Below, piece after piece: positions 1 to 43,976 of a stretch of 43,976 bases of DNA. The stretch comes from a virus. Under the pieces are notes generated by a model. It was not told the origin of the DNA. It made no database searches and saw only the letters and a list, made by a program, of their open reading frames with translations. Within the stretch, counting starts at the first letter, position 1; each line of letters opens with the position of its first letter. Both the position numbers and the translations under genes were made by a program. The stretch is from positions 1-43,976 of the IMG/VR virus record IMGVR_UViG_3300038461_000191, one strand, 5' to 3'.

Positions 1-43
1 GTTGAAATTTGAAGCAATTGAAATGCAAAACATGAGAACTTAA
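1..43 (+). CDS. 3' end of an upstream gene (partial)
   Basis: An open frame enters from the left edge in frame 2 and stops with TAA at 41-43. The last 13 residues read LKFEAIEMQNMRT. It lies 20 nt before the next ATG on the same strand, so it is probably the last codons of the preceding gene in the same operon. Too little is visible to name it. Confidence 0.5.
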   Translation, partial: LKFEAIEMQNMRT

Positions 44-63
44 AATAAATAAAAAATATAATT

Positions 64-516
64 ATGAACCCATATTTAGAAAACTTAAAAAAAGCAGTTG
101 AAACTGGTGATTTTAATTCAGAAGCTGCAAAAAAAATAATTGAAATCGATAAAAACGCAGACAATGCAAAAGGTTTGTTTTTAACAGAAGAAGAAAAAAA
201 CGAATTGGCTAAGAAACGCTTAGATGCTGTTTTGGAAGGTACTGTTGTTACCGAAGAAGAAATTTTAAAAATTAATTCAGAATACGATAAAAAAATGGAA
301 GAAATTAAAAAGCAAGATGCTGTCAATAAACAATTAGCAACATTAGTTGAAATTGAAGACATGGTAAAACTGAGTGTTGATGACATGATATCCTTTATAA
401 AAGAACTTGAAGATAAATTCAAAAAAGAATTTGATGAAAATGACCCGATTTTTGAGAAATTAAAAACAAAAATAATAGAAACAAAACTTAAATATATATC
501 TTTTATTAATTATTAA
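64..516 (+). CDS. Small charged helical protein, unknown function
   Basis: 150 aa, start ATG preceded by an A-rich leader (AATATAATT) without a Shine-Dalgarno, as in other genes here. The sequence is rich in Lys and Glu and looks all-helical, with probable coiled coil over roughly residues 60-145. There is no signal peptide or membrane segment and no family recognised. It is followed 15 nt later by the next gene on the same strand and lies shortly upstream of the baseplate genes, so a tail assembly or chaperone role is possible but only guessed from position. The reading frame is clearly coding: phage-like codon use and tight spacing. Confidence 0.7.
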   Translation: MNPYLENLKKAVETGDFNSEAAKKIIEIDKNADNAKGLFLTEEEKNELAKKRLDAVLEGTVVTEEEILKINSEYDKKMEEIKKQDAVNKQLATLVEIEDMVKLSVDDMISFIKELEDKFKKEFDENDPIFEKLKTKIIETKLKYISFINY

Positions 517-531
517 TTAAAAACAATTATT

Positions 532-990
532 ATGACAAAATTTGAAGAAGCATCTGAGGATGTAGTAAAACTTTTTGATGAAGTTAGAGACGGCACAACA
601 ATCCCACAGTGGGTTGAATTTAAGGTTCTTTGTAATAACAAACAAAAAAAAGACCCTTGCAAACTTATAAAATCAAACGATCTTGTAGAAACACTTACTG
701 AAGGATTAAACTTTGCAGTAGTAGTTAATGAAGAAATTTTTAACGAACTACCTGATGATATGAAAAAAATGGCATTTGATGAATGTCTCGCTGGTGTTGG
801 TGTTAGTGAACTTGATGCACTTTCGCTTGAAAAACCAAATTTTAATACACATACAGGTGTATTACAGAAGTATGGACATGACCCAATTATTGTTCTTCAC
901 GAATCAATCAAAAGTCTTTATGATACGAAAAAACAAAAAGAAGACGAAGAAAAAGCAGCAAAAAAAGAAAAGAAAAGTAAGAAGGGTTAA
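532..990 (+). CDS. Possible inactive relative of the putative phage metallopeptidase family
   Basis: 152 aa. Residues about 60-130 (NFAVVVNEEIFNELPDD, then MKKMAFDECLAGV, then TGVLQKYGHD) are arranged like the putative phage metallopeptidase family, where a core strand is followed by a helix with a DHExxH-type zinc site and a distal segment ending in RYG or KYG. Here the helix reads AFDECLAGV, so the zinc-binding histidines are absent and catalysis is unlikely. The C-terminus (about 134-152) is a highly charged Lys/Glu tail ending KKEKKSKKG. It is the last phage gene before the IS607 element; the next phage gene is gp25-like. The family link is from memory of the pattern and is weak; the coding status is firm. 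Confidence 0.5.
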   Translation: MTKFEEASEDVVKLFDEVRDGTTIPQWVEFKVLCNNKQKKDPCKLIKSNDLVETLTEGLNFAVVVNEEIFNELPDDMKKMAFDECLAGVGVSELDALSLEKPNFNTHTGVLQKYGHDPIIVLHESIKSLYDTKKQKEDEEKAAKKEKKSKKG

Positions 991-1009
991 CTAACTGCTA
1001 CGAAAAATC

Positions 1010-1056
1010 TTAACAAAATTATACAACTTTTAACAAAAATTAACATAGAATTAACA
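1010..1056 (+). repeat. Four TTAACA direct repeats, helically phased
   Basis: TTAACA occurs at 1010, 1030, 1040 and 1051, with spacings of 20, 10 and 11 nt, roughly one or two DNA turns. The array lies between the last left-hand phage gene and the first ORF of the IS607 element. It could be a binding array for TnpA or a regulator, or the operator of the element promoter. The function is inferred. Confidence 0.45.
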
Positions 1057-1095
1057 TAATTTTTGTATTTTTACCGAAAATAAAAGTATATATAT

Positions 1096-1314
1096 ATGAG
1101 AAAGACAACTAAGAAAATTATGGAAAATTTAAAGAATCAATCGTTAAAAGTTGTTCGTGTTGATAAACATGAATTTGAACTTGATAATGGTGATGTGTAT
1201 CCGATACCCTTTGAACTCGATGTTGATGAAGACATTTCTGTTGAGGAATTCCAAAAGATACTGGATTCGTCAAAAGAACTGATGCTAAAAATCCTTGACC
1301 AATCGAATGAGTAA
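1096..1314 (+). CDS. Small acidic protein translationally coupled to tnpA
   Basis: 72 aa. Basic N-terminus (MRKTTKKIMENLK), then a compact region with VVRVDKHEFELDNGDVYPI that looks like a beta hairpin, then an acidic helical end. Its stop TAA at 1312-1314 overlaps the likely tnpA start ATG at 1307 (ATGAGTAA), which suggests coupled translation. No family recognised. It could be a phage gene beside which the element landed, or an accessory or regulatory protein of the element. The overlap favours the latter or a shared transcript. Confidence 0.6.
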   Translation: MRKTTKKIMENLKNQSLKVVRVDKHEFELDNGDVYPIPFELDVDEDISVEEFQKILDSSKELMLKILDQSNE

Positions 1315-1963
1315 ACTTTTATCCATACAGAAGGTATCGGAAATGCTTGGAGTAACAAAGAAAACTCTTCGAATTTGGGATAATGAAGGTAAACTACCAT
1401 CAATTAAAACTATTGGTGGTCACAGAAAGTATCTTGAAGACGATATACAGAAGTTCATGGGTGAACAGAAGATTGAATATGTGATTGATTCTGTTGCTAC
1501 ATATAGTCGTGTAAGTAGTCATGAACAAAAAACCAAAGGAGATTTAGATAGACAGTCTCAGAGAATATCTGAGTACTGTGCTAAGAAGAAGTATAAGGTT
1601 GAACATATAATAAAGGATGTTGGGTCAGGATTATCGGATACAAGAATCGGATTTGTTAAACTCGTGGATTTGGTTATTAAGAAAAAAATTAGTAAGATTG
1701 TAATCGAAAACAAGGACCGATTGACCAGATTTCAATTTAATTTAATAAAGACCTTCTTCAATAGTTATGATGTTGAATTGGAGTGTATCGAGAACAACAA
1801 CATATCTGATGTGGAAGAGTTCGCAAATGATGTTATGACGCTTATGGCGAGTTTTTCGGGTAAATTATATGGTCGTAGGTCAGCGAAGCGTAAAAAAGAA
1901 TTGAAAGAACAAAAACTAAAAGAGAATCAAATTAAAACAAAAAATTATGAAAAATTTATTTAA
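1307..1963 (+). CDS. tnpA: IS607-family serine recombinase transposase TnpA
   Basis: 218 aa from ATG 1307; an upstream TTG at 1295 would add four residues and is less likely. Residues 1-50 form a MerR-like winged HTH (MSKLLSIQKVSEMLGVTKKT and IGGHRKYLEDDI), the N-terminal DNA-binding domain typical of IS607 TnpA. Residues about 60-200 are a small serine-recombinase catalytic domain: TYSRVSSHEQ with catalytic Ser70, then GDLDRQ, VIENKDRLTRF and the region IV helix. The C-terminus is Lys-rich. Members of this family cut and join DNA through a 5' phosphoserine, without target duplication. It overlaps the preceding ORF by 8 nt and the following ORF by 17 nt. All expected motifs are intact, so it looks active. 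Confidence 0.95.
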   Translation: MSKLLSIQKVSEMLGVTKKTLRIWDNEGKLPSIKTIGGHRKYLEDDIQKFMGEQKIEYVIDSVATYSRVSSHEQKTKGDLDRQSQRISEYCAKKKYKVEHIIKDVGSGLSDTRIGFVKLVDLVIKKKISKIVIENKDRLTRFQFNLIKTFFNSYDVELECIENNNISDVEEFANDVMTLMASFSGKLYGRRSAKRKKELKEQKLKENQIKTKNYEKFI

Positions 1964-2276
1964 AAAACAATTGGGTGAAAATAGTGCCGTAACAGAACAA
2001 GTGTTAAAAAATATTAAAATTAAAACCTATAAAAATGGTGAGGAAATTAAAGTTGGTGACAAAGTATTATACGCTTTACTTACCGATATGGTTGAAGGAG
2101 AAATAAAACCAATTGATTGGTCTGTTGATGTGCCTATGGAAAGAGATAACTTCCCACATGAAATAAAACTTGAACTCATCACATTAAACGAATTTCAATT
2201 TGATTTATATACATATGATAACAGATTTCAAGATACGATAACCAAAGATGGTTTACCAATTATTCGATTAAAATAA
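1947..2276 (+). CDS. Unknown ORF lodged between tnpA and tnpB
   Basis: 109 aa, starting 17 nt before the tnpA stop and ending 8 nt before tnpB, so it is embedded in the element transcript. Basic amphipathic start (MKNLFKKQLGEN), then KVGDKVLYALL and EIKLELITLNEFQFDLYTYD, predicted as a beta-rich domain. No family recognised. Standard IS607 elements carry only tnpA and tnpB, with adjacent or overlapping genes, so an interposed gene is unusual. It could be cargo, a TnpB or TnpA modulator, or a phage gene trapped by TnpB acquisition. Its overlap with tnpA makes it likely to be co-translated. Confidence 0.6.
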   Translation: MKNLFKKQLGENSAVTEQVLKNIKIKTYKNGEEIKVGDKVLYALLTDMVEGEIKPIDWSVDVPMERDNFPHEIKLELITLNEFQFDLYTYDNRFQDTITKDGLPIIRLK

Positions 2277-2284
2277 TAATAATA

Positions 2285-3418
2285 ATGAAACTAATCAGGT
2301 CAACCAAATGTAGTCTGAAATTCGCCACAGCGAAGAAACAGAATGATTTATTAATCATCTTGAGTGAGTACTCAAAGGTGGTTAATATCTTCATTGACTA
2401 TTTCTGGTTGAATTCTGAGAAAGCAACAAAAGGAGAACTTCTTAAACCCGTTGTCGATATACCCGAAACTTGGTTATCGGCACGACTACGAAAGGTAGCA
2501 GCAAGGGAAGCCATTGACATGATTAATGCTTCAAGACAAAGATGGAAAGAGAAAGCCGTTAAGCCTGTTCATAAAGGTAATCGTATGTATGTTAGTTGTA
2601 CCATTGCTGACTTAATACCAACAAAAAACAACACATATAAAACCGAAGACAGCAGACTTTTTGATGCTTGGTTACACATAGCCAGCGTTGGTAATAAGAT
2701 GATAATGGACTTACCGATAAAATACCACAAGCACTTCAACAAGTATAACAATATCGGTAAGAGACTGAATTCATATATCATAACCAAGAATTATGTTCAG
2801 TTTAGTTTTGAAATCATAACCGAGACAAAAAAGGAAGGTAAACATTGCATCGGTATTGATACAGGTATAAACGCATTAGCAAGTCTCAATAACGGTAATC
2901 AGTATGGTAAAGACATAAAATCATGTATTGAGAGAGTGAAACGTTGTAAGCAGAAGTCCAATGGATATTATGTTGCTAAGAGAGCATTAAAACAAAGAAT
3001 TGATGAAACAGCAAAGGAAATATTAATTAAAGAGAATCCTGATTTGATAGTTGTAGAACAACTTAAAAATATGGGACATAAATCAAAACTCAAAGCACGA
3101 TTGAGTAAAAGTATTCGTGCTTCGATTGGTACTTGGAATTGGAAGTATTGGTTAAATCGACTTGAAATGCAGTGCGAACTAAACCGTGTTTCGTTCAGAA
3201 CTGTTAGTCCTTATCATACCAGCACAACTTGTCCAGCATGTGGTCATACCAATCGGGGAAATCGAAATGGAGAGATGTTCAAGTGTCTTAGTTGTGGTCA
3301 CGAAGACAATGCAGATGTAAATGCAGGAAAGAACATCAGGAATCGATTTCTTACGGGACTCTACGGTGCTCGTTACAAAGAATTGAATGATGTACAAGAT
3401 TGTGCAGTTTCAATTTAA
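2285..3418 (+). CDS. tnpB: IS607-type TnpB, RNA-guided RuvC nuclease
   Basis: 377 aa, near the usual TnpB length. The RuvC triad is complete: D192 in CIGIDTGINALAS, E258 in DLIVVEQLKNM and D344 in DNADVNAGKNI. A zinc ribbon lies at C316/C319 and C334/C337 (TCPACG and CLSCG). The N-terminal part (1-180) matches the wedge/REC region. TnpB proteins use an omega RNA made from the transposon right end to guide cleavage and keep the element at its site. The guide scaffold would lie in the 3' end of this gene and the following 50-100 nt. It starts 8 nt after the upstream ORF. It is expected to be functional because no catalytic residue is lost. Confidence 0.95.
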   Translation: MKLIRSTKCSLKFATAKKQNDLLIILSEYSKVVNIFIDYFWLNSEKATKGELLKPVVDIPETWLSARLRKVAAREAIDMINASRQRWKEKAVKPVHKGNRMYVSCTIADLIPTKNNTYKTEDSRLFDAWLHIASVGNKMIMDLPIKYHKHFNKYNNIGKRLNSYIITKNYVQFSFEIITETKKEGKHCIGIDTGINALASLNNGNQYGKDIKSCIERVKRCKQKSNGYYVAKRALKQRIDETAKEILIKENPDLIVVEQLKNMGHKSKLKARLSKSIRASIGTWNWKYWLNRLEMQCELNRVSFRTVSPYHTSTTCPACGHTNRGNRNGEMFKCLSCGHEDNADVNAGKNIRNRFLTGLYGARYKELNDVQDCAVSI

Positions 3419-3455
3419 CGGTTTTAAAAAAGCATTTTAATTATTAATCCAGACA

Positions 3456-3488
3456 AATCCCGACACATAAAATGTCGGGATTTTTTAT
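3456..3488 (+). terminator. Rho-independent terminator after tnpB
   Basis: Stem AATCCCGACA (3456-3465) pairs with TGTCGGGATT (3473-3482) around a 7-nt loop and is followed by a T run. It separates the IS607/upstream transcript from the late promoter at 3495. It may be the original phage terminator or lie at the element right end. Confidence 0.85.
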
Positions 3489-3494
3489 TTATTA

Positions 3495-3503
3495 GTATTT
3501 ATA
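3495..3503 (+). promoter_or_regulatory. Late-type promoter GTATTTATA for the gp25-like gene
   Basis: TTAGTATTTATA immediately after a terminator and 15 nt before ATG 3519. This is one of about a dozen copies in the window at the same position relative to starts. No conserved -35 is visible. Confidence 0.7.
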
Positions 3504-3518
3504 GAAAAATCTTTTATA

Positions 3519-3917
3519 ATGGCTTCATATAATATTACCTTTCCATTAAATGATGATGTCAGCACAAATACTTATTTTTTAATGAGTAAAGTGACCAAAG
3601 ACGCATTCAGTTCTGATTTGTTATTACTCTTGCTTACAAGTAAAGGTGAAAGATATTATGAACCAGACTATGGTACTAATCTATTAAAATATATATTCGA
3701 ACCAAACGATAATTTAGATGCAAATGATATTGAACAAGAAATTAAAACAACTGTATCAACATATATTCCAGCACTTACAATTAATAGTGTAACTTTTAAT
3801 TGGCTTACTGATGACGAAGGAAATCCAATATCGGAGAATCAGGTAAATGTTAACATTAAATTTACATTTAGCGAAGATGCTTTTAGTGAAAAAGGTGAAT
3901 TAGATTTAAACTTTTAA
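3519..3917 (+). CDS. gp25-like baseplate wedge protein
   Basis: 132 aa, the normal size for the GPW/gp25 family. The diagnostic stretch LLLTSKGERYYEPDYGTNL and YIFEPND (about residues 38-65) matches the family signature GER-x-x-PxxGxxLxxxxFEP. In T4 the gp25 protein is a wedge component at the junction with the tail sheath and is needed for contractile tail baseplate assembly. It is the first gene after the terminator and late promoter and is followed 18 nt later by the gp6-like gene, the standard contractile-tail order. Confidence 0.9.
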   Translation: MASYNITFPLNDDVSTNTYFLMSKVTKDAFSSDLLLLLLTSKGERYYEPDYGTNLLKYIFEPNDNLDANDIEQEIKTTVSTYIPALTINSVTFNWLTDDEGNPISENQVNVNIKFTFSEDAFSEKGELDLNF

Positions 3918-3934
3918 AATATAAAATATAAAAT

Positions 3935-5782
3935 ATGGCAAACGACACAACTCAAAACATTATACAATACGGAAGCAGAACTTTCGGAGATATAAGAACT
4001 GATTTAATAAGTTATATTCGTCAGGCATACCCAGAGATTTTATCTGACTTTACTGATAGTTCAGTTGGCGCAATGCTTATTGATTTAAATGCTGGCGTTA
4101 CTAATAACTTATCTGTCAATACTGATAGAGCATTTCAGGAAACGCAAATAGACTATGCACAACAAAGAGCATCAATTTTAAATATTGCGAAAAATATGGG
4201 ATTTAATATTCCAGCAAGAAGACCTTCAGTAACTGTAATCGATTTTACTGTAACAGTTCCTGTTCTTGGTGACAAACCAGACGCTTCGTATTATCCTCAA
4301 TTACAAGCAGGTGCACAAATACTTGGTGGTGGAAAGATATTTGAAACGCAAGCAATTATTGATTGGAGTTCACCAATAAGTAATTTAGGTGACCCTAATC
4401 GTTCTATTATTCCAAACACAGATTCAAATGGTATTATTATTAATTACAGTATAACAAAAAGAGAAGTGGTTATTAATGGTTCTACAAGCATTTTTAAAAG
4501 AGCAATTAGTTCAACAGATATTGTACCGTTTTTTTCAGTAACATTGCCAGACCCAGACGTACTCGAAATAGATAATGTTATTTTATTGGAAGGTACTAAT
4601 TATTCAAGTAATCCGACTGCTGCAGATTTTGCTACAGCAGCAAACAAATATTATGAAGTAGATTGGCTTGCACAACAAAGAGTATTTGTTGCAAATAGAA
4701 ATAGTTCACAGCCAAATACAAATACAAATGGACTTAAGGCAGCAACATGGATTGATGTGACCAAAAAATTTATAAAAGAATTTACAACTAACGGTTATTG
4801 TAAAGTAATATTTGGTTCGGGTGATGCAGATGTTGATGCATTCAAATCAGGTTTTCTCAAAATGGGTGTAAGTAATCAATATTTTCTTGAAAACTTTTTA
4901 AATAATACAGCATTGGGCGAAAAATTATTGGCAAATTATACATTATTTATTCAATATAGAACTGGTGGTGGTAGTAATTCAAACGTGGGAGCAGGTACTT
5001 TAACACAACTTGGTAATTATAATTTAACAGTTCAAGGTTCTCGTCAGGATTATAATCAGACAGTACAAAGAAGTTTAGCCGTTAATAATCCTATTCCTGC
5101 AATTGGTGGTAATGATGGATTGAGTATTGAACAAATAAGACAATTAATAAAATATAATTTTAGTAGCCAAAATAGAGATGTAAATTTAACAGATTATTTA
5201 TTACAGCTTTATAAGATGCCGGGGCAGTTTGGTTCACCTTTTCGTGCTAATTCAATGAAATTAAATAATAAAGTTGTTATTTCAACATTAGGTATTGGGT
5301 CAGATGGTAAATTAGACAATACAAGTACCACATTAATGAATGAAAATATTGCAGAATATCTTAGTCAATTCAGAATGCTTAATGATTATGTTGAAGTAAC
5401 CAACGGTAAGATATTTAATTTGGCTTTTGATGTTGATGTATATGTTGAAAATGTTGCCGATAATCAGGTTGCAAATAGTATTATTACACTTGTTAGAAAC
5501 TATCTGGATATTAATAATTATGAAATGAATCAGGATTTGTTTCTGGGTCCGCTTCAACGTGAAATACTCTCAGCCAATGGAGTTATTAACGTTATTGACA
5601 TTAAAGTATATAACAGAGTGGGTGGTCAATATTCAAATAACGTTATTTCTCAAGATATTAATCCAAGTACTGGTGAAATAACTATCATTAACAATACAAT
5701 TCATTCAACTGAAGATAGTATGTTTGAAATAAAATTCCCAGAAAAAGATATCACAGTCTTCTTACGTAAATCAACAGGTTAA
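3935..5782 (+). CDS. Baseplate wedge protein, gp6/J-like
   Basis: 615 aa, similar in length to T4 gp6. Residues about 1-75 (YGSRTFGDIRTDLISYIRQA, YPEILSDFTDSSVGAMLIDL) and 85-110 (ETQIDYAQQRASILNIAKNMG) are the characteristic N-terminal part of gp6/baseplate J proteins. The middle carries a beta-rich insertion; the C-terminal third (NLAFDVDVYVENVADNQ, LQREILSANGVINVIDI) resembles the J-type domain. gp6 forms the central ring that ties wedges together and triggers sheath contraction. The stop overlaps the next start by 1 nt (TAATG), indicating coupled translation. Confidence 0.85.
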   Translation: MANDTTQNIIQYGSRTFGDIRTDLISYIRQAYPEILSDFTDSSVGAMLIDLNAGVTNNLSVNTDRAFQETQIDYAQQRASILNIAKNMGFNIPARRPSVTVIDFTVTVPVLGDKPDASYYPQLQAGAQILGGGKIFETQAIIDWSSPISNLGDPNRSIIPNTDSNGIIINYSITKREVVINGSTSIFKRAISSTDIVPFFSVTLPDPDVLEIDNVILLEGTNYSSNPTAADFATAANKYYEVDWLAQQRVFVANRNSSQPNTNTNGLKAATWIDVTKKFIKEFTTNGYCKVIFGSGDADVDAFKSGFLKMGVSNQYFLENFLNNTALGEKLLANYTLFIQYRTGGGSNSNVGAGTLTQLGNYNLTVQGSRQDYNQTVQRSLAVNNPIPAIGGNDGLSIEQIRQLIKYNFSSQNRDVNLTDYLLQLYKMPGQFGSPFRANSMKLNNKVVISTLGIGSDGKLDNTSTTLMNENIAEYLSQFRMLNDYVEVTNGKIFNLAFDVDVYVENVADNQVANSIITLVRNYLDINNYEMNQDLFLGPLQREILSANGVINVIDIKVYNRVGGQYSNNVISQDINPSTGEITIINNTIHSTEDSMFEIKFPEKDITVFLRKSTG

Positions 5783-6663
5783 TGGAATTAATAAAGAAAA
5801 CCATATATAGAATAATGACAACTGGCACAACAACTGGTTGTACTGGTACATGTCGTGTAATTATTCCAGATATCAGTACTGGCGTTACATATAATTTTAA
5901 GATATTGTTAAATCAAGAAATAAAAGATGCTGGATTTTTTGATGCATATGTATTAGACTCTCCATTTAATTATATTCAAGTATCAGGTGCTACAAGTGCA
6001 GATATTATACAAAAACTCATAAAATTTAAATCTCTTTTAACTGGTGGTACAACACTTGCGGGAAGTGGCTTGTTAATATCTGGTAGTAGTGGTTATATTA
6101 TTGGAACTGACGAATATTGGAGTGGTGGTACGCTAATAACGCCATCACATAATCATATTGTTACTGGAATGAGTTATTGGAGTGGTGGTACATGGGTATC
6201 ATTAATAATCAATTCGACACATTCAGTTACAGGACATTCAACAAGTAGACTTGCAGAACTAAGAAAATATGTAACTGGTGGTACTATAGCGCAAATATAT
6301 GTAACTGGTGGTACTTCCATAATAGATGGGATTGTTTTGGCTCAGTCAACGGGAAATACTATTGTTTATTTTCTTGGTGGAATTCGATATGTCGATATTC
6401 TTACAGGAGATACATCGGGAACAACATTTAATTTTATCACAAGTGGATATACAAACAATCCTAATTTTATAATTAAGCCAATATATCAAACTCCAAATAA
6501 GGAAAATATTATTAGTAACCCAAAAATCAGTAATGATGTATTTATAATAAGACAAGAATTACCAGCATTTGATGGAAATTATAGATTAGAATATATAAGA
6601 AAATTGGTTGATTTGGAAACATATGCAGCAGGTAAATTTTTTAATGTAATTAATAACACATAA
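5782..6663 (+). CDS. T/S-G-rich baseplate-region protein
   Basis: 293 aa. N-terminus MELIKKTIYRIMTTGTTTGCTGTC, then many short T/S-G-x-T/S motifs (VTGGT twice, YWSGGT twice, LTGGT, TGDTSGTT), typical of beta-turn-rich virion proteins. The C-terminal 60 residues (NDVFIIRQELPAFDGNYRLE, LVDLETYAAGKFFNVINNT) look like a compact domain common at the ends of baseplate or tail proteins. No enzyme motif. It is coupled to the gp6-like gene by a 1-nt overlap, so it is likely a wedge or peripheral baseplate component. Exact T4 equivalent not assigned. Confidence 0.75.
   Translation: MELIKKTIYRIMTTGTTTGCTGTCRVIIPDISTGVTYNFKILLNQEIKDAGFFDAYVLDSPFNYIQVSGATSADIIQKLIKFKSLLTGGTTLAGSGLLISGSSGYIIGTDEYWSGGTLITPSHNHIVTGMSYWSGGTWVSLIINSTHSVTGHSTSRLAELRKYVTGGTIAQIYVTGGTSIIDGIVLAQSTGNTIVYFLGGIRYVDILTGDTSGTTFNFITSGYTNNPNFIIKPIYQTPNKENIISNPKISNDVFIIRQELPAFDGNYRLEYIRKLVDLETYAAGKFFNVINNT
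6115..6315 (+). repeat. Short coding repeats (YWSGGT and VTGGT units)
   Basis: A 17-nt sequence, TATTGGAGTGGTGGTAC, is repeated exactly at 6115 and 6175, 60 nt apart, and GTAACTGGTGGTACT is repeated at 6271 and 6301, 30 nt apart. The spacing is a whole number of codons (20 and 10), so these are protein repeats produced by tandem duplication. Confidence 0.8.
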
Positions 6664-6667
6664 AAAC

Positions 6668-7498
6668 ATGAAAACCAGAAAATTTATTACCAATTATACA
6701 AATGAAGAGATTGATGAAATAGTTTCACTATATTTATCAGGAATATCATTAACGTCAATTAGTAATAAATTAAATGTTGTAAGACGCACTATAAAGAAAA
6801 TACTCCTATTAAATAATGTTTGGATTGAAAATAGAGATAATGTAAAAATTAATTTTTCAAATAAAGAAATTGATAAAATAAAAGAAATGTATTTGAACGA
6901 AAATTTTAGTACAGAAAAAATAGGATGTTATTTCAATGTTAGTAAGATACCAATAATAAAAATATTAAAAAATTTAGATATTTTGAGAAAAGGATATAGT
7001 AACGGTATTAAAATTAATTTAACTGAAGAAAAAAAAGAAAAAATTGAAAATTTATATTTAAATAAATATAAAAGTGCTGAAGAAATTGGAAAAGAACTTA
7101 ATTTAACCGCATCATTTATAAATAAACATTTAACTACCGTTAACTATAGAAGAACTGTTAGTGAGGGAGTATCAATTGGTTTAGTTAAACGTACTGGAAT
7201 TGAATATGATAAATATTTAAAAAACTTACCAGAATATAAAAAATATAGATTATTTGTTGTTAAATTAACCAATAGACAACCAATAAATTTATTGGAAAAT
7301 TATAATAAAAGAGGTGTTTCTGGAATTGATGGCGCATATTGTTTAGATCACAAATATTCAATTTTTGAAGGATTTAAAAATGGCATTAAGCCAGAAATAA
7401 TTGCAAGTTTAAAAAATCTTGTATTTATACCTTGGAGAGAAAATGTTATTAAAAGAACAAAATGTTCGATAACTAAAGAAGAATTAATAAATATTTAA
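6668..7498 (+). CDS. HNH-like homing endonuclease with three HTH repeats
   Basis: 276 aa. The N-terminal two thirds hold three similar helix-turn-helix units of about 50 residues (TNEEIDEIVSLYLSGISL, SNKEIDKIKEMYLNENFS, TEEKKEKIENLYLNKYKS), each followed by a recognition-helix pattern, suited to reading a long DNA site. The C-terminus has an HNH-type core: YCLDHKYSIFEGFKNGI (D227, H228), then LKNLVFIPWRENVIKRTKC. It sits alone between two baseplate genes, 4 nt after one and 4 nt before the next, the usual behaviour of a free-standing phage homing endonuclease. Codon use is strikingly A/T-rich. No promoter of its own is evident. Confidence 0.85.
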   Translation: MKTRKFITNYTNEEIDEIVSLYLSGISLTSISNKLNVVRRTIKKILLLNNVWIENRDNVKINFSNKEIDKIKEMYLNENFSTEKIGCYFNVSKIPIIKILKNLDILRKGYSNGIKINLTEEKKEKIENLYLNKYKSAEEIGKELNLTASFINKHLTTVNYRRTVSEGVSIGLVKRTGIEYDKYLKNLPEYKKYRLFVVKLTNRQPINLLENYNKRGVSGIDGAYCLDHKYSIFEGFKNGIKPEIIASLKNLVFIPWRENVIKRTKCSITKEELINI

Positions 7499-7502
7499 TA
7501 TT

Positions 7503-8435
7503 ATGGCAATTGGTTCATATGGAGTTACGAGGTCTGCAGATGTTAATATTGAAGATATTGACATGTATTATAATTATGCTCCAGACAGACAAACAAACAA
7601 TACAAATATAATTCCATTAGTTGCAACAGAATTATTGTCTTATCTTTATCTACCAAGCACTGACCCAAATTTTATACCAGTAGTTAATCCAAGTTTACTT
7701 GAAAACAGTAACGTATTGGAAGGGTTATATAATTTAAGATTACCAGCAGCAATTTTTAATCAATTAGGGATATATACAATTTACATTAAACCAAAACTTA
7801 TAATGACAACAATTGTTGATTGTGGTGTTTTATCTTCATTACCAACAGTTAACGGTATTGTAATTGATTTGAGCACAACTCCCTTGCCTGATAATTTAAA
7901 AGCAAATAACGCATTACAGGGATTTAAAATTGAATATCTTAATTCAGATAACACTAAATTAAGAAACGTGGTACGATATGTTGTTACTTCAAATAAAGTA
8001 GTTCCTGTTAGTGAAAACGTTGGAAATACTTCTCAAAAAGCAGTCAGATATCGTTTTGATGATTTAGGTACTTTGATGTTTTTACAATTAACTCCAAGCA
8101 GTTCTTCAGATGTTAAGCCAAATGTGTTGCCTTTTATTGGTAATGTGGGCGGAATAATTTTGATGACAAATACCTATTTTTCACCGCTTGTATTGGAAGT
8201 TGAATTAGTTGAAAACACTATTGGTACATTGGCGGATATTGTTGGGGGTGAGCAAATTAAAGACGTTCAAAATGGTATTTTAACAATTTATGATAAAAAT
8301 AGAGTAATAACCGATCAGTTTAATCTTTTTGAAATTAAAGACGATGTGTCAAATGTGCCTTTATTCGAGGTCAAGGAAAAAAGAAATTCGATCGATGAGA
8401 CCCAAAATTTTAACAATATAACTTCTGGCATTTAA
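7503..8435 (+). CDS. Baseplate/tail structural protein
   Basis: 310 aa. Begins MAIGSYGVTRSADVNIEDID, with predicted beta-rich segments throughout and no catalytic motif. The family cannot be named, but its place between the wedge genes and the large tail protein, and translation frame continuity with the late operon, indicate a virion role. A GTATTTATA copy inside the preceding endonuclease gene (7421-7429) lies 73 nt upstream and could serve as a promoter, although the distance is longer than usual. It ends 23 nt before the next endonuclease start, and that gap contains a host-type promoter. Confidence 0.75.
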   Translation: MAIGSYGVTRSADVNIEDIDMYYNYAPDRQTNNTNIIPLVATELLSYLYLPSTDPNFIPVVNPSLLENSNVLEGLYNLRLPAAIFNQLGIYTIYIKPKLIMTTIVDCGVLSSLPTVNGIVIDLSTTPLPDNLKANNALQGFKIEYLNSDNTKLRNVVRYVVTSNKVVPVSENVGNTSQKAVRYRFDDLGTLMFLQLTPSSSSDVKPNVLPFIGNVGGIILMTNTYFSPLVLEVELVENTIGTLADIVGGEQIKDVQNGILTIYDKNRVITDQFNLFEIKDDVSNVPLFEVKEKRNSIDETQNFNNITSGI

Positions 8436-8446
8436 ATAAAATTTTG

Positions 8447-8454
8447 TATATTTG
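8447..8454 (+). promoter_or_regulatory. Bacteroidota-type -7 element (TATATTTG)
   Basis: TATATTTG fits the TAnnTTTG consensus exactly and lies 3 nt before ATG 8458, which implies a leaderless or very short-leader mRNA for the endonuclease gene. The -33 position (around 8424) is poor, so strength is uncertain. Confidence 0.5.
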
Positions 8455-8457
8455 CAA

Positions 8458-9555
8458 ATGCCAAAAAATTTAACAACCATAGAATTTATTAAAAAAGCAA
8501 AAAATATTCATGGAAATAAATATGATTATTTAAATGTTAATTATATTGATTCAAAAATAAAAATTGATATTATTTGTCCCAAACATGGTGTTTTTAAGCA
8601 AAAACCGAATTCGCATTTAATGGGTCGTGGGTGTCCCAAATGTGTTAATAAAAATGTAACAATTGAAGAATTTATAAAAAAAGCAAAAAATATTCATGGA
8701 AATAAATATGACTATTCTTTGGCAAAATATCTAAATAGTAAAATCAAAATAAAAATCATATGTCCTAAACATGGTGAATTTCTACAAATACCAAATAGTC
8801 ATTTAATGAATCGAGGTTGTCCAAAATGTAAAGTTGAAAAAATGATTATTTCAAGACAATTAACAACCAAAATATTTATAAATAAAGCCAATTTAATTCA
8901 CAATTATAAGTATGACTATTCTTTGGTTGAATATAAAAATAATCATACAAAAATTAAAATTATTTGTTCTGAGCACAGTATTTTTAAACAAATTCCTAAT
9001 ACACATTTAAATGGGGGTGGTTGTCCTAAATGTGCTGGTTTAAACAAAACAACCGAAGAATTTATAATTGGTGCAAAAAGGGTGCATGGAGATAAATATG
9101 ATTATTCAGTTACAAATTATATTGGAAGTAAAAAATGTCTTAAAATAATTTGTCTTGAACATGGATTATTTGAACAAAAAGCAAGCGATCATTTAAGTGG
9201 TTGTGGTTGTCCAATTTGTAAAGAATCTAAAGGCGAAATTAAAATAAAAAAATATTTAGAAAAACAAAATATTGAATTTATAAAAGAAAAAATATTTAAT
9301 AATTGTAAAAACAAACTTCCGTTGCGTTTTGATTATTATTTACCAAAGTATAAGTTACTTATTGAATATGACGGTGAACAACACTTCAAAGCGGTAGAAT
9401 ATTTTGGCGGAGAAAAAAGTTTTATTACAAGACAAAAAATTGACAACATTAAAACTGAATTTGCTAAAGCAAATGATATTAAGTTAATTAGAATTGCATA
9501 TAATGAAAATGTTGAAGAAAAATTAAGTAAAATCTTTGAACTAACATTAGTATAG
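8458..9555 (+). CDS. Homing endonuclease: four zinc-ribbon repeats plus Vsr-like nuclease
   Basis: 365 aa from ATG 8458; a TTG two codons upstream is unlikely. Four repeats of about 60 residues share F-x-KKAKNIHGNKYDYS, then CPKHG-x-F-x-Q-x-PNxHL and GCPKC, a Cys4 zinc-binding DNA-recognition unit (DUF723-like). After residue 255 comes a Vsr/PD-(D/E)XK-like nuclease: RFDYYLPKYKLLIEYDGEQHF with E303, D305 and H309, like the EDxHD homing nucleases. It lies between two virion genes with its own host-type promoter and a terminator after it, so it is a self-contained mobile nuclease. Related in design to the gene at 19341. Confidence 0.85.
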   Translation: MPKNLTTIEFIKKAKNIHGNKYDYLNVNYIDSKIKIDIICPKHGVFKQKPNSHLMGRGCPKCVNKNVTIEEFIKKAKNIHGNKYDYSLAKYLNSKIKIKIICPKHGEFLQIPNSHLMNRGCPKCKVEKMIISRQLTTKIFINKANLIHNYKYDYSLVEYKNNHTKIKIICSEHSIFKQIPNTHLNGGGCPKCAGLNKTTEEFIIGAKRVHGDKYDYSVTNYIGSKKCLKIICLEHGLFEQKASDHLSGCGCPICKESKGEIKIKKYLEKQNIEFIKEKIFNNCKNKLPLRFDYYLPKYKLLIEYDGEQHFKAVEYFGGEKSFITRQKIDNIKTEFAKANDIKLIRIAYNENVEEKLSKIFELTLV

Positions 9556-9556
9556 T

Positions 9557-9588
9557 AAACATTAAAAAAACGAATATTTAATGTTTAG
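9557..9588 (+). other. Inverted repeat after the endonuclease gene
   Basis: TAAACATTAAA (9557-9567) and TTTAATGTTTA (9578-9588) are perfect inverted repeats directly after the stop codon. They may stabilise the mRNA 3' end or mark an insertion boundary. No T run follows, so the real terminator is the next hairpin. Confidence 0.5.
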
Positions 9589-9605
9589 TAAAATTCTGAC
9601 ATTAA

Positions 9606-9638
9606 AAATCTCAATCATATGTATTGAGATTTTTTTTT
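9606..9638 (+). terminator. Rho-independent terminator
   Basis: Stem AAATCTCAAT (9606-9615) with ATTGAGATTT (9623-9632), followed by an uninterrupted T run to 9638. It stops the endonuclease transcript just before the late promoter at 9642. Confidence 0.9.
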
Positions 9639-9641
9639 ATT

Positions 9642-9650
9642 GTATTTATA
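9642..9650 (+). promoter_or_regulatory. Late-type promoter GTATTTATA
   Basis: TTGTATTTATA directly follows the terminator T run and lies 16 nt before the GTG start of the large tail gene. Confidence 0.7.
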
Positions 9651-9666
9651 GTAAAATAGAAATTTT

Positions 9667-12600
9667 GTGGCAAAAGTAAAAGTAGTAGGTACAAATCTTG
9701 ACCAGAATTTAAATGGAACAAATTTTAATAATACGGCATCCGAAACAATATTTTCATTCGGTAGTTTTGCTGTTACATCAAATTTTGAAGGGAGAGTATC
9801 TATTGATTATTCAAATACATTAAGTTCATTTGTACGTCCAGTTACTCTTGAAACTATTGGTTTAACACAAACACAATCTGAAATCATACATCAGTATAAT
9901 ACTAACGCTGTTTTAAATTTAGACAAATCAGACTTAAATACCTTTGTTAGATTTGGTTCGGCATATGAATTTTTAAGAATATCGATACAAAACATCATTG
10001 TAGCATATCCGGGTAGTTTGTTTATGAACTCCCAACTTACACATATTAATACAATTACATTTAATAATTTTGTTTATAATTCAGTCACAAATGTTTCAAC
10101 TTTTACAATACCAATTGCATCTACAGTTAATACATTTGGTTTAGCATTTAATTATGGTAATGTAAGTAATCCAGATGATAATCCATTAAAAAATTTAAAT
10201 CTTTCTTATAATCAATATATTGTTTGGTCTACACTTAATCCTACTGGAAATTCGTATACAATTATTGGCTTTACTGGATATACTTCAAATAATCCAAATT
10301 TAACAGTTCAAACAATTGGTAATCCATTTCCAACTATTACAGGCGCAACATCTGGTTATTCTGGTGCAATTGATTTTCATATTAAACCAAACAATATTGT
10401 TTTTGAAGATTTCAGGTCATTATTAAGTGATTATGAAAAATATATTGTTTCAGAAAGAATAACTGGAAATACAAGCGGATTTAAATTCGTATTAAAAGAC
10501 CCTATTTTACTTGACAACGGAACTATTAGTTATTCGAATACACAGATGCTATGGACAACAAGCGATAACTATAACATAGATGTCAGCACTCCAAAATATC
10601 GTACTTTTTTGAGTAGCATTTTAGCGATTGGTAATAAGTATGATGCAATAAAGACAGACTTAATTGCACGATTTTTAACACCTGATTCTATTAAATCATA
10701 TGATCTTACTGAAGAAGGTAAAATGACCAAACTTTTAAGAATATACGGTAGAGAATTTGATCAAATGAAACAATTTATAGATTCTTTGGTTAATATTAAT
10801 CGTGTTAGTTATGATAAAGTTAACAATATTCCAGATCAATTAATTAAAAATCTTTCAAGAACATTTGGATGGAATTATTTTTCATTAGTAAATGAAGCAG
10901 AATTAGTTACCAGTCTTTTATCTATTAGTGATGCAGAAAGAAATTTAAACACTGATTTAATGCCAGCAGAAATCGATATTGAACTCTGGAGAAGAATATT
11001 AATTAACACAAATTATTTCTGGAAATCTAAAGGTACAAGAGAAGCATTAAAATCGATATTTCTTTTAATTGGTATACCTGAACCATTTATTAATATTACT
11101 GAATATGTTTATACTGTTGACGGCAAAATAAATCCTAATAGTGTACCATTTACTAAAGCAGATTTTCCTTCAAATTCATTACCATATGATACCAGTGGAT
11201 ATCCAGTTGCACCATTAGAAACCAGTGATTTCTTTTTTCAGGTCTCTGGTGACACTGATGCTGGTCAACATTATATGGATGCATTTCGTATGGCAGGATT
11301 TAATTTAATGCAAAATATTGACAACAGAAAATCATGGATTCAAACAGGTGCAACAACAAGAGTTGATAGCACAACGCCACAATATCATCAAGAAGATAGC
11401 AAACTTGTTATAAACACAAAAGAAGTTGACGTTGCCCTTGATACAGCACGTGGTATTGAGTATGATGTTTATGATTATATAAAAAATATTGATTTTCCTG
11501 CAAATTCAAGCGGGTATACGCTACCATTTTCTTATGTTAATATATCTCTGGGAGTAAGTGCATCACAAAGTACATTCGCATTACCAGCACCATACAATAA
11601 GACAGAAGGAAATTTAGAAGTTCGATATAATGGTATTTTATTAAATGCACCAAGAACAGGAGCGACAGGCACTACTCTATATGAAACTGATTATACAGTT
11701 ACGGGTAATAGTTTTACAATAAGAAATGGCAATTATGCTCATAATAATGCATATGAAAGGGATGTTATTCAGGCAACATTTATTTATTCAGGTAATACAC
11801 ATCCAGTTACTGGAATTAGCGTTCAATATATTGTAACAAGAGTTGACGCAAAAATGGGTGGAACTGTAATACCGTTACCAAGTTATCCACGTGGAGATGT
11901 ACAAGTAACTGTAAATGGTATTGCACTTACAAAAGGTACTCCGCAATTTATTGCCGATTATATTCTTGACCCAGCAAATACTACTGGTTCAAGTCAAATT
12001 ATTATTCAAAATTCTGATGTAATTTCATTTTTGGCTGTTAGTCCTACAATACAAGTAGCATATGTTCAAGTGGTTGGAAGCAATCAGATTAATGCAAGAA
12101 GTGAAGTTGTAAGAGTTGATAGTTTTAATAGTGGTAAAATATATTATAATGTTTCAGCAAATAAATATGTTTATAAACTTAATTATAAAGCAAATACAGC
12201 ATCAGATATTAAAGTATTGATAGATGGTATTGCATTAGAACCATATATGGATTATAATATTAATATACAAAATCAATATGAAGTTTTCTTACCAAAAGGT
12301 ATTAAGTATGGTACAATTATAAGTGTATATTATCTTGTTGCGGTTAGTTCATTCTTTAATCCAATCATAAGTGATGTTTTTGGTGTCGGTGATATAAGTA
12401 AATTGTCATTTCTCGAATTTATTGAATTTATTCAAAGAAAATTAATAAATGCAAGAAATAGAAAAACAATTACAGACTTTAAAGGTGGGTGGTATCCAAC
12501 ATTATTAAATGTTTATATTCAATATTTAAAACGTGCTGATCTTCCATTAAATGACCCGTTACATTCAAATGGTTATACTTTTGAAAATTTATATTCGTTT

Positions 12601-14265
12601 TTAAGCAAATATAATTCTTTCTTTCAAAGATTTGTTGATGAATTATTACCTGCAACAATCATATTGAAAAAAAGTGGACTTTTAGTTAGAAATACAATAT
12701 TTACAAAACAAAAATTCACATATAAAAGAGGAGTTAATATACCTTTAAGTGGCTCTACAGTATTAGATATAAGAAAAAATTATTATTATTCTGGTACAAC
12801 ACCAGTATCGCTCCCTTATAGTGTATTGCTTACTTATCTGGGAGATGATGGTAGTACTTTTTTAATTGCACAATCTACAGCAGCACCACCAACAGCAGCA
12901 CTACCAACAGTTATTACAATTGACCCATCTTCTGTAGAACAAACACTTACATTTCTTCGTGGTAATGTTACTTCTGATGGCGGTGCTGCAGTAACATCAC
13001 GTGGGATTGTTTGGGGTATAAATCCTAATCCTTCAATCATTGATAATAGAGAAGCACTTGGGTCGGGTCTTGGTATATATGGTGATATTGTGACAGGCTT
13101 AATTCCAAGCACTAATTATCATGTGAGAGCATATGCAATTAATTCAGTAGGCATTTCATATGGTGAAGATATACCATTTAGAACTGCAGATGTTATAATC
13201 ATACCATCAATTAAAACAAGTGTTGCAAGTAGTGTTACTCAAACAGCATTTAATACTGGTGGTTATGGCATTACTGGCTACACAGGCATTGATTATTATG
13301 CAATGCAATATAGTGCAGCTACAACTGGTGGTTGGTTATTATCACCTGTATTACCTCTGAGCGGACCGCTTGCTATTAATCAATTTACACTTAATATTAA
13401 TGGTTTAACACCAAGCACAAAATATAATTATCGTGCATACATGATCGTTAGTGGAAGTCCATATTATGGTAGTGGATTAACTACACAAACATTAGCAATA
13501 GTACCAGTATTACCAACAGTTATAACAAATGGATTCAATTCACCAACAATAACTGGTGTAACTGTTAGTGGTACAGTATCTGGCGGTACTTATTCAATAA
13601 TTCATCGTGGAATTGCATATGGATTAGCACCAAATCCAACAACTGGTGGTACACATACAATTAATGGTAATGGATTTGGTACATTTTCAAGTTCATTAAC
13701 TGGATTAACTCCAAATACCACATATTTTGTAAGAGCATACGCAACAACAACTGGCGGTACTGTTTATGGAAATCAGGTAAATATTACAACGTTGCCATTA
13801 CCAAATATTTATCTTCCACTTGTTAGAACTTCACATAGTGGTACAGGACCGGGACAACAAAGTAATGGTACAATAATTCCAAATCCACCATTAAGTGCGA
13901 GTCAATGTATTACAGTAAATCTCAATATATCACATGTGGTATTTGCTTGTAACCCAACTGGTGGTCAAAATTTAACAACTATTTATTGTAGCACAAATAA
14001 TGGAGCAACATATAATATTATAAATCCATCACCATTTGTTACTAATGCACCATTGTCAGGTCCACCAAATAGACAATGTGGACAATATTCATTAAGTGTT
14101 ACAATACATCAAAATGAAAGATTATGTTATGTTAATCAAGTAGCATCAAATAGTTGCTGTGCTTGTGGCACATGTAGTTATATAGGAATATCATCAATGA
14201 GCAGCAGTCCAAATATTACGGTTAGTGGAGGTGGTGCTGAATTTCTGGTAGTTGGTCAAAATTAA
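9667..14265 (+). CDS. Large tail/baseplate protein with tail-I-like region and FN3 domains
   Basis: 1532 aa, GTG start (VAKVKVVG) placed 16 nt after the late promoter. Residues about 340-480 (KLLRIYGREFDQMKQFIDSL, IELWRRILINTNYFWKSKGT, REALKSIFLLIGIPEP) resemble phage tail protein I / P2 gpI-type baseplate proteins. The central 600 residues are beta-rich. Three fibronectin-III-like domains follow at about 1079-1174, 1181-1277 and 1283-1376, with the Bacteroidota hallmark GNVTSDGGAAVTSRGIVWG and LTGLTPNTTYFVRAYA. The last 150 residues are Cys-rich (NSCCACGTCSYIG). Likely a baseplate-anchored host-binding or tail-fibre-connecting protein at the gp7 position. FN3 domains are probably acquired from host surface proteins. 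Confidence 0.8.
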   Translation: MAKVKVVGTNLDQNLNGTNFNNTASETIFSFGSFAVTSNFEGRVSIDYSNTLSSFVRPVTLETIGLTQTQSEIIHQYNTNAVLNLDKSDLNTFVRFGSAYEFLRISIQNIIVAYPGSLFMNSQLTHINTITFNNFVYNSVTNVSTFTIPIASTVNTFGLAFNYGNVSNPDDNPLKNLNLSYNQYIVWSTLNPTGNSYTIIGFTGYTSNNPNLTVQTIGNPFPTITGATSGYSGAIDFHIKPNNIVFEDFRSLLSDYEKYIVSERITGNTSGFKFVLKDPILLDNGTISYSNTQMLWTTSDNYNIDVSTPKYRTFLSSILAIGNKYDAIKTDLIARFLTPDSIKSYDLTEEGKMTKLLRIYGREFDQMKQFIDSLVNINRVSYDKVNNIPDQLIKNLSRTFGWNYFSLVNEAELVTSLLSISDAERNLNTDLMPAEIDIELWRRILINTNYFWKSKGTREALKSIFLLIGIPEPFINITEYVYTVDGKINPNSVPFTKADFPSNSLPYDTSGYPVAPLETSDFFFQVSGDTDAGQHYMDAFRMAGFNLMQNIDNRKSWIQTGATTRVDSTTPQYHQEDSKLVINTKEVDVALDTARGIEYDVYDYIKNIDFPANSSGYTLPFSYVNISLGVSASQSTFALPAPYNKTEGNLEVRYNGILLNAPRTGATGTTLYETDYTVTGNSFTIRNGNYAHNNAYERDVIQATFIYSGNTHPVTGISVQYIVTRVDAKMGGTVIPLPSYPRGDVQVTVNGIALTKGTPQFIADYILDPANTTGSSQIIIQNSDVISFLAVSPTIQVAYVQVVGSNQINARSEVVRVDSFNSGKIYYNVSANKYVYKLNYKANTASDIKVLIDGIALEPYMDYNINIQNQYEVFLPKGIKYGTIISVYYLVAVSSFFNPIISDVFGVGDISKLSFLEFIEFIQRKLINARNRKTITDFKGGWYPTLLNVYIQYLKRADLPLNDPLHSNGYTFENLYSFLSKYNSFFQRFVDELLPATIILKKSGLLVRNTIFTKQKFTYKRGVNIPLSGSTVLDIRKNYYYSGTTPVSLPYSVLLTYLGDDGSTFLIAQSTAAPPTAALPTVITIDPSSVEQTLTFLRGNVTSDGGAAVTSRGIVWGINPNPSIIDNREALGSGLGIYGDIVTGLIPSTNYHVRAYAINSVGISYGEDIPFRTADVIIIPSIKTSVASSVTQTAFNTGGYGITGYTGIDYYAMQYSAATTGGWLLSPVLPLSGPLAINQFTLNINGLTPSTKYNYRAYMIVSGSPYYGSGLTTQTLAIVPVLPTVITNGFNSPTITGVTVSGTVSGGTYSIIHRGIAYGLAPNPTTGGTHTINGNGFGTFSSSLTGLTPNTTYFVRAYATTTGGTVYGNQVNITTLPLPNIYLPLVRTSHSGTGPGQQSNGTIIPNPPLSASQCITVNLNISHVVFACNPTGGQNLTTIYCSTNNGATYNIINPSPFVTNAPLSGPPNRQCGQYSLSVTIHQNERLCYVNQVASNSCCACGTCSYIGISSMSSSPNITVSGGGAEFLVVGQN

Positions 14266-14279
14266 AAATTATATTATTA

Positions 14280-14288
14280 GTATTTATA
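14280..14288 (+). promoter_or_regulatory. Late-type promoter GTATTTATA
   Basis: TTAGTATTTATA in the 38-nt gap, 15 nt before ATG 14304. It would drive the wedge gene and the glycosyltransferase-radical SAM gene behind it. Confidence 0.7.
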
Positions 14289-14303
14289 ATTAAATTATTA
14301 GAA

Positions 14304-15614
14304 ATGGCATTTATCGAAAAAAAAGACCCTGTAGTTATAAACATTAAAATTACTTCAATCGGGAGAGAATTATTATCTACGGGTAATTTGTCATTCAAAT
14401 ATTTTGTTATTGGTGATAGTGAAATGGATTATGCTTTTAATAAGGCAACAGGACTGAATCCATTTAATGCCAATATATTAAGACCTGTAGATACTAATCC
14501 TAATATTATATCTTTTATTCTAAAAAATGTATCTGGAACTACTGGTAATACACAATACAATACAATTTCAAGCATACCTGCTTCAACATATTTGGTTACT
14601 AATACGGTAGATTCAATTGGATTTTTTAGTAATCTTACTGGTGATACCACGTTTATTGTTGATGGGAACCATGTTAAACAACCAGATGTTATGATATACG
14701 TGAGTGGAATTACTGGTGGTACATCATTACAATTACGTAAAGCACCAGCATATGGTACAAGTGGTGCTGAACCTGCAGTTGGTGATTTACTTTTAATTAA
14801 ATGGACATTAACAGCAAATACAACTGGATATTCAACAGATATGTCACATCCAAGACCATTTTTAATTTATCAAATTACTGGTATTACATCAGGTACATTA
14901 GCAGCAAATAATTTAGTGGTTGGAGTTGATAGAAACCTACCTAATTTTAGTGGTATGAGTGCTACTGGTAAAGCAGGTGCTTTAATTTTTTATAATTATA
15001 TTAATTTTAGTGGTGGTACAATATTTACTACTTATTCAACAGATTACCTTGATGAAAGTGTATTAACTTTTCTACAAAATAGTCAGTGTCCAACAGTAAT
15101 ATTTCCATTTTGGAATATGTCAATTATATTTACCGAAGAAATTGCAGGAGTTCAGGCAGCAGATAAAAAATTTAGCGGATTTACCAGTGTTGCATATGGT
15201 GGATTTGTTTCATATATTCAAAATCAAGCACCTTTATATAAAAAATTGGGGATAATTCATTATACAAATGATTCACCAGCAAATGTATATGCAGAAGGTT
15301 TTTATTTAAAAACACCGAGACTGGATATTCCAACAATAATGTGGCACAAATCCAGCACAAAAAAATTGGGGGTGACCTTAACACCAACTGGCAACACAAA
15401 ACATATAAGTGGTACAACAACAGGGGCAACATCACTTAATTTGGAATATTATGATTTAGCAGACCCAGATGGAAATATTGTTGGTAAAGTATTTACTGAT
15501 TTAAAGATATTTGTAATCGAAGATCAAGAATTATTATTTGCAATGTCATATAAATCAAATAGATCATGGACACTTCCAAATTATATGATTACTTCTAATA
15601 GCGGTGGATGTTAG
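14304..15614 (+). CDS. Baseplate protein at the gp8 position
   Basis: 436 aa. N-terminus MAFIEKKDPVVINIKITSIG followed by RELLSTGNLSFKYFVIGDSE, a stretch typical of virion proteins that describe themselves as tail/baseplate in this phage group. The middle is rich in T/S-G-x-T/S turns (SGTTGNTQ, SGITGGTS, TGITSGT). The C-terminal half has FWNMSIIFTEEIAGVQ, YIQNQAPLYKKLGIIHYTND and a final beta-rich domain. No enzyme motif. Order after gp25, gp6 and the large protein suggests a gp8-like wedge component, but this is positional inference. It shares its promoter with the next gene. Confidence 0.7.
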   Translation: MAFIEKKDPVVINIKITSIGRELLSTGNLSFKYFVIGDSEMDYAFNKATGLNPFNANILRPVDTNPNIISFILKNVSGTTGNTQYNTISSIPASTYLVTNTVDSIGFFSNLTGDTTFIVDGNHVKQPDVMIYVSGITGGTSLQLRKAPAYGTSGAEPAVGDLLLIKWTLTANTTGYSTDMSHPRPFLIYQITGITSGTLAANNLVVGVDRNLPNFSGMSATGKAGALIFYNYINFSGGTIFTTYSTDYLDESVLTFLQNSQCPTVIFPFWNMSIIFTEEIAGVQAADKKFSGFTSVAYGGFVSYIQNQAPLYKKLGIIHYTNDSPANVYAEGFYLKTPRLDIPTIMWHKSSTKKLGVTLTPTGNTKHISGTTTGATSLNLEYYDLADPDGNIVGKVFTDLKIFVIEDQELLFAMSYKSNRSWTLPNYMITSNSGGC

Positions 15615-15635
15615 TGAATGATATTCATTTGAAAC

Positions 15636-17618
15636 ATGAAAGAATTAAGATTTATATGTGCTCAACCTGCCATTAAGTATTACGCTTGGCAAATAGAGGT
15701 TTTGATAAATAATTTCATAAAAAACGGCATAAATCCAAATCAAATGGATATTCTTTGTGCAGTTGAAAATAACGTAATTCCTGAAGAATTTAAAAAACTC
15801 GCAGATACATATCCTGTGAGATTTTTTTTCTATAATGACACAAGAGCAAATAAGATATACATTCCTTCTATTTATTTTAATTTAATGAAGCAACATATTG
15901 CTGCTCACCCAGAAATTCAAAATGATGTTTTATTTTTACATGATGCCGATATTGTTTTTACTAAGAAGCCGAATTTTGATGAATTGATTCATGGTAGTTC
16001 TTGGTATATCAGCGATACAAAATTATATATTAATTACGATTATATTCAACAAAAAGGAAATCATATATATGAAAAGATGTGTGAAATTATTGGTATAGAT
16101 AAACTTATACCAAAATTAATGAATAGTAATTCAGGTGGTGCTCAATATATTGTAAAGGACACAAACTTTGAATTTTGGAATAAGGTTGAAAAGGACAGTA
16201 TAAAACTATACGAATATTTTTGTGATACAGAAAACCTACATATAAAAAAAGATCGTTATGATTATGCAATACAGAAATGGACAGCAGGTATGTGGAGTTT
16301 TCTTTGGAATGCTTGGTATTTTGGTCATGAAACTCTTATAGATAAAAAATTGGACTTTGGATGGGTAACAGATAGTTATGATTATATTGAAAAATACTGT
16401 ATATTGCATAATGCGGGAGTAACCAATGATACTAAAAGCGATAAGTTTTTTAAAACAGATTATATTAATGAATATCCATATGGAAAAGACATAAATGTTT
16501 CTGAAAAAAATGCATCGTACTTTTATTGGCAGGAAATATGTAAGACCGCAAAAAAATCTTGCTTAATTGAAAATAGTCAGAAAGTAATATTCAAACCCAA
16601 ATCAATATTTGATAATTTTAAAATTGATCAGATGCAATTAGACCCGTTTGGGGTTTGTAATGCCAAGTGTTGGTATTGTCCAGTAAAATATAATGGTAAT
16701 TCCGCAGAAGGACGTGAAGTTATGAGTCCAGAATTACTTGAGAAGATAATCAAAAATATGACTGATGAAAGAAACAGGGAAGACGGTCTTGTTTCAAAAA
16801 ATTTTGGTGGATTTTACACTGCGCATTATAATGAAATATTATTATACCCGCATTACGAAAAATTCTTGGAAATATGTAATAAATATGGAATGTGCTCAAT
16901 GATATTGTCAAATGGTATGGCACTAACTCCCGAAAAGGTTGATTTAATTAAAAAATATAAGCATGTGGTAAATGGTATTTGTTTAAACATTCCTGCATTT
17001 GATGTACTTACTTGGAGTAAAAGGTCAGGTTTTGACATTAGTTTATTTGATAAATTAATGTCAAATATTAAATATGCAATGGAAGTTCTGCCAGAAAAAG
17101 TACATGATAAATCGTTTTCAATTCAAATAAACTGTGTTAATAAGCAATCATTTGTTGAAGATGGTGGATGGTTAACTAAAGGTTATGATTTTCCACAAGA
17201 CATTGATTTGGACTTAATAAATGGAGAATTGGTACAACAAGAAAAACTTGCAAAAAGTTTATTTTTAAATTTAAATATATTTACAGTACCATCATTGATA
17301 GACAGAGCAGGTTTATTAAATAATGTCATATCAAATAAGTGGGCAATTGAAAGGTATTTGATGAAGGATGATAAGAATAGAAAGGTAATTGGTTGTGGTA
17401 ATGGTAGAGAAGTAGGTGGAAGACCAATTGGTTGGCTACATGTTAATGCTGCTGGTGATGCGTTTCTTTGTTGTAACGATTATAATTTTAGTTTTAAATT
17501 TGGAAATTTCAAAACACAGGAACTACGAGATTTTTGGGGAAAAGAGGAACATCAAGAAAAAATTAAAAAGGCATATGAGACAATATGTAGAGATTGTGCA
17601 TCTGCAGTTTTCGAATAG
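15636..17618 (+). CDS. Glycosyltransferase-radical SAM/SPASM fusion protein
   Basis: 660 aa, two enzymes in one chain. Residues 1-310: GT-A-like glycosyltransferase with a hydrophobic strand running into the metal/nucleotide-sugar site LFLHDADIVF (DxD at D103/D105) and conserved NSGGAQY and WTAGMWSFLWNAWYFGHE segments. Residues about 325-660: radical SAM domain with the CxxxCxxC 4Fe-4S motif at C341, C345 and C348 (CNAKCWYC), then a SPASM-type auxiliary cluster region with C587, C612, C613, C651 and C654 (FLCCNDYNFSFKFGN, ICRDCAS). SPASM enzymes usually modify peptides or proteins. The gene has no promoter of its own and starts 22 nt after a baseplate gene, so it should be made late with the virion proteins. 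Substrate unknown. Confidence 0.85.
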   Translation: MKELRFICAQPAIKYYAWQIEVLINNFIKNGINPNQMDILCAVENNVIPEEFKKLADTYPVRFFFYNDTRANKIYIPSIYFNLMKQHIAAHPEIQNDVLFLHDADIVFTKKPNFDELIHGSSWYISDTKLYINYDYIQQKGNHIYEKMCEIIGIDKLIPKLMNSNSGGAQYIVKDTNFEFWNKVEKDSIKLYEYFCDTENLHIKKDRYDYAIQKWTAGMWSFLWNAWYFGHETLIDKKLDFGWVTDSYDYIEKYCILHNAGVTNDTKSDKFFKTDYINEYPYGKDINVSEKNASYFYWQEICKTAKKSCLIENSQKVIFKPKSIFDNFKIDQMQLDPFGVCNAKCWYCPVKYNGNSAEGREVMSPELLEKIIKNMTDERNREDGLVSKNFGGFYTAHYNEILLYPHYEKFLEICNKYGMCSMILSNGMALTPEKVDLIKKYKHVVNGICLNIPAFDVLTWSKRSGFDISLFDKLMSNIKYAMEVLPEKVHDKSFSIQINCVNKQSFVEDGGWLTKGYDFPQDIDLDLINGELVQQEKLAKSLFLNLNIFTVPSLIDRAGLLNNVISNKWAIERYLMKDDKNRKVIGCGNGREVGGRPIGWLHVNAAGDAFLCCNDYNFSFKFGNFKTQELRDFWGKEEHQEKIKKAYETICRDCASAVFE

Positions 17619-17621
17619 AGA

Positions 17622-17630
17622 GTATTTATA
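17622..17630 (+). promoter_or_regulatory. Late-type promoter GTATTTATA
   Basis: AGAGTATTTATAGTAAAAATAGAA between two genes, 13 nt before ATG 17644. The flanks closely resemble those at 9642 and 29922. Confidence 0.7.
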
Positions 17631-17643
17631 GTAAAAATAGAAT

Positions 17644-18390
17644 ATGTTAAGCGGTTATACAATATTTACCACATATGTTTTTGTGCCGACATCAGGCAAC
17701 AGTCAGGCAATTCACTGTAATTATATTAAATCATTGCAATTGAGTGCAGACAATATTAATGTTCAGGAAATAAGTATGAGTTTTCCCAATTCTGATGATT
17801 TTAAATTTTTAAGTAATGATATTAGTAGCGGTACTGGTTATACTGCTAATAAAATATATGCAATAATTCAAGTTGTAAATAATAGTGGTTATACAAAGAT
17901 TTCTGATGTGAAACCGATTTCTGCAAATTGGAAGATTGTTGATTTAACCTCACAAGTTACTGGTTATTCTACAGGCAATACATTCATATTAACCCCTGCT
18001 CAATTAACGAGTGTTGTATTTAAAATTTCATTATTGAATTATGGTGGTTTTACTACCTATACATTATCTTATTTGAATTATCCGACAAAATTTTCTTCAG
18101 ATGACAATAAATTATGTTTTGGTGATGAAATATATTTCTTAGGTAATGTTTCAACCGATATACATGCGGATGTATTTGTAACTGATTTATCTATTCTATT
18201 AAATTTAAATGAATTTAATTCATCAACAAATCCAACATGGCTTCAAACAACACCACGACCAGCAGTTGCAATAACTGAAATTGGTATATATGATGCTAAT
18301 AAAAATTTGGTTGCAATTGGTAAATTAAACGACCCTCTTGTTAAGGATTCATCAATTTCAAGAACACTTGTATTTGATATTGACTTTTAA
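17644..18390 (+). CDS. Tail/baseplate structural protein
   Basis: 248 aa. Begins MLSGYTIFTTYVFVPTSGNS; contains several T/S-G-x-T turns (SSGTGYTAN, TGYSTGNTF). The C-terminus ITEIGIYDANKNLVAIGKLN, then a Ser-rich link and RTLVFDIDF, matches the ending of baseplate and fibre-attachment proteins, where an EIGLYD strand is common. It has its own late promoter and is the last structural gene of this block. Exact T4 counterpart (gp9, gp10 or other) not resolvable. Confidence 0.7.
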   Translation: MLSGYTIFTTYVFVPTSGNSQAIHCNYIKSLQLSADNINVQEISMSFPNSDDFKFLSNDISSGTGYTANKIYAIIQVVNNSGYTKISDVKPISANWKIVDLTSQVTGYSTGNTFILTPAQLTSVVFKISLLNYGGFTTYTLSYLNYPTKFSSDDNKLCFGDEIYFLGNVSTDIHADVFVTDLSILLNLNEFNSSTNPTWLQTTPRPAVAITEIGIYDANKNLVAIGKLNDPLVKDSSISRTLVFDIDF

Positions 18391-18435
18391 TTCTGAAAAT
18401 AATCATAAAAATTTATATTTTTTTATAAATTCTTA

Positions 18436-18452
18436 GTATTTATTATAAATAC
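18436..18452 (+). promoter_or_regulatory. Palindromic late-type promoter/operator
   Basis: GTATTTATTATAAATAC is a perfect 17-nt palindrome (8-nt arms around a central T) that contains a variant of the GTATTTATA motif. It lies 22 nt before the gene of a ribbon-helix-helix protein, so it may be a promoter, an operator, or both. Confidence 0.6.
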
Positions 18453-18474
18453 GATTTAAAAACTTATAATATAT

Positions 18475-18711
18475 ATGGGAATTAATGAAGAAACAAAGCC
18501 TAAGTCAATTATAATTGATGGCAAATTGCATAGTCAATTCAAGATGCTATGTAAGGGCAAAAGCATGAAAATCGGTGGTGTTATCGAAGATTTGATCAGA
18601 GCGTATCTTAGAAATCCAAAAGATGTTCAAAAGATTATTGATGAAATTAAAGAAGAAGAATCAACAAAATCACTTCGCACTCAAATGTTTGAAGCAATAA
18701 CTAAAAAATAA
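18475..18711 (+). CDS. Ribbon-helix-helix DNA-binding protein
   Basis: 78 aa. After a short disordered start, residues 10-45 (PKSIIIDGKLHSQFKMLCKG, MKIGGVIEDLIRAYLRNP) have the beta-alpha-alpha pattern of MetJ/Arc/CopG proteins: an antiparallel strand that enters the major groove (SIIIDG) and two helices. The C-terminal 30 residues are helical and charged. Such proteins bind as dimers to short palindromes, and a palindrome lies directly upstream, so autoregulation or control of late transcription is plausible. It precedes the resolvase gene by 3 nt, so the two are co-transcribed. Confidence 0.75.
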   Translation: MGINEETKPKSIIIDGKLHSQFKMLCKGKSMKIGGVIEDLIRAYLRNPKDVQKIIDEIKEEESTKSLRTQMFEAITKK

Positions 18712-18714
18712 TAT

Positions 18715-19344
18715 ATGGAAAAATATATTTGGTCATTGGACATTAGTACCACCAATATTGGTAGTACACTAATTGACATGAAAGGAAAACTTATTGAGTT
18801 AAAACATCTTGAATTAAAACTTGGTAAAGACATTCCTGTTGAAAATAGATATATTCATAAATCTGAAATATTTAGAAAATATATTGAAGAATATAAGGAA
18901 CGAATTTTACATGAACTTAATGGTGAAATTATAGAAATAATTATTGAAGAACCTTTGGGCGGAAGTAACAACGCTAATACAGTTTCATTACTATATGGTT
19001 TTAATGGAATATGTTCTTATATTTTATATAAAACTTTTAATATTTATCCAAAAAAAATTAGTGTTTATGAATCAAGAAAACTATTTTGTCCAGAATTAGT
19101 TCATACCTCAAAAAAGAAAAATAGAAAGACTGGCGAAATTGAAATTATTCAAACACTTTCATTTCCACCAGAATACATAAAAGAAAAAAAGTTGTATATT
19201 TGGAAAAAAGTTTGTAAATTAGAACCCCAAATTGAATGGTTTTATAAGAAAGACTCAAATGAACCTAAAGATATGTGTTTTGATATGGCTGATTCGTATT
19301 GTTGCTGTTATAGTGGCATCATTAAATTTGGTTTGTTAAAATGA
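18715..19344 (+). CDS. RuvC-like Holliday junction resolvase
   Basis: 209 aa. RNase H-fold signature: first strand WSLDISTTNIGSTLID with D9, second motif IIEIIIEEPLGG with E78/E79, and C-terminal helix CFDMADSYCCC with D190 and D193. This is the D-E-D pattern of phage and poxvirus RuvC-like resolvases. It would resolve branched replicative DNA before packaging, the task of gp49 in T4. It overlaps the next gene by 4 nt (ATGA). An alternative is a related RNase H-like nuclease, but the spacing of the acidic residues fits RuvC well. Confidence 0.85.
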   Translation: MEKYIWSLDISTTNIGSTLIDMKGKLIELKHLELKLGKDIPVENRYIHKSEIFRKYIEEYKERILHELNGEIIEIIIEEPLGGSNNANTVSLLYGFNGICSYILYKTFNIYPKKISVYESRKLFCPELVHTSKKKNRKTGEIEIIQTLSFPPEYIKEKKLYIWKKVCKLEPQIEWFYKKDSNEPKDMCFDMADSYCCCYSGIIKFGLLK

Positions 19345-20231
19345 TTAAAAAATATAATATAGAATTTTTTAAAAAAATTGCTGTTGAAAAAGGTGGTGAC
19401 TGTTTATCTACCGAATATATTAATTGTAGAAATAAATTAGAATTTAAATGTAAATATGGACATATTTGGAAATCATTAGCAAGAAGTGTTAAATATTCAA
19501 AATCTTGGTGTCCGATTTGTTCAGGTCATATTAAATTAACTATTGAAGAAATGCAAGAAATTGCAAGAAATAAAGAAGGAAAATGTTTATCTAAAATATA
19601 TATTAACGCTAATATTAATTTATTATGGGAATGTAAATTAGGTCATAAATGGTTAGCAAATGCTAATCGAATAAAAAATTCAAATGATTGGTGTCCCATA
19701 TGTTCAAAAAATAAAAAATTAACTATTGAAGAAATGCAAAAAATTGCCATAGAAAGAGAAGGTAAATGCATTTCTAAAAATTATATTAATTGTGATACCA
19801 AATTATTATGGGAATGTCAGTACGGTCATCAATGGATGGCACTTCCTAAATCAATAAAATATGATAATAATTGGTGTCCTGTTTGTAATGAATCTTTAGG
19901 TGAAAGAGCAATAAATAACTATCTAAAACAAAATAATATTATTTTTGAAAGAGAAAAGAAATTTATTGACTGTAGGGGTAAAAGACGTGTACTTTCATTT
20001 GATTTTTATCTTCCTGAAAATAATGCATTAATTGAATATGATGGTAAACAACATTTTATGCCCGTTAATTTTTATGGATGTTCAAATGAAAAAGCACAAA
20101 AAACACATTTTGATTCAAAAGAAAATGACAATTTAAAAGATAAATATTGTAATGATAATAGCATTCAATTAATCAGAATACCCTATACAATAAAAAATGT
20201 TGAAGAACACCTGAATAATGCTTTAAGATAA
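19341..20231 (+). CDS. Homing endonuclease: three zinc-ribbon repeats plus Vsr-like nuclease
   Basis: 296 aa. Three repeats of about 65 residues follow IAxxKxGKCLSxxYIN, LxWECxxGHxW and WCPxC, each a probable Cys4 zinc ribbon for DNA contact. From about residue 185 (ESLGERAINNYLKQNNIIFE) a Vsr-like PD-(D/E)XK nuclease follows: LSFDFYLPENNALIEYDGKQHF with E232, D234 and H238. It overlaps the resolvase by ATGA and the next nuclease by 1 nt. The repeat class differs from that at 8458, but the nuclease design is the same. It probably invaded the resolvase region. Confidence 0.85.
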   Translation: MIKKYNIEFFKKIAVEKGGDCLSTEYINCRNKLEFKCKYGHIWKSLARSVKYSKSWCPICSGHIKLTIEEMQEIARNKEGKCLSKIYINANINLLWECKLGHKWLANANRIKNSNDWCPICSKNKKLTIEEMQKIAIEREGKCISKNYINCDTKLLWECQYGHQWMALPKSIKYDNNWCPVCNESLGERAINNYLKQNNIIFEREKKFIDCRGKRRVLSFDFYLPENNALIEYDGKQHFMPVNFYGCSNEKAQKTHFDSKENDNLKDKYCNDNSIQLIRIPYTIKNVEEHLNNALR

Positions 20232-20539
20232 TGAAATATATTTATTTAATTCAATCTTTAGAAAATGGATATTATAAAATAGGTGTTTCAAAACATCCGA
20301 ACAAAAGAATTTTACAATTGCAGACAGGAAATTCTTCTCCCCTAAAACTTATTGATACATATCCAACTGAATATGCCGATCAAATTGAACATGCATTACA
20401 GAGAATGCACGCACACCTTCATAAAAAGGGAGAATGGTTCGATATGGATATAACCAATGAGGTTAATTTTCAAAAAAAATGTAAGAAAATTGAAGAAACT
20501 ATTACTTTTCTAAAAGAAAATGATAATGTATTTATATAA
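20231..20539 (+). CDS. Small GIY-YIG/T5orf172-type protein
   Basis: 102 aa. MKYIYLIQSLENGYYKIGVS carries the GIY-type and YIG-type strands, followed by PNKRILQLQTGNSSPLKLID and EHALQRMHAHLHKKGEWFDM, typical of the T5orf172/MUG113 branch of GIY-YIG domains. No separate DNA-binding domain. Its start overlaps the preceding endonuclease stop (ATAATG). It may be an independent mobile nuclease or an accessory nuclease. The last codons (NVFI) coincide with a GTATTTATA motif at 20528-20536. Confidence 0.8.
   Translation: MKYIYLIQSLENGYYKIGVSKHPNKRILQLQTGNSSPLKLIDTYPTEYADQIEHALQRMHAHLHKKGEWFDMDITNEVNFQKKCKKIEETITFLKENDNVFI
20528..20536 (+). promoter_or_regulatory. GTATTTATA motif overlapping the end of the GIY-YIG gene
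   Basis: A full copy of the late-type motif spans the last codons of the preceding gene, 74 nt before ATG 20611. It is just upstream of a host-type promoter, so this gene may have tandem late and early promoters, or the match may be a chance result of coding VFI. Confidence 0.4.
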
Positions 20540-20542
20540 ACA

Positions 20543-20574
20543 CTTGTCTTTATGACATTTTTGTTATAAATTTG
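20543..20574 (+). promoter_or_regulatory. Bacteroidota-type promoter
   Basis: CTTG (20543-20546), a 20-nt spacer, then TAAATTTG (20567-20574), fitting TTTG/TAnnTTTG. It lies 36 nt before ATG 20611 and supports that start over the TTG at 20572. Confidence 0.65.
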
Positions 20575-20610
20575 ACGAAAATTAAAATTATATTATCTAA
20601 AATACTTAAC

Positions 20611-22068
20611 ATGAGAAAAGAACGAATTGAAAAAGCAGTAGAAATTATTAATTATGCAATCCTTAATGAAATATCAGTCAAAGAAGCATCAGTTGTATGC
20701 GGATATTCTGATACTTATGTAAAAAACACTAAAGCTCTTGTATACGAACTTTACGATAACAATCAACTTACAGACGAATGCTTTGATTTATTTAATGAAG
20801 CATATAAACGTTATACTGAAAGCAGAAATTTTGGAGTAAAAGAAGATGAAACTCTTACCGCATCGAAAAAACCAGATGATATCCCAGCATCTACAGGTGG
20901 AGAAGACCTTAAATACAATGAAAAGGGCAATGAAGCCACTATTGAATGGAAAAGTGGTTCAAATTATCCTGCAGATCATATAAAAACACTTCCCGAATTA
21001 CTTAAAATAACAGAAGTTGATCAAAGTCTCTGGGACGTGGCACAATATTGGGTAAATAAATGGGACGTTACCGCAGTCATTGATAAAATGCCAAGAACAT
21101 TTCAAAATTTTCAAGTTAAAGCACGTCTTGAAAAGAAACTCACAGTTGCCAGAGAAAGAGCAATTGGTGAATTGTTCAAAGAAATGATAAAGGATTATAA
21201 ACCACCAGTGCTTAAAGTTATTCCAAATGTCAGAACTCATGGTAAAGAAAACAATCTTTTTGAAGTAACAATATTTGATCTACACTTAGGCAAACTTGCA
21301 TGGGGTGGTGAAACAGGTGAAAATTATGACACAAAAATTGCACGTCAGAGATTCTTAACCACAATTGCAACACTTCTTAAGAATGCAAGTGGATTTCAAT
21401 ATAACAGAATTTTGTTTCCAATTGGTAATGATTTCTTTAACAGTGATACAATATTTAACACAACAACAAAAGGTACTCCACAAGATGAAGATTTACGTTG
21501 GCAAAAAACATTTAATGTTGGTGTAAGACTTCTTATTGATGCAATTAACTTATTAAAACAAATAGGTGTACCGATTGATGTCGTGAACATCCCGGGTAAT
21601 CATGACTTCGAACGCAGTTATTACATGGGCGAATATTTGGTAGCATGGTTTAACAATGACCCAATTGTAAAAGTTAATAATGGTGCTTCACCAAGAAAGT
21701 ATTATCGTTTTGGTAAAGTATTATTAGGTCTTACACATGGTAGCGAAGAAAAAGAAGGTTCATTACCATTATTAATGGCAAGTGACATCGAATCAAAACC
21801 AATGTGGAGCGAAACAATATATCACGAATGGCATGTTGGTCACATACACAGAAAAAGAGATGTGAAATATGCTGTTACTCTTGATAAAACGAGAATGACT
21901 GATGAAGAGTTGGGTGTTACCGTAAGGTATCTTTCAAGTCTTACAGGGACTGAAGAATGGCATCATAAAAAAGGTTTCATTGGAGCACTTAAAGCTGGCG
22001 AAGGTTTTATTTGGAATGATGAAACAGGTTTGATTGCACATTTAAATGCAAATTTAATAATTGAATAA
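20611..22068 (+). CDS. Calcineurin-like metallophosphoesterase with N-terminal HTH
   Basis: 485 aa from ATG 20611. Residues 1-50 (MRKERIEKAVEIINYAI, SVKEASVVCGYSDTYVKN) form a probable HTH. The catalytic part from about 215 carries the metallophosphoesterase motifs FDLHLGK (D223, H225), IGNDFFNSD (N273, D274), PGNHD (N330, H331, D332), LTHG and GHIHRK (H411, H413). Such phage proteins are usually annotated as putative DNA repair exonucleases, although the physiological substrate is not known. It is distinct from the SbcD domain at 25283. It is followed 1 nt later by the coiled-coil gene. Driven by the host-type promoter upstream. Confidence 0.85.
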   Translation: MRKERIEKAVEIINYAILNEISVKEASVVCGYSDTYVKNTKALVYELYDNNQLTDECFDLFNEAYKRYTESRNFGVKEDETLTASKKPDDIPASTGGEDLKYNEKGNEATIEWKSGSNYPADHIKTLPELLKITEVDQSLWDVAQYWVNKWDVTAVIDKMPRTFQNFQVKARLEKKLTVARERAIGELFKEMIKDYKPPVLKVIPNVRTHGKENNLFEVTIFDLHLGKLAWGGETGENYDTKIARQRFLTTIATLLKNASGFQYNRILFPIGNDFFNSDTIFNTTTKGTPQDEDLRWQKTFNVGVRLLIDAINLLKQIGVPIDVVNIPGNHDFERSYYMGEYLVAWFNNDPIVKVNNGASPRKYYRFGKVLLGLTHGSEEKEGSLPLLMASDIESKPMWSETIYHEWHVGHIHRKRDVKYAVTLDKTRMTDEELGVTVRYLSSLTGTEEWHHKKGFIGALKAGEGFIWNDETGLIAHLNANLIIE

Positions 22069-22069
22069 T

Positions 22070-22621
22070 ATGACAACAAAAAAGAACAATTTAATGAAAT
22101 TGGCAAAGGGCAAAAAGGAAACAACCGTAAAAGCACCTGCCGTTAAAAAAGAGGAAGTAAAAGTACCTGAAAAAGTGCTTACTCCAGAAGAAGAAAGAGA
22201 CCTTAAAACAAAAGCAAAGGTCGAAGAGTTATTAGACGGTGTAGAGATGACGCTAAAAACTGAAGAAGAAAAGAAAGAAGAGATTCTTGAAATAGCACCA
22301 GAACCAGATTCAAAAGATGTTAATTGGCTTGAAGAACAAGTATCAAAACTATCTGAAGAAAATGAAAGATTGAAAAGCGAAGCAACACTTGCTAAAAATG
22401 ATTATTCGAGAATTTTCGAAGCATTTCAGGAGCAAAAAAATGGTGTTACTTTAACTACCAGTAATTCTGATGGACAACTACAAGCAAAAGTTGTTGAATT
22501 ATTTAATGAAATTCAGGCACAATATCTTTCATTAGGAAATAATTTAATTATTTATCCTGCAGCATTTTTAAACAGGTTAATTAAGTTTTTTCCGTTTTTG
22601 GATGAACATAGAAGGTTTTAA
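22070..22621 (+). CDS. Lys/Glu-rich coiled-coil protein
   Basis: 183 aa from ATG 22070, one base after the previous stop; a TTG at 22061 is possible but unlikely. Residues 1-90 are low-complexity KKEEVKVPEKV-type sequence; 88-110 (LEEQVSKLSEENERLKSE) is a clear leucine-heptad coiled coil. The C-terminus (LGNNLIIYPAAFLNRLIKFF) is more hydrophobic. No family recognised. Operon neighbour of the metallophosphoesterase, so it might be a partner or scaffold. Ends just before a terminator. Confidence 0.75.
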   Translation: MTTKKNNLMKLAKGKKETTVKAPAVKKEEVKVPEKVLTPEEERDLKTKAKVEELLDGVEMTLKTEEEKKEEILEIAPEPDSKDVNWLEEQVSKLSEENERLKSEATLAKNDYSRIFEAFQEQKNGVTLTTSNSDGQLQAKVVELFNEIQAQYLSLGNNLIIYPAAFLNRLIKFFPFLDEHRRF

Positions 22622-22640
22622 TTAAAAGAATAAGAAGAAA

Positions 22641-22676
22641 TTTGCATTAAAGCCTTTGTTTTGATGCAAATTTTTT
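22641..22676 (+). terminator. Terminator with a promoter nested in it
   Basis: TTTGCAT (22641-22647) pairs with ATGCAAA (22664-22670), followed by TTTTTT. The loop contains the -33 element of the next promoter. Confidence 0.75.
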
Positions 22677-22685
22677 ATATATTTG
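22655..22685 (+). promoter_or_regulatory. Bacteroidota-type promoter, near-consensus
   Basis: TTTG (22655-22658), 19-nt spacer, TATATTTG (22678-22685), the best match in the window. It lies 5 nt before ATG 22691, so the endonuclease message is almost leaderless. Confidence 0.85.
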
Positions 22686-22690
22686 TCATT

Positions 22691-23569
22691 ATGAAATGGA
22701 CAAAAGAAAAATGTCATGAAGAGGCATTAAAATATAGGGGAAGAACAGAATTTCACTTAGGATGTGAAGGTGCATATAATGCAAGTAAACATAATAATTG
22801 GCTAGATGAAATATGTTCCCATATGATATTAAAAATAAAGTCTAAAAATTATTGGACTAAAGAAAAATGTATAGAAGAAGCATTGAAATACAATCAAAAA
22901 AAATATTTTCGTGAGAAATCGTATTCTGCTTATCAAATTTCATTAAAAATGGGTTGGTTAGATGAAATATGTTCTCATATGATAAAAATTGGTAATAGAA
23001 TGTTTAGATGTATATATGTTTATGAATTTTCAGATAATTCTGCATATGTTGGTTTGACGTGCAATTTATATGAACGTAATGCAAACAGAAAATTTAATAA
23101 TAATGACCAAGTGACAAAACATATTAATGAAACAAATTTAAAACCAGAATTAAAACAACTTACTGATTATGTTTCAATTGAAGAAGCAACATTACTTGAA
23201 AATAAATATATTGAAAAATATAGTATTAATGGATGGAACATTTTAAATAAAGTAAAGGGAGGTTCAATTGGTTGTACAAAAAAAATGTGGACAAAAGAAA
23301 AATGTCAGATATTTGCATTAAAATATACAACAAAAAATGAATTTAGAAACAATTCTTATTCTGCATATATTGCAGCCAAAAAATATGGATGGTTAAATGA
23401 AATATGTTCACATATGACCATTAATTATAGACATTGGATGATTGACGAATGTGGAGAAGAAGCATTAAAATATAATAATAGAGATGAGTTTGCTGAAAAT
23501 AATAAAGCTGCATACATGTGGGCATTTAGAAAACAAATTTTAAATCAAATTTGTTCACATATGAAATAA
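22691..23569 (+). CDS. GIY-YIG homing endonuclease flanked by DNA-binding repeats
   Basis: 292 aa from ATG 22691. Two N-terminal repeats (WTKEKCHEEALKYRGRTEF and WLDEICSHM; then WTKEKCIEEALKY), a central GIY-YIG nuclease (CIYVYEFSDNSAYVGLTCN, about 107-125, with Arg at ERNANRKF, Glu at LLENKY and Asn in NGWNILNK), then two more repeats ending in ICSHM. The repeats, about 45 residues with conserved W-EKC-EALKY-EF-AY-W-L-EICSHM, are presumably DNA-binding. Own strong host promoter, so it is likely to be expressed early. A paralogue lies at the right window edge on the other strand. It separates the replication genes. Confidence 0.9.
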   Translation: MKWTKEKCHEEALKYRGRTEFHLGCEGAYNASKHNNWLDEICSHMILKIKSKNYWTKEKCIEEALKYNQKKYFREKSYSAYQISLKMGWLDEICSHMIKIGNRMFRCIYVYEFSDNSAYVGLTCNLYERNANRKFNNNDQVTKHINETNLKPELKQLTDYVSIEEATLLENKYIEKYSINGWNILNKVKGGSIGCTKKMWTKEKCQIFALKYTTKNEFRNNSYSAYIAAKKYGWLNEICSHMTINYRHWMIDECGEEALKYNNRDEFAENNKAAYMWAFRKQILNQICSHMK

Positions 23570-23576
23570 TATAATT

Positions 23577-24653
23577 ATGGTTGAAGGTCAGGAATTTCAT
23601 TCAATATTACAAAACATCTTTGGTGATGTTCAAGGGATAAATCAGTCAAGTCAATTGCAAGTAAATTGTCCGATGTGTGCTGAACGTGAAGGTTTGTCCG
23701 AACCAGATGGTAAATTTAATCTTGAAATCAACACTAAAAAGCGTTTATTTCGTTGTTGGAAATGTGAAAATCCCTCATTTAGCGGGTCATTAGGAAGATT
23801 GATTAAAATATTTGGAAATGACGCTGATTATCAAATGTATAAATCGTATGCAGGTTCTTTTAATGATTATGATTACGAAGAAGATGAAAAAGAATATGTT
23901 GCAGTTAAGTTACCTGAAGAAATGATTTTATTTTCTCAAATGGAAGCAGGTAATTTAGAACATTTTGAGGCATACAATTATATGGTTAATGATAGAAAAA
24001 TATCGAGAGAGATAATTTTAAAATATCGGCTCGGTTTTTGTACTACTGGAAAATATGAAAAAAGAATAATAGTTCCTTCTTATGATGCAAATGGTGAAGT
24101 GAATTATTTTGTTGGAAGAACTTATGACCCTCTGATGGAGAAGAAAAAGAAGTATGATAATCCAAGATCAGATAAGGATAAGATTATTTTTAATGAGGGT
24201 CTTGTAAATTGGGATTCTACTGTATACCTTGTTGAAGGTGCGTTTGAAATGCTGTCATTTCCTGTTAACATAATACCAATGTTGGGAAAGACGATATCAA
24301 CCACATTATATTTAAAACTGAAAGAAATGAAACCAGATGTGGTTGTATTGTTAGACCCTGATGCTTACAAAAGCAGTATTGATTTATATTATAAATTACA
24401 TACGCTTTATGTTGATTGTGAAGAAAGGGTAAGAATAGTTAAACTACCAACTATGGACGACTTAGATAATCTGAGAAAAAAATTTGGTATCGATGAGGTT
24501 ATTAAAAGTTTACGTGGTGCGAGAGGATTAACTGTCGATGATTATTTTGTTAATAAATTACAGAAACCCTATGATAGAAAAGGATACGGAAGATATGATT
24601 CTAATTCAAAACATTTTGAATGGAAATCATCAGGCAGAGGAAATATTTTTTAA
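23577..24653 (+). CDS. DnaG-type DNA primase
   Basis: 358 aa. N-terminal zinc-binding domain with CPMC (C31, C34) and CWKC (C60, C63). TOPRIM core: YLVEGAFEML with E220 and VVLLDPDAYKS with D260/D262. It would make RNA primers at the phage fork. It is shorter than bacterial DnaG and lacks an obvious C-terminal helicase-binding domain; the C-terminus is instead a Ser/Gly/Tyr-rich tail. No helicase gene is seen in this window. The 3' end overlaps the sigma-factor gene in another frame by roughly 60-115 nt depending on that gene's start, so the two are tightly linked. Confidence 0.9.
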   Translation: MVEGQEFHSILQNIFGDVQGINQSSQLQVNCPMCAEREGLSEPDGKFNLEINTKKRLFRCWKCENPSFSGSLGRLIKIFGNDADYQMYKSYAGSFNDYDYEEDEKEYVAVKLPEEMILFSQMEAGNLEHFEAYNYMVNDRKISREIILKYRLGFCTTGKYEKRIIVPSYDANGEVNYFVGRTYDPLMEKKKKYDNPRSDKDKIIFNEGLVNWDSTVYLVEGAFEMLSFPVNIIPMLGKTISTTLYLKLKEMKPDVVVLLDPDAYKSSIDLYYKLHTLYVDCEERVRIVKLPTMDDLDNLRKKFGIDEVIKSLRGARGLTVDDYFVNKLQKPYDRKGYGRYDSNSKHFEWKSSGRGNIF

Positions 24654-25206
24654 GAAATATCAAAAAATAGTTAAAGATTTTTTACGAAGTATTTTTCCCA
24701 AACAAAAACCAGAAGATATTGATGATTATACATCAGAAATATTAATTAAAGTTTTTGAATCACTAAAAATGATTGACCCTGAAAAGGGTAGTGTTAAAAC
24801 ATGGATATTAGTTATTGCGAGACATTTTATAACTGATGTATATAGAAAAAGTTCTGTCTCATTCACATCAACATTTAATAATTCTGGTATAAGCATTAGT
24901 AACAATGATGCTCAAAATTTAAGATTTAATGGAGAGTCAACTGCTTGGGCAGTTGATAATGAAGTATCAAATAGTTGTTCGTTTACTGTTTGTAATAATA
25001 GAGAATTTGAAAATTGTAACACTATTTCTTATTTATCATCACAGATATCTCCAGTTGATTATGGTTTATTAAATATGAAATATATACAAGGATATAGTCA
25101 TTGTGAAATTGGTAAAGAATTTAATCTTACAAGTAGTACGGTCAGTAATCGAATAAATTATATTAAAACTAAACTAAAGAAACAAAATGTCGATATATTA
25201 GAATAA
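24571..25206 (+). CDS. Phage-encoded ECF-like sigma factor
   Basis: 211 aa from ATG 24571, giving MIEKDTEDMILIQNILNGN, the usual short lead before the sigma region-2 helix; ATG 24538 and ATG 24595 are alternatives. Region 2: EEIFFKKYQKIVKDFL, DIDDYTSEILIKVFESL, GSVKTWILVIARHFITDVYR. A Ser/Asn-rich linker of about 60 residues follows, then region 4: LLNMKYIQGYSHCEIGKEF and TSSTVSNRINYIKTKLKK, an HTH. Domain order and length fit ECF (group 4) sigma factors. It overlaps the primase end in another frame. It is the best candidate to read the GTATTTATA promoters in this genome, as T4 gp55 does for late genes. Confidence 0.85.
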   Translation: MIEKDTEDMILIQNILNGNHQAEEIFFKKYQKIVKDFLRSIFPKQKPEDIDDYTSEILIKVFESLKMIDPEKGSVKTWILVIARHFITDVYRKSSVSFTSTFNNSGISISNNDAQNLRFNGESTAWAVDNEVSNSCSFTVCNNREFENCNTISYLSSQISPVDYGLLNMKYIQGYSHCEIGKEFNLTSSTVSNRINYIKTKLKKQNVDILE

Positions 25207-25208
25207 AT

Positions 25209-25228
25209 TTGTCATTCTGACAATTTTT
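25209..25228 (+). terminator. Short hairpin terminator
   Basis: TTGTCA (25209-25214), 3-nt loop, TGACAA (25218-25223), then TTTTT. It lies just after the sigma-factor gene. Confidence 0.65.
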
Positions 25229-25235
25229 AAAAACC

Positions 25236-25267
25236 CTTGCTTTTGAGGGTGTATTTCGATATATTTG
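25236..25267 (+). promoter_or_regulatory. Bacteroidota-type promoter for sbcDC
   Basis: CTTG (25236-25239), 20-nt spacer, TATATTTG (25260-25267), 15 nt before ATG 25283. Good match to TTTG/TAnnTTTG, which points to host-polymerase (early or middle) transcription. Confidence 0.75.
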
Positions 25268-25282
25268 TAAAAATTTTTATAA

Positions 25283-28200
25283 ATGATTAAAACAATAGCA
25301 CATATCGCAGATATTCATATCCGTAAAACGCCTACCCGTAATGAAGAATATCAATTTATATTCGACAATTTATTAAAATCATTAAGACAAACAAAACCTG
25401 ACAGAATTGTGATTGTTGGTGACTTGGTTCATGATTATCTTGATCTACAAGGTGAGCAGTTAATCATGGCACACGAAGTACTCAATGCATTGAGTGAAAT
25501 TGCACCAACACGCATTACGAGAGGTAATCATGATTGCAGAAAGAAAAGTCTTAAGAGAGTCGATTCAGTAAAGGCAATTGTCAAGACTCTTGATAATCCA
25601 AATGTTAAGTATTATGACGAAACAGGATTTGAAGTTGATCAAAATGTTATGTGGGCAGTTTGGCATCATGGCGACCCTAAAAATAATCCTTGGAAAACTA
25701 AAGTTGGTAAAGAGAATCTGAAAATTAAACAAGAAGAAACTGAAAGAGGTACTATAATCGATTTATTTCATGACCCTGTTACTGGTTGCAAATCCACCAC
25801 AGGTTTTGAAATGAAAAGTAAGCAATATTATAAACTTTCAGATTTTAAAGGTGACTATTCGTTCTTTGGTGATATACATAAAATGCAATATCTTGACAAA
25901 GCGCATACTAAAGCATATTGCGGGTCTCTTATTGCACAAGATGTAACAGAAGGCGATGATAATTTTCATGGTTATTTACTTTGGGACATTGAAAAGAAAA
26001 CAGTAGATGAAATTCCAATTGAAAATGAACATTCATTTAAAAATATTCGAATTACACAGTATACAGATTTTAATGATCTGGATTTTGAAATCCCGAATCC
26101 AACAAAATATATGAAGGTCAGATTTGTCTGGGGTACTTTACCACAAACAAGAGTTAAAGAAGCTGAAAGAAAACTGGCTGAATATATTAAAAGCAAATAT
26201 AATAATGTGATTATTTCACAAAAGAACGAATTTCTTGAAAACGAAAAAATTGATATAAATGAAAACATTACTTTGCAGAACATCACAGATAAGGATGTTC
26301 AGCATGAAATATTCAGAGAATATCTAACAAAAATTGGTACTGATTCACAATTAATTGAGGATATAATTACACTTGATGAAGAAGTACTCACATTGATCGA
26401 CACCACAGAAGATCAAAGCATTGAATGGAATGTAGTTAAATTTGGTGGCAAAAATTTCATGTCATATGCAGAATTAGAAATTGATTGGAGAAATATGGAT
26501 GGTTTATTTCAGATTACTGGAGAAAATACTGCTGGAAAAACAACTATAATGAAATTAATTTCTTATATACTTTTCGGCAAAACTTTAGAGACTGAAACAC
26601 GCATGAAATATGGTGATCAACGTTTTGTAAACAACAGAAATGGGGCAACATTTTGTGAAGGATATCTCATAATTGAAGCAAATGGTGAATATTTTGGTAT
26701 TAAAAAGAAAACTGAGATAACTAAAACTAAAGGCGGTGAAATCAATGGTGCTCCGACTACATTAAACTACTATTTACTTAATAATCCTGATGAAGAAATG
26801 AATGACAATACTTCATTAGAAAAACTTGATGAAGATCGTAGAAAACTTACGCAAAAGAAAATAGAAAGCATCATAGGTACTTATGATAATTTTATGCGTA
26901 TTGTTATGACTACATCAGATACGTTAAATCGTATATTATCAAATGATATGGCAGTATTTATCGATTCGCTTTTATTTGATAGCGGATTGGATATTTTTGA
27001 TAAAAAATTAACTGGTTATAAGATATATGAAAAGAGAGTTAATGAAAAACCCAGAGTTTCTTGTGATATCGATGGTGTCTCACTTCAAAATCAAGTATTA
27101 GGACATGAAATTGAAACACTTGAAACTGATATAAAAGAAATTGAAACAATTAAATTACCAGATGTTCAAGAAAGAATTACTAAAGGTAGGAAGTATGTTG
27201 AAGACCTTACTAAGAAATTATTCAAAATTGACCCTGAAATTTACACTCTGGACGTAGATAGCACCAAAGAGACTATTGGTACTCATAACACTGAGATAAC
27301 TAAGCTAAACGCACGAAAAGCGGTTATAGAGCAAAGTATCGTTCCATTGAAGGAAACATATGATGCTGAGAAACTAAAAACACTTCTTGAAAAGAAAGAA
27401 ACACATAAAACTACTGAATATAATAAAAAATTGGAAATTAAAACCCATGAACAAACAAAAACAATCGAAGATCATGCAATTGAAATTATCAATGGTGATG
27501 TTGTTAGATTAAAAGAAAAGGGTGCTAATTTAAAAAAAGAAATTGTTGCCTTAAAGAATAGTAAAATTTGTAGCCAGTGCGGACAGGTAATTAATAAGAA
27601 AGAACATCAAGATCATATTGCCAATACTGTTAAATTAAAAGAAAATGAAATGTTTCCTCTTGCTGATCAGATTAATGTAAAAGAACATGTTGATAAAGTG
27701 GTACATGAACTTAATATTATGGATGAAGATAAAGCAATTGCAAAAATTAATGAAGAAATTCGTGTTGCTTCTCTTGAAATGGAGAGTGTTTTAAATGAAA
27801 TTGGTACACTCACCAATGAAAAAAATGATGTTGAAAAACGTAAAGAACTTCAGACAGAATTAGATCAGATACCAATAAAGACACAGAATGAAGAACTTAA
27901 AATTACATTACTTCAGCAGAAAATCGATAATCATGACAATTCTTTAAAACAAATTGTAGAAAATCAGAAGATTGAAAAAGGTATTGCTGCTGCTAAGTTA
28001 AAATTGACTGAACTGGAAGGTGAAGAAACTGAAAAAAGAGAAGACATTTTAATTAAAAAGGGAACTGTCGGAGAAAAACAAATAAAGATTAAAAGTAATG
28101 AATTATTAATTGTTGCATTTAAAGCGCAGGAATATCAAGACACTGTTATGGGTCTATATAAAAAATGTGTACACAGGGATGGCATACCAAGACAGATGCT

Positions 28201-28618
28201 GGCAAATTATATATTGCCAAAAATCAATATAACATTACAGGAGATATTATCTGTTGCACCATTTAAAGTATGGCTTGATCAGGAAGATTTACGTCCTAAA
28301 CTGGTTTATAATAATCGACCAACTGCAATTGTTGATTGTATCAGTGCATCTGGTAAAGAAAGAACATTCTCCAGTGTGGTAATGAAGTTTGCATTGAATC
28401 AAATCAACGTGAAAGCAAAACCAACAATATTCTTGCTTGATGAAGTAATGGGTAAATTACTCAATAACAGTGTTGAAGAATTTATTGAAATACTTCAGTT
28501 AATAAAAGCAGGAATGAGAAAGGTTTTAGTTATTGAACCTAAAGAAGAAATTAATCCAGATTATCTAATTAATGTTCAATTGGATGAAGATGGTATATCA
28601 TCATTTACTATAGAATAA
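25283..28618 (+). CDS. Single-chain SbcD-SbcC (gp47-gp46-like) nuclease-ATPase
   Basis: 1111 aa. Residues 1-330 are SbcD/Mre11-like: HIADIHIRK (D10, H12), VGDLVHD (D47), RGNHD (N82, H83, D84) and GDIHK. From about 385 to the end is SbcC/Rad50-like: Walker A GENTAGKTT (G413), long coiled-coil arms, zinc hook CSQC at C763 and C766, ABC signature SASGKERTF near S1021, Walker B IFLLDEV with D1053/E1054. In T4 and bacteria the two are separate proteins that resect DNA ends and process branched DNA. Here both enzymes form one polypeptide with all motifs intact. It has its own host-type promoter. Confidence 0.95.
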   Translation: MIKTIAHIADIHIRKTPTRNEEYQFIFDNLLKSLRQTKPDRIVIVGDLVHDYLDLQGEQLIMAHEVLNALSEIAPTRITRGNHDCRKKSLKRVDSVKAIVKTLDNPNVKYYDETGFEVDQNVMWAVWHHGDPKNNPWKTKVGKENLKIKQEETERGTIIDLFHDPVTGCKSTTGFEMKSKQYYKLSDFKGDYSFFGDIHKMQYLDKAHTKAYCGSLIAQDVTEGDDNFHGYLLWDIEKKTVDEIPIENEHSFKNIRITQYTDFNDLDFEIPNPTKYMKVRFVWGTLPQTRVKEAERKLAEYIKSKYNNVIISQKNEFLENEKIDINENITLQNITDKDVQHEIFREYLTKIGTDSQLIEDIITLDEEVLTLIDTTEDQSIEWNVVKFGGKNFMSYAELEIDWRNMDGLFQITGENTAGKTTIMKLISYILFGKTLETETRMKYGDQRFVNNRNGATFCEGYLIIEANGEYFGIKKKTEITKTKGGEINGAPTTLNYYLLNNPDEEMNDNTSLEKLDEDRRKLTQKKIESIIGTYDNFMRIVMTTSDTLNRILSNDMAVFIDSLLFDSGLDIFDKKLTGYKIYEKRVNEKPRVSCDIDGVSLQNQVLGHEIETLETDIKEIETIKLPDVQERITKGRKYVEDLTKKLFKIDPEIYTLDVDSTKETIGTHNTEITKLNARKAVIEQSIVPLKETYDAEKLKTLLEKKETHKTTEYNKKLEIKTHEQTKTIEDHAIEIINGDVVRLKEKGANLKKEIVALKNSKICSQCGQVINKKEHQDHIANTVKLKENEMFPLADQINVKEHVDKVVHELNIMDEDKAIAKINEEIRVASLEMESVLNEIGTLTNEKNDVEKRKELQTELDQIPIKTQNEELKITLLQQKIDNHDNSLKQIVENQKIEKGIAAAKLKLTELEGEETEKREDILIKKGTVGEKQIKIKSNELLIVAFKAQEYQDTVMGLYKKCVHRDGIPRQMLANYILPKINITLQEILSVAPFKVWLDQEDLRPKLVYNNRPTAIVDCISASGKERTFSSVVMKFALNQINVKAKPTIFLLDEVMGKLLNNSVEEFIEILQLIKAGMRKVLVIEPKEEINPDYLINVQLDEDGISSFTIE

Positions 28619-28621
28619 TTA

Positions 28622-28630
28622 GTATTTATA
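28622..28630 (+). promoter_or_regulatory. Late-type promoter GTATTTATA
   Basis: TTAGTATTTATAATAAAC right after the sbcDC stop, 12 nt before ATG 28643. Confidence 0.7.
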
Positions 28631-28642
28631 ATAAACAACAAT

Positions 28643-28852
28643 ATGGCAACACCAATTACTGAAGAACAAAGAAAAAAATACGCTGAAGATCATGAAAAAG
28701 CAACACTTATTAAAGAAGCAATAAAAATTGTGAATGAATTAGGTAAGATAGAATGGGATGATATGGGAATGAGTGAAGATGACATGGAACATTTAGAAGC
28801 ATTAGTAAGTAGATCAAAAAAATTAATCAGACACAGGTTATGGAAATTATGA
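28643..28852 (+). CDS. Small acidic helical protein
   Basis: 69 aa, predicted helical, with an acidic middle (WDDMGMSEDDMEHLEALV) and a basic C-terminus (RSKKLIRHRLWKL). No family recognised. Preceded by a GTATTTATA promoter and coupled to the dCMP deaminase by an ATGA overlap. Confidence 0.65.
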   Translation: MATPITEEQRKKYAEDHEKATLIKEAIKIVNELGKIEWDDMGMSEDDMEHLEALVSRSKKLIRHRLWKL

Positions 28853-29322
28853 AAACAAATTGGGATTTAAGGTTTATGCAACTTGCAGATCATATTGCAC
28901 AATGGAGTAAAGATCGTAGCAGTAAAGTAGGTGCTGTTATTGTAGTTGATAAAAATCCAGTATCTATGGGATATAATGGATTTCCCAGAGGTTGTGACGA
29001 TGACAATGAAGAAAGACACGAAAGACCCTTGAAATATAGTTGGGTACTTCATGCGGAAGAAAATGCTATTGTAAATGCAGCACGTAATGGGCAAAGAACT
29101 TCTGGTTCAGATATGTACGTTAACTGGTTTCCCTGTTCACGTTGTGCTGGTGAAATTATTAATGCTGGAATTAAGCGTATATTTTGTGACAAAGAACCAG
29201 ATTGGATGATTGAAGATACTTGGACAGCAGATCATAAAATCGCCAAACAAAAATTACATGAAGGTGGCGTAGAAATAATATATATAAATTTTGAAGCTCA
29301 TAGAAATGCTAACAATAGATAG
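28849..29322 (+). CDS. dCMP deaminase
   Basis: 157 aa from ATG 28849, which overlaps the previous stop as ATGA; ATG 28840 would add three residues. The zinc-dependent cytidine-deaminase motifs are intact: HAEENAI (H68, E70) and PCSRCA (C96, C99), with SKVGAVIV and GYNGFPRGCDD typical of the dCMP deaminase/ComE branch. It converts dCMP to dUMP, feeding dTMP synthesis during phage DNA replication. The next gene starts inside its last codons. Confidence 0.9.
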   Translation: MKTNWDLRFMQLADHIAQWSKDRSSKVGAVIVVDKNPVSMGYNGFPRGCDDDNEERHERPLKYSWVLHAEENAIVNAARNGQRTSGSDMYVNWFPCSRCAGEIINAGIKRIFCDKEPDWMIEDTWTADHKIAKQKLHEGGVEIIYINFEAHRNANNR

Positions 29323-29920
29323 TGAAACATATAAAGTTGCTGATTTTAATCATCACAAAACTCAAAGTGTAAAAACACAAATAGTCTTGGGAACAAGTTT
29401 GAGAAAAGAGAATTTTCATATCATTAGATTACAACATAAAGAATGTGGTGATACAAAAAAATGGAATATATTTACCATTGCCAGAAATGGTGTTGTATAT
29501 CAACATTTTGACAGTAAATTTCATTCAGATTTCCTTGGTATTAAAGAAGCTGACAGAAAATTAATTTCAATTATTGTTGAAAATATGGGATATTTATTTA
29601 AAACAGCAGAAGACAAATACATAAATTGGCTAAGTGAAGAATGTGAAACCGAAAATGTAATTGAAAAAGAATGGTTTGGTTATAAATATTGGGAAAAATT
29701 TACTGATGAACAATTAGAAAGTATTTTTTTGTTATGCAAACAGTTATGTGAAGAATATAATATACCGAAACAATGTGTTGATTTTCATCATTACAATAAA
29801 GAAATTATTAAATATAAAGGCATTGTTTTTAGAAGCAATTATATTGATGAAAGCAGTGATATCAATCCTTTATTTGATATACCTAAATTTAATCAAATGT
29901 TGCATAATGAATTCGCATAG
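29306..29920 (+). CDS. Degenerate amidase-like protein
   Basis: 204 aa from ATG 29306, overlapping the deaminase end by 17 nt; a TTG at 29291 is less likely. Residues 20-95 (KTQIVLGTSLRKENFHIIRL, WNIFTIARNGVVYQHFD, FHSDFLGI, LISIIVENMGYLF) follow the N-acetylmuramoyl-L-alanine amidase (amidase_2/PGRP) fold pattern. The first zinc histidine position, normally HHT or HxT, reads LGTS, so metal binding is doubtful. The C-terminal half (GYKYWEKFTDEQLESIF, LLCKQLCEEYNIPKQCVDFH) resembles the family's later helix. It may be a cell-wall-binding or structural protein derived from an endolysin. Assignment is by pattern only. Confidence 0.5.
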   Translation: MLTIDSETYKVADFNHHKTQSVKTQIVLGTSLRKENFHIIRLQHKECGDTKKWNIFTIARNGVVYQHFDSKFHSDFLGIKEADRKLISIIVENMGYLFKTAEDKYINWLSEECETENVIEKEWFGYKYWEKFTDEQLESIFLLCKQLCEEYNIPKQCVDFHHYNKEIIKYKGIVFRSNYIDESSDINPLFDIPKFNQMLHNEFA

Positions 29921-29921
29921 A

Positions 29922-29930
29922 GTATTTATA
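29922..29930 (+). promoter_or_regulatory. Late-type promoter GTATTTATA
   Basis: AGAGTATTTATAGAAAATAAAAAG, 13 nt before ATG 29944. Confidence 0.7.
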
Positions 29931-29943
29931 GAAAATAAAAAGT

Positions 29944-30468
29944 ATGAACAATAAAACCAGTCCAGATCAAATGAGAATTTTACTTCGCAGAATGCGTGGT
30001 AAACCATATGTAAATGAGAGCAAAGGAACAACAAAGCACGAATTATCAGTGCGTGATATGCTTAAAATCACACGTAAACTAAATGAAGATGTTCAACCAG
30101 AGACTGATCAGCCAGAAACTGCTGAAGCAAAACCTGTAAATAAAAAAACTGATCAGGATGAAGCTAATGAAGAACAAAAATTTAAAGATTCTTTTCCTGT
30201 TGGTTATGATATTAACGTTGATTTTATTGAATTGGAAGTAACAGATAAATATGTTTTTTGGGGCGGTACAATTAATGGAGTATTACAGTTTGTTTATAAA
30301 GTAACCCCTGATGAAAATACAAATGGTGTTGAATTTAATCCTTTAGAGGGTTATAATGAAGATGATAAAAAAAATGAAGAAATAATGAAAACAGTTGAAT
30401 CATATTTTGATAAATTTTACGAATATTGGATTGATAGTGTAATTCAAAAACCTGCAGAGCAGCAATAA
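29944..30468 (+). CDS. Unknown late protein with a basic N-terminus
   Basis: 174 aa. N-terminus MNNKTSPDQMRILLRRMRGK resembles the starts of some virion-core and prohead proteins. A Pro/Glu/Thr linker (about 50-80) leads into a C-terminal beta-containing domain (YVFWGGTINGVLQFVYKV) and a helical end. No family recognised. It has a late promoter and is followed by a strong terminator, making it a one-gene unit and a candidate virion or morphogenesis protein. Confidence 0.65.
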   Translation: MNNKTSPDQMRILLRRMRGKPYVNESKGTTKHELSVRDMLKITRKLNEDVQPETDQPETAEAKPVNKKTDQDEANEEQKFKDSFPVGYDINVDFIELEVTDKYVFWGGTINGVLQFVYKVTPDENTNGVEFNPLEGYNEDDKKNEEIMKTVESYFDKFYEYWIDSVIQKPAEQQ

Positions 30469-30489
30469 TTGAAAACAAAAAAAGAAAGG

Positions 30490-30516
30490 GTCCGCCACAT
30501 GTGCGGACTTTTTTTA
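30490..30516 (+). terminator. Rho-independent terminator
   Basis: Stem GTCCGC (30490-30495) with GCGGAC (30503-30508), 7-nt loop, then a T run. GC-rich for this genome. Confidence 0.85.
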
Positions 30517-30524
30517 TAAAGATA

Positions 30525-30533
30525 GTATTTATT
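30525..30533 (+). promoter_or_regulatory. Late-type promoter variant GTATTTATT
   Basis: TAGTATTTATTATAAATA, 16 nt before ATG 30550; the last base differs from the main motif and the half-palindrome TATAAATA follows, as at 18436. Confidence 0.6.
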
Positions 30534-30549
30534 ATAAATAATTATAAAT

Positions 30550-31332
30550 ATGAGTGGGAAAACATTACAAATAAAATTAAATCTGACAACAATAATAGTT
30601 ATTGTATTGTTAGTATTGGGAGTTGCTGGCGGATGGTATATTTATCAAAAAAAAGTAAATAATCTCAAGTCAGAACTTGATTTAGCAACTAAATTGAAAA
30701 ATGCACTGTTAGATACTGTAACTGTTTATCAAAACAAGCAGGGTGAATGGGTCGCAGAAAAACTTACGTTACAAGAAACATTAAAAAATCTTAACAAAAT
30801 TAATTCTCAATTAACAACAGAGCAAAAAGATTTATTGGCGAGAGTTGCAGCAGCAAACAAACAAAATACAATAATTGCAGCAGCGTTAATTGAATCAAAT
30901 GTAATTATTGATTCACTAAAAAATCTAAGCAAACCTATTGTCGATACTGTAAATAAAAATATAACGTTTAGCGATTCAACAAAGAATCTTAAATATGGTA
31001 TTAGGATTGGTAATGTTATGCCTGTACTCAAATTAAATCCTACATTGACATTTCAATATTTAACACTACCAAATACACAATTTATTGAATTTCATTGGAA
31101 GAACGATAAAAAAATTGGTTATCCTGTTGCATTTAGTGTAACAAATACCAACGATTATTTTAAAATAATTAACATTGATAGCTATATTATTCCAGAAATA
31201 ACAAAATCTACACTTAAGCCAACTTTTTGGTCAAAAATAGGCGATTTTTTCACCAAAAGTGGTGGTAAATTAATATGGTTTGGTGCTGGCGGTGTTGGTG
31301 GTGCAGTATTGTATCATTTTTTAGCGAAGTAA
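30550..31332 (+). CDS. Membrane-anchored coiled-coil protein, spanin candidate
   Basis: 260 aa. N-terminal membrane segment (about 11-29, LTTIIVIVLLVLGVAGGWYI) with few preceding residues, then a long periplasmic coiled coil (30-135), a beta-rich part (140-215) and a C-terminal hydrophobic, Gly-rich segment (LIWFGAGGVGGAVLYHFLAK) that could insert in a second membrane. An inner-membrane anchor plus coiled coil is the architecture of Rz-type spanins; the extra C-terminal segment would suit a one-protein spanin. Late promoter in front, terminator behind. Lysis role inferred, no family motif. Confidence 0.6.
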   Translation: MSGKTLQIKLNLTTIIVIVLLVLGVAGGWYIYQKKVNNLKSELDLATKLKNALLDTVTVYQNKQGEWVAEKLTLQETLKNLNKINSQLTTEQKDLLARVAAANKQNTIIAAALIESNVIIDSLKNLSKPIVDTVNKNITFSDSTKNLKYGIRIGNVMPVLKLNPTLTFQYLTLPNTQFIEFHWKNDKKIGYPVAFSVTNTNDYFKIINIDSYIIPEITKSTLKPTFWSKIGDFFTKSGGKLIWFGAGGVGGAVLYHFLAK

Positions 31333-31366
31333 TATACTCACTAAGTTGGGGACTATTTATATCATT

Positions 31367-31405
31367 AAAGAACGCATATTAATATAATGTGCGTTCTTTC
31401 TTTTT
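31367..31405 (+). terminator. Rho-independent terminator
   Basis: Stem AAAGAACGCA (31367-31376) with TGCGTTCTTT (31390-31399) and trailing CTTTTT. Confidence 0.85.
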
Positions 31406-31416
31406 GTGTTGGCTAA

Positions 31417-31425
31417 GTATTTATA
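31417..31425 (+). promoter_or_regulatory. Late-type promoter GTATTTATA
   Basis: TAAGTATTTATAAACAAC just after the terminator, 19 nt before ATG 31445. Confidence 0.65.
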
Positions 31426-31444
31426 AACAACTGATAAACGCATT

Positions 31445-31651
31445 ATGGAAAAAAATGATGTTGAAAAGATTGCTAACGATGAAATTAGGAAATTTATTAA
31501 TGATAACCTTGATAAAGAAATTAAAAGGATATTACATAATACTAACAGTAAAACCAGAGATGAAATGATTGGAACTATTAAGAATGCATTGGAAGCGGTT
31601 GTCAAAGTATTATGGCAGAAAAAAGATTTTTGGAAGACAGATATCCGTTAA
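31445..31651 (+). CDS. Small conserved-looking phage protein
   Basis: 68 aa, all helical: KNDVEKIANDEIRKFINDNL, LHNTNSKTRDEMIGTIKNAL and VLWQKKDFWKTDIR. The tidy, gap-free composition and its own late promoter suggest a conserved virion or morphogenesis factor. Function not recognised. A homing endonuclease sits directly behind it. Confidence 0.7.
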   Translation: MEKNDVEKIANDEIRKFINDNLDKEIKRILHNTNSKTRDEMIGTIKNALEAVVKVLWQKKDFWKTDIR

Positions 31652-31657
31652 TTGATT

Positions 31658-32290
31658 ATGAAAACTAAAGAAGAAATATTGGTACGTAAAAGAAAATATA
31701 GTGAAGTATATCGACTATCACATAAAGAATATTTTAATGAAAAAAATAGTGAATATACTTTAAATAATAGAAAAACTATTTCAGAAAGGAAGAAGAGGTA
31801 TTATTTGGAAAATGGTGAAAAACTTCGTGAAAATAAAAGGAAATATTATTTAGAAAATAAAGAAAGATTGAATAAACAAAGTGTAATGCGTGTCAATAAA
31901 CGAAAAAATGATGATAAGTTATTTAAATTAAAAACCAATATCAGAGGTTTAATTAATTGTTCAATAAAACTATCGGGATATAGGAAATTATCTAAAACTC
32001 AAAATATTCTTGGCTGTACATTTGAAGAATTTAAAATATATTTAGAATCAAAATTTGAATCTTGGATGAATTGGAATAATTATGGTAACTGGAATGGAGA
32101 ACCAAAAGAAATAAATATCGCATGGGATATTGATCATATTAGACCGATGTGTACTGCAAAAACAGAAGAAGAAGTAGTAAATTTAAATCATTATACTAAT
32201 TTTCAACCTCTTTGTTCATATACTAACAGACACATAAAAAGAGATAATATTATTAATACTGCCGAGGTATTTATATTGAATAATGCTTAA
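31658..32290 (+). CDS. HNH homing endonuclease
   Basis: 210 aa from ATG 31658. The basic N-terminal half has a repeated motif (YYLENGEKLRENKRK, YYLENKERLNKQ) suited to DNA contact. The C-terminus is an HNH nuclease: ILGCTFEEFKIYLESKFE, WMNWNNYGNWNG, AWDIDHIRPM (D159, H160), LNHYTNFQPLCSYTNR. It lies between a small late gene and the 1150-aa gene, and its last codons overlap the GTATTTATA promoter of the latter, so the insertion preserves that promoter. Confidence 0.9.
   Translation: MKTKEEILVRKRKYSEVYRLSHKEYFNEKNSEYTLNNRKTISERKKRYYLENGEKLRENKRKYYLENKERLNKQSVMRVNKRKNDDKLFKLKTNIRGLINCSIKLSGYRKLSKTQNILGCTFEEFKIYLESKFESWMNWNNYGNWNGEPKEINIAWDIDHIRPMCTAKTEEEVVNLNHYTNFQPLCSYTNRHIKRDNIINTAEVFILNNA
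32267..32275 (+). promoter_or_regulatory. Late-type promoter inside the endonuclease 3' end
   Basis: GAGGTATTTATATTGAATAA, 19 nt before ATG 32295. It overlaps the codons for VFI near the end of the HNH gene. Confidence 0.6.
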
Positions 32291-32294
32291 AATA

Positions 32295-35200
32295 ATGAAC
32301 GAAGAAACATTTAAACCGACATTAAGTAAACCGACACCACAAGGTGTTAATTTTCAAAACAATGCTAAAAAGATCAACAATAAAGCAGGTCTTAAATTGA
32401 ATGAAACTGATGGTTTATTGAGTGAAGCGGAACAGTCTTTGAAGAAAAAAATCTTCAGTTTATCTAAAATGGAAGCATTGGTATTTTCAGACCCTAAACT
32501 ATCTGCAAAATATGAAGAAATGGCTGAAAATGGCGAAGAAAAATACGGTTATCATTATAATGAAACTATTCAGAATATGTTATTTAACGATTATGTTCTC
32601 AACAGTCCGAAATATTTACAAAAATACAAACAAGCAATTCCTAAAGAAAAAACAAGAAGAGATCAAAGTGGTATTAATCAATTAAAAAAGGCGGGAGAAA
32701 AAACCATGCAACATAAAACCGATATTCAAAAACCAGAAAAACTTGCTCCAACTGGCTTAAAACCAGCAGTTGTTGAAAGTGACGAACCATTAACAAAAGT
32801 AGAATTTTTAGTTAATGAAAGAGACCCTAAAAATCCTGATTTATTTGCTTATTTTCCAGAAGAAAATTATGATAATGCAGGTAAATTTAAAACAGCATAT
32901 TCACATGTGGGACAGCACTCATCTGCTTCTCCAGAATATGCAAAAGAAAGTCGTTCTGCTACTCCTGAAGAATATCAAGGTTTAAAAACAGAACTTGAAA
33001 GTCTTGGATATAATCTTGAAGTGCTTAATTCTGCAAATAATAGTATTGGTGAATCGGGTGAAATGTTAGCACAATATGCACAAAATGCTTTTAATAATCG
33101 TCAAGGAAGTACGCCAATTAATTTTATTATTAATTACTTAAAGAGTAAATATGAAATATCACGTGAAAAAATTAAAATTCTTATGGATAATATAGATAAG
33201 ATTAATACATTTTATAATATGAATCCAAATCCAGATAAATTAAAAAATTATGCTGACGAAATATATCAAGAAATAAGTAATCAAACAAATGAAACTACTG
33301 GTGCTGGTAGCAGTGGTGCGTTTAGTGCACCATTAGGTATGGTAAAAAGAAAAATTTATGAAAAAAATGGTACTGTGGAAAATAAAAAAAAGAAATTAGC
33401 TGAATTTACAATGGTTGGTGGTGTACCTCAACAAAATGTTGATACTGAAGCTGAAGATGAACCTCAAGATGATGATTGTTATATCGAATCAAATGGTTCA
33501 GAATTCAGAGTTTCTTGTGGTGGTAAAAATATTAACAAATTTCAAGAAATGGAAGATGCACTTGCTGCAGTAAGAACATGGAAAACATCAAATAAATGGT
33601 ATCCTAATACTTGGTTTATTTCCGATCATGGAAATTTTAATTTAATTGATGATAAAGGCAATATTTTAAATGAAACAACTGGTACTGGTGGTGGTAGCGG
33701 TGCTGTTGGTGGTGCTGGCGCATCAGGCAATGGTGAAACTGGTACTGGTGCTTACTATACACCCAGCGCATGGGGTAAAGGTGAGTTAATACATCCCAAA
33801 GGTGAAGCACCTGTAAAAAGAATACCAGCATGGAAAGGTGGTAAAATCATTCAAGAAAGCAATTATTTAATTGAAACTGATGGTTTTAAAAAATATATTC
33901 AGGCATTAAATGAAGATGAAGATATTAATAATAAACTTGGTCAAGTATACCAAGCAACACATTCAAAAAGTAATAAGGGATTGGGTGTTAGTGAATTACC
34001 ACAATCACCTGAACGTGATGGAAAAATAAGAGAGATAGAAGACAATACAATGTTATTTCTTGGACAAGACCTTCAACATAGTCCAGATGGCGATGTTGAA
34101 ATTTTTCATCAGGATATGACACAACCACATACACTTATACCACATCCTGATAATAAAATTCCACAAATGCAAATAGATGGTATCGTTCAATCAATACCAA
34201 GAACTCCAGTTGGAGTATGGGATAAAATAAAAGCTGGTAATGGTAAACAAACACCAGAAATTACAGATATTGAAAAGAAATCAGATGACGGATATGGCGA
34301 TTTAGGCAATATGCCAACTACTGATCTTAACATAATTAATACAGATATTAACACAGAAAAATTAGATAATCCTAATCTTAGACAAATGGAAGAATCAAAA
34401 GAAATTAAAGAAGTTGCAAAATCAAAAAGCCAGCAACAATTATTTGGTATGGCACATGCTGTACAAAAAGGCGAATTAAGTCCAAGTAAAGTTGGCGGTG
34501 CAGTGAAAAAAATTGCAAAAGATGTAAGTCCTGAAGATGTTGAAGATTTTGCTTCAACTAAACATAAAGGTTTGCCAGAAAAAGTAAAAAAAGTTGATGA
34601 AACTGAAGAATCAATTATTGGCGACAAACAAAATTCTATGTCAAACAAATCAGTACCAACCAATACTGTAGGTGGTAACGTTCCTATGGGTACACAAAAC
34701 ACTGGTGGTGGAGCAATGAATGAAAGTGATATAAAATTATTAGAAGAATTAGATAACGAATTGAAGGCATATTCAATTCATCATAAAAAATTAATGAAAA
34801 TGAGTGAAGATAAAAAACCATCATCTCTGATATTAAAAGATCGTCTTGGTGATGAAAACAAAGCAAATTTTAAAAAAGATTTGCAACATAGCGGTACAAA
34901 AGAAATTATCGATGTTGAAAAAGAATTACAATGGAAAGATCAGCAAACAGAAGTTGGTAAAGACCCACAAAAATTAGGTGCAGAGATTGAAGATACTGAA
35001 ATTAAAGCAACCGATGCAAAGGGTGATGAAGCACTTAAAAATGTTGGTAATTCAGCAAATGAGAAAGGTGATGAAATTCCAAAACGTAATATGACTGAGG
35101 AAGAAGCTGAAGAAGTTAAAAAATATAAACTTAATCTAAAAGATTATGTTTATGATAATGAACCCGGTAAGAAATTTGAAGATCGCATGAAAGCTGATAT

Positions 35201-35747
35201 GGGTGACGAAAACTACAAACAAAGACAAACAAATCTTGAATTTCGTGGTAAAGCACCTATGTATAATAAAGACCCACAACCAACCGAAGGTACAACTGCG
35301 GATAAAGTGCAGTTTGATAAAGAACAAAGTGGCTGGAATGAAAGAGTTGGTCTTAAAGAATCTATGGTTACTGGCAGATATCTTGATGCTCTTGGTAAAA
35401 GTCATATCATGGATTTCAGATTGAACGAAACCAAATTAGTTTCTGCTGATACTAAATTCGTTGAACCATTATTTCAATTGGATTTTACAGGATTTGGTAA
35501 TAAATATGAAAATAAATCACAAGATAAAAAGGTTGTTATTAAGGAAAGCGTTGAAAGTATTTTATCTGAATGTAAATATTATACTAACGGTAAAGACATA
35601 TTTGCAGTAAAAAATCCTGTCCAGAATTTGAATGAAAATGAACAAGTAGGTAAAAAGAGTCCAATAAATGAACAAATTGAAAAGATGAAACATTTAACTG
35701 GCTATAATACAAAAAATTATATTGACACTAAAGGTATAAAATTATAA
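32295..35747 (+). CDS. Very large multi-domain late protein with a DUF3008 region
   Basis: 1150 aa from ATG 32295, favoured over ATG 32283, which lies only 7 nt after the promoter motif. Mostly hydrophilic, Lys/Glu-rich and linker-rich. Recognisable parts: a domain near 390-455 with CYIESNGSEFRVSCGG and YPNTWFISDHGNFNLID; Gly-rich TGAGSSGAF and TGTGGGSG linkers; YYTPSAWGKGE; and a DUF3008-like segment near 708-760 (KSKSQQQLFGMAHAVQKGEL, DFASTKHKGLPEKV). It reads like a fusion of small phage modules and may be an internal head or prohead core protein. Its late promoter agrees with a virion role. No enzyme motif found. Confidence 0.7.
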   Translation: MNEETFKPTLSKPTPQGVNFQNNAKKINNKAGLKLNETDGLLSEAEQSLKKKIFSLSKMEALVFSDPKLSAKYEEMAENGEEKYGYHYNETIQNMLFNDYVLNSPKYLQKYKQAIPKEKTRRDQSGINQLKKAGEKTMQHKTDIQKPEKLAPTGLKPAVVESDEPLTKVEFLVNERDPKNPDLFAYFPEENYDNAGKFKTAYSHVGQHSSASPEYAKESRSATPEEYQGLKTELESLGYNLEVLNSANNSIGESGEMLAQYAQNAFNNRQGSTPINFIINYLKSKYEISREKIKILMDNIDKINTFYNMNPNPDKLKNYADEIYQEISNQTNETTGAGSSGAFSAPLGMVKRKIYEKNGTVENKKKKLAEFTMVGGVPQQNVDTEAEDEPQDDDCYIESNGSEFRVSCGGKNINKFQEMEDALAAVRTWKTSNKWYPNTWFISDHGNFNLIDDKGNILNETTGTGGGSGAVGGAGASGNGETGTGAYYTPSAWGKGELIHPKGEAPVKRIPAWKGGKIIQESNYLIETDGFKKYIQALNEDEDINNKLGQVYQATHSKSNKGLGVSELPQSPERDGKIREIEDNTMLFLGQDLQHSPDGDVEIFHQDMTQPHTLIPHPDNKIPQMQIDGIVQSIPRTPVGVWDKIKAGNGKQTPEITDIEKKSDDGYGDLGNMPTTDLNIINTDINTEKLDNPNLRQMEESKEIKEVAKSKSQQQLFGMAHAVQKGELSPSKVGGAVKKIAKDVSPEDVEDFASTKHKGLPEKVKKVDETEESIIGDKQNSMSNKSVPTNTVGGNVPMGTQNTGGGAMNESDIKLLEELDNELKAYSIHHKKLMKMSEDKKPSSLILKDRLGDENKANFKKDLQHSGTKEIIDVEKELQWKDQQTEVGKDPQKLGAEIEDTEIKATDAKGDEALKNVGNSANEKGDEIPKRNMTEEEAEEVKKYKLNLKDYVYDNEPGKKFEDRMKADMGDENYKQRQTNLEFRGKAPMYNKDPQPTEGTTADKVQFDKEQSGWNERVGLKESMVTGRYLDALGKSHIMDFRLNETKLVSADTKFVEPLFQLDFTGFGNKYENKSQDKKVVIKESVESILSECKYYTNGKDIFAVKNPVQNLNENEQVGKKSPINEQIEKMKHLTGYNTKNYIDTKGIKL

Positions 35748-36115
35748 TGGCAGATTGGACAACAATAACGAAAGAACAATTTGATGCTGCATATAACAAG
35801 CACTTACCAAGTGGTTGGATTAAATTTGCATATAAGTATTTTTCAACCAGTACTGAACAAAAAAACATGAGTTTAAAAAACGGTCTGGCATATTTTTTAG
35901 GTGGCTTATTTCTTGTAGGATTTTTAGGCACAATATTCAATGCAAATAAAAATTTTCTTAAATTTTTCATTGGAGCATATGCAATTATGTTGTCAGCATT
36001 AGTATTATACTTATTTAGTGCAGTACTTCTTAATAATTATCGAATTGGTTTAATTAAAAAAGAACTTGGTATAAATAGTGATGAATATGATGCTTTATTA
36101 GCAAAATATTATTAG
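35747..36115 (+). CDS. Two-TM membrane protein, holin candidate
   Basis: 122 aa. Soluble N-terminus (about 1-44), then two membrane segments (about 45-66 AYFLGGLFLVGFLGTIF and 70-94 FFIGAYAIMLSALVLYLFSA), then a charged C-terminus. Start overlaps the previous stop (TAATG). It lies next to the GH25 lysozyme gene, separated by a terminator and late promoter; small two-TM proteins beside lysins are often holins, but the family is not recognised. Confidence 0.6.
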   Translation: MADWTTITKEQFDAAYNKHLPSGWIKFAYKYFSTSTEQKNMSLKNGLAYFLGGLFLVGFLGTIFNANKNFLKFFIGAYAIMLSALVLYLFSAVLLNNYRIGLIKKELGINSDEYDALLAKYY

Positions 36116-36143
36116 CTAATCATAAAAAATATTATTAAATTTG

Positions 36144-36177
36144 TGGAGTATTAAGTAATTAGTACTCCATTTTTTTA
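36144..36177 (+). terminator. Rho-independent terminator
   Basis: TGGAGTA (36144-36150) pairs with TACTCCA (36163-36169), followed by TTTTTTT. Confidence 0.85.
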
Positions 36178-36182
36178 TTAAA

Positions 36183-36191
36183 GTATTTATA
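36183..36191 (+). promoter_or_regulatory. Late-type promoter GTATTTATA for the endolysin
   Basis: AAAGTATTTATAGGAAAAAG, 14 nt before ATG 36206 and directly after a terminator. Confidence 0.75.
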
Positions 36192-36205
36192 GGAAAAAGA
36201 AGATC

Positions 36206-36886
36206 ATGGTTTCAACAATATCACAACAAAGATTAGATAACTTGAATTGCGTTTTAGGTCTTGACTGTTCTAAATATCAAAAGGACATTGCATGGAGTCT
36301 TGCAAAAGCAGCAGGAGTTCAATTTGCATTTGTGAAGATCACTGAAGGTACAACTGGACATGAAGATAATATTTATAATGTGAAAGCAAGAGTTCTTGAT
36401 GCTCAGAAAAATGGCGTAAAAATTGGTTACTATCATTTTGCCAGACCGGGTGATGTCAGCGTTCCTGAAGATGATGCCAATGCAGAAGTGCAAAATGTTC
36501 TTAGTCATATTGAATTTTTACCTACTGCCGATCTGCCACTTTCATTAGATGTTGAGGCATATGCCAATTCAGTTGTCTGGGACAATAAAGTAGATCATAT
36601 GAACAGATTTATCACCACATTTATTCAAGGTCTACAAGCACAAAATATTTCAGTTATAATATATTCGTACAAAAGTTTTTTAGACATTAATACAACACAT
36701 GAATTTGGTTCATATCCGTTATGGGCAGCAGCTTATTTGAATAATCCTGAAATTAGTTTACCTTTAGTTCCACTTGGCTGGACTGAATGGAAAATTTGGC
36801 AATTTACTGAGCAAGGACAAATTAGTGGATATAATGGAAATATTGATTTAAACATAATGAAGAAAGATTATTACAATTTATTTTAA
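36206..36886 (+). CDS. GH25 lysozyme, endolysin
   Basis: 226 aa, single GH25 domain. Motifs: GLDCSKYQ with D20, FVKITEGTTG, GYYHFARPGD, and the catalytic pair SLDVEAY with D115 and E117, followed by WKIWQFTEQGQISGY near the end. It cleaves the beta-1,4 bond between MurNAc and GlcNAc. No signal peptide or separate wall-binding domain, so release needs a holin. It is driven by a late promoter and overlaps the next gene by 1 nt (TAATG). Confidence 0.95.
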   Translation: MVSTISQQRLDNLNCVLGLDCSKYQKDIAWSLAKAAGVQFAFVKITEGTTGHEDNIYNVKARVLDAQKNGVKIGYYHFARPGDVSVPEDDANAEVQNVLSHIEFLPTADLPLSLDVEAYANSVVWDNKVDHMNRFITTFIQGLQAQNISVIIYSYKSFLDINTTHEFGSYPLWAAAYLNNPEISLPLVPLGWTEWKIWQFTEQGQISGYNGNIDLNIMKKDYYNLF

Positions 36887-37323
36887 TGAGCAATGAAGGG
36901 AAAAGATATCAAATAATTAAAGACAGAGTTGAAATATATAAAGATTTCACATTAAATCTCTTGTACTATATTCAGAAATATTATCTTGATAAAGAATGTC
37001 TGAGTAAGGATGAAGATATTTATAATCATTTTTCTTGGTGTTTCAGAAAAGTTTGTGATGAATTTTTATTGGAAGAAATTGATTTTAGAAAAAATGAAGT
37101 TTTAAAACAATATTTTTATAATTATTATTACCATCAATTTTATAAGATTGATAAAGAGAATATAAATCAAAACACTTCCTTAGAATATTATGAAAGGTTT
37201 TGGGAAGGTATATTCAAAATTAGCAACGATAAAAACAAAAACATTTTAAATATTCTTGTTGAAATCTATAATATTTACGACAAATCGATTAATTTACAAA
37301 AAAATATTCTTGAAATTGTTTAA
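36886..37323 (+). CDS. Tyr/Lys-rich unknown protein
   Basis: 145 aa, helical, unusually rich in Tyr, Lys and Asn (YYIQKYYLDKE, YFYNYYYHQFYKID). No family or membrane segment recognised. Coupled to the endolysin gene by TAATG, so expressed late with it. It could be a lysis regulator, but nothing in the sequence proves it. Confidence 0.65.
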   Translation: MSNEGKRYQIIKDRVEIYKDFTLNLLYYIQKYYLDKECLSKDEDIYNHFSWCFRKVCDEFLLEEIDFRKNEVLKQYFYNYYYHQFYKIDKENINQNTSLEYYERFWEGIFKISNDKNKNILNILVEIYNIYDKSINLQKNILEIV

Positions 37324-37338
37324 AAACTCTTGCTTATC

Positions 37339-37347
37339 GTATTTATA
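37339..37347 (+). promoter_or_regulatory. Probable late-type promoter GTATTTATA
   Basis: CGTATTTATATTC in the 72-nt gap, 48 nt before ATG 37396, a longer leader than at other copies. Confidence 0.5.
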
Positions 37348-37395
37348 TTCACTATTTTTACAATTCAAAAATAATTATTATTAAATAAAAAAAAC

Positions 37396-37692
37396 ATGGC
37401 AGTAAATTTAAAGGTTGATCTTATCAACCAACTTGGGAATGAAAAATTTTATGCAGAACTTGAATTAGGTCGTCTTGCAGCAGACCCTAACATGAATTAT
37501 AAGTTAAAAATTGACTTAATGGAAGCGAAACTTAAAGAAATTACTCTTTTGAATGGAGAGATGGCATTAGCTCAAAGTTATTTTCCAGACCCAGCACCTG
37601 CACCAGCAGTATCTGATCAAGTAACAACAGAAAACCCGCCTGTACAATCAAAAACACAACCACTCCCGGGTCAAACACATGGAGAAGGATAA
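37396..37692 (+). CDS. Small late protein with Pro-rich tail
   Basis: 98 aa. Residues 1-65 are helical (VDLINQLGNEKFYAELELG, LKIDLMEAKLKEITLLNGE); the C-terminal 35 residues are Pro/Gln/Ala-rich and disordered (PDPAPAPAVSDQ). No family recognised. It heads a tight run of four small genes spaced 3-5 nt apart, so they form an operon. Confidence 0.7.
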   Translation: MAVNLKVDLINQLGNEKFYAELELGRLAADPNMNYKLKIDLMEAKLKEITLLNGEMALAQSYFPDPAPAPAVSDQVTTENPPVQSKTQPLPGQTHGEG

Positions 37693-37695
37693 AAC

Positions 37696-37896
37696 ATGAC
37701 AATATTAGTTGAAAAAACATGTCAGTTCTTATTTATTTCTTCCATTATTTTTATAATTTATATCTTGGGTGATTTGATTATAAAAATATATGGAAGATTT
37801 GCTTTAAAACAAGAAAATGTAACTTTTGTATTAACCAATGCAGAAAAAATGATGCTTTGGGTATCAATAGCAATGTTTTTTACATATATACTATGA
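37696..37896 (+). CDS. Small two-TM membrane protein
   Basis: 66 aa. Two membrane segments: about 9-30 (FLFISSIIFIIYILGDLII) and 52-66 (MLWVSIAMFFTYIL), joined by a short polar loop with ENVTFVLTNAEK. Typical size and topology of a class II holin or a lysis modulator, and it follows the endolysin by two genes. No family motif. Confidence 0.65.
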   Translation: MTILVEKTCQFLFISSIIFIIYILGDLIIKIYGRFALKQENVTFVLTNAEKMMLWVSIAMFFTYIL

Positions 37897-37900
37897 GCTA

Positions 37901-38449
37901 ATGAAAACAATTGAATCAATATTAGACCCAATTAGTGGTTATTTAATTTCCATCACAAGAAATCCAATGGAAGGCTGGTATGAAATGGAAATCGGTATAC
38001 CAAAAGGCTGGGTTTTTGATGAAAACAAAGAAATTAAATGTGAGATTCTCAGTGAGAAAGAAACTGGAAAATTAATAAAAATATCTCCAAAAAATCCAGA
38101 TATTGTTATTGATGATTTAGTTGCATTTATTGTGGTCATAATAGCAACCAATAAAAAAATTGCTGATAAAGAAAAACAATTTACCGATAAGATGGCAGTA
38201 ATGAGAAATACTCTGGAGAAAGAAGTTAAAGAATTTTATGAAGAACTTGACGAAATCAAAGAAAATTCATTTAAAAATCTTAATGCAGAATTTGAAAAGA
38301 GTTTGCGTCCCGAAGGTGAAGAAACGAAAAGACACAGAAGCACTAAAGCTGAGATGGAAGCTAAAAGACTTGCAAATATTACCACAACAAATACTGGTGG
38401 TGCAACTGAAACAGTTAATAGTTCAATCAAAGAACCTATTGTAAAATAA
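37901..38449 (+). CDS. Unknown phage protein with N-terminal domain and coiled coil
   Basis: 182 aa. Residues 1-75 form a compact beta-containing domain (GWYEMEIGIPKGWVFDENKE), followed by a hydrophobic helix (DLVAFIVVIIATNKKIADKE) and a coiled coil (85-135). The C-terminus is Thr/Lys-rich and disordered. No catalytic motif. Tightly spaced with its neighbours in the same operon. Confidence 0.7.
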   Translation: MKTIESILDPISGYLISITRNPMEGWYEMEIGIPKGWVFDENKEIKCEILSEKETGKLIKISPKNPDIVIDDLVAFIVVIIATNKKIADKEKQFTDKMAVMRNTLEKEVKEFYEELDEIKENSFKNLNAEFEKSLRPEGEETKRHRSTKAEMEAKRLANITTTNTGGATETVNSSIKEPIVK

Positions 38450-38454
38450 CTTTT

Positions 38455-38820
38455 ATGGCTTTTGATAAGAAAATATTATCAATCGATTCTGAAGATGATA
38501 GCAAAGATTATGAAGCATTTTCTGAATATTTAAAAGAGGACACTACAAGAAAAAAAAATTTAACTGCTCATGAAATTCAAGAAATTGCTGATATTCTTGT
38601 CGAAGAAATTGAAAGAAAAAAAAGAAATCAGGCACTTAAAAGTCAGAAATTAATTCCTTACATATTGAGACATTGTGACGAGAAGTATACCAAAAAAGAA
38701 TTAATGGATTATAGTTATAATGATGTACAGGATATTTACAATGAAATTAAATCCAAAAAACAATCACCTATTAGAAATTTTCTTCGTTTTATTTTTAATA
38801 TTCCTTTGGAAGTAAAATAA
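38455..38820 (+). CDS. Unknown helical protein
   Basis: 121 aa. Acidic N-terminus (SIDSEDDSKDYEAFSEYL), helical middle (TAHEIQEIADILVEEIERKK), and a basic C-terminus (SPIRNFLRFIFNIPLEVK). No family recognised. Last gene of the 37396 operon; the next gene's host-type promoter begins inside its last codons. Confidence 0.65.
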   Translation: MAFDKKILSIDSEDDSKDYEAFSEYLKEDTTRKKNLTAHEIQEIADILVEEIERKKRNQALKSQKLIPYILRHCDEKYTKKELMDYSYNDVQDIYNEIKSKKQSPIRNFLRFIFNIPLEVK

Positions 38821-38834
38821 TTTGAGTATATTTG
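38805..38834 (+). promoter_or_regulatory. Bacteroidota-type promoter
   Basis: TTTG (38805-38808), 18-nt spacer, TATATTTG (38827-38834), 34 nt before ATG 38869. Confidence 0.7.
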
Positions 38835-38868
38835 CATAGTATTAACCCTTTAAATAAAAAAATAATTT

Positions 38869-39672
38869 ATGGCACTATTTGATGATGTATTTAACCCGCA
38901 AAGCATTTTTAATATGCTTTTTTTTAACGTTAAAGCAGTTTTGATTTATCCTACCCTTGAAGAACTTAAATCAAAGAATCTCAAAATGTATGAACGATGG
39001 GAGTATTTAGTACAAGCGAAAAAATTGATTAATCCAAATCATGAGATGATTGGTAATGAAATTTATGAATATGAACAAAAAATATATGAAGATAATGCAA
39101 TTCAATGTCCTGAATTCAGTAAAATTGTTGCAATTACATATGCTACTGCATATAGCGAAAAGGGTGATCTTAAAAGGCAATTAAAAAGGATTGCAAATGA
39201 AAATGAAGCCGTTGTTATTGAGCAATTCATGTACTTATTAGATGAAATATCAAAGGATGATTCAAAATCATCACCACAAATATTCTCTATATTATGTGGT
39301 CATAATATAATTAGTTATGATATCCCTCTTTTAATGAAAAGATATATGTTTCATAAAAAAGAATTTCAAACAGTTAAACATTTGCCATACTTATTAAAAA
39401 GAGCATTTAATGTTAAACCTTGGGAGTCTGGTATTATAGACACAGTTAATGTTTGGAAATTTAATGGTTTTGATTATTCTCCATTAATGTTAATTGCAGA
39501 ATTTCTTGGTTTGAAAAAAACAGTTGATATATTACCGAATAACGAGCTTAGTAAGTATTATTGGGAAAACTTTAGCGAAAAACCCGTTGAAACCTTAGAA
39601 TTTGTAGCATTGCAATCAGCAACACAAACAAATCTGGTTATTCAACTCATAAATGAATTAAGACAAGTATAA
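38869..39672 (+). CDS. DnaQ/PolB-like 3'-5' exonuclease with a degenerate ExoI site
   Basis: 267 aa. The middle and C-terminal parts match the predicted 3'-5' exonucleases related to the PolB proofreading domain: CGHNIISYDIPLLMKRYM (H145, N146, D151) and IIDTVNVWKFNGFDYSPLML (D191), then IAEFLGLKK. The first motif, normally FDIET, reads FFNVKAV (N20, K22), so two metal ligands are replaced and activity is doubtful. It has its own host-type promoter, indicating early or middle expression. It might still bind DNA ends or act as a regulatory subunit. Confidence 0.75.
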   Translation: MALFDDVFNPQSIFNMLFFNVKAVLIYPTLEELKSKNLKMYERWEYLVQAKKLINPNHEMIGNEIYEYEQKIYEDNAIQCPEFSKIVAITYATAYSEKGDLKRQLKRIANENEAVVIEQFMYLLDEISKDDSKSSPQIFSILCGHNIISYDIPLLMKRYMFHKKEFQTVKHLPYLLKRAFNVKPWESGIIDTVNVWKFNGFDYSPLMLIAEFLGLKKTVDILPNNELSKYYWENFSEKPVETLEFVALQSATQTNLVIQLINELRQV

Positions 39673-39695
39673 AGTTTTATTTTATTGTTATTTTG

Positions 39696-39734
39696 AAAAA
39701 TAAAGTAAATCATAACGATTTACTTTATTTTTTT
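39696..39734 (+). terminator. Strong bidirectional hairpin between convergent blocks
   Basis: AAAAATAAAGTAAAT (39696-39710) pairs with ATTTACTTTATTTTT (39718-39732) around a 7-nt loop, with an A run on the left and a T run on the right. It can terminate both the plus-strand transcript and the minus-strand operon that ends at 39750. Confidence 0.85.
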
Positions 39735-39749
39735 GGGGATTTGCTAATT

Positions 39750-39926
39750 TTACTCGTTTTTATCGATTTTAAGCACTACTATTGCTTTTAGATGTTCTGG
39801 TAAATACTTCCAGAGATAGTTCTTAAATCCATTCCAAAAGCTATTATCTTGCAATAATTTGAGTCTATCGTCTGTAGATAACTTATTCCAGTAGTTGAAT
39901 TCCAATAAATCTCTTTCGGTATGCAT
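39750..39926 (-). CDS. Small minus-strand protein, 58 aa
   Basis: Read on the minus strand from ATG 39926 to TAA 39750: starts MHTERDLLEFNYWNKLSTDD, continues through RLKLLQDNSFWNGFKNYL and ends WKYLPEHLKAIVVLKIDKNE. It has balanced composition, Trp/Tyr-rich helices and phage-like codon use, unlike random AT-rich frames, and it fills an otherwise empty 290-nt gap before the terminator. No family firmly recognised. Probably the last gene of the minus-strand operon. Confidence 0.65.
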   Translation of the reverse strand: MHTERDLLEFNYWNKLSTDDRLKLLQDNSFWNGFKNYLWKYLPEHLKAIVVLKIDKNE

Positions 39927-39959
39927 AGAGATAAATAGTGGAATATTTTAGATCGGATA

Positions 39960-40265
39960 TTATTCAACCCAACTTAAATTTTCTTTAAATATGCCGTTTA
40001 GAAAATCGATATCATATAATTTATCAAATTCGATTTCTTCCATATATGCTCTTTTCATTTTGCTTTCGCCATGCATTTCTCCATATAGAAGATAATCCAT
40101 CATATCAATTATTGTGTTGAAAAAGATATACATGGTATTTTTTTGATTGTAAATATATGGAAAACTTTCTTGAAATCCATCATCATCATAATTTAAAAGA
40201 ATACCTAATGTTTTGCTACCGTCAGAATATTCTTCTGCATGTACTGTTTTAAGATATGTTTTCAT
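39960..40265 (-). CDS. Unknown acidic protein
   Basis: 101 aa. Beta-containing N-terminus (MKTYLKTVHAEEYSDG, TLGILLNYDDDGFQ), helical acidic C-terminus (MEEIEFDKLYDIDF). No family recognised. Starts 1 nt after the stop of the transglycosylase gene, so the two are co-translated; a link to lysis or cell-wall processing is only positional. Confidence 0.65.
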   Translation of the reverse strand: MKTYLKTVHAEEYSDGSKTLGILLNYDDDGFQESFPYIYNQKNTMYIFFNTIIDMMDYLLYGEMHGESKMKRAYMEEIEFDKLYDIDFLNGIFKENLSWVE

Positions 40266-40266
40266 G

Positions 40267-40908
40267 TTATTTATCCGTTAAAAAATCATTTGAAGACAAA
40301 TCGGTAGTAATTGAATGTTCTTTTAAGACAAATCTAATATAACTAATTGTTTCGTTATATGGCGGAATTCCATGATAATAAAGTACTTTACCTATACCAG
40401 CATTATAACAAGCAAGACTTAGTTTCCATGAATAACTATTAGGTTTACCTTTACTAATCCAATAATCATATAAATCTTTTAGCATGTGCATACCAATATA
40501 AATATTCTTCTGATTATCATCAAGTTTAAGCGTATCAACTTGAAGTGCCTTTCTATACAATTCATGTGTGTCTGGCATTACTTGAAAAAATCCTTCTGCA
40601 CCCTCACGTGATACAATTGTATCAATAAAAGCTGATTCTCTATATACCAGTCTGAAAACCATTCTTGTTGGTAAATTAAGTTTTTTCGAAAGATCATACA
40701 TATATTCAACATATTTAATGTCAACATAATCTGGAATTGTTACTTCAGATTCAGCTTCGATCTGTTGAATTAAATTTTTAAGATACATTTCTCTTTTAAT
40801 TCTTTTTATTTCATAATTTTTAATGGTATTGTTATCAACACCACCAAAAGACCCATCAATACAAAACCAACAGAGTAGAAATATTAATAATTGGATAAAT
40901 TTTTTCAT
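40267..40908 (-). CDS. Lytic transglycosylase (SLT/GH23-type), probably secreted
   Basis: 213 aa. N-terminal signal or anchor segment (MKKFIQLLIFLLCWFCIDG). The SLT domain spans about 65-195: VYRESAFIDTIVS with catalytic E91, GAEGFFQVMPDT, LACYNAGIGKV and PPYNETISYI. It cleaves peptidoglycan with formation of 1,6-anhydro-MurNAc. As a minus-strand gene away from the endolysin it may act at entry, in superinfection control or in envelope remodelling. Confidence 0.9.
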   Translation of the reverse strand: MKKFIQLLIFLLCWFCIDGSFGGVDNNTIKNYEIKRIKREMYLKNLIQQIEAESEVTIPDYVDIKYVEYMYDLSKKLNLPTRMVFRLVYRESAFIDTIVSREGAEGFFQVMPDTHELYRKALQVDTLKLDDNQKNIYIGMHMLKDLYDYWISKGKPNSYSWKLSLACYNAGIGKVLYYHGIPPYNETISYIRFVLKEHSITTDLSSNDFLTDK

Positions 40909-40932
40909 GAATTTAGTTTTTAATAATATTAT

Positions 40933-41130
40933 TTAATTGAAAATCAGTTGTTTACAAACCTTATTTTTAATAAATTTAACTTGTATTAAATGAAAATGCC
41001 CAGAAATGTGTGTTTTTCTGGGTATTGGAGAGCTTAGTACGTCTAAATTTTGAACAGTATCAACCTTTCGAGAATTAATGTTCCAATGAGTATAATTAAA
41101 ATTTGCTGATATATTCTTATTGTTTATCAT
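40933..41130 (-). CDS. Small ORF behind a minus-strand late-type promoter (doubtful)
   Basis: 65 aa (MINNKNISANFNYTHWNINS and so on to KQLIFN). No recognisable family and an irregular composition. In favour: a GTATTTATA motif lies 10 nt before its ATG. Against: a strong hairpin falls inside it, so the region could instead encode a small RNA. Retained as uncertain. Confidence 0.35.
   Translation of the reverse strand: MINNKNISANFNYTHWNINSRKVDTVQNLDVLSSPIPRKTHISGHFHLIQVKFIKNKVCKQLIFN
40999..41022 (-). other. Perfect 8-bp hairpin inside or downstream of a short transcript
   Basis: CCCAGAAA (40999-41006) and TTTCTGGG (41015-41022) are inverted repeats with an 8-nt loop, GC-richer than the surroundings. 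On the minus strand it is followed by CATTTTCATTT, a weak U tract, about 115-145 nt downstream of the GTATTTATA motif at 41149. It may terminate a small RNA or be a structure in the mRNA. Confidence 0.5.
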
Positions 41131-41140
41131 TTTTATTTTT

Positions 41141-41149
41141 TATAAATAC
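41141..41149 (-). promoter_or_regulatory. Minus-strand late-type promoter GTATTTATA
   Basis: Reads TATAAGTATTTATAAAAAATAA on the minus strand, in the same orientation relative to its downstream ORF as the plus-strand copies. It is the only clear copy on this strand. Confidence 0.55.
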
Positions 41150-41173
41150 TTATAAATTTAAATAAATTAAAAG

Positions 41174-41419
41174 CTATTTACCATCATGTTTATCTGGAAA
41201 TAGTTTCACATCTAAACCGCCCACGATTTGATATGCTTCCAAAATTAATCTTTGTGCTTTTTTAATTCTTTTACGTAGTTTTTTATACTTCATAAAAACA
41301 GAGTGCTCAACCAGCACATCTTCGATCATATTAGCGACAATATATGCCCTATCGAGTGCCTCATGATAATAACCTGCATCAAGTTTTCCGATCTTTTTTG
41401 AGTTCTTCTTTTTTGACAT
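41174..41419 (-). CDS. Small conserved-type helical phage protein
   Basis: 81 aa. Lys-rich start (MSKKKNSKKIGKLDAGYYHE), then two long helices (ALDRAYIVANMIEDVLVEH, KKLRKRIKKAQRLILEAYQI). The LDAGYYHEALDR pattern looks like small conserved proteins found in other T4-type phages. Function unknown. It starts 5 nt after the GNAT-like gene stop. Confidence 0.7.
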   Translation of the reverse strand: MSKKKNSKKIGKLDAGYYHEALDRAYIVANMIEDVLVEHSVFMKYKKLRKRIKKAQRLILEAYQIVGGLDVKLFPDKHDGK

Positions 41420-41424
41420 AATCT

Positions 41425-42171
41425 TTAAGAATTTAATTTTAATTTATAATTTCTTTTTTCAATCATTCTTTGAATTGTTTTCTCTGGTGAATATTGAAAC
41501 AAATATGATTCGCCAATACGTGTAAATCCACATCTTGCTGCAACTGAAAATAATTTATATTCATTTGTTTCAGTATCTTTTTTTTCGAGTAAATCATTTA
41601 AACAATAATATTCAACAGATGGAATGAGTTCAATTTCGTTATAATTTTGAAGCGAAGGTCTAAGTTCAACAATTTTTTCTTTAAAATAATATTCTTTATC
41701 GGTTGGATTGTTTTGAAGAGGCATTACCAGTGCAATAATCGTACCTCTATTAACATAATGTTCTCTATATAACAATTCAACCAATTCTTCGGTTAAACCA
41801 AACTTTCTGAATTCTGGACGGAGAACAATATTATTAATAAAAACTATTTTATTGAATTTATTAACATCAATATCTCCCTTTTCAATAACCTTCATCAATT
41901 CGGTGTAAATAACTTCAATTTTGTGGCTTTTAATCAATTTATTAAAATTAGCATTAAATTTATTCCCCAATTCAATATTCCATGTTGAAAGTTCAAATTC
42001 ACCCATAAGAAGTGGTGGTTTATATTCAGCTAATCTTATAAGAGATATTGTTCCACAATATTCTGTAATAAGACTTTCATCATCATTCACCAAATCAAAA
42101 TTTTTATGATAACTGATAGTCTTGAAGGTTATATTATCCCAAATATCCCAATATTTCTTTTCTATATTCAT
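41425..42171 (-). CDS. GNAT-like acetyltransferase-fold protein
   Basis: 248 aa from ATG 42171; a TTG at 42213 is rejected because a promoter lies between. Residues about 110-145 (KIVFINNIVLRPEFRKFGLT, EELVELLYREHY) match GNAT motif A, with RPEFRKFG taking the acetyl-CoA pyrophosphate-loop position (R/QxxGxG/A, here RKFGLT). The C-terminal AARCGFTRIGESYLFQYS fits the GNAT motif B strand. Substrate unknown. The host-type promoter upstream suggests early or middle expression. Confidence 0.65.
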   Translation of the reverse strand: MNIEKKYWDIWDNITFKTISYHKNFDLVNDDESLITEYCGTISLIRLAEYKPPLLMGEFELSTWNIELGNKFNANFNKLIKSHKIEVIYTELMKVIEKGDIDVNKFNKIVFINNIVLRPEFRKFGLTEELVELLYREHYVNRGTIIALVMPLQNNPTDKEYYFKEKIVELRPSLQNYNEIELIPSVEYYCLNDLLEKKDTETNEYKLFSVAARCGFTRIGESYLFQYSPEKTIQRMIEKRNYKLKLNS

Positions 42172-42182
42172 ATTGTAAAAGT

Positions 42183-42214
42183 CAAAGGTAAATAAAATAT
42201 TTTGAATTTGCAAG
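42183..42214 (-). promoter_or_regulatory. Bacteroidota-type promoter, minus strand
   Basis: On the minus strand CTTG (42214-42211), 20-nt spacer, TACCTTTG (42190-42183), 11 nt before ATG 42171. It overlaps the last codons of the upstream gene. Confidence 0.65.
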
Positions 42215-42216
42215 GA

Positions 42217-42666
42217 TTAGTCCAAATCCTGTTCTTTGCCCATCCTAATCAATAAGTGCGTAAAGTATTCTTCAATCTTATTAATTTCCAAATAATCTTT
42301 TGGTTCAAAGTTTTGATCAATCCATTCTGTCCAGTAAAGTTGAACTTTAAATCTCTCCATATCGTTGATAAAATCGTTAATGGTTTGAGGTAATAATAGC
42401 TGATATTTTACAATATCATTTGCTTTAAAGGACTTTGCTTCTTTTGTTATTATGTAATTATTCGAATAGAATTCCAGAACATATTTTTCTTCATTAGTAA
42501 ATCTGTACCAGTTATTCATATCCTTACCACGCCAACCTTCAAAAAGTACCAGTGATACAATCGGTGAGAATATTTGAGCAAGCATATCAAGTTTAAAAGG
42601 TTGAGTGAGAAATTCTCGGAATTTCTCACTTCCTATTGTCTGGATATACGGTACAACCTTTATCAT
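42217..42666 (-). CDS. Unknown protein
   Basis: 149 aa. Mixed composition with Trp-rich segments (LFEGWRGKDMNNWYRF, LYWTEWIDQNF) and a helical C-terminus. No catalytic motif, signal or membrane segment. Its frame is clearly coding. It lies between a secreted-protein gene and the GNAT-like gene on the same strand. Confidence 0.65.
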   Translation of the reverse strand: MIKVVPYIQTIGSEKFREFLTQPFKLDMLAQIFSPIVSLVLFEGWRGKDMNNWYRFTNEEKYVLEFYSNNYIITKEAKSFKANDIVKYQLLLPQTINDFINDMERFKVQLYWTEWIDQNFEPKDYLEINKIEEYFTHLLIRMGKEQDLD

Positions 42667-42695
42667 TATTTCTTGTTTTCAGACCTGTATGAAAT

Positions 42696-43406
42696 TTATC
42701 TGACTGCTATTGAATACATTATTTTATTATCTGAATTATATGGTACAAGAACAACTGTTCTGTTTTCAAAAGAAAATTCATTAGGACGTTTACTATGATT
42801 ATTGGAATAATATTTATGATTTACAAGTACTATAGTAATTTCACCATTAGCAGATACGGTTACACTACCATCCTTTACTCCGTAGCCAAACTGTCCTTTA
42901 TCTTTAGGTAAATCACCTGCAGTTCTCCAAGGAAAATAGCAATAAGCTGACCAAATACTGTATTGACCTTTATTTGGTATAAATATACTTGAATCCATAC
43001 TAAAATAATCAGTCTGCACTGGTTCAAAACATGCTTTAGTCCAGTTACCGTTATCCAGACAGAATAAATATAATCCTCTTTCAATTGGTTTATTTACTGA
43101 AGGGTTTCTACTACAGTTACTACAAGTATCATATGAAAGCATATAAAACTTATCATCTTTGAAAAATGAATACGTTTTTGTGCTCAAATAATCTTTCATC
43201 CATGTGGTTTCATTGATCATTTGCTGAAATTTCTGTGGTGTTAAAGTATAAACAAATCGACCACCTGTACCAATTTCAACTGCGAAAGGGCATTCAAAAA
43301 ATGTATATGCTGGTCTTTCTTTAATGTATCCAAGTGCACCACATAATTGAGCAGATACTGCGTTTGCAGTAAGAACGATTGCGATAATAAAAATCAATTT
43401 TTTCAT
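42696..43406 (-). CDS. Secreted or periplasmic protein with signal peptide
   Basis: 236 aa from ATG 43406 (the longer frame to 43472 lacks a sensible start). Clear signal peptide MKKLIFIIAIVLTANAVSA with a cleavage site before QLCGALG. The mature part is Cys-containing (CPFAVEIGTGGRFVY, YDTCSNCSRN, SAYCYFPWRT) and beta-rich. No family recognised. A phage-encoded exported protein could alter the host surface or protect against superinfection; this is inference from the signal peptide only. Confidence 0.75.
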   Translation of the reverse strand: MKKLIFIIAIVLTANAVSAQLCGALGYIKERPAYTFFECPFAVEIGTGGRFVYTLTPQKFQQMINETTWMKDYLSTKTYSFFKDDKFYMLSYDTCSNCSRNPSVNKPIERGLYLFCLDNGNWTKACFEPVQTDYFSMDSSIFIPNKGQYSIWSAYCYFPWRTAGDLPKDKGQFGYGVKDGSVTVSANGEITIVLVNHKYYSNNHSKRPNEFSFENRTVVLVPYNSDNKIMYSIAVR

Positions 43407-43497
43407 AATTTTAAATTTAATGTTATGAGTCTTATACGTAAATAACATTAAAAAGGTTACAAAAAAATGCAATATTTTACACCAAAAGCAGAATATT

Positions 43498-43976
43498 TTA
43501 TGGTTGATTATAATTAATCATGTGTGAGCAAACATCATCAAGCCAATTATTTCTCCACGCAGCATCATAAGCACCAGCATTGTTTTTTCTAAAATCAGTT
43601 CTTTTATTGTATTTTAAAGCAACTTCTTCAACTTTTTCATGCGTCCAAATAATATAACCACCACCAATACCTCCTGTTTTAATTTTATTTAAAATTATCC
43701 AACCTTCATTTTTATATTTTTCAACATAATATTTTTCTAAAATTGATGCTTCTTTTACTGGTATGTATTTTGTTAATTTTTTTCTTACTGGCATTAGATC
43801 AGTTTTTTTTATGTGTTTAGTTACTTGATCATGTTCATTAAATCTTCTATTTATATCTCTTTGAAAGATATTACATGTTAATCCAACATAAACATGATTG
43901 TCAGAAAATTCATAGGAATAAATGCATCTATTATATCTATTTCCCAATATCTCCATGTGAATACATATTTCATCAA
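43498..43976 (-). CDS. GIY-YIG homing endonuclease (5' end beyond the window)
   Basis: At least 158 codons are visible; reading upstream of ATG 43956, the frame stays open to the edge with DEICIHM, matching the repeat end DEICSHM of the paralogue at 22691, so the true start lies outside. GIY-YIG core: RCIYSYEFSDNHVYVGLTCN, then FQRDINRRFN, SILEKYYVEKY and GWIILNKIKTGG. One C-terminal repeat (WTHEKVEEVALKYNKRTDF, WLDDVCSHM) follows. It is roughly half identical to the 22691 protein by eye and lies on the opposite strand. Confidence 0.85.
   Translation of the reverse strand, partial: DEICIHMEILGNRYNRCIYSYEFSDNHVYVGLTCNIFQRDINRRFNEHDQVTKHIKKTDLMPVRKKLTKYIPVKEASILEKYYVEKYKNEGWIILNKIKTGGIGGGYIIWTHEKVEEVALKYNKRTDFRKNNAGAYDAAWRNNWLDDVCSHMINYNQP

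What the first reader, a model, noticed from the sequence alone, without database searches (positions are those of the whole stretch)
1010..3455. IS607 element with two extra ORFs overlapping or abutting tnpA
Seen: 72-aa ORF / tnpA (8-nt overlap) / 109-aa ORF (17-nt overlap with tnpA, 8 nt before tnpB) / tnpB. Both transposition proteins look intact. Standard IS607 elements have only tnpA and tnpB (known). The 109-aa ORF between them could be cargo or a modulator of TnpA or the RNA-guided TnpB. The element is in a phage and close to baseplate genes, where TnpB might also target competing phages.
Basis: partly seen in the sequence, partly recalled or inferred. Interest (0 to 1): 0.6.

Follow-up and report, generated by a model that had tools for sequence, protein, structure and literature searches.

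The report
Phage IS607 with swappable cargo slot
A small jumping gene in an uncultured phage carries, besides its two usual genes, a conserved third gene and a "slot" that holds different passenger genes in different phages, so it can act as a gene shuttle between phages.

Summary
In detail: 72-aa ORF / tnpA / 109-aa ORF / tnpB, all intact. Three sister-phage contigs lack the element; cutting 987..3421 out of the window reproduces their sequence exactly. The element is therefore 2,435 bp, inserted at GGG|T, and both extra ORFs came in with it.

The two ORFs are different things. The 72-aa ORF is a constant part of a phage IS607 clade: it lies directly upstream of tnpA in about 40 contigs, is under strong purifying selection, and was found without tnpA only in a deletion remnant. 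The 109-aa ORF is one of about 20 unrelated gene sets in a slot between tnpA and tnpB; others hold a helicase, methionine aminopeptidase, homing-type nucleases, restriction-modification-like genes or a nested IS607. Gaps of 100 bp or more occur in 25 of 39 elements with the 72-aa gene and 0 of 24 without. tnpA, cargo and tnpB have discordant histories, so the parts recombine. Relatives of the 109-aa gene sit in another phage outside any tnpA element.

The right end encodes a covarying RNA hairpin, and the expected guide matches sister phages' empty sites perfectly. RNA-guided homing of element plus cargo is inferred, not shown.

The parts
987..3421 (+). whole mobile element (LE ... RE), inserted in target GGG|T with a GG core
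   Evidence: excision gives L029/L030/L031 exactly over 200 bp; flanks 98-100% identical
984..1095 (+). left end: GGG of the target plus conserved TTAACTAACTGCTACG and AT-rich leader with repeated TTAACA
   Evidence: GGGTTAA left end in 10 other copies with different flanks; GGGT at the left end of further copies read by eye
1096..1314 (+). 72-aa accessory gene ('o72') of this IS607 clade
   Evidence: HMM hits in about 40 contigs directly upstream of tnpA; dN/dS 0.03-0.18; AF2 model pLDDT 88.5
1307..1963 (+). tnpA, IS607 serine transposase (MerR-type HTH + resolvase domain)
   Evidence: Pfam, PHROG 6620 E 2.6e-52
1947..2276 (+). 109-aa cargo gene in the tnpA-tnpB slot
   Evidence: replaced by unrelated genes in other elements; relatives in L003 outside any tnpA element
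2285..3418 (+). tnpB, RNA-guided nuclease family (RuvC D-E-D + zinc finger intact)
   Evidence: PF07282 E 2.4e-17, alignment A1
3353..3373 (+). covarying hairpin of the presumed right-end (omega) RNA inside the 3' end of tnpB
   Evidence: 99.3% of cells paired, 6/6 pairs with double changes, 0/500 shuffles
3417..3422 (+). right-end motif AACGGT (element end AACGG + first flanking T), invariant
   Evidence: invariant in all 24 aligned right ends
3422..3442 (+). presumed guide: TTTTAAAAAAGCATTTTAATT
   Evidence: perfect match beside GGG in empty sites L029, L030, L031, L033
532..990 (+). target gene: 152-aa ORF whose last residues (FKKAF) are cut off; the element's own left end supplies the new stop
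   Evidence: empty sites read ...KKGFKKAF-stop

Best explanation
The feature is a complete, recently mobile IS607-family insertion sequence of a phage-centred clade that works as a gene shuttle. A constant left module (left end, 72-aa gene, tnpA) and a constant right module (tnpB, right-end RNA, right end) flank an operonic slot for one or a few passenger genes, here the 109-aa gene. TnpA moves everything between the ends into GG(T) targets (inferred from the IS607 family and from the empty sites). Cargo and modules are exchanged between elements by recombination in the shared arms (discordant histories are shown; the event itself is inferred). TnpB, guided by the sequence next to the right end, probably cuts empty sites in sister phages so that repair copies element and cargo in (inferred from family knowledge and the perfect guide match). 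The 72-aa protein is probably an accessory factor or regulator of TnpA (inferred from its fixed, overlapping position).
For: Exact empty sites in three contigs. 72-aa gene directly upstream of tnpA across the clade, absent from compact classic IS607. Slot contents differ between elements with Pfam/PHROG/PADLOC names. Gap of at least 100 bp in 25/39 with vs 0/24 without the 72-aa gene, Fisher p 8.7e-8 (L172 reassigned by hand because one search shows its 72-aa gene). Conserved sequence upstream of tnpB ends at its ATG; cargo ORFs are co-directional and abut it. Helicase cargo in three elements at three different sites; cargo under purifying selection. Mosaicism: L111 tnpA groups with L115/L117 at 100/100 while its cargo is 91% identical in DNA to that of L108; L125+L126 are one tnpB clade (99/95), rejected for tnpA, p-AU 0.005. 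Right-end RNA hairpin covaries; guide matches empty sites.
Against: No transposition, RNA or cleavage data. Contigs are metagenomic fragments found by similarity to this TnpA/TnpB, so frequencies are biased. 14 of 39 elements with the 72-aa gene have no cargo, so the slot is optional. The AU tests used groups chosen after seeing the trees. The 109-aa protein has no recognisable fold (AF2 pLDDT 39) and only one related contig, so benefit to the phage is unknown. Some small slot ORFs may not be genes.
Confidence: 0.8

Rival explanations
1. The 109-aa protein is a dedicated partner (modulator or anti-nuclease) of TnpA or TnpB, an integral gene of the element.
For: It overlaps tnpA, abuts tnpB and is co-directional.
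Against: No other element of the clade has it, including those with 85-88% identical TnpA/TnpB; overlapping or abutting is the rule for the unrelated slot genes too; its relatives lie among phage nucleotide-metabolism genes in L003.
Confidence: 0.07
2. An ordinary compact IS607 that acquired one random insertion between tnpA and tnpB; no general slot.
For: IS elements pick up insertions; L108 holds a nested IS607 in the same place.
Against: About 20 unrelated gene sets at the same junction in elements sharing the 72-aa gene versus none of 24 compact ones; the slot genes are intact, co-directional and mostly not transposons.
Confidence: 0.08
3. The 72-aa and 109-aa ORFs are phage genes that happen to flank the IS, which inserted between or next to them.
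For: 109-aa relatives occur in a phage without a nearby tnpA.
Against: Both ORFs lie inside the block that is missing from three otherwise identical sister contigs; the 72-aa gene travels with tnpA in unrelated contigs.
Confidence: 0.02

Closest known systems
IS607 family (IS607 of Helicobacter pylori, ISXfa1)
   Same: Serine-recombinase TnpA with N-terminal HTH, GG target with (G)GG preference (PMC6188088), accessory TnpB, no target duplication beyond the GG core
   Different: Extra conserved 72-aa gene before tnpA and a variable cargo slot between tnpA and tnpB; papers found describe tnpA and tnpB only (PMC6188088, PMC11061315)
IS607 TnpB with right-end RNA (ISXfa1, ISFba1)
   Same: RuvC nuclease with zinc finger, structured RNA at the right end, fixed nucleotides at the boundary (PMC10711439), G-rich TAM such as GAGGG (PMC11061315), like the GGG found here
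   Different: No Rfam match (so not the RAGATH-18 type) and the RNA hairpin overlaps the tnpB coding end; activity untested
Transporter IS (tIS; IS carrying passenger genes)
   Same: Passenger genes unrelated to transposition lie inside one IS
   Different: I found no report of this for IS607; known IS607 carriage is of genes bracketed by two copies (ISChh1 with cfr(C), PMC10770853)
TnpB gene drive of insertion sequences (PMC11870625) and phage homing elements
   Same: Guide matches empty sites of sister genomes, so cutting and repair would copy the element in
   Different: Would carry exchangeable cargo genes and act between phages; not shown here

Membership tests
IS607 family | TnpA = serine recombinase with N-terminal MerR-type DNA-binding domain | tested here: met
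   PF00376/PF12728 at residues 4-54, PF00239 at 64-202; catalytic motifs invariant
IS607 family | insertion at GG with no target duplication beyond the core | tested here: met
   exact empty sites
IS607 family | transposition catalysed by TnpA via GG exchange | not testable with these tools
   needs a transposition assay
TnpB RNA-guided nucleases | RuvC D-E-D residues and zinc finger | tested here: met
   invariant D192, E258, D344, C316/C319/C334/C337, PF07282
TnpB RNA-guided nucleases | structured right-end RNA ending at the element boundary | tested here: met
   covarying hairpin and invariant AACGGT end; transcription itself not tested
TnpB RNA-guided nucleases | RNA-guided DNA cleavage | not testable with these tools
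   guide matches the empty site but no assay
RAGATH-18 type IS607 TnpB | RAGATH-18 RNA beside tnpB | tested here: not met
   no such match at E <= 1 in window 1-6000
IStron (IS + group I intron) | group I intron in the element | tested here: not met
   no group I intron match at E <= 1
Transporter IS (tIS) | passenger genes inside a single IS, not needed for transposition | tested here: met
   slot genes vary or are absent between elements; dispensability for transposition is inferred from this

The most novel reading that the evidence does not exclude
A clade of phage IS607 elements is an RNA-guided cargo-homing system: TnpB cuts the empty site in co-infecting phages, repair copies the element in, and any gene in the tnpA-tnpB slot (restriction-modification-like sets, nucleases, helicases, small phage genes) spreads with it; the 72-aa protein is a new dedicated component of this machinery.
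Probability: 0.35. Interest if true: 0.78.

Novelty: new variant of a known kind. Interest (0 to 1): 0.6.

Why it matters
IS607 elements are treated as minimal: tnpA plus tnpB. A clade with a conserved third gene and an exchangeable operonic cargo slot would explain how single non-structural genes hop between unrelated large phages, and gives a concrete setting to test whether TnpB acts as a homing nuclease that spreads cargo. It also supplies compact TnpB/right-end-RNA pairs with a predicted GGG TAM and known natural targets.

Tried and rejected
Structure of the 109-aa protein from 3 sequences: pLDDT 39, unusable. Wider search for 109-aa relatives with alignment A4: nothing new; none in GenBank phages. 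Fold of the 72-aa protein: good model, but no Foldseek match at E <= 0.001 and best VIA-align Z 4.3 to unrelated chains; no function inferred. Weak ZT_dimer Pfam hit of the 72-aa protein (E 0.016, below cut-off) discarded. Sub-threshold Rfam hits near the right end discarded. TnpB family in 84,980 species genomes: no relatives confirmed by tblastn; TnpA gave two Bacteroidota MAG contigs. My automatic gap table put L172 among elements without the 72-aa gene; corrected; contig-edge loci were left out of the group without the gene. The tnpB grouping of L111/L115/L117 is not rejected (p-AU 0.11), so that single comparison alone does not prove exchange.

Full report
What is there. The window is a 43,976-bp IMG/VR virus record. 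TnpA has a MerR-type HTH and a resolvase domain; TnpB has the Cas12f1-like TNB domain and all catalytic and zinc-finger residues. The 72-aa and 109-aa proteins have no Pfam match above cut-off and no PHROG match worth the name.

The ends. Contigs with the same downstream gp25-like gene were fetched. L029 and L030 match the window at 100% over 1-988 and 3417 onward, and L031 at 98-100%, but lack everything between. Excising 987..3421 reproduces all three exactly over 200 bp. The empty site reads AAGAAGGG|TTTTAAAA; the occupied one AAGAAGGG-TTAACTAAC...TTTAACGG-TTTTAAAA. This is what IS607 exchange at a GG core gives, and a (G)GG target is preferred by IS607 itself (PMC6188088). The insertion replaces only the last five codons of the upstream gene, and the element's own left end supplies the stop. 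Both extra ORFs lie inside the missing block, so they arrived with the element, which has been mobile recently.

The 72-aa gene. Relatives were collected with protein and alignment searches. An HMM for the 72-aa protein hits 46 ORFs, directly upstream of and usually overlapping tnpA; the exception is a deletion derivative (L120/L121) with the left end, a piece of the gene and tnpB. Classic compact IS607 relatives (L182-L212, apart from L199) lack it. Its dN/dS against the nearest relatives is 0.03, lower than tnpA (0.08) or tnpB (0.10). AlphaFold predicts alpha-beta-beta-beta-alpha with pLDDT 88.5; no solved structure matches convincingly. It is a true gene of this clade; a role as TnpA accessory factor is inference from position only.

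The slot. Between tnpA and tnpB the related elements hold different things (with names): 109 aa (window); 72+67 aa (L006); a ResIII/DEAD helicase with or without a 147-aa gene (L110, L132, L109, at three different sites); a nested IS607 plus YopX-like, 73-aa and 68-aa genes (L108); the same YopX-like gene (L111); a methionine-aminopeptidase-like M24 protein (L118); a homing-nuclease-like gene (L117); a 5.3-kb set with ResIII helicase, Eco57I-type and N6 methylases (L126); LAGLIDADG proteins (L169, L170); a D12 methyltransferase (L172); a lipoprotein-like gene (L130); and in a Bacteroidota MAG an HSP90-like ATPase related to MzaB (L213). The conserved sequence upstream of tnpB ends at its ATG, and cargo ORFs run in the same direction and abut or overlap their neighbours. 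That explains the odd overlap in the finding: the tnpA tail reads on into the cargo start. After removing near-identical copies, 25 of 39 elements with the 72-aa gene have a gap of at least 100 bp, against 0 of 24 without it (Fisher p 8.7e-8; L172 reassigned). The sample was gathered by similarity to this element, so the proportions are not population frequencies.

Cargo origin and exchange. The 109-aa gene has two tandem relatives (36-47% identity) in contig 3300010391_000174 (L003/L114), among dUTPase- and ThyX-like phage genes (named from sequence by eye) and with no tnpA detected in the fetched stretch; a tnpB-only element lies about 5.5 kb away. So it is a phage gene family picked up by the element. 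Modules have different histories: L111's tnpA groups with L115 and L117 (100/100) and is rejected as kin of the window group (p-AU 0.0003), yet its cargo is 91% identical in DNA to that of L108; L125 and L126 form one tnpB clade (99/95) that tnpA rejects (p-AU 0.005), and L111+L108 is rejected for tnpB (p-AU 0.0024). Groups were chosen after seeing the trees. Recombination in the shared arms is the simplest route; the event itself is not seen.

TnpB and the right end. All 24 aligned right ends finish in AACGGT. A hairpin inside the 3' end of tnpB pairs in 99.3% of cells, with double changes in all six pairs and 0 of 500 shuffles as high; since it overlaps codons, part of the variation is codon wobble, but the slid controls fall to 30-50%. 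In IS607 the guide follows the right end and fixed boundary nucleotides belong to the scaffold (PMC10711439); reported IS607 TAMs are AGGAG or GAGGG (PMC11061315). Here the expected target, GGG followed by TTTTAAAAAAGCATTTTAATT, is present and perfect in the empty sites of L029, L030, L031 and L033. A TnpB gene drive has been shown for plasmids (PMC11870625). Homing into sister phages is thus a sound but untested inference.

Comparison and verdict. By domain content and target site this is an IS607 element; it differs from described members by the extra conserved gene and the internal cargo slot. The papers searched describe IS607 with tnpA and tnpB only, and cargo only as genes bracketed by two IS607 copies (PMC10770853; searches); subscription literature could not be searched, so absence of a prior report is not proven. 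I rate it a new variant of a known kind.

Noticed in passing
window 6668-7498: ORF among baseplate genes matches HNH endonuclease PHROGs (phrog_8446, E 1.1e-12) and phrog_5104: a likely second homing-type mobile gene in the same gene cluster.
   Followed up: no
window 22661-23569: Protein matches phrog_20046 (E 7e-51), the same family found four times in the C-terminal part of the helicase cargo of L110.
   Followed up: no
L051, L057, L074, L078, L080, L081 between the gp25-like and gp6-like genes: Extra segments of roughly 0.6-1.8 kb sit at the gp25/gp6 junction in several related phages, a possible insertion hot spot.
   Followed up: no
window 3458-3487: Strong hairpin (TCCCGACA...TGTCGGGA) with T-run just after the element, present also in empty sites: a phage terminator that could set the 3' end of the right-end RNA transcript.
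   Followed up: no
L108 7341-9118: A second, different IS607 (tnpA + tnpB) is nested at the 3' end of the first element's tnpA, truncating it.
   Followed up: partly
L006 and L009: Same element and same right flank but different left flanks: either an assembly chimera or an element-adjacent deletion or inversion.
   Followed up: no
L213 5796-10175 (Bacteroidetes MAG): 72-aa gene, tnpA, MzaB-like HSP90-type ATPase (PADLOC E 1e-20) plus a 200-aa ORF, tnpB: defence-like cargo in the slot outside a recognised phage contig.
   Followed up: partly
L003 4419-6767: Tandem duplicates of a dUTPase-like gene, a small 63-65-aa gene and the 109-aa family lie side by side in this phage.
   Followed up: no

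Follow-up and report, generated by a model that had tools for sequence, protein, structure and literature searches.

A viral genome record of 43,976 bases in IMG/VR, classed as linear and probably a fragment, encodes a protein in which a glycosyltransferase (GT) is fused to a radical-SAM enzyme. The acceptor and chemistry that we infer, on a modest balance of evidence, make this protein a two-step glycan builder: the GT domain would O-glycosylate poly-threonine (poly-Thr) tracts of virion proteins, and the radical-SAM domain would oxidize or epimerize the sugar. That the GT family, PHROG 4417, consists of poly-Thr virion glycosyltransferases is likely, and if it does, action of the radical-SAM domain on the sugar can be expected with nearly the same confidence. 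The whole record was analyzed and is referred to as the window. The fusion gene occupies positions 15636 to 17618 on the plus strand as a single, uninterrupted, and intact reading frame of 660 codons (protein P0001), in keeping with the preliminary description of one chain of 660 amino acids.

The GT domain (residues 1 to 305; 15636 to 16550, plus strand) belongs to PHROG 4417, to which residues 5 to 304 were matched with an E value of 6.2e-68. This orphan family occurs in phages of Enterococcus, Lactococcus, Lactobacillus, Staphylococcus, Arcanobacterium, and Chryseobacterium and in many uncultivated viruses. The GT half matched no Pfam GT family and, by sequence, no PDB entry. Modeled alone with AlphaFold2, it reached a mean pLDDT of 95.3 and a pTM of 0.92, and Foldseek placed this model beside UGGT, LARGE1, glycogenin, and alpha-1,3-galactosyltransferase (query TM, 0.4 to 0.5; E, about 1e-6). 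For the first half of the whole-chain model, the PDB matches were GlyE, glycogenin, and UGGT. These solved matches are all distant and point to no donor sugar; the fold and the DxD motif together place the N-terminal half among predicted GT-A folds. The motif itself, D103-A-D105 (15942 to 15950, plus strand), would be the metal/nucleotide-sugar site, lies in the context FLHDADIVF, and is invariant in 36 of 36 GT relatives, which, with a GT-A fold predicted at a pLDDT of 95, bears out the earlier reading of a GT-A-type DxD site.

The C-terminal half (residues 323 to 660; 16602 to 17615, plus strand) is a member of the radical-SAM superfamily by motif, Pfam match, and AlphaFold2 model. Residues 338 to 486 match Pfam Radical_SAM (1.4e-9) and residues 599 to 654 match Pfam SPASM (3.8e-9), both above the gathering scores. 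The radical-SAM motif, C341-N-A-K-C345-W-Y-C348 (16656 to 16679, plus strand), retains its three cysteines in 58 of 58 radical-SAM relatives, so that the CxxxCxxC assignment made initially stands. Farther downstream (17394 to 17597, plus strand), C587, C612 (in G-x4-C), and C651-x2-C654 are invariant among the same relatives and C613 is kept in 98% of them. A full SPASM domain, which binds two auxiliary clusters, follows the pattern CX9-15GX4C ... CX2CX5CX3C ... C. Here, the chain ends six residues past C654 and the CX5CX3C tail is absent, so the two-cluster pattern is not found despite a Pfam SPASM score over the cutoff. With only the first part of the SPASM motif present, the cysteine pattern is that of a twitch-type (shortened SPASM) domain with one auxiliary cluster expected. 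Twitch domains are defined as truncated SPASM domains with four Cys ligands and one auxiliary cluster, and the twitch enzyme BtrN performs a two-electron oxidation of a sugar-like alcohol (PMC9012708).

In the profile search of the radical-SAM half, BtrN ranked first (1e-12) and YydG second (7e-4). Foldseek against the PDB returned DesII, SuiB, BlsE, anSME, BtrN, and EpeE for the second half of the model, with a target TM of 0.66 to 0.74 for BtrN, and peptide-modifying enzymes (SuiB, EpeE, and SkfB) are also among the fold matches. BtrN (butirosin 2-deoxy-scyllo-inosamine dehydrogenase; PDB 4M7S/4M7T) is thus the solved enzyme nearest in sequence profile and one of the nearest in fold, with the twitch domain and one auxiliary cluster in common, but it stands alone as a protein of about 250 residues in an antibiotic pathway, whereas the domain described here shares a chain with a GT and is associated with virion proteins. 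The SPASM peptide maturases SuiB, SkfB, and EpeE share the radical-SAM core fold and a C-terminal Fe-S extension; unlike them, the window's domain has neither the full SPASM motif nor a detected peptide-recognition domain, and it has a GT partner. With the second half of SPASM absent and BtrN closest among solved enzymes, a full SPASM/RiPP-maturase reading is not our first choice. Kinship with viperin was also set aside, the NCBIfam match (2.6e-6) being far under its cutoff and reflecting generic radical-SAM similarity. No match to the radical-SAM half was obtained in 50,697 phage records. The SPASM-like cysteine cluster of the preliminary description is therefore present and passes the Pfam cutoff, but the SPASM label and the radical step on protein that it implied need revision, given the twitch-type pattern, the action of BtrN on a sugar-like ring, and the occurrence of some poly-Thr-less relatives in sugar biosynthesis clusters.

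From 62 window and locus sequences, AlphaFold2 modeled the whole chain with a mean pLDDT of 94.2 as two rigid domains joined by a short uncertain linker (residues 314 to 321), and its pTM of 0.57 means that the mutual orientation of the two domains is not fixed by the model. Prediction of both halves, the check originally proposed, thus yielded a GT-A fold and a radical-SAM fold, each with high confidence.

The fusion gene is flanked on both sides by unnamed virion-type genes. The −1 gene (14304 to 15614, plus strand) encodes a 436-amino-acid protein that could be aligned to an 846-amino-acid protein of a relative, and the +1 gene (17644 to 18390, plus strand) encodes a 248-amino-acid protein kept in that relative at 50% identity. 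Genes resembling the gp25 and gp6 baseplate wedge genes lie at 3519 to 5782. No flippase, membrane anchor, or other envelope gene was recognized adjoining the fusion gene in the window by Pfam, PHROG, and neighbor annotation. HNH/homing endonuclease-like genes interrupt the structural cluster (6668 to 7498, 8452 to 9555, and 19341 to 20231), and a resolvase/transposase-like pair occupies the left end (1295 to 3418).

A promoter-like motif, GTATTTATA, is located 21 to 24 nucleotides upstream of 14304 (motif at 14280 to 14288, plus strand) and of 17644 (17622 to 17630, plus strand) and is absent upstream of 15636, from which we conclude that co-expression of the fusion gene with the −1 gene from a shared putative promoter is consistent with the motif pattern. 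The earlier claim of a late promoter shared with a baseplate gene accordingly fits as regards sharing with the 14304 to 15614 gene, but, the immediate neighbors being unnamed virion-type genes, the baseplate identity of that neighbor is not established. For the 14304 gene, the spacing is 23 nucleotides. The motif recurs in the window at 3495 to 3503, 9642 to 9650, 28622 to 28630, 29922 to 29930, and 36183 to 36191, here too about 20 to 24 nucleotides before start codons. Its core, TATTTATA, is found 15 to 27 nucleotides upstream of 3519, 9667, 17644, 28643, 29944, 31445, 32283, 36206, and 41130 (minus strand), and a count of TATAAATA/TATTTATA gives 28 occurrences, where shuffles would lead one to expect 13.2. 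It is probably a phage-specific promoter. A scan for sigma-70 promoters gave no excess over shuffles, and a sigma-factor gene is present in the window at 24538 to 25206.

Relatives collected from IMG/VR formed 92 loci after 90% clustering, window included; on the GT side these draw on the best 80 of 479 GT matches, and the ORF calls in fragments are mechanical. Among these distinct loci, 7 encode the fusion (seen in L002, L003, L004, and relatives), 10 have it split into separate nearby genes, 41 contain the GT only, and 34 the radical-SAM domain only. The nearest relative found, L003, is a 299-kb contig whose GT-radical-SAM protein is 80% identical to that of the window, and in L010 (7995 to 9946) the two domains are encoded by genes overlapping by four bases. 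The search for the same domain pair in other genomes, as first suggested, has therefore succeeded for fused and split forms alike, with virion-type neighbors. Chance fusion or an assembly artifact is rejected, given that the fusion recurs in seven distinct loci, that split forms exist, and that the radical-SAM domain has also been joined, separately, to a different GT.

This other GT is of the PF11397 “GlcNAc” type, a family we take to be polypeptide GlcNAc-transferases of the Skp1/GT60 type. It is encoded in 11 of 34 genes downstream of radical-SAM genes lacking PHROG 4417, with GT2 in others, and in five deltaproteobacterial contigs (L312 to L316) a PF11397-type domain and this radical-SAM domain make up one protein (Pfam for L316: PF11397, 1e-61; SPASM, 5e-6; Radical_SAM, 2.8e-6, the last just below the cutoff). 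In a tree of 58 radical-SAM domains, those linked to PHROG 4417 form one clade (99/95), inside which GT2-linked domains also fall, and those linked to PF11397 are scattered in separate places. Taken together, fusions, neighbors, and tree indicate that this radical-SAM family has had GT partners from at least three families. The PF11397 neighbor from phage loci had no match in phage records. PF11397 GTs resemble the present system in adjoining or being fused to the same radical-SAM domain in related loci, and the poly-Thr proteins described below resemble Thr-rich mucins; the window's GT differs in belonging to PHROG 4417, and the bacterial and phage PF11397 enzymes seen here are putative.

The L316 fusion (4675 to 6948 of that contig) directly follows a Tox-PAAR-like gene and, with DUF3540 and pentapeptide-repeat genes, forms part of a type VI-like spike locus, so the GT-radical-SAM module may also modify a cellular injection-spike protein in Deltaproteobacteria. 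In Betaproteobacteria (L317 to L322), the radical-SAM domain is chromosomal and stand-alone, with no recognized GT beside it. Two radical-SAM paralogues share one phage sugar cluster in L022, L023, and L025, along with GT2, sulfotransferase, NAD-dependent epimerase, and methyltransferase-like genes (Pfam on L022). The L004 fusion (7755 to 9974) has a third, N-terminal domain, a small Cys-rich module with C..C, C..CGC, and CPxGKW motifs, which in other phages has its own gene, immediately preceding that of the radical-SAM protein (L157, L160, L165, L174, L178, L179, and L184). The small protein is Pfam DUF6171 in three of the neighbors scanned and PHROG 13558 in L184. A recurrent order is poly-Thr protein, small gene, Cys-rich protein, radical SAM, and GT (mostly PF11397 type), and the DUF6171-type protein is possibly a third component.

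The acceptor is suggested by the gene preceding the GT, which in relatives commonly encodes a virion-type protein with long, mucin-like poly-Thr tracts, e.g., TTTTTTTTTEAPTTTTTT. With at least 11 Thr in 20 residues as the criterion, a poly-Thr gene is at −1 in 42 of 57 distinct GT loci (six of seven fused, 30 of 40 GT-only, and six of ten split) and at +1 in none of the 57; the Fisher P value for −1 versus +1, 1e-18, is inflated, as the loci share ancestry and P values overstate their independence. In the reverse direction, IMG/VR DNA was scanned for (ACN)11, giving at least 120 stretches. Among the matches listed, the GT is the same-strand +1 neighbor of the poly-Thr gene in 12 of 80 cases and at −1 in 0 of 90, and Pfam GT2 adds 4 of 52 downstream versus 1 of 56 upstream. 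As for the radical-SAM loci, a poly-Thr protein is encoded no more than three genes away in 22 of the 38 that have a GT partner, versus 0 of the 20 that lack one. The poly-Thr proteins often hold Cys-rich modules.

The 44-kb window itself contains no poly-Thr tract, in the −1 protein or elsewhere, so the acceptor of this copy was not seen. Its −1 protein is 62% identical to the first half of the 846-amino-acid protein of the 299-kb relative and stops where the poly-Thr-bearing C-terminal part of that protein starts. Further poly-Thr proteins are encoded about 10 kb and about 50 kb away in the 299-kb relative, and for this reason the acceptor of the window's phage may lie outside the fragment. 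One of these distant proteins adjoins a fibre-like protein with an endosialidase-chaperone-like C terminus (labeled by eye).

The link extends to cultured phages. The GT half was found by tblastn in 72 phage records, mostly from Gram-positive hosts. All 15 records sampled for diversity have a Thr-rich tract, defined as 9 or more Thr in 20, no farther than about 6 kb from the GT, versus none of seven hand-picked controls without the GT. The hosts of the 15 are Enterococcus, Lactococcus, Lactobacillus, Lacticaseibacillus, Staphylococcus, Arcanobacterium, and Chryseobacterium. Typically, the tract forms the extreme C terminus of the major tail or major capsid protein or belongs to a small gene directly before the GT. 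In phiFL1A, the capsid protein ends in ...TTTTTKPTTTTTKPTTTTTTTQG and the tail protein in ...TTTTTSTTTTTTSSTTTTTTTQASSK; in P1046, the capsid protein ends in ...TTTTTTTTRHD and the product of the gene before the GT in ...TTTTTTTTTTHHD. Two of the 15, bIL285 from L. lactis IL1403 and Planchet, reach just 9 Thr in 20, with Planchet the weakest case. The seven GT-less phages, among them phiFL3A from the same genus as phiFL1A, have a maximum of 8 Thr in 20 and no such tail. Major capsid and major tail proteins of several unrelated Gram-positive phages (L310 [phiFL1A], L334 [P1046], L326, L323, and others) thus end in poly-Thr when PHROG 4417 is present, and the poly-Thr tail looks like a general glycosylation tag.

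In the mechanism we propose, the GT-A domain would move a sugar from a nucleotide sugar onto Thr residues of mucin-like virion tracts, a step for which the inference is well supported. Acceptors would usually be the −1 gene product, fibre- or adhesin-like in relatives; in Gram-positive phages, they would be C-terminal tails on the major tail or capsid proteins. More tentatively, the radical-SAM/twitch domain would abstract a hydrogen from the sugar; an electron could then pass to the auxiliary Fe-S cluster, as proposed for BtrN, leaving the sugar oxidized, or hydrogen return could leave it epimerized instead. The sugar might be edited before or after attachment to protein, and tethering of the two domains would couple both steps. 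Tail structures would thereby become densely coated with unusual O-glycans.

We consider it unlikely that the GT decorates poly-Thr tracts while the radical-SAM domain modifies the polypeptide, for instance by Thr epimerization or by cross-linking to cysteines of the Cys-rich modules that separate Thr tracts. The frequency of such modules in poly-Thr proteins, the fold matches to the peptide epimerase EpeE/YydG and to sactisynthases, and the second rank of YydG in the profile search would suit a peptide target. BtrN, acting on a sugar-like ring, is nevertheless the better profile match by far (1e-12 versus 7e-4), only one auxiliary cluster is expected, and Pfam detected no peptide-recognition domain. 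A GT partner is present in all 22 radical-SAM loci with poly-Thr nearby, and some homologues that lack poly-Thr have NAD-dependent epimerase, sulfotransferase, and GT2 genes in their clusters. Twitch architecture, BtrN match, GT partners wherever poly-Thr is near, and these sugar clusters are the grounds on which we favor a sugar over a peptide.

Less probable still is a purely positional link: the tail-fibre region would simply be a favored site for poly-Thr genes and these enzymes alike, and the true substrate would be a host glycan or some other product of the phage. This would agree with the lack of a poly-Thr tract in the window and with the 68 of 80 poly-Thr genes, among the matches listed, that have no PHROG 4417 GT directly downstream, such tracts therefore occurring without the GT too. 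Against it stand the strict asymmetry between −1 and +1, the agreement of presence and absence in isolates across seven host genera, with a Thr-rich protein that is frequently a major tail or capsid protein and not a fibre, and the lack of poly-Thr in radical-SAM loci without a GT. Alteration of a host envelope polysaccharide in lysogeny or late infection, which the preliminary description had offered as an alternative, has precedent in phage GTs that change host serotype, as mentioned in PMC12619734, and in the polysaccharide-type clusters holding some radical-SAM homologues, but with no envelope gene recognized adjoining in the window and virion-type genes on both sides it is weakened to a very improbable reading. 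Modification of a virion protein by sugar transfer plus a radical step, also put forward there, is strengthened by the poly-Thr neighbor in relatives, the split genes, and the pairing of the radical-SAM domain with other GTs, although a baseplate acceptor is not established.

Glycosylation of phage virions is already known. In the mycobacteriophages Che8, Corndog, and Myrna, phage-encoded GTs are reported to glycosylate capsid and tail-tube proteins at their C termini (Freeman et al. 2023, as cited in PMC12619734 and PMC12363180), a likeness to the GT step proposed here. In contrast, Thr content in the Che8 major capsid and tail proteins never exceeds 4 per 20 residues, which leaves them without a poly-Thr tail and sets the acceptor of that known system apart; the 72 phage records matched by the GT half with tblastn include no mycobacteriophage; and no radical-SAM partner is mentioned for virion glycosylation in the portions of PMC12619734 and PMC12363180 consulted. 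By GT homology and acceptor tail, the window's protein thus falls outside the mycobacteriophage type, though it may work in a similar way. The open-licence literature searched contained nothing relevant on poly-threonine with phage or on a GT-radical-SAM fusion in phage, and the poly-Thr tag, the role of PHROG 4417, and the radical-SAM partner were likewise not found in it. The proposal of an undescribed tail-protein modification system accordingly holds, within that literature, for the poly-Thr target and the radical step but not for phage virion glycosylation as such.

To our knowledge, a radical-SAM enzyme acting on a protein-linked sugar would be new chemistry. As a broader and distinctly tentative picture, poly-Thr tracts could be a widespread phage “mucin” glycosylation tag served by interchangeable GTs, with the fused radical-SAM domain editing the protein-linked sugar in place in uncultivated phages and a parallel on a type VI-like spike protein in Deltaproteobacteria. 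Mycobacteriophage virion glycans affect antibody recognition (PMC12363180), and virion glycans might affect adsorption or stability. If true, glycosylation of poly-Thr virion tails would explain both the orphan family PHROG 4417 and the odd Thr tracts, and it is testable in cultured phages.
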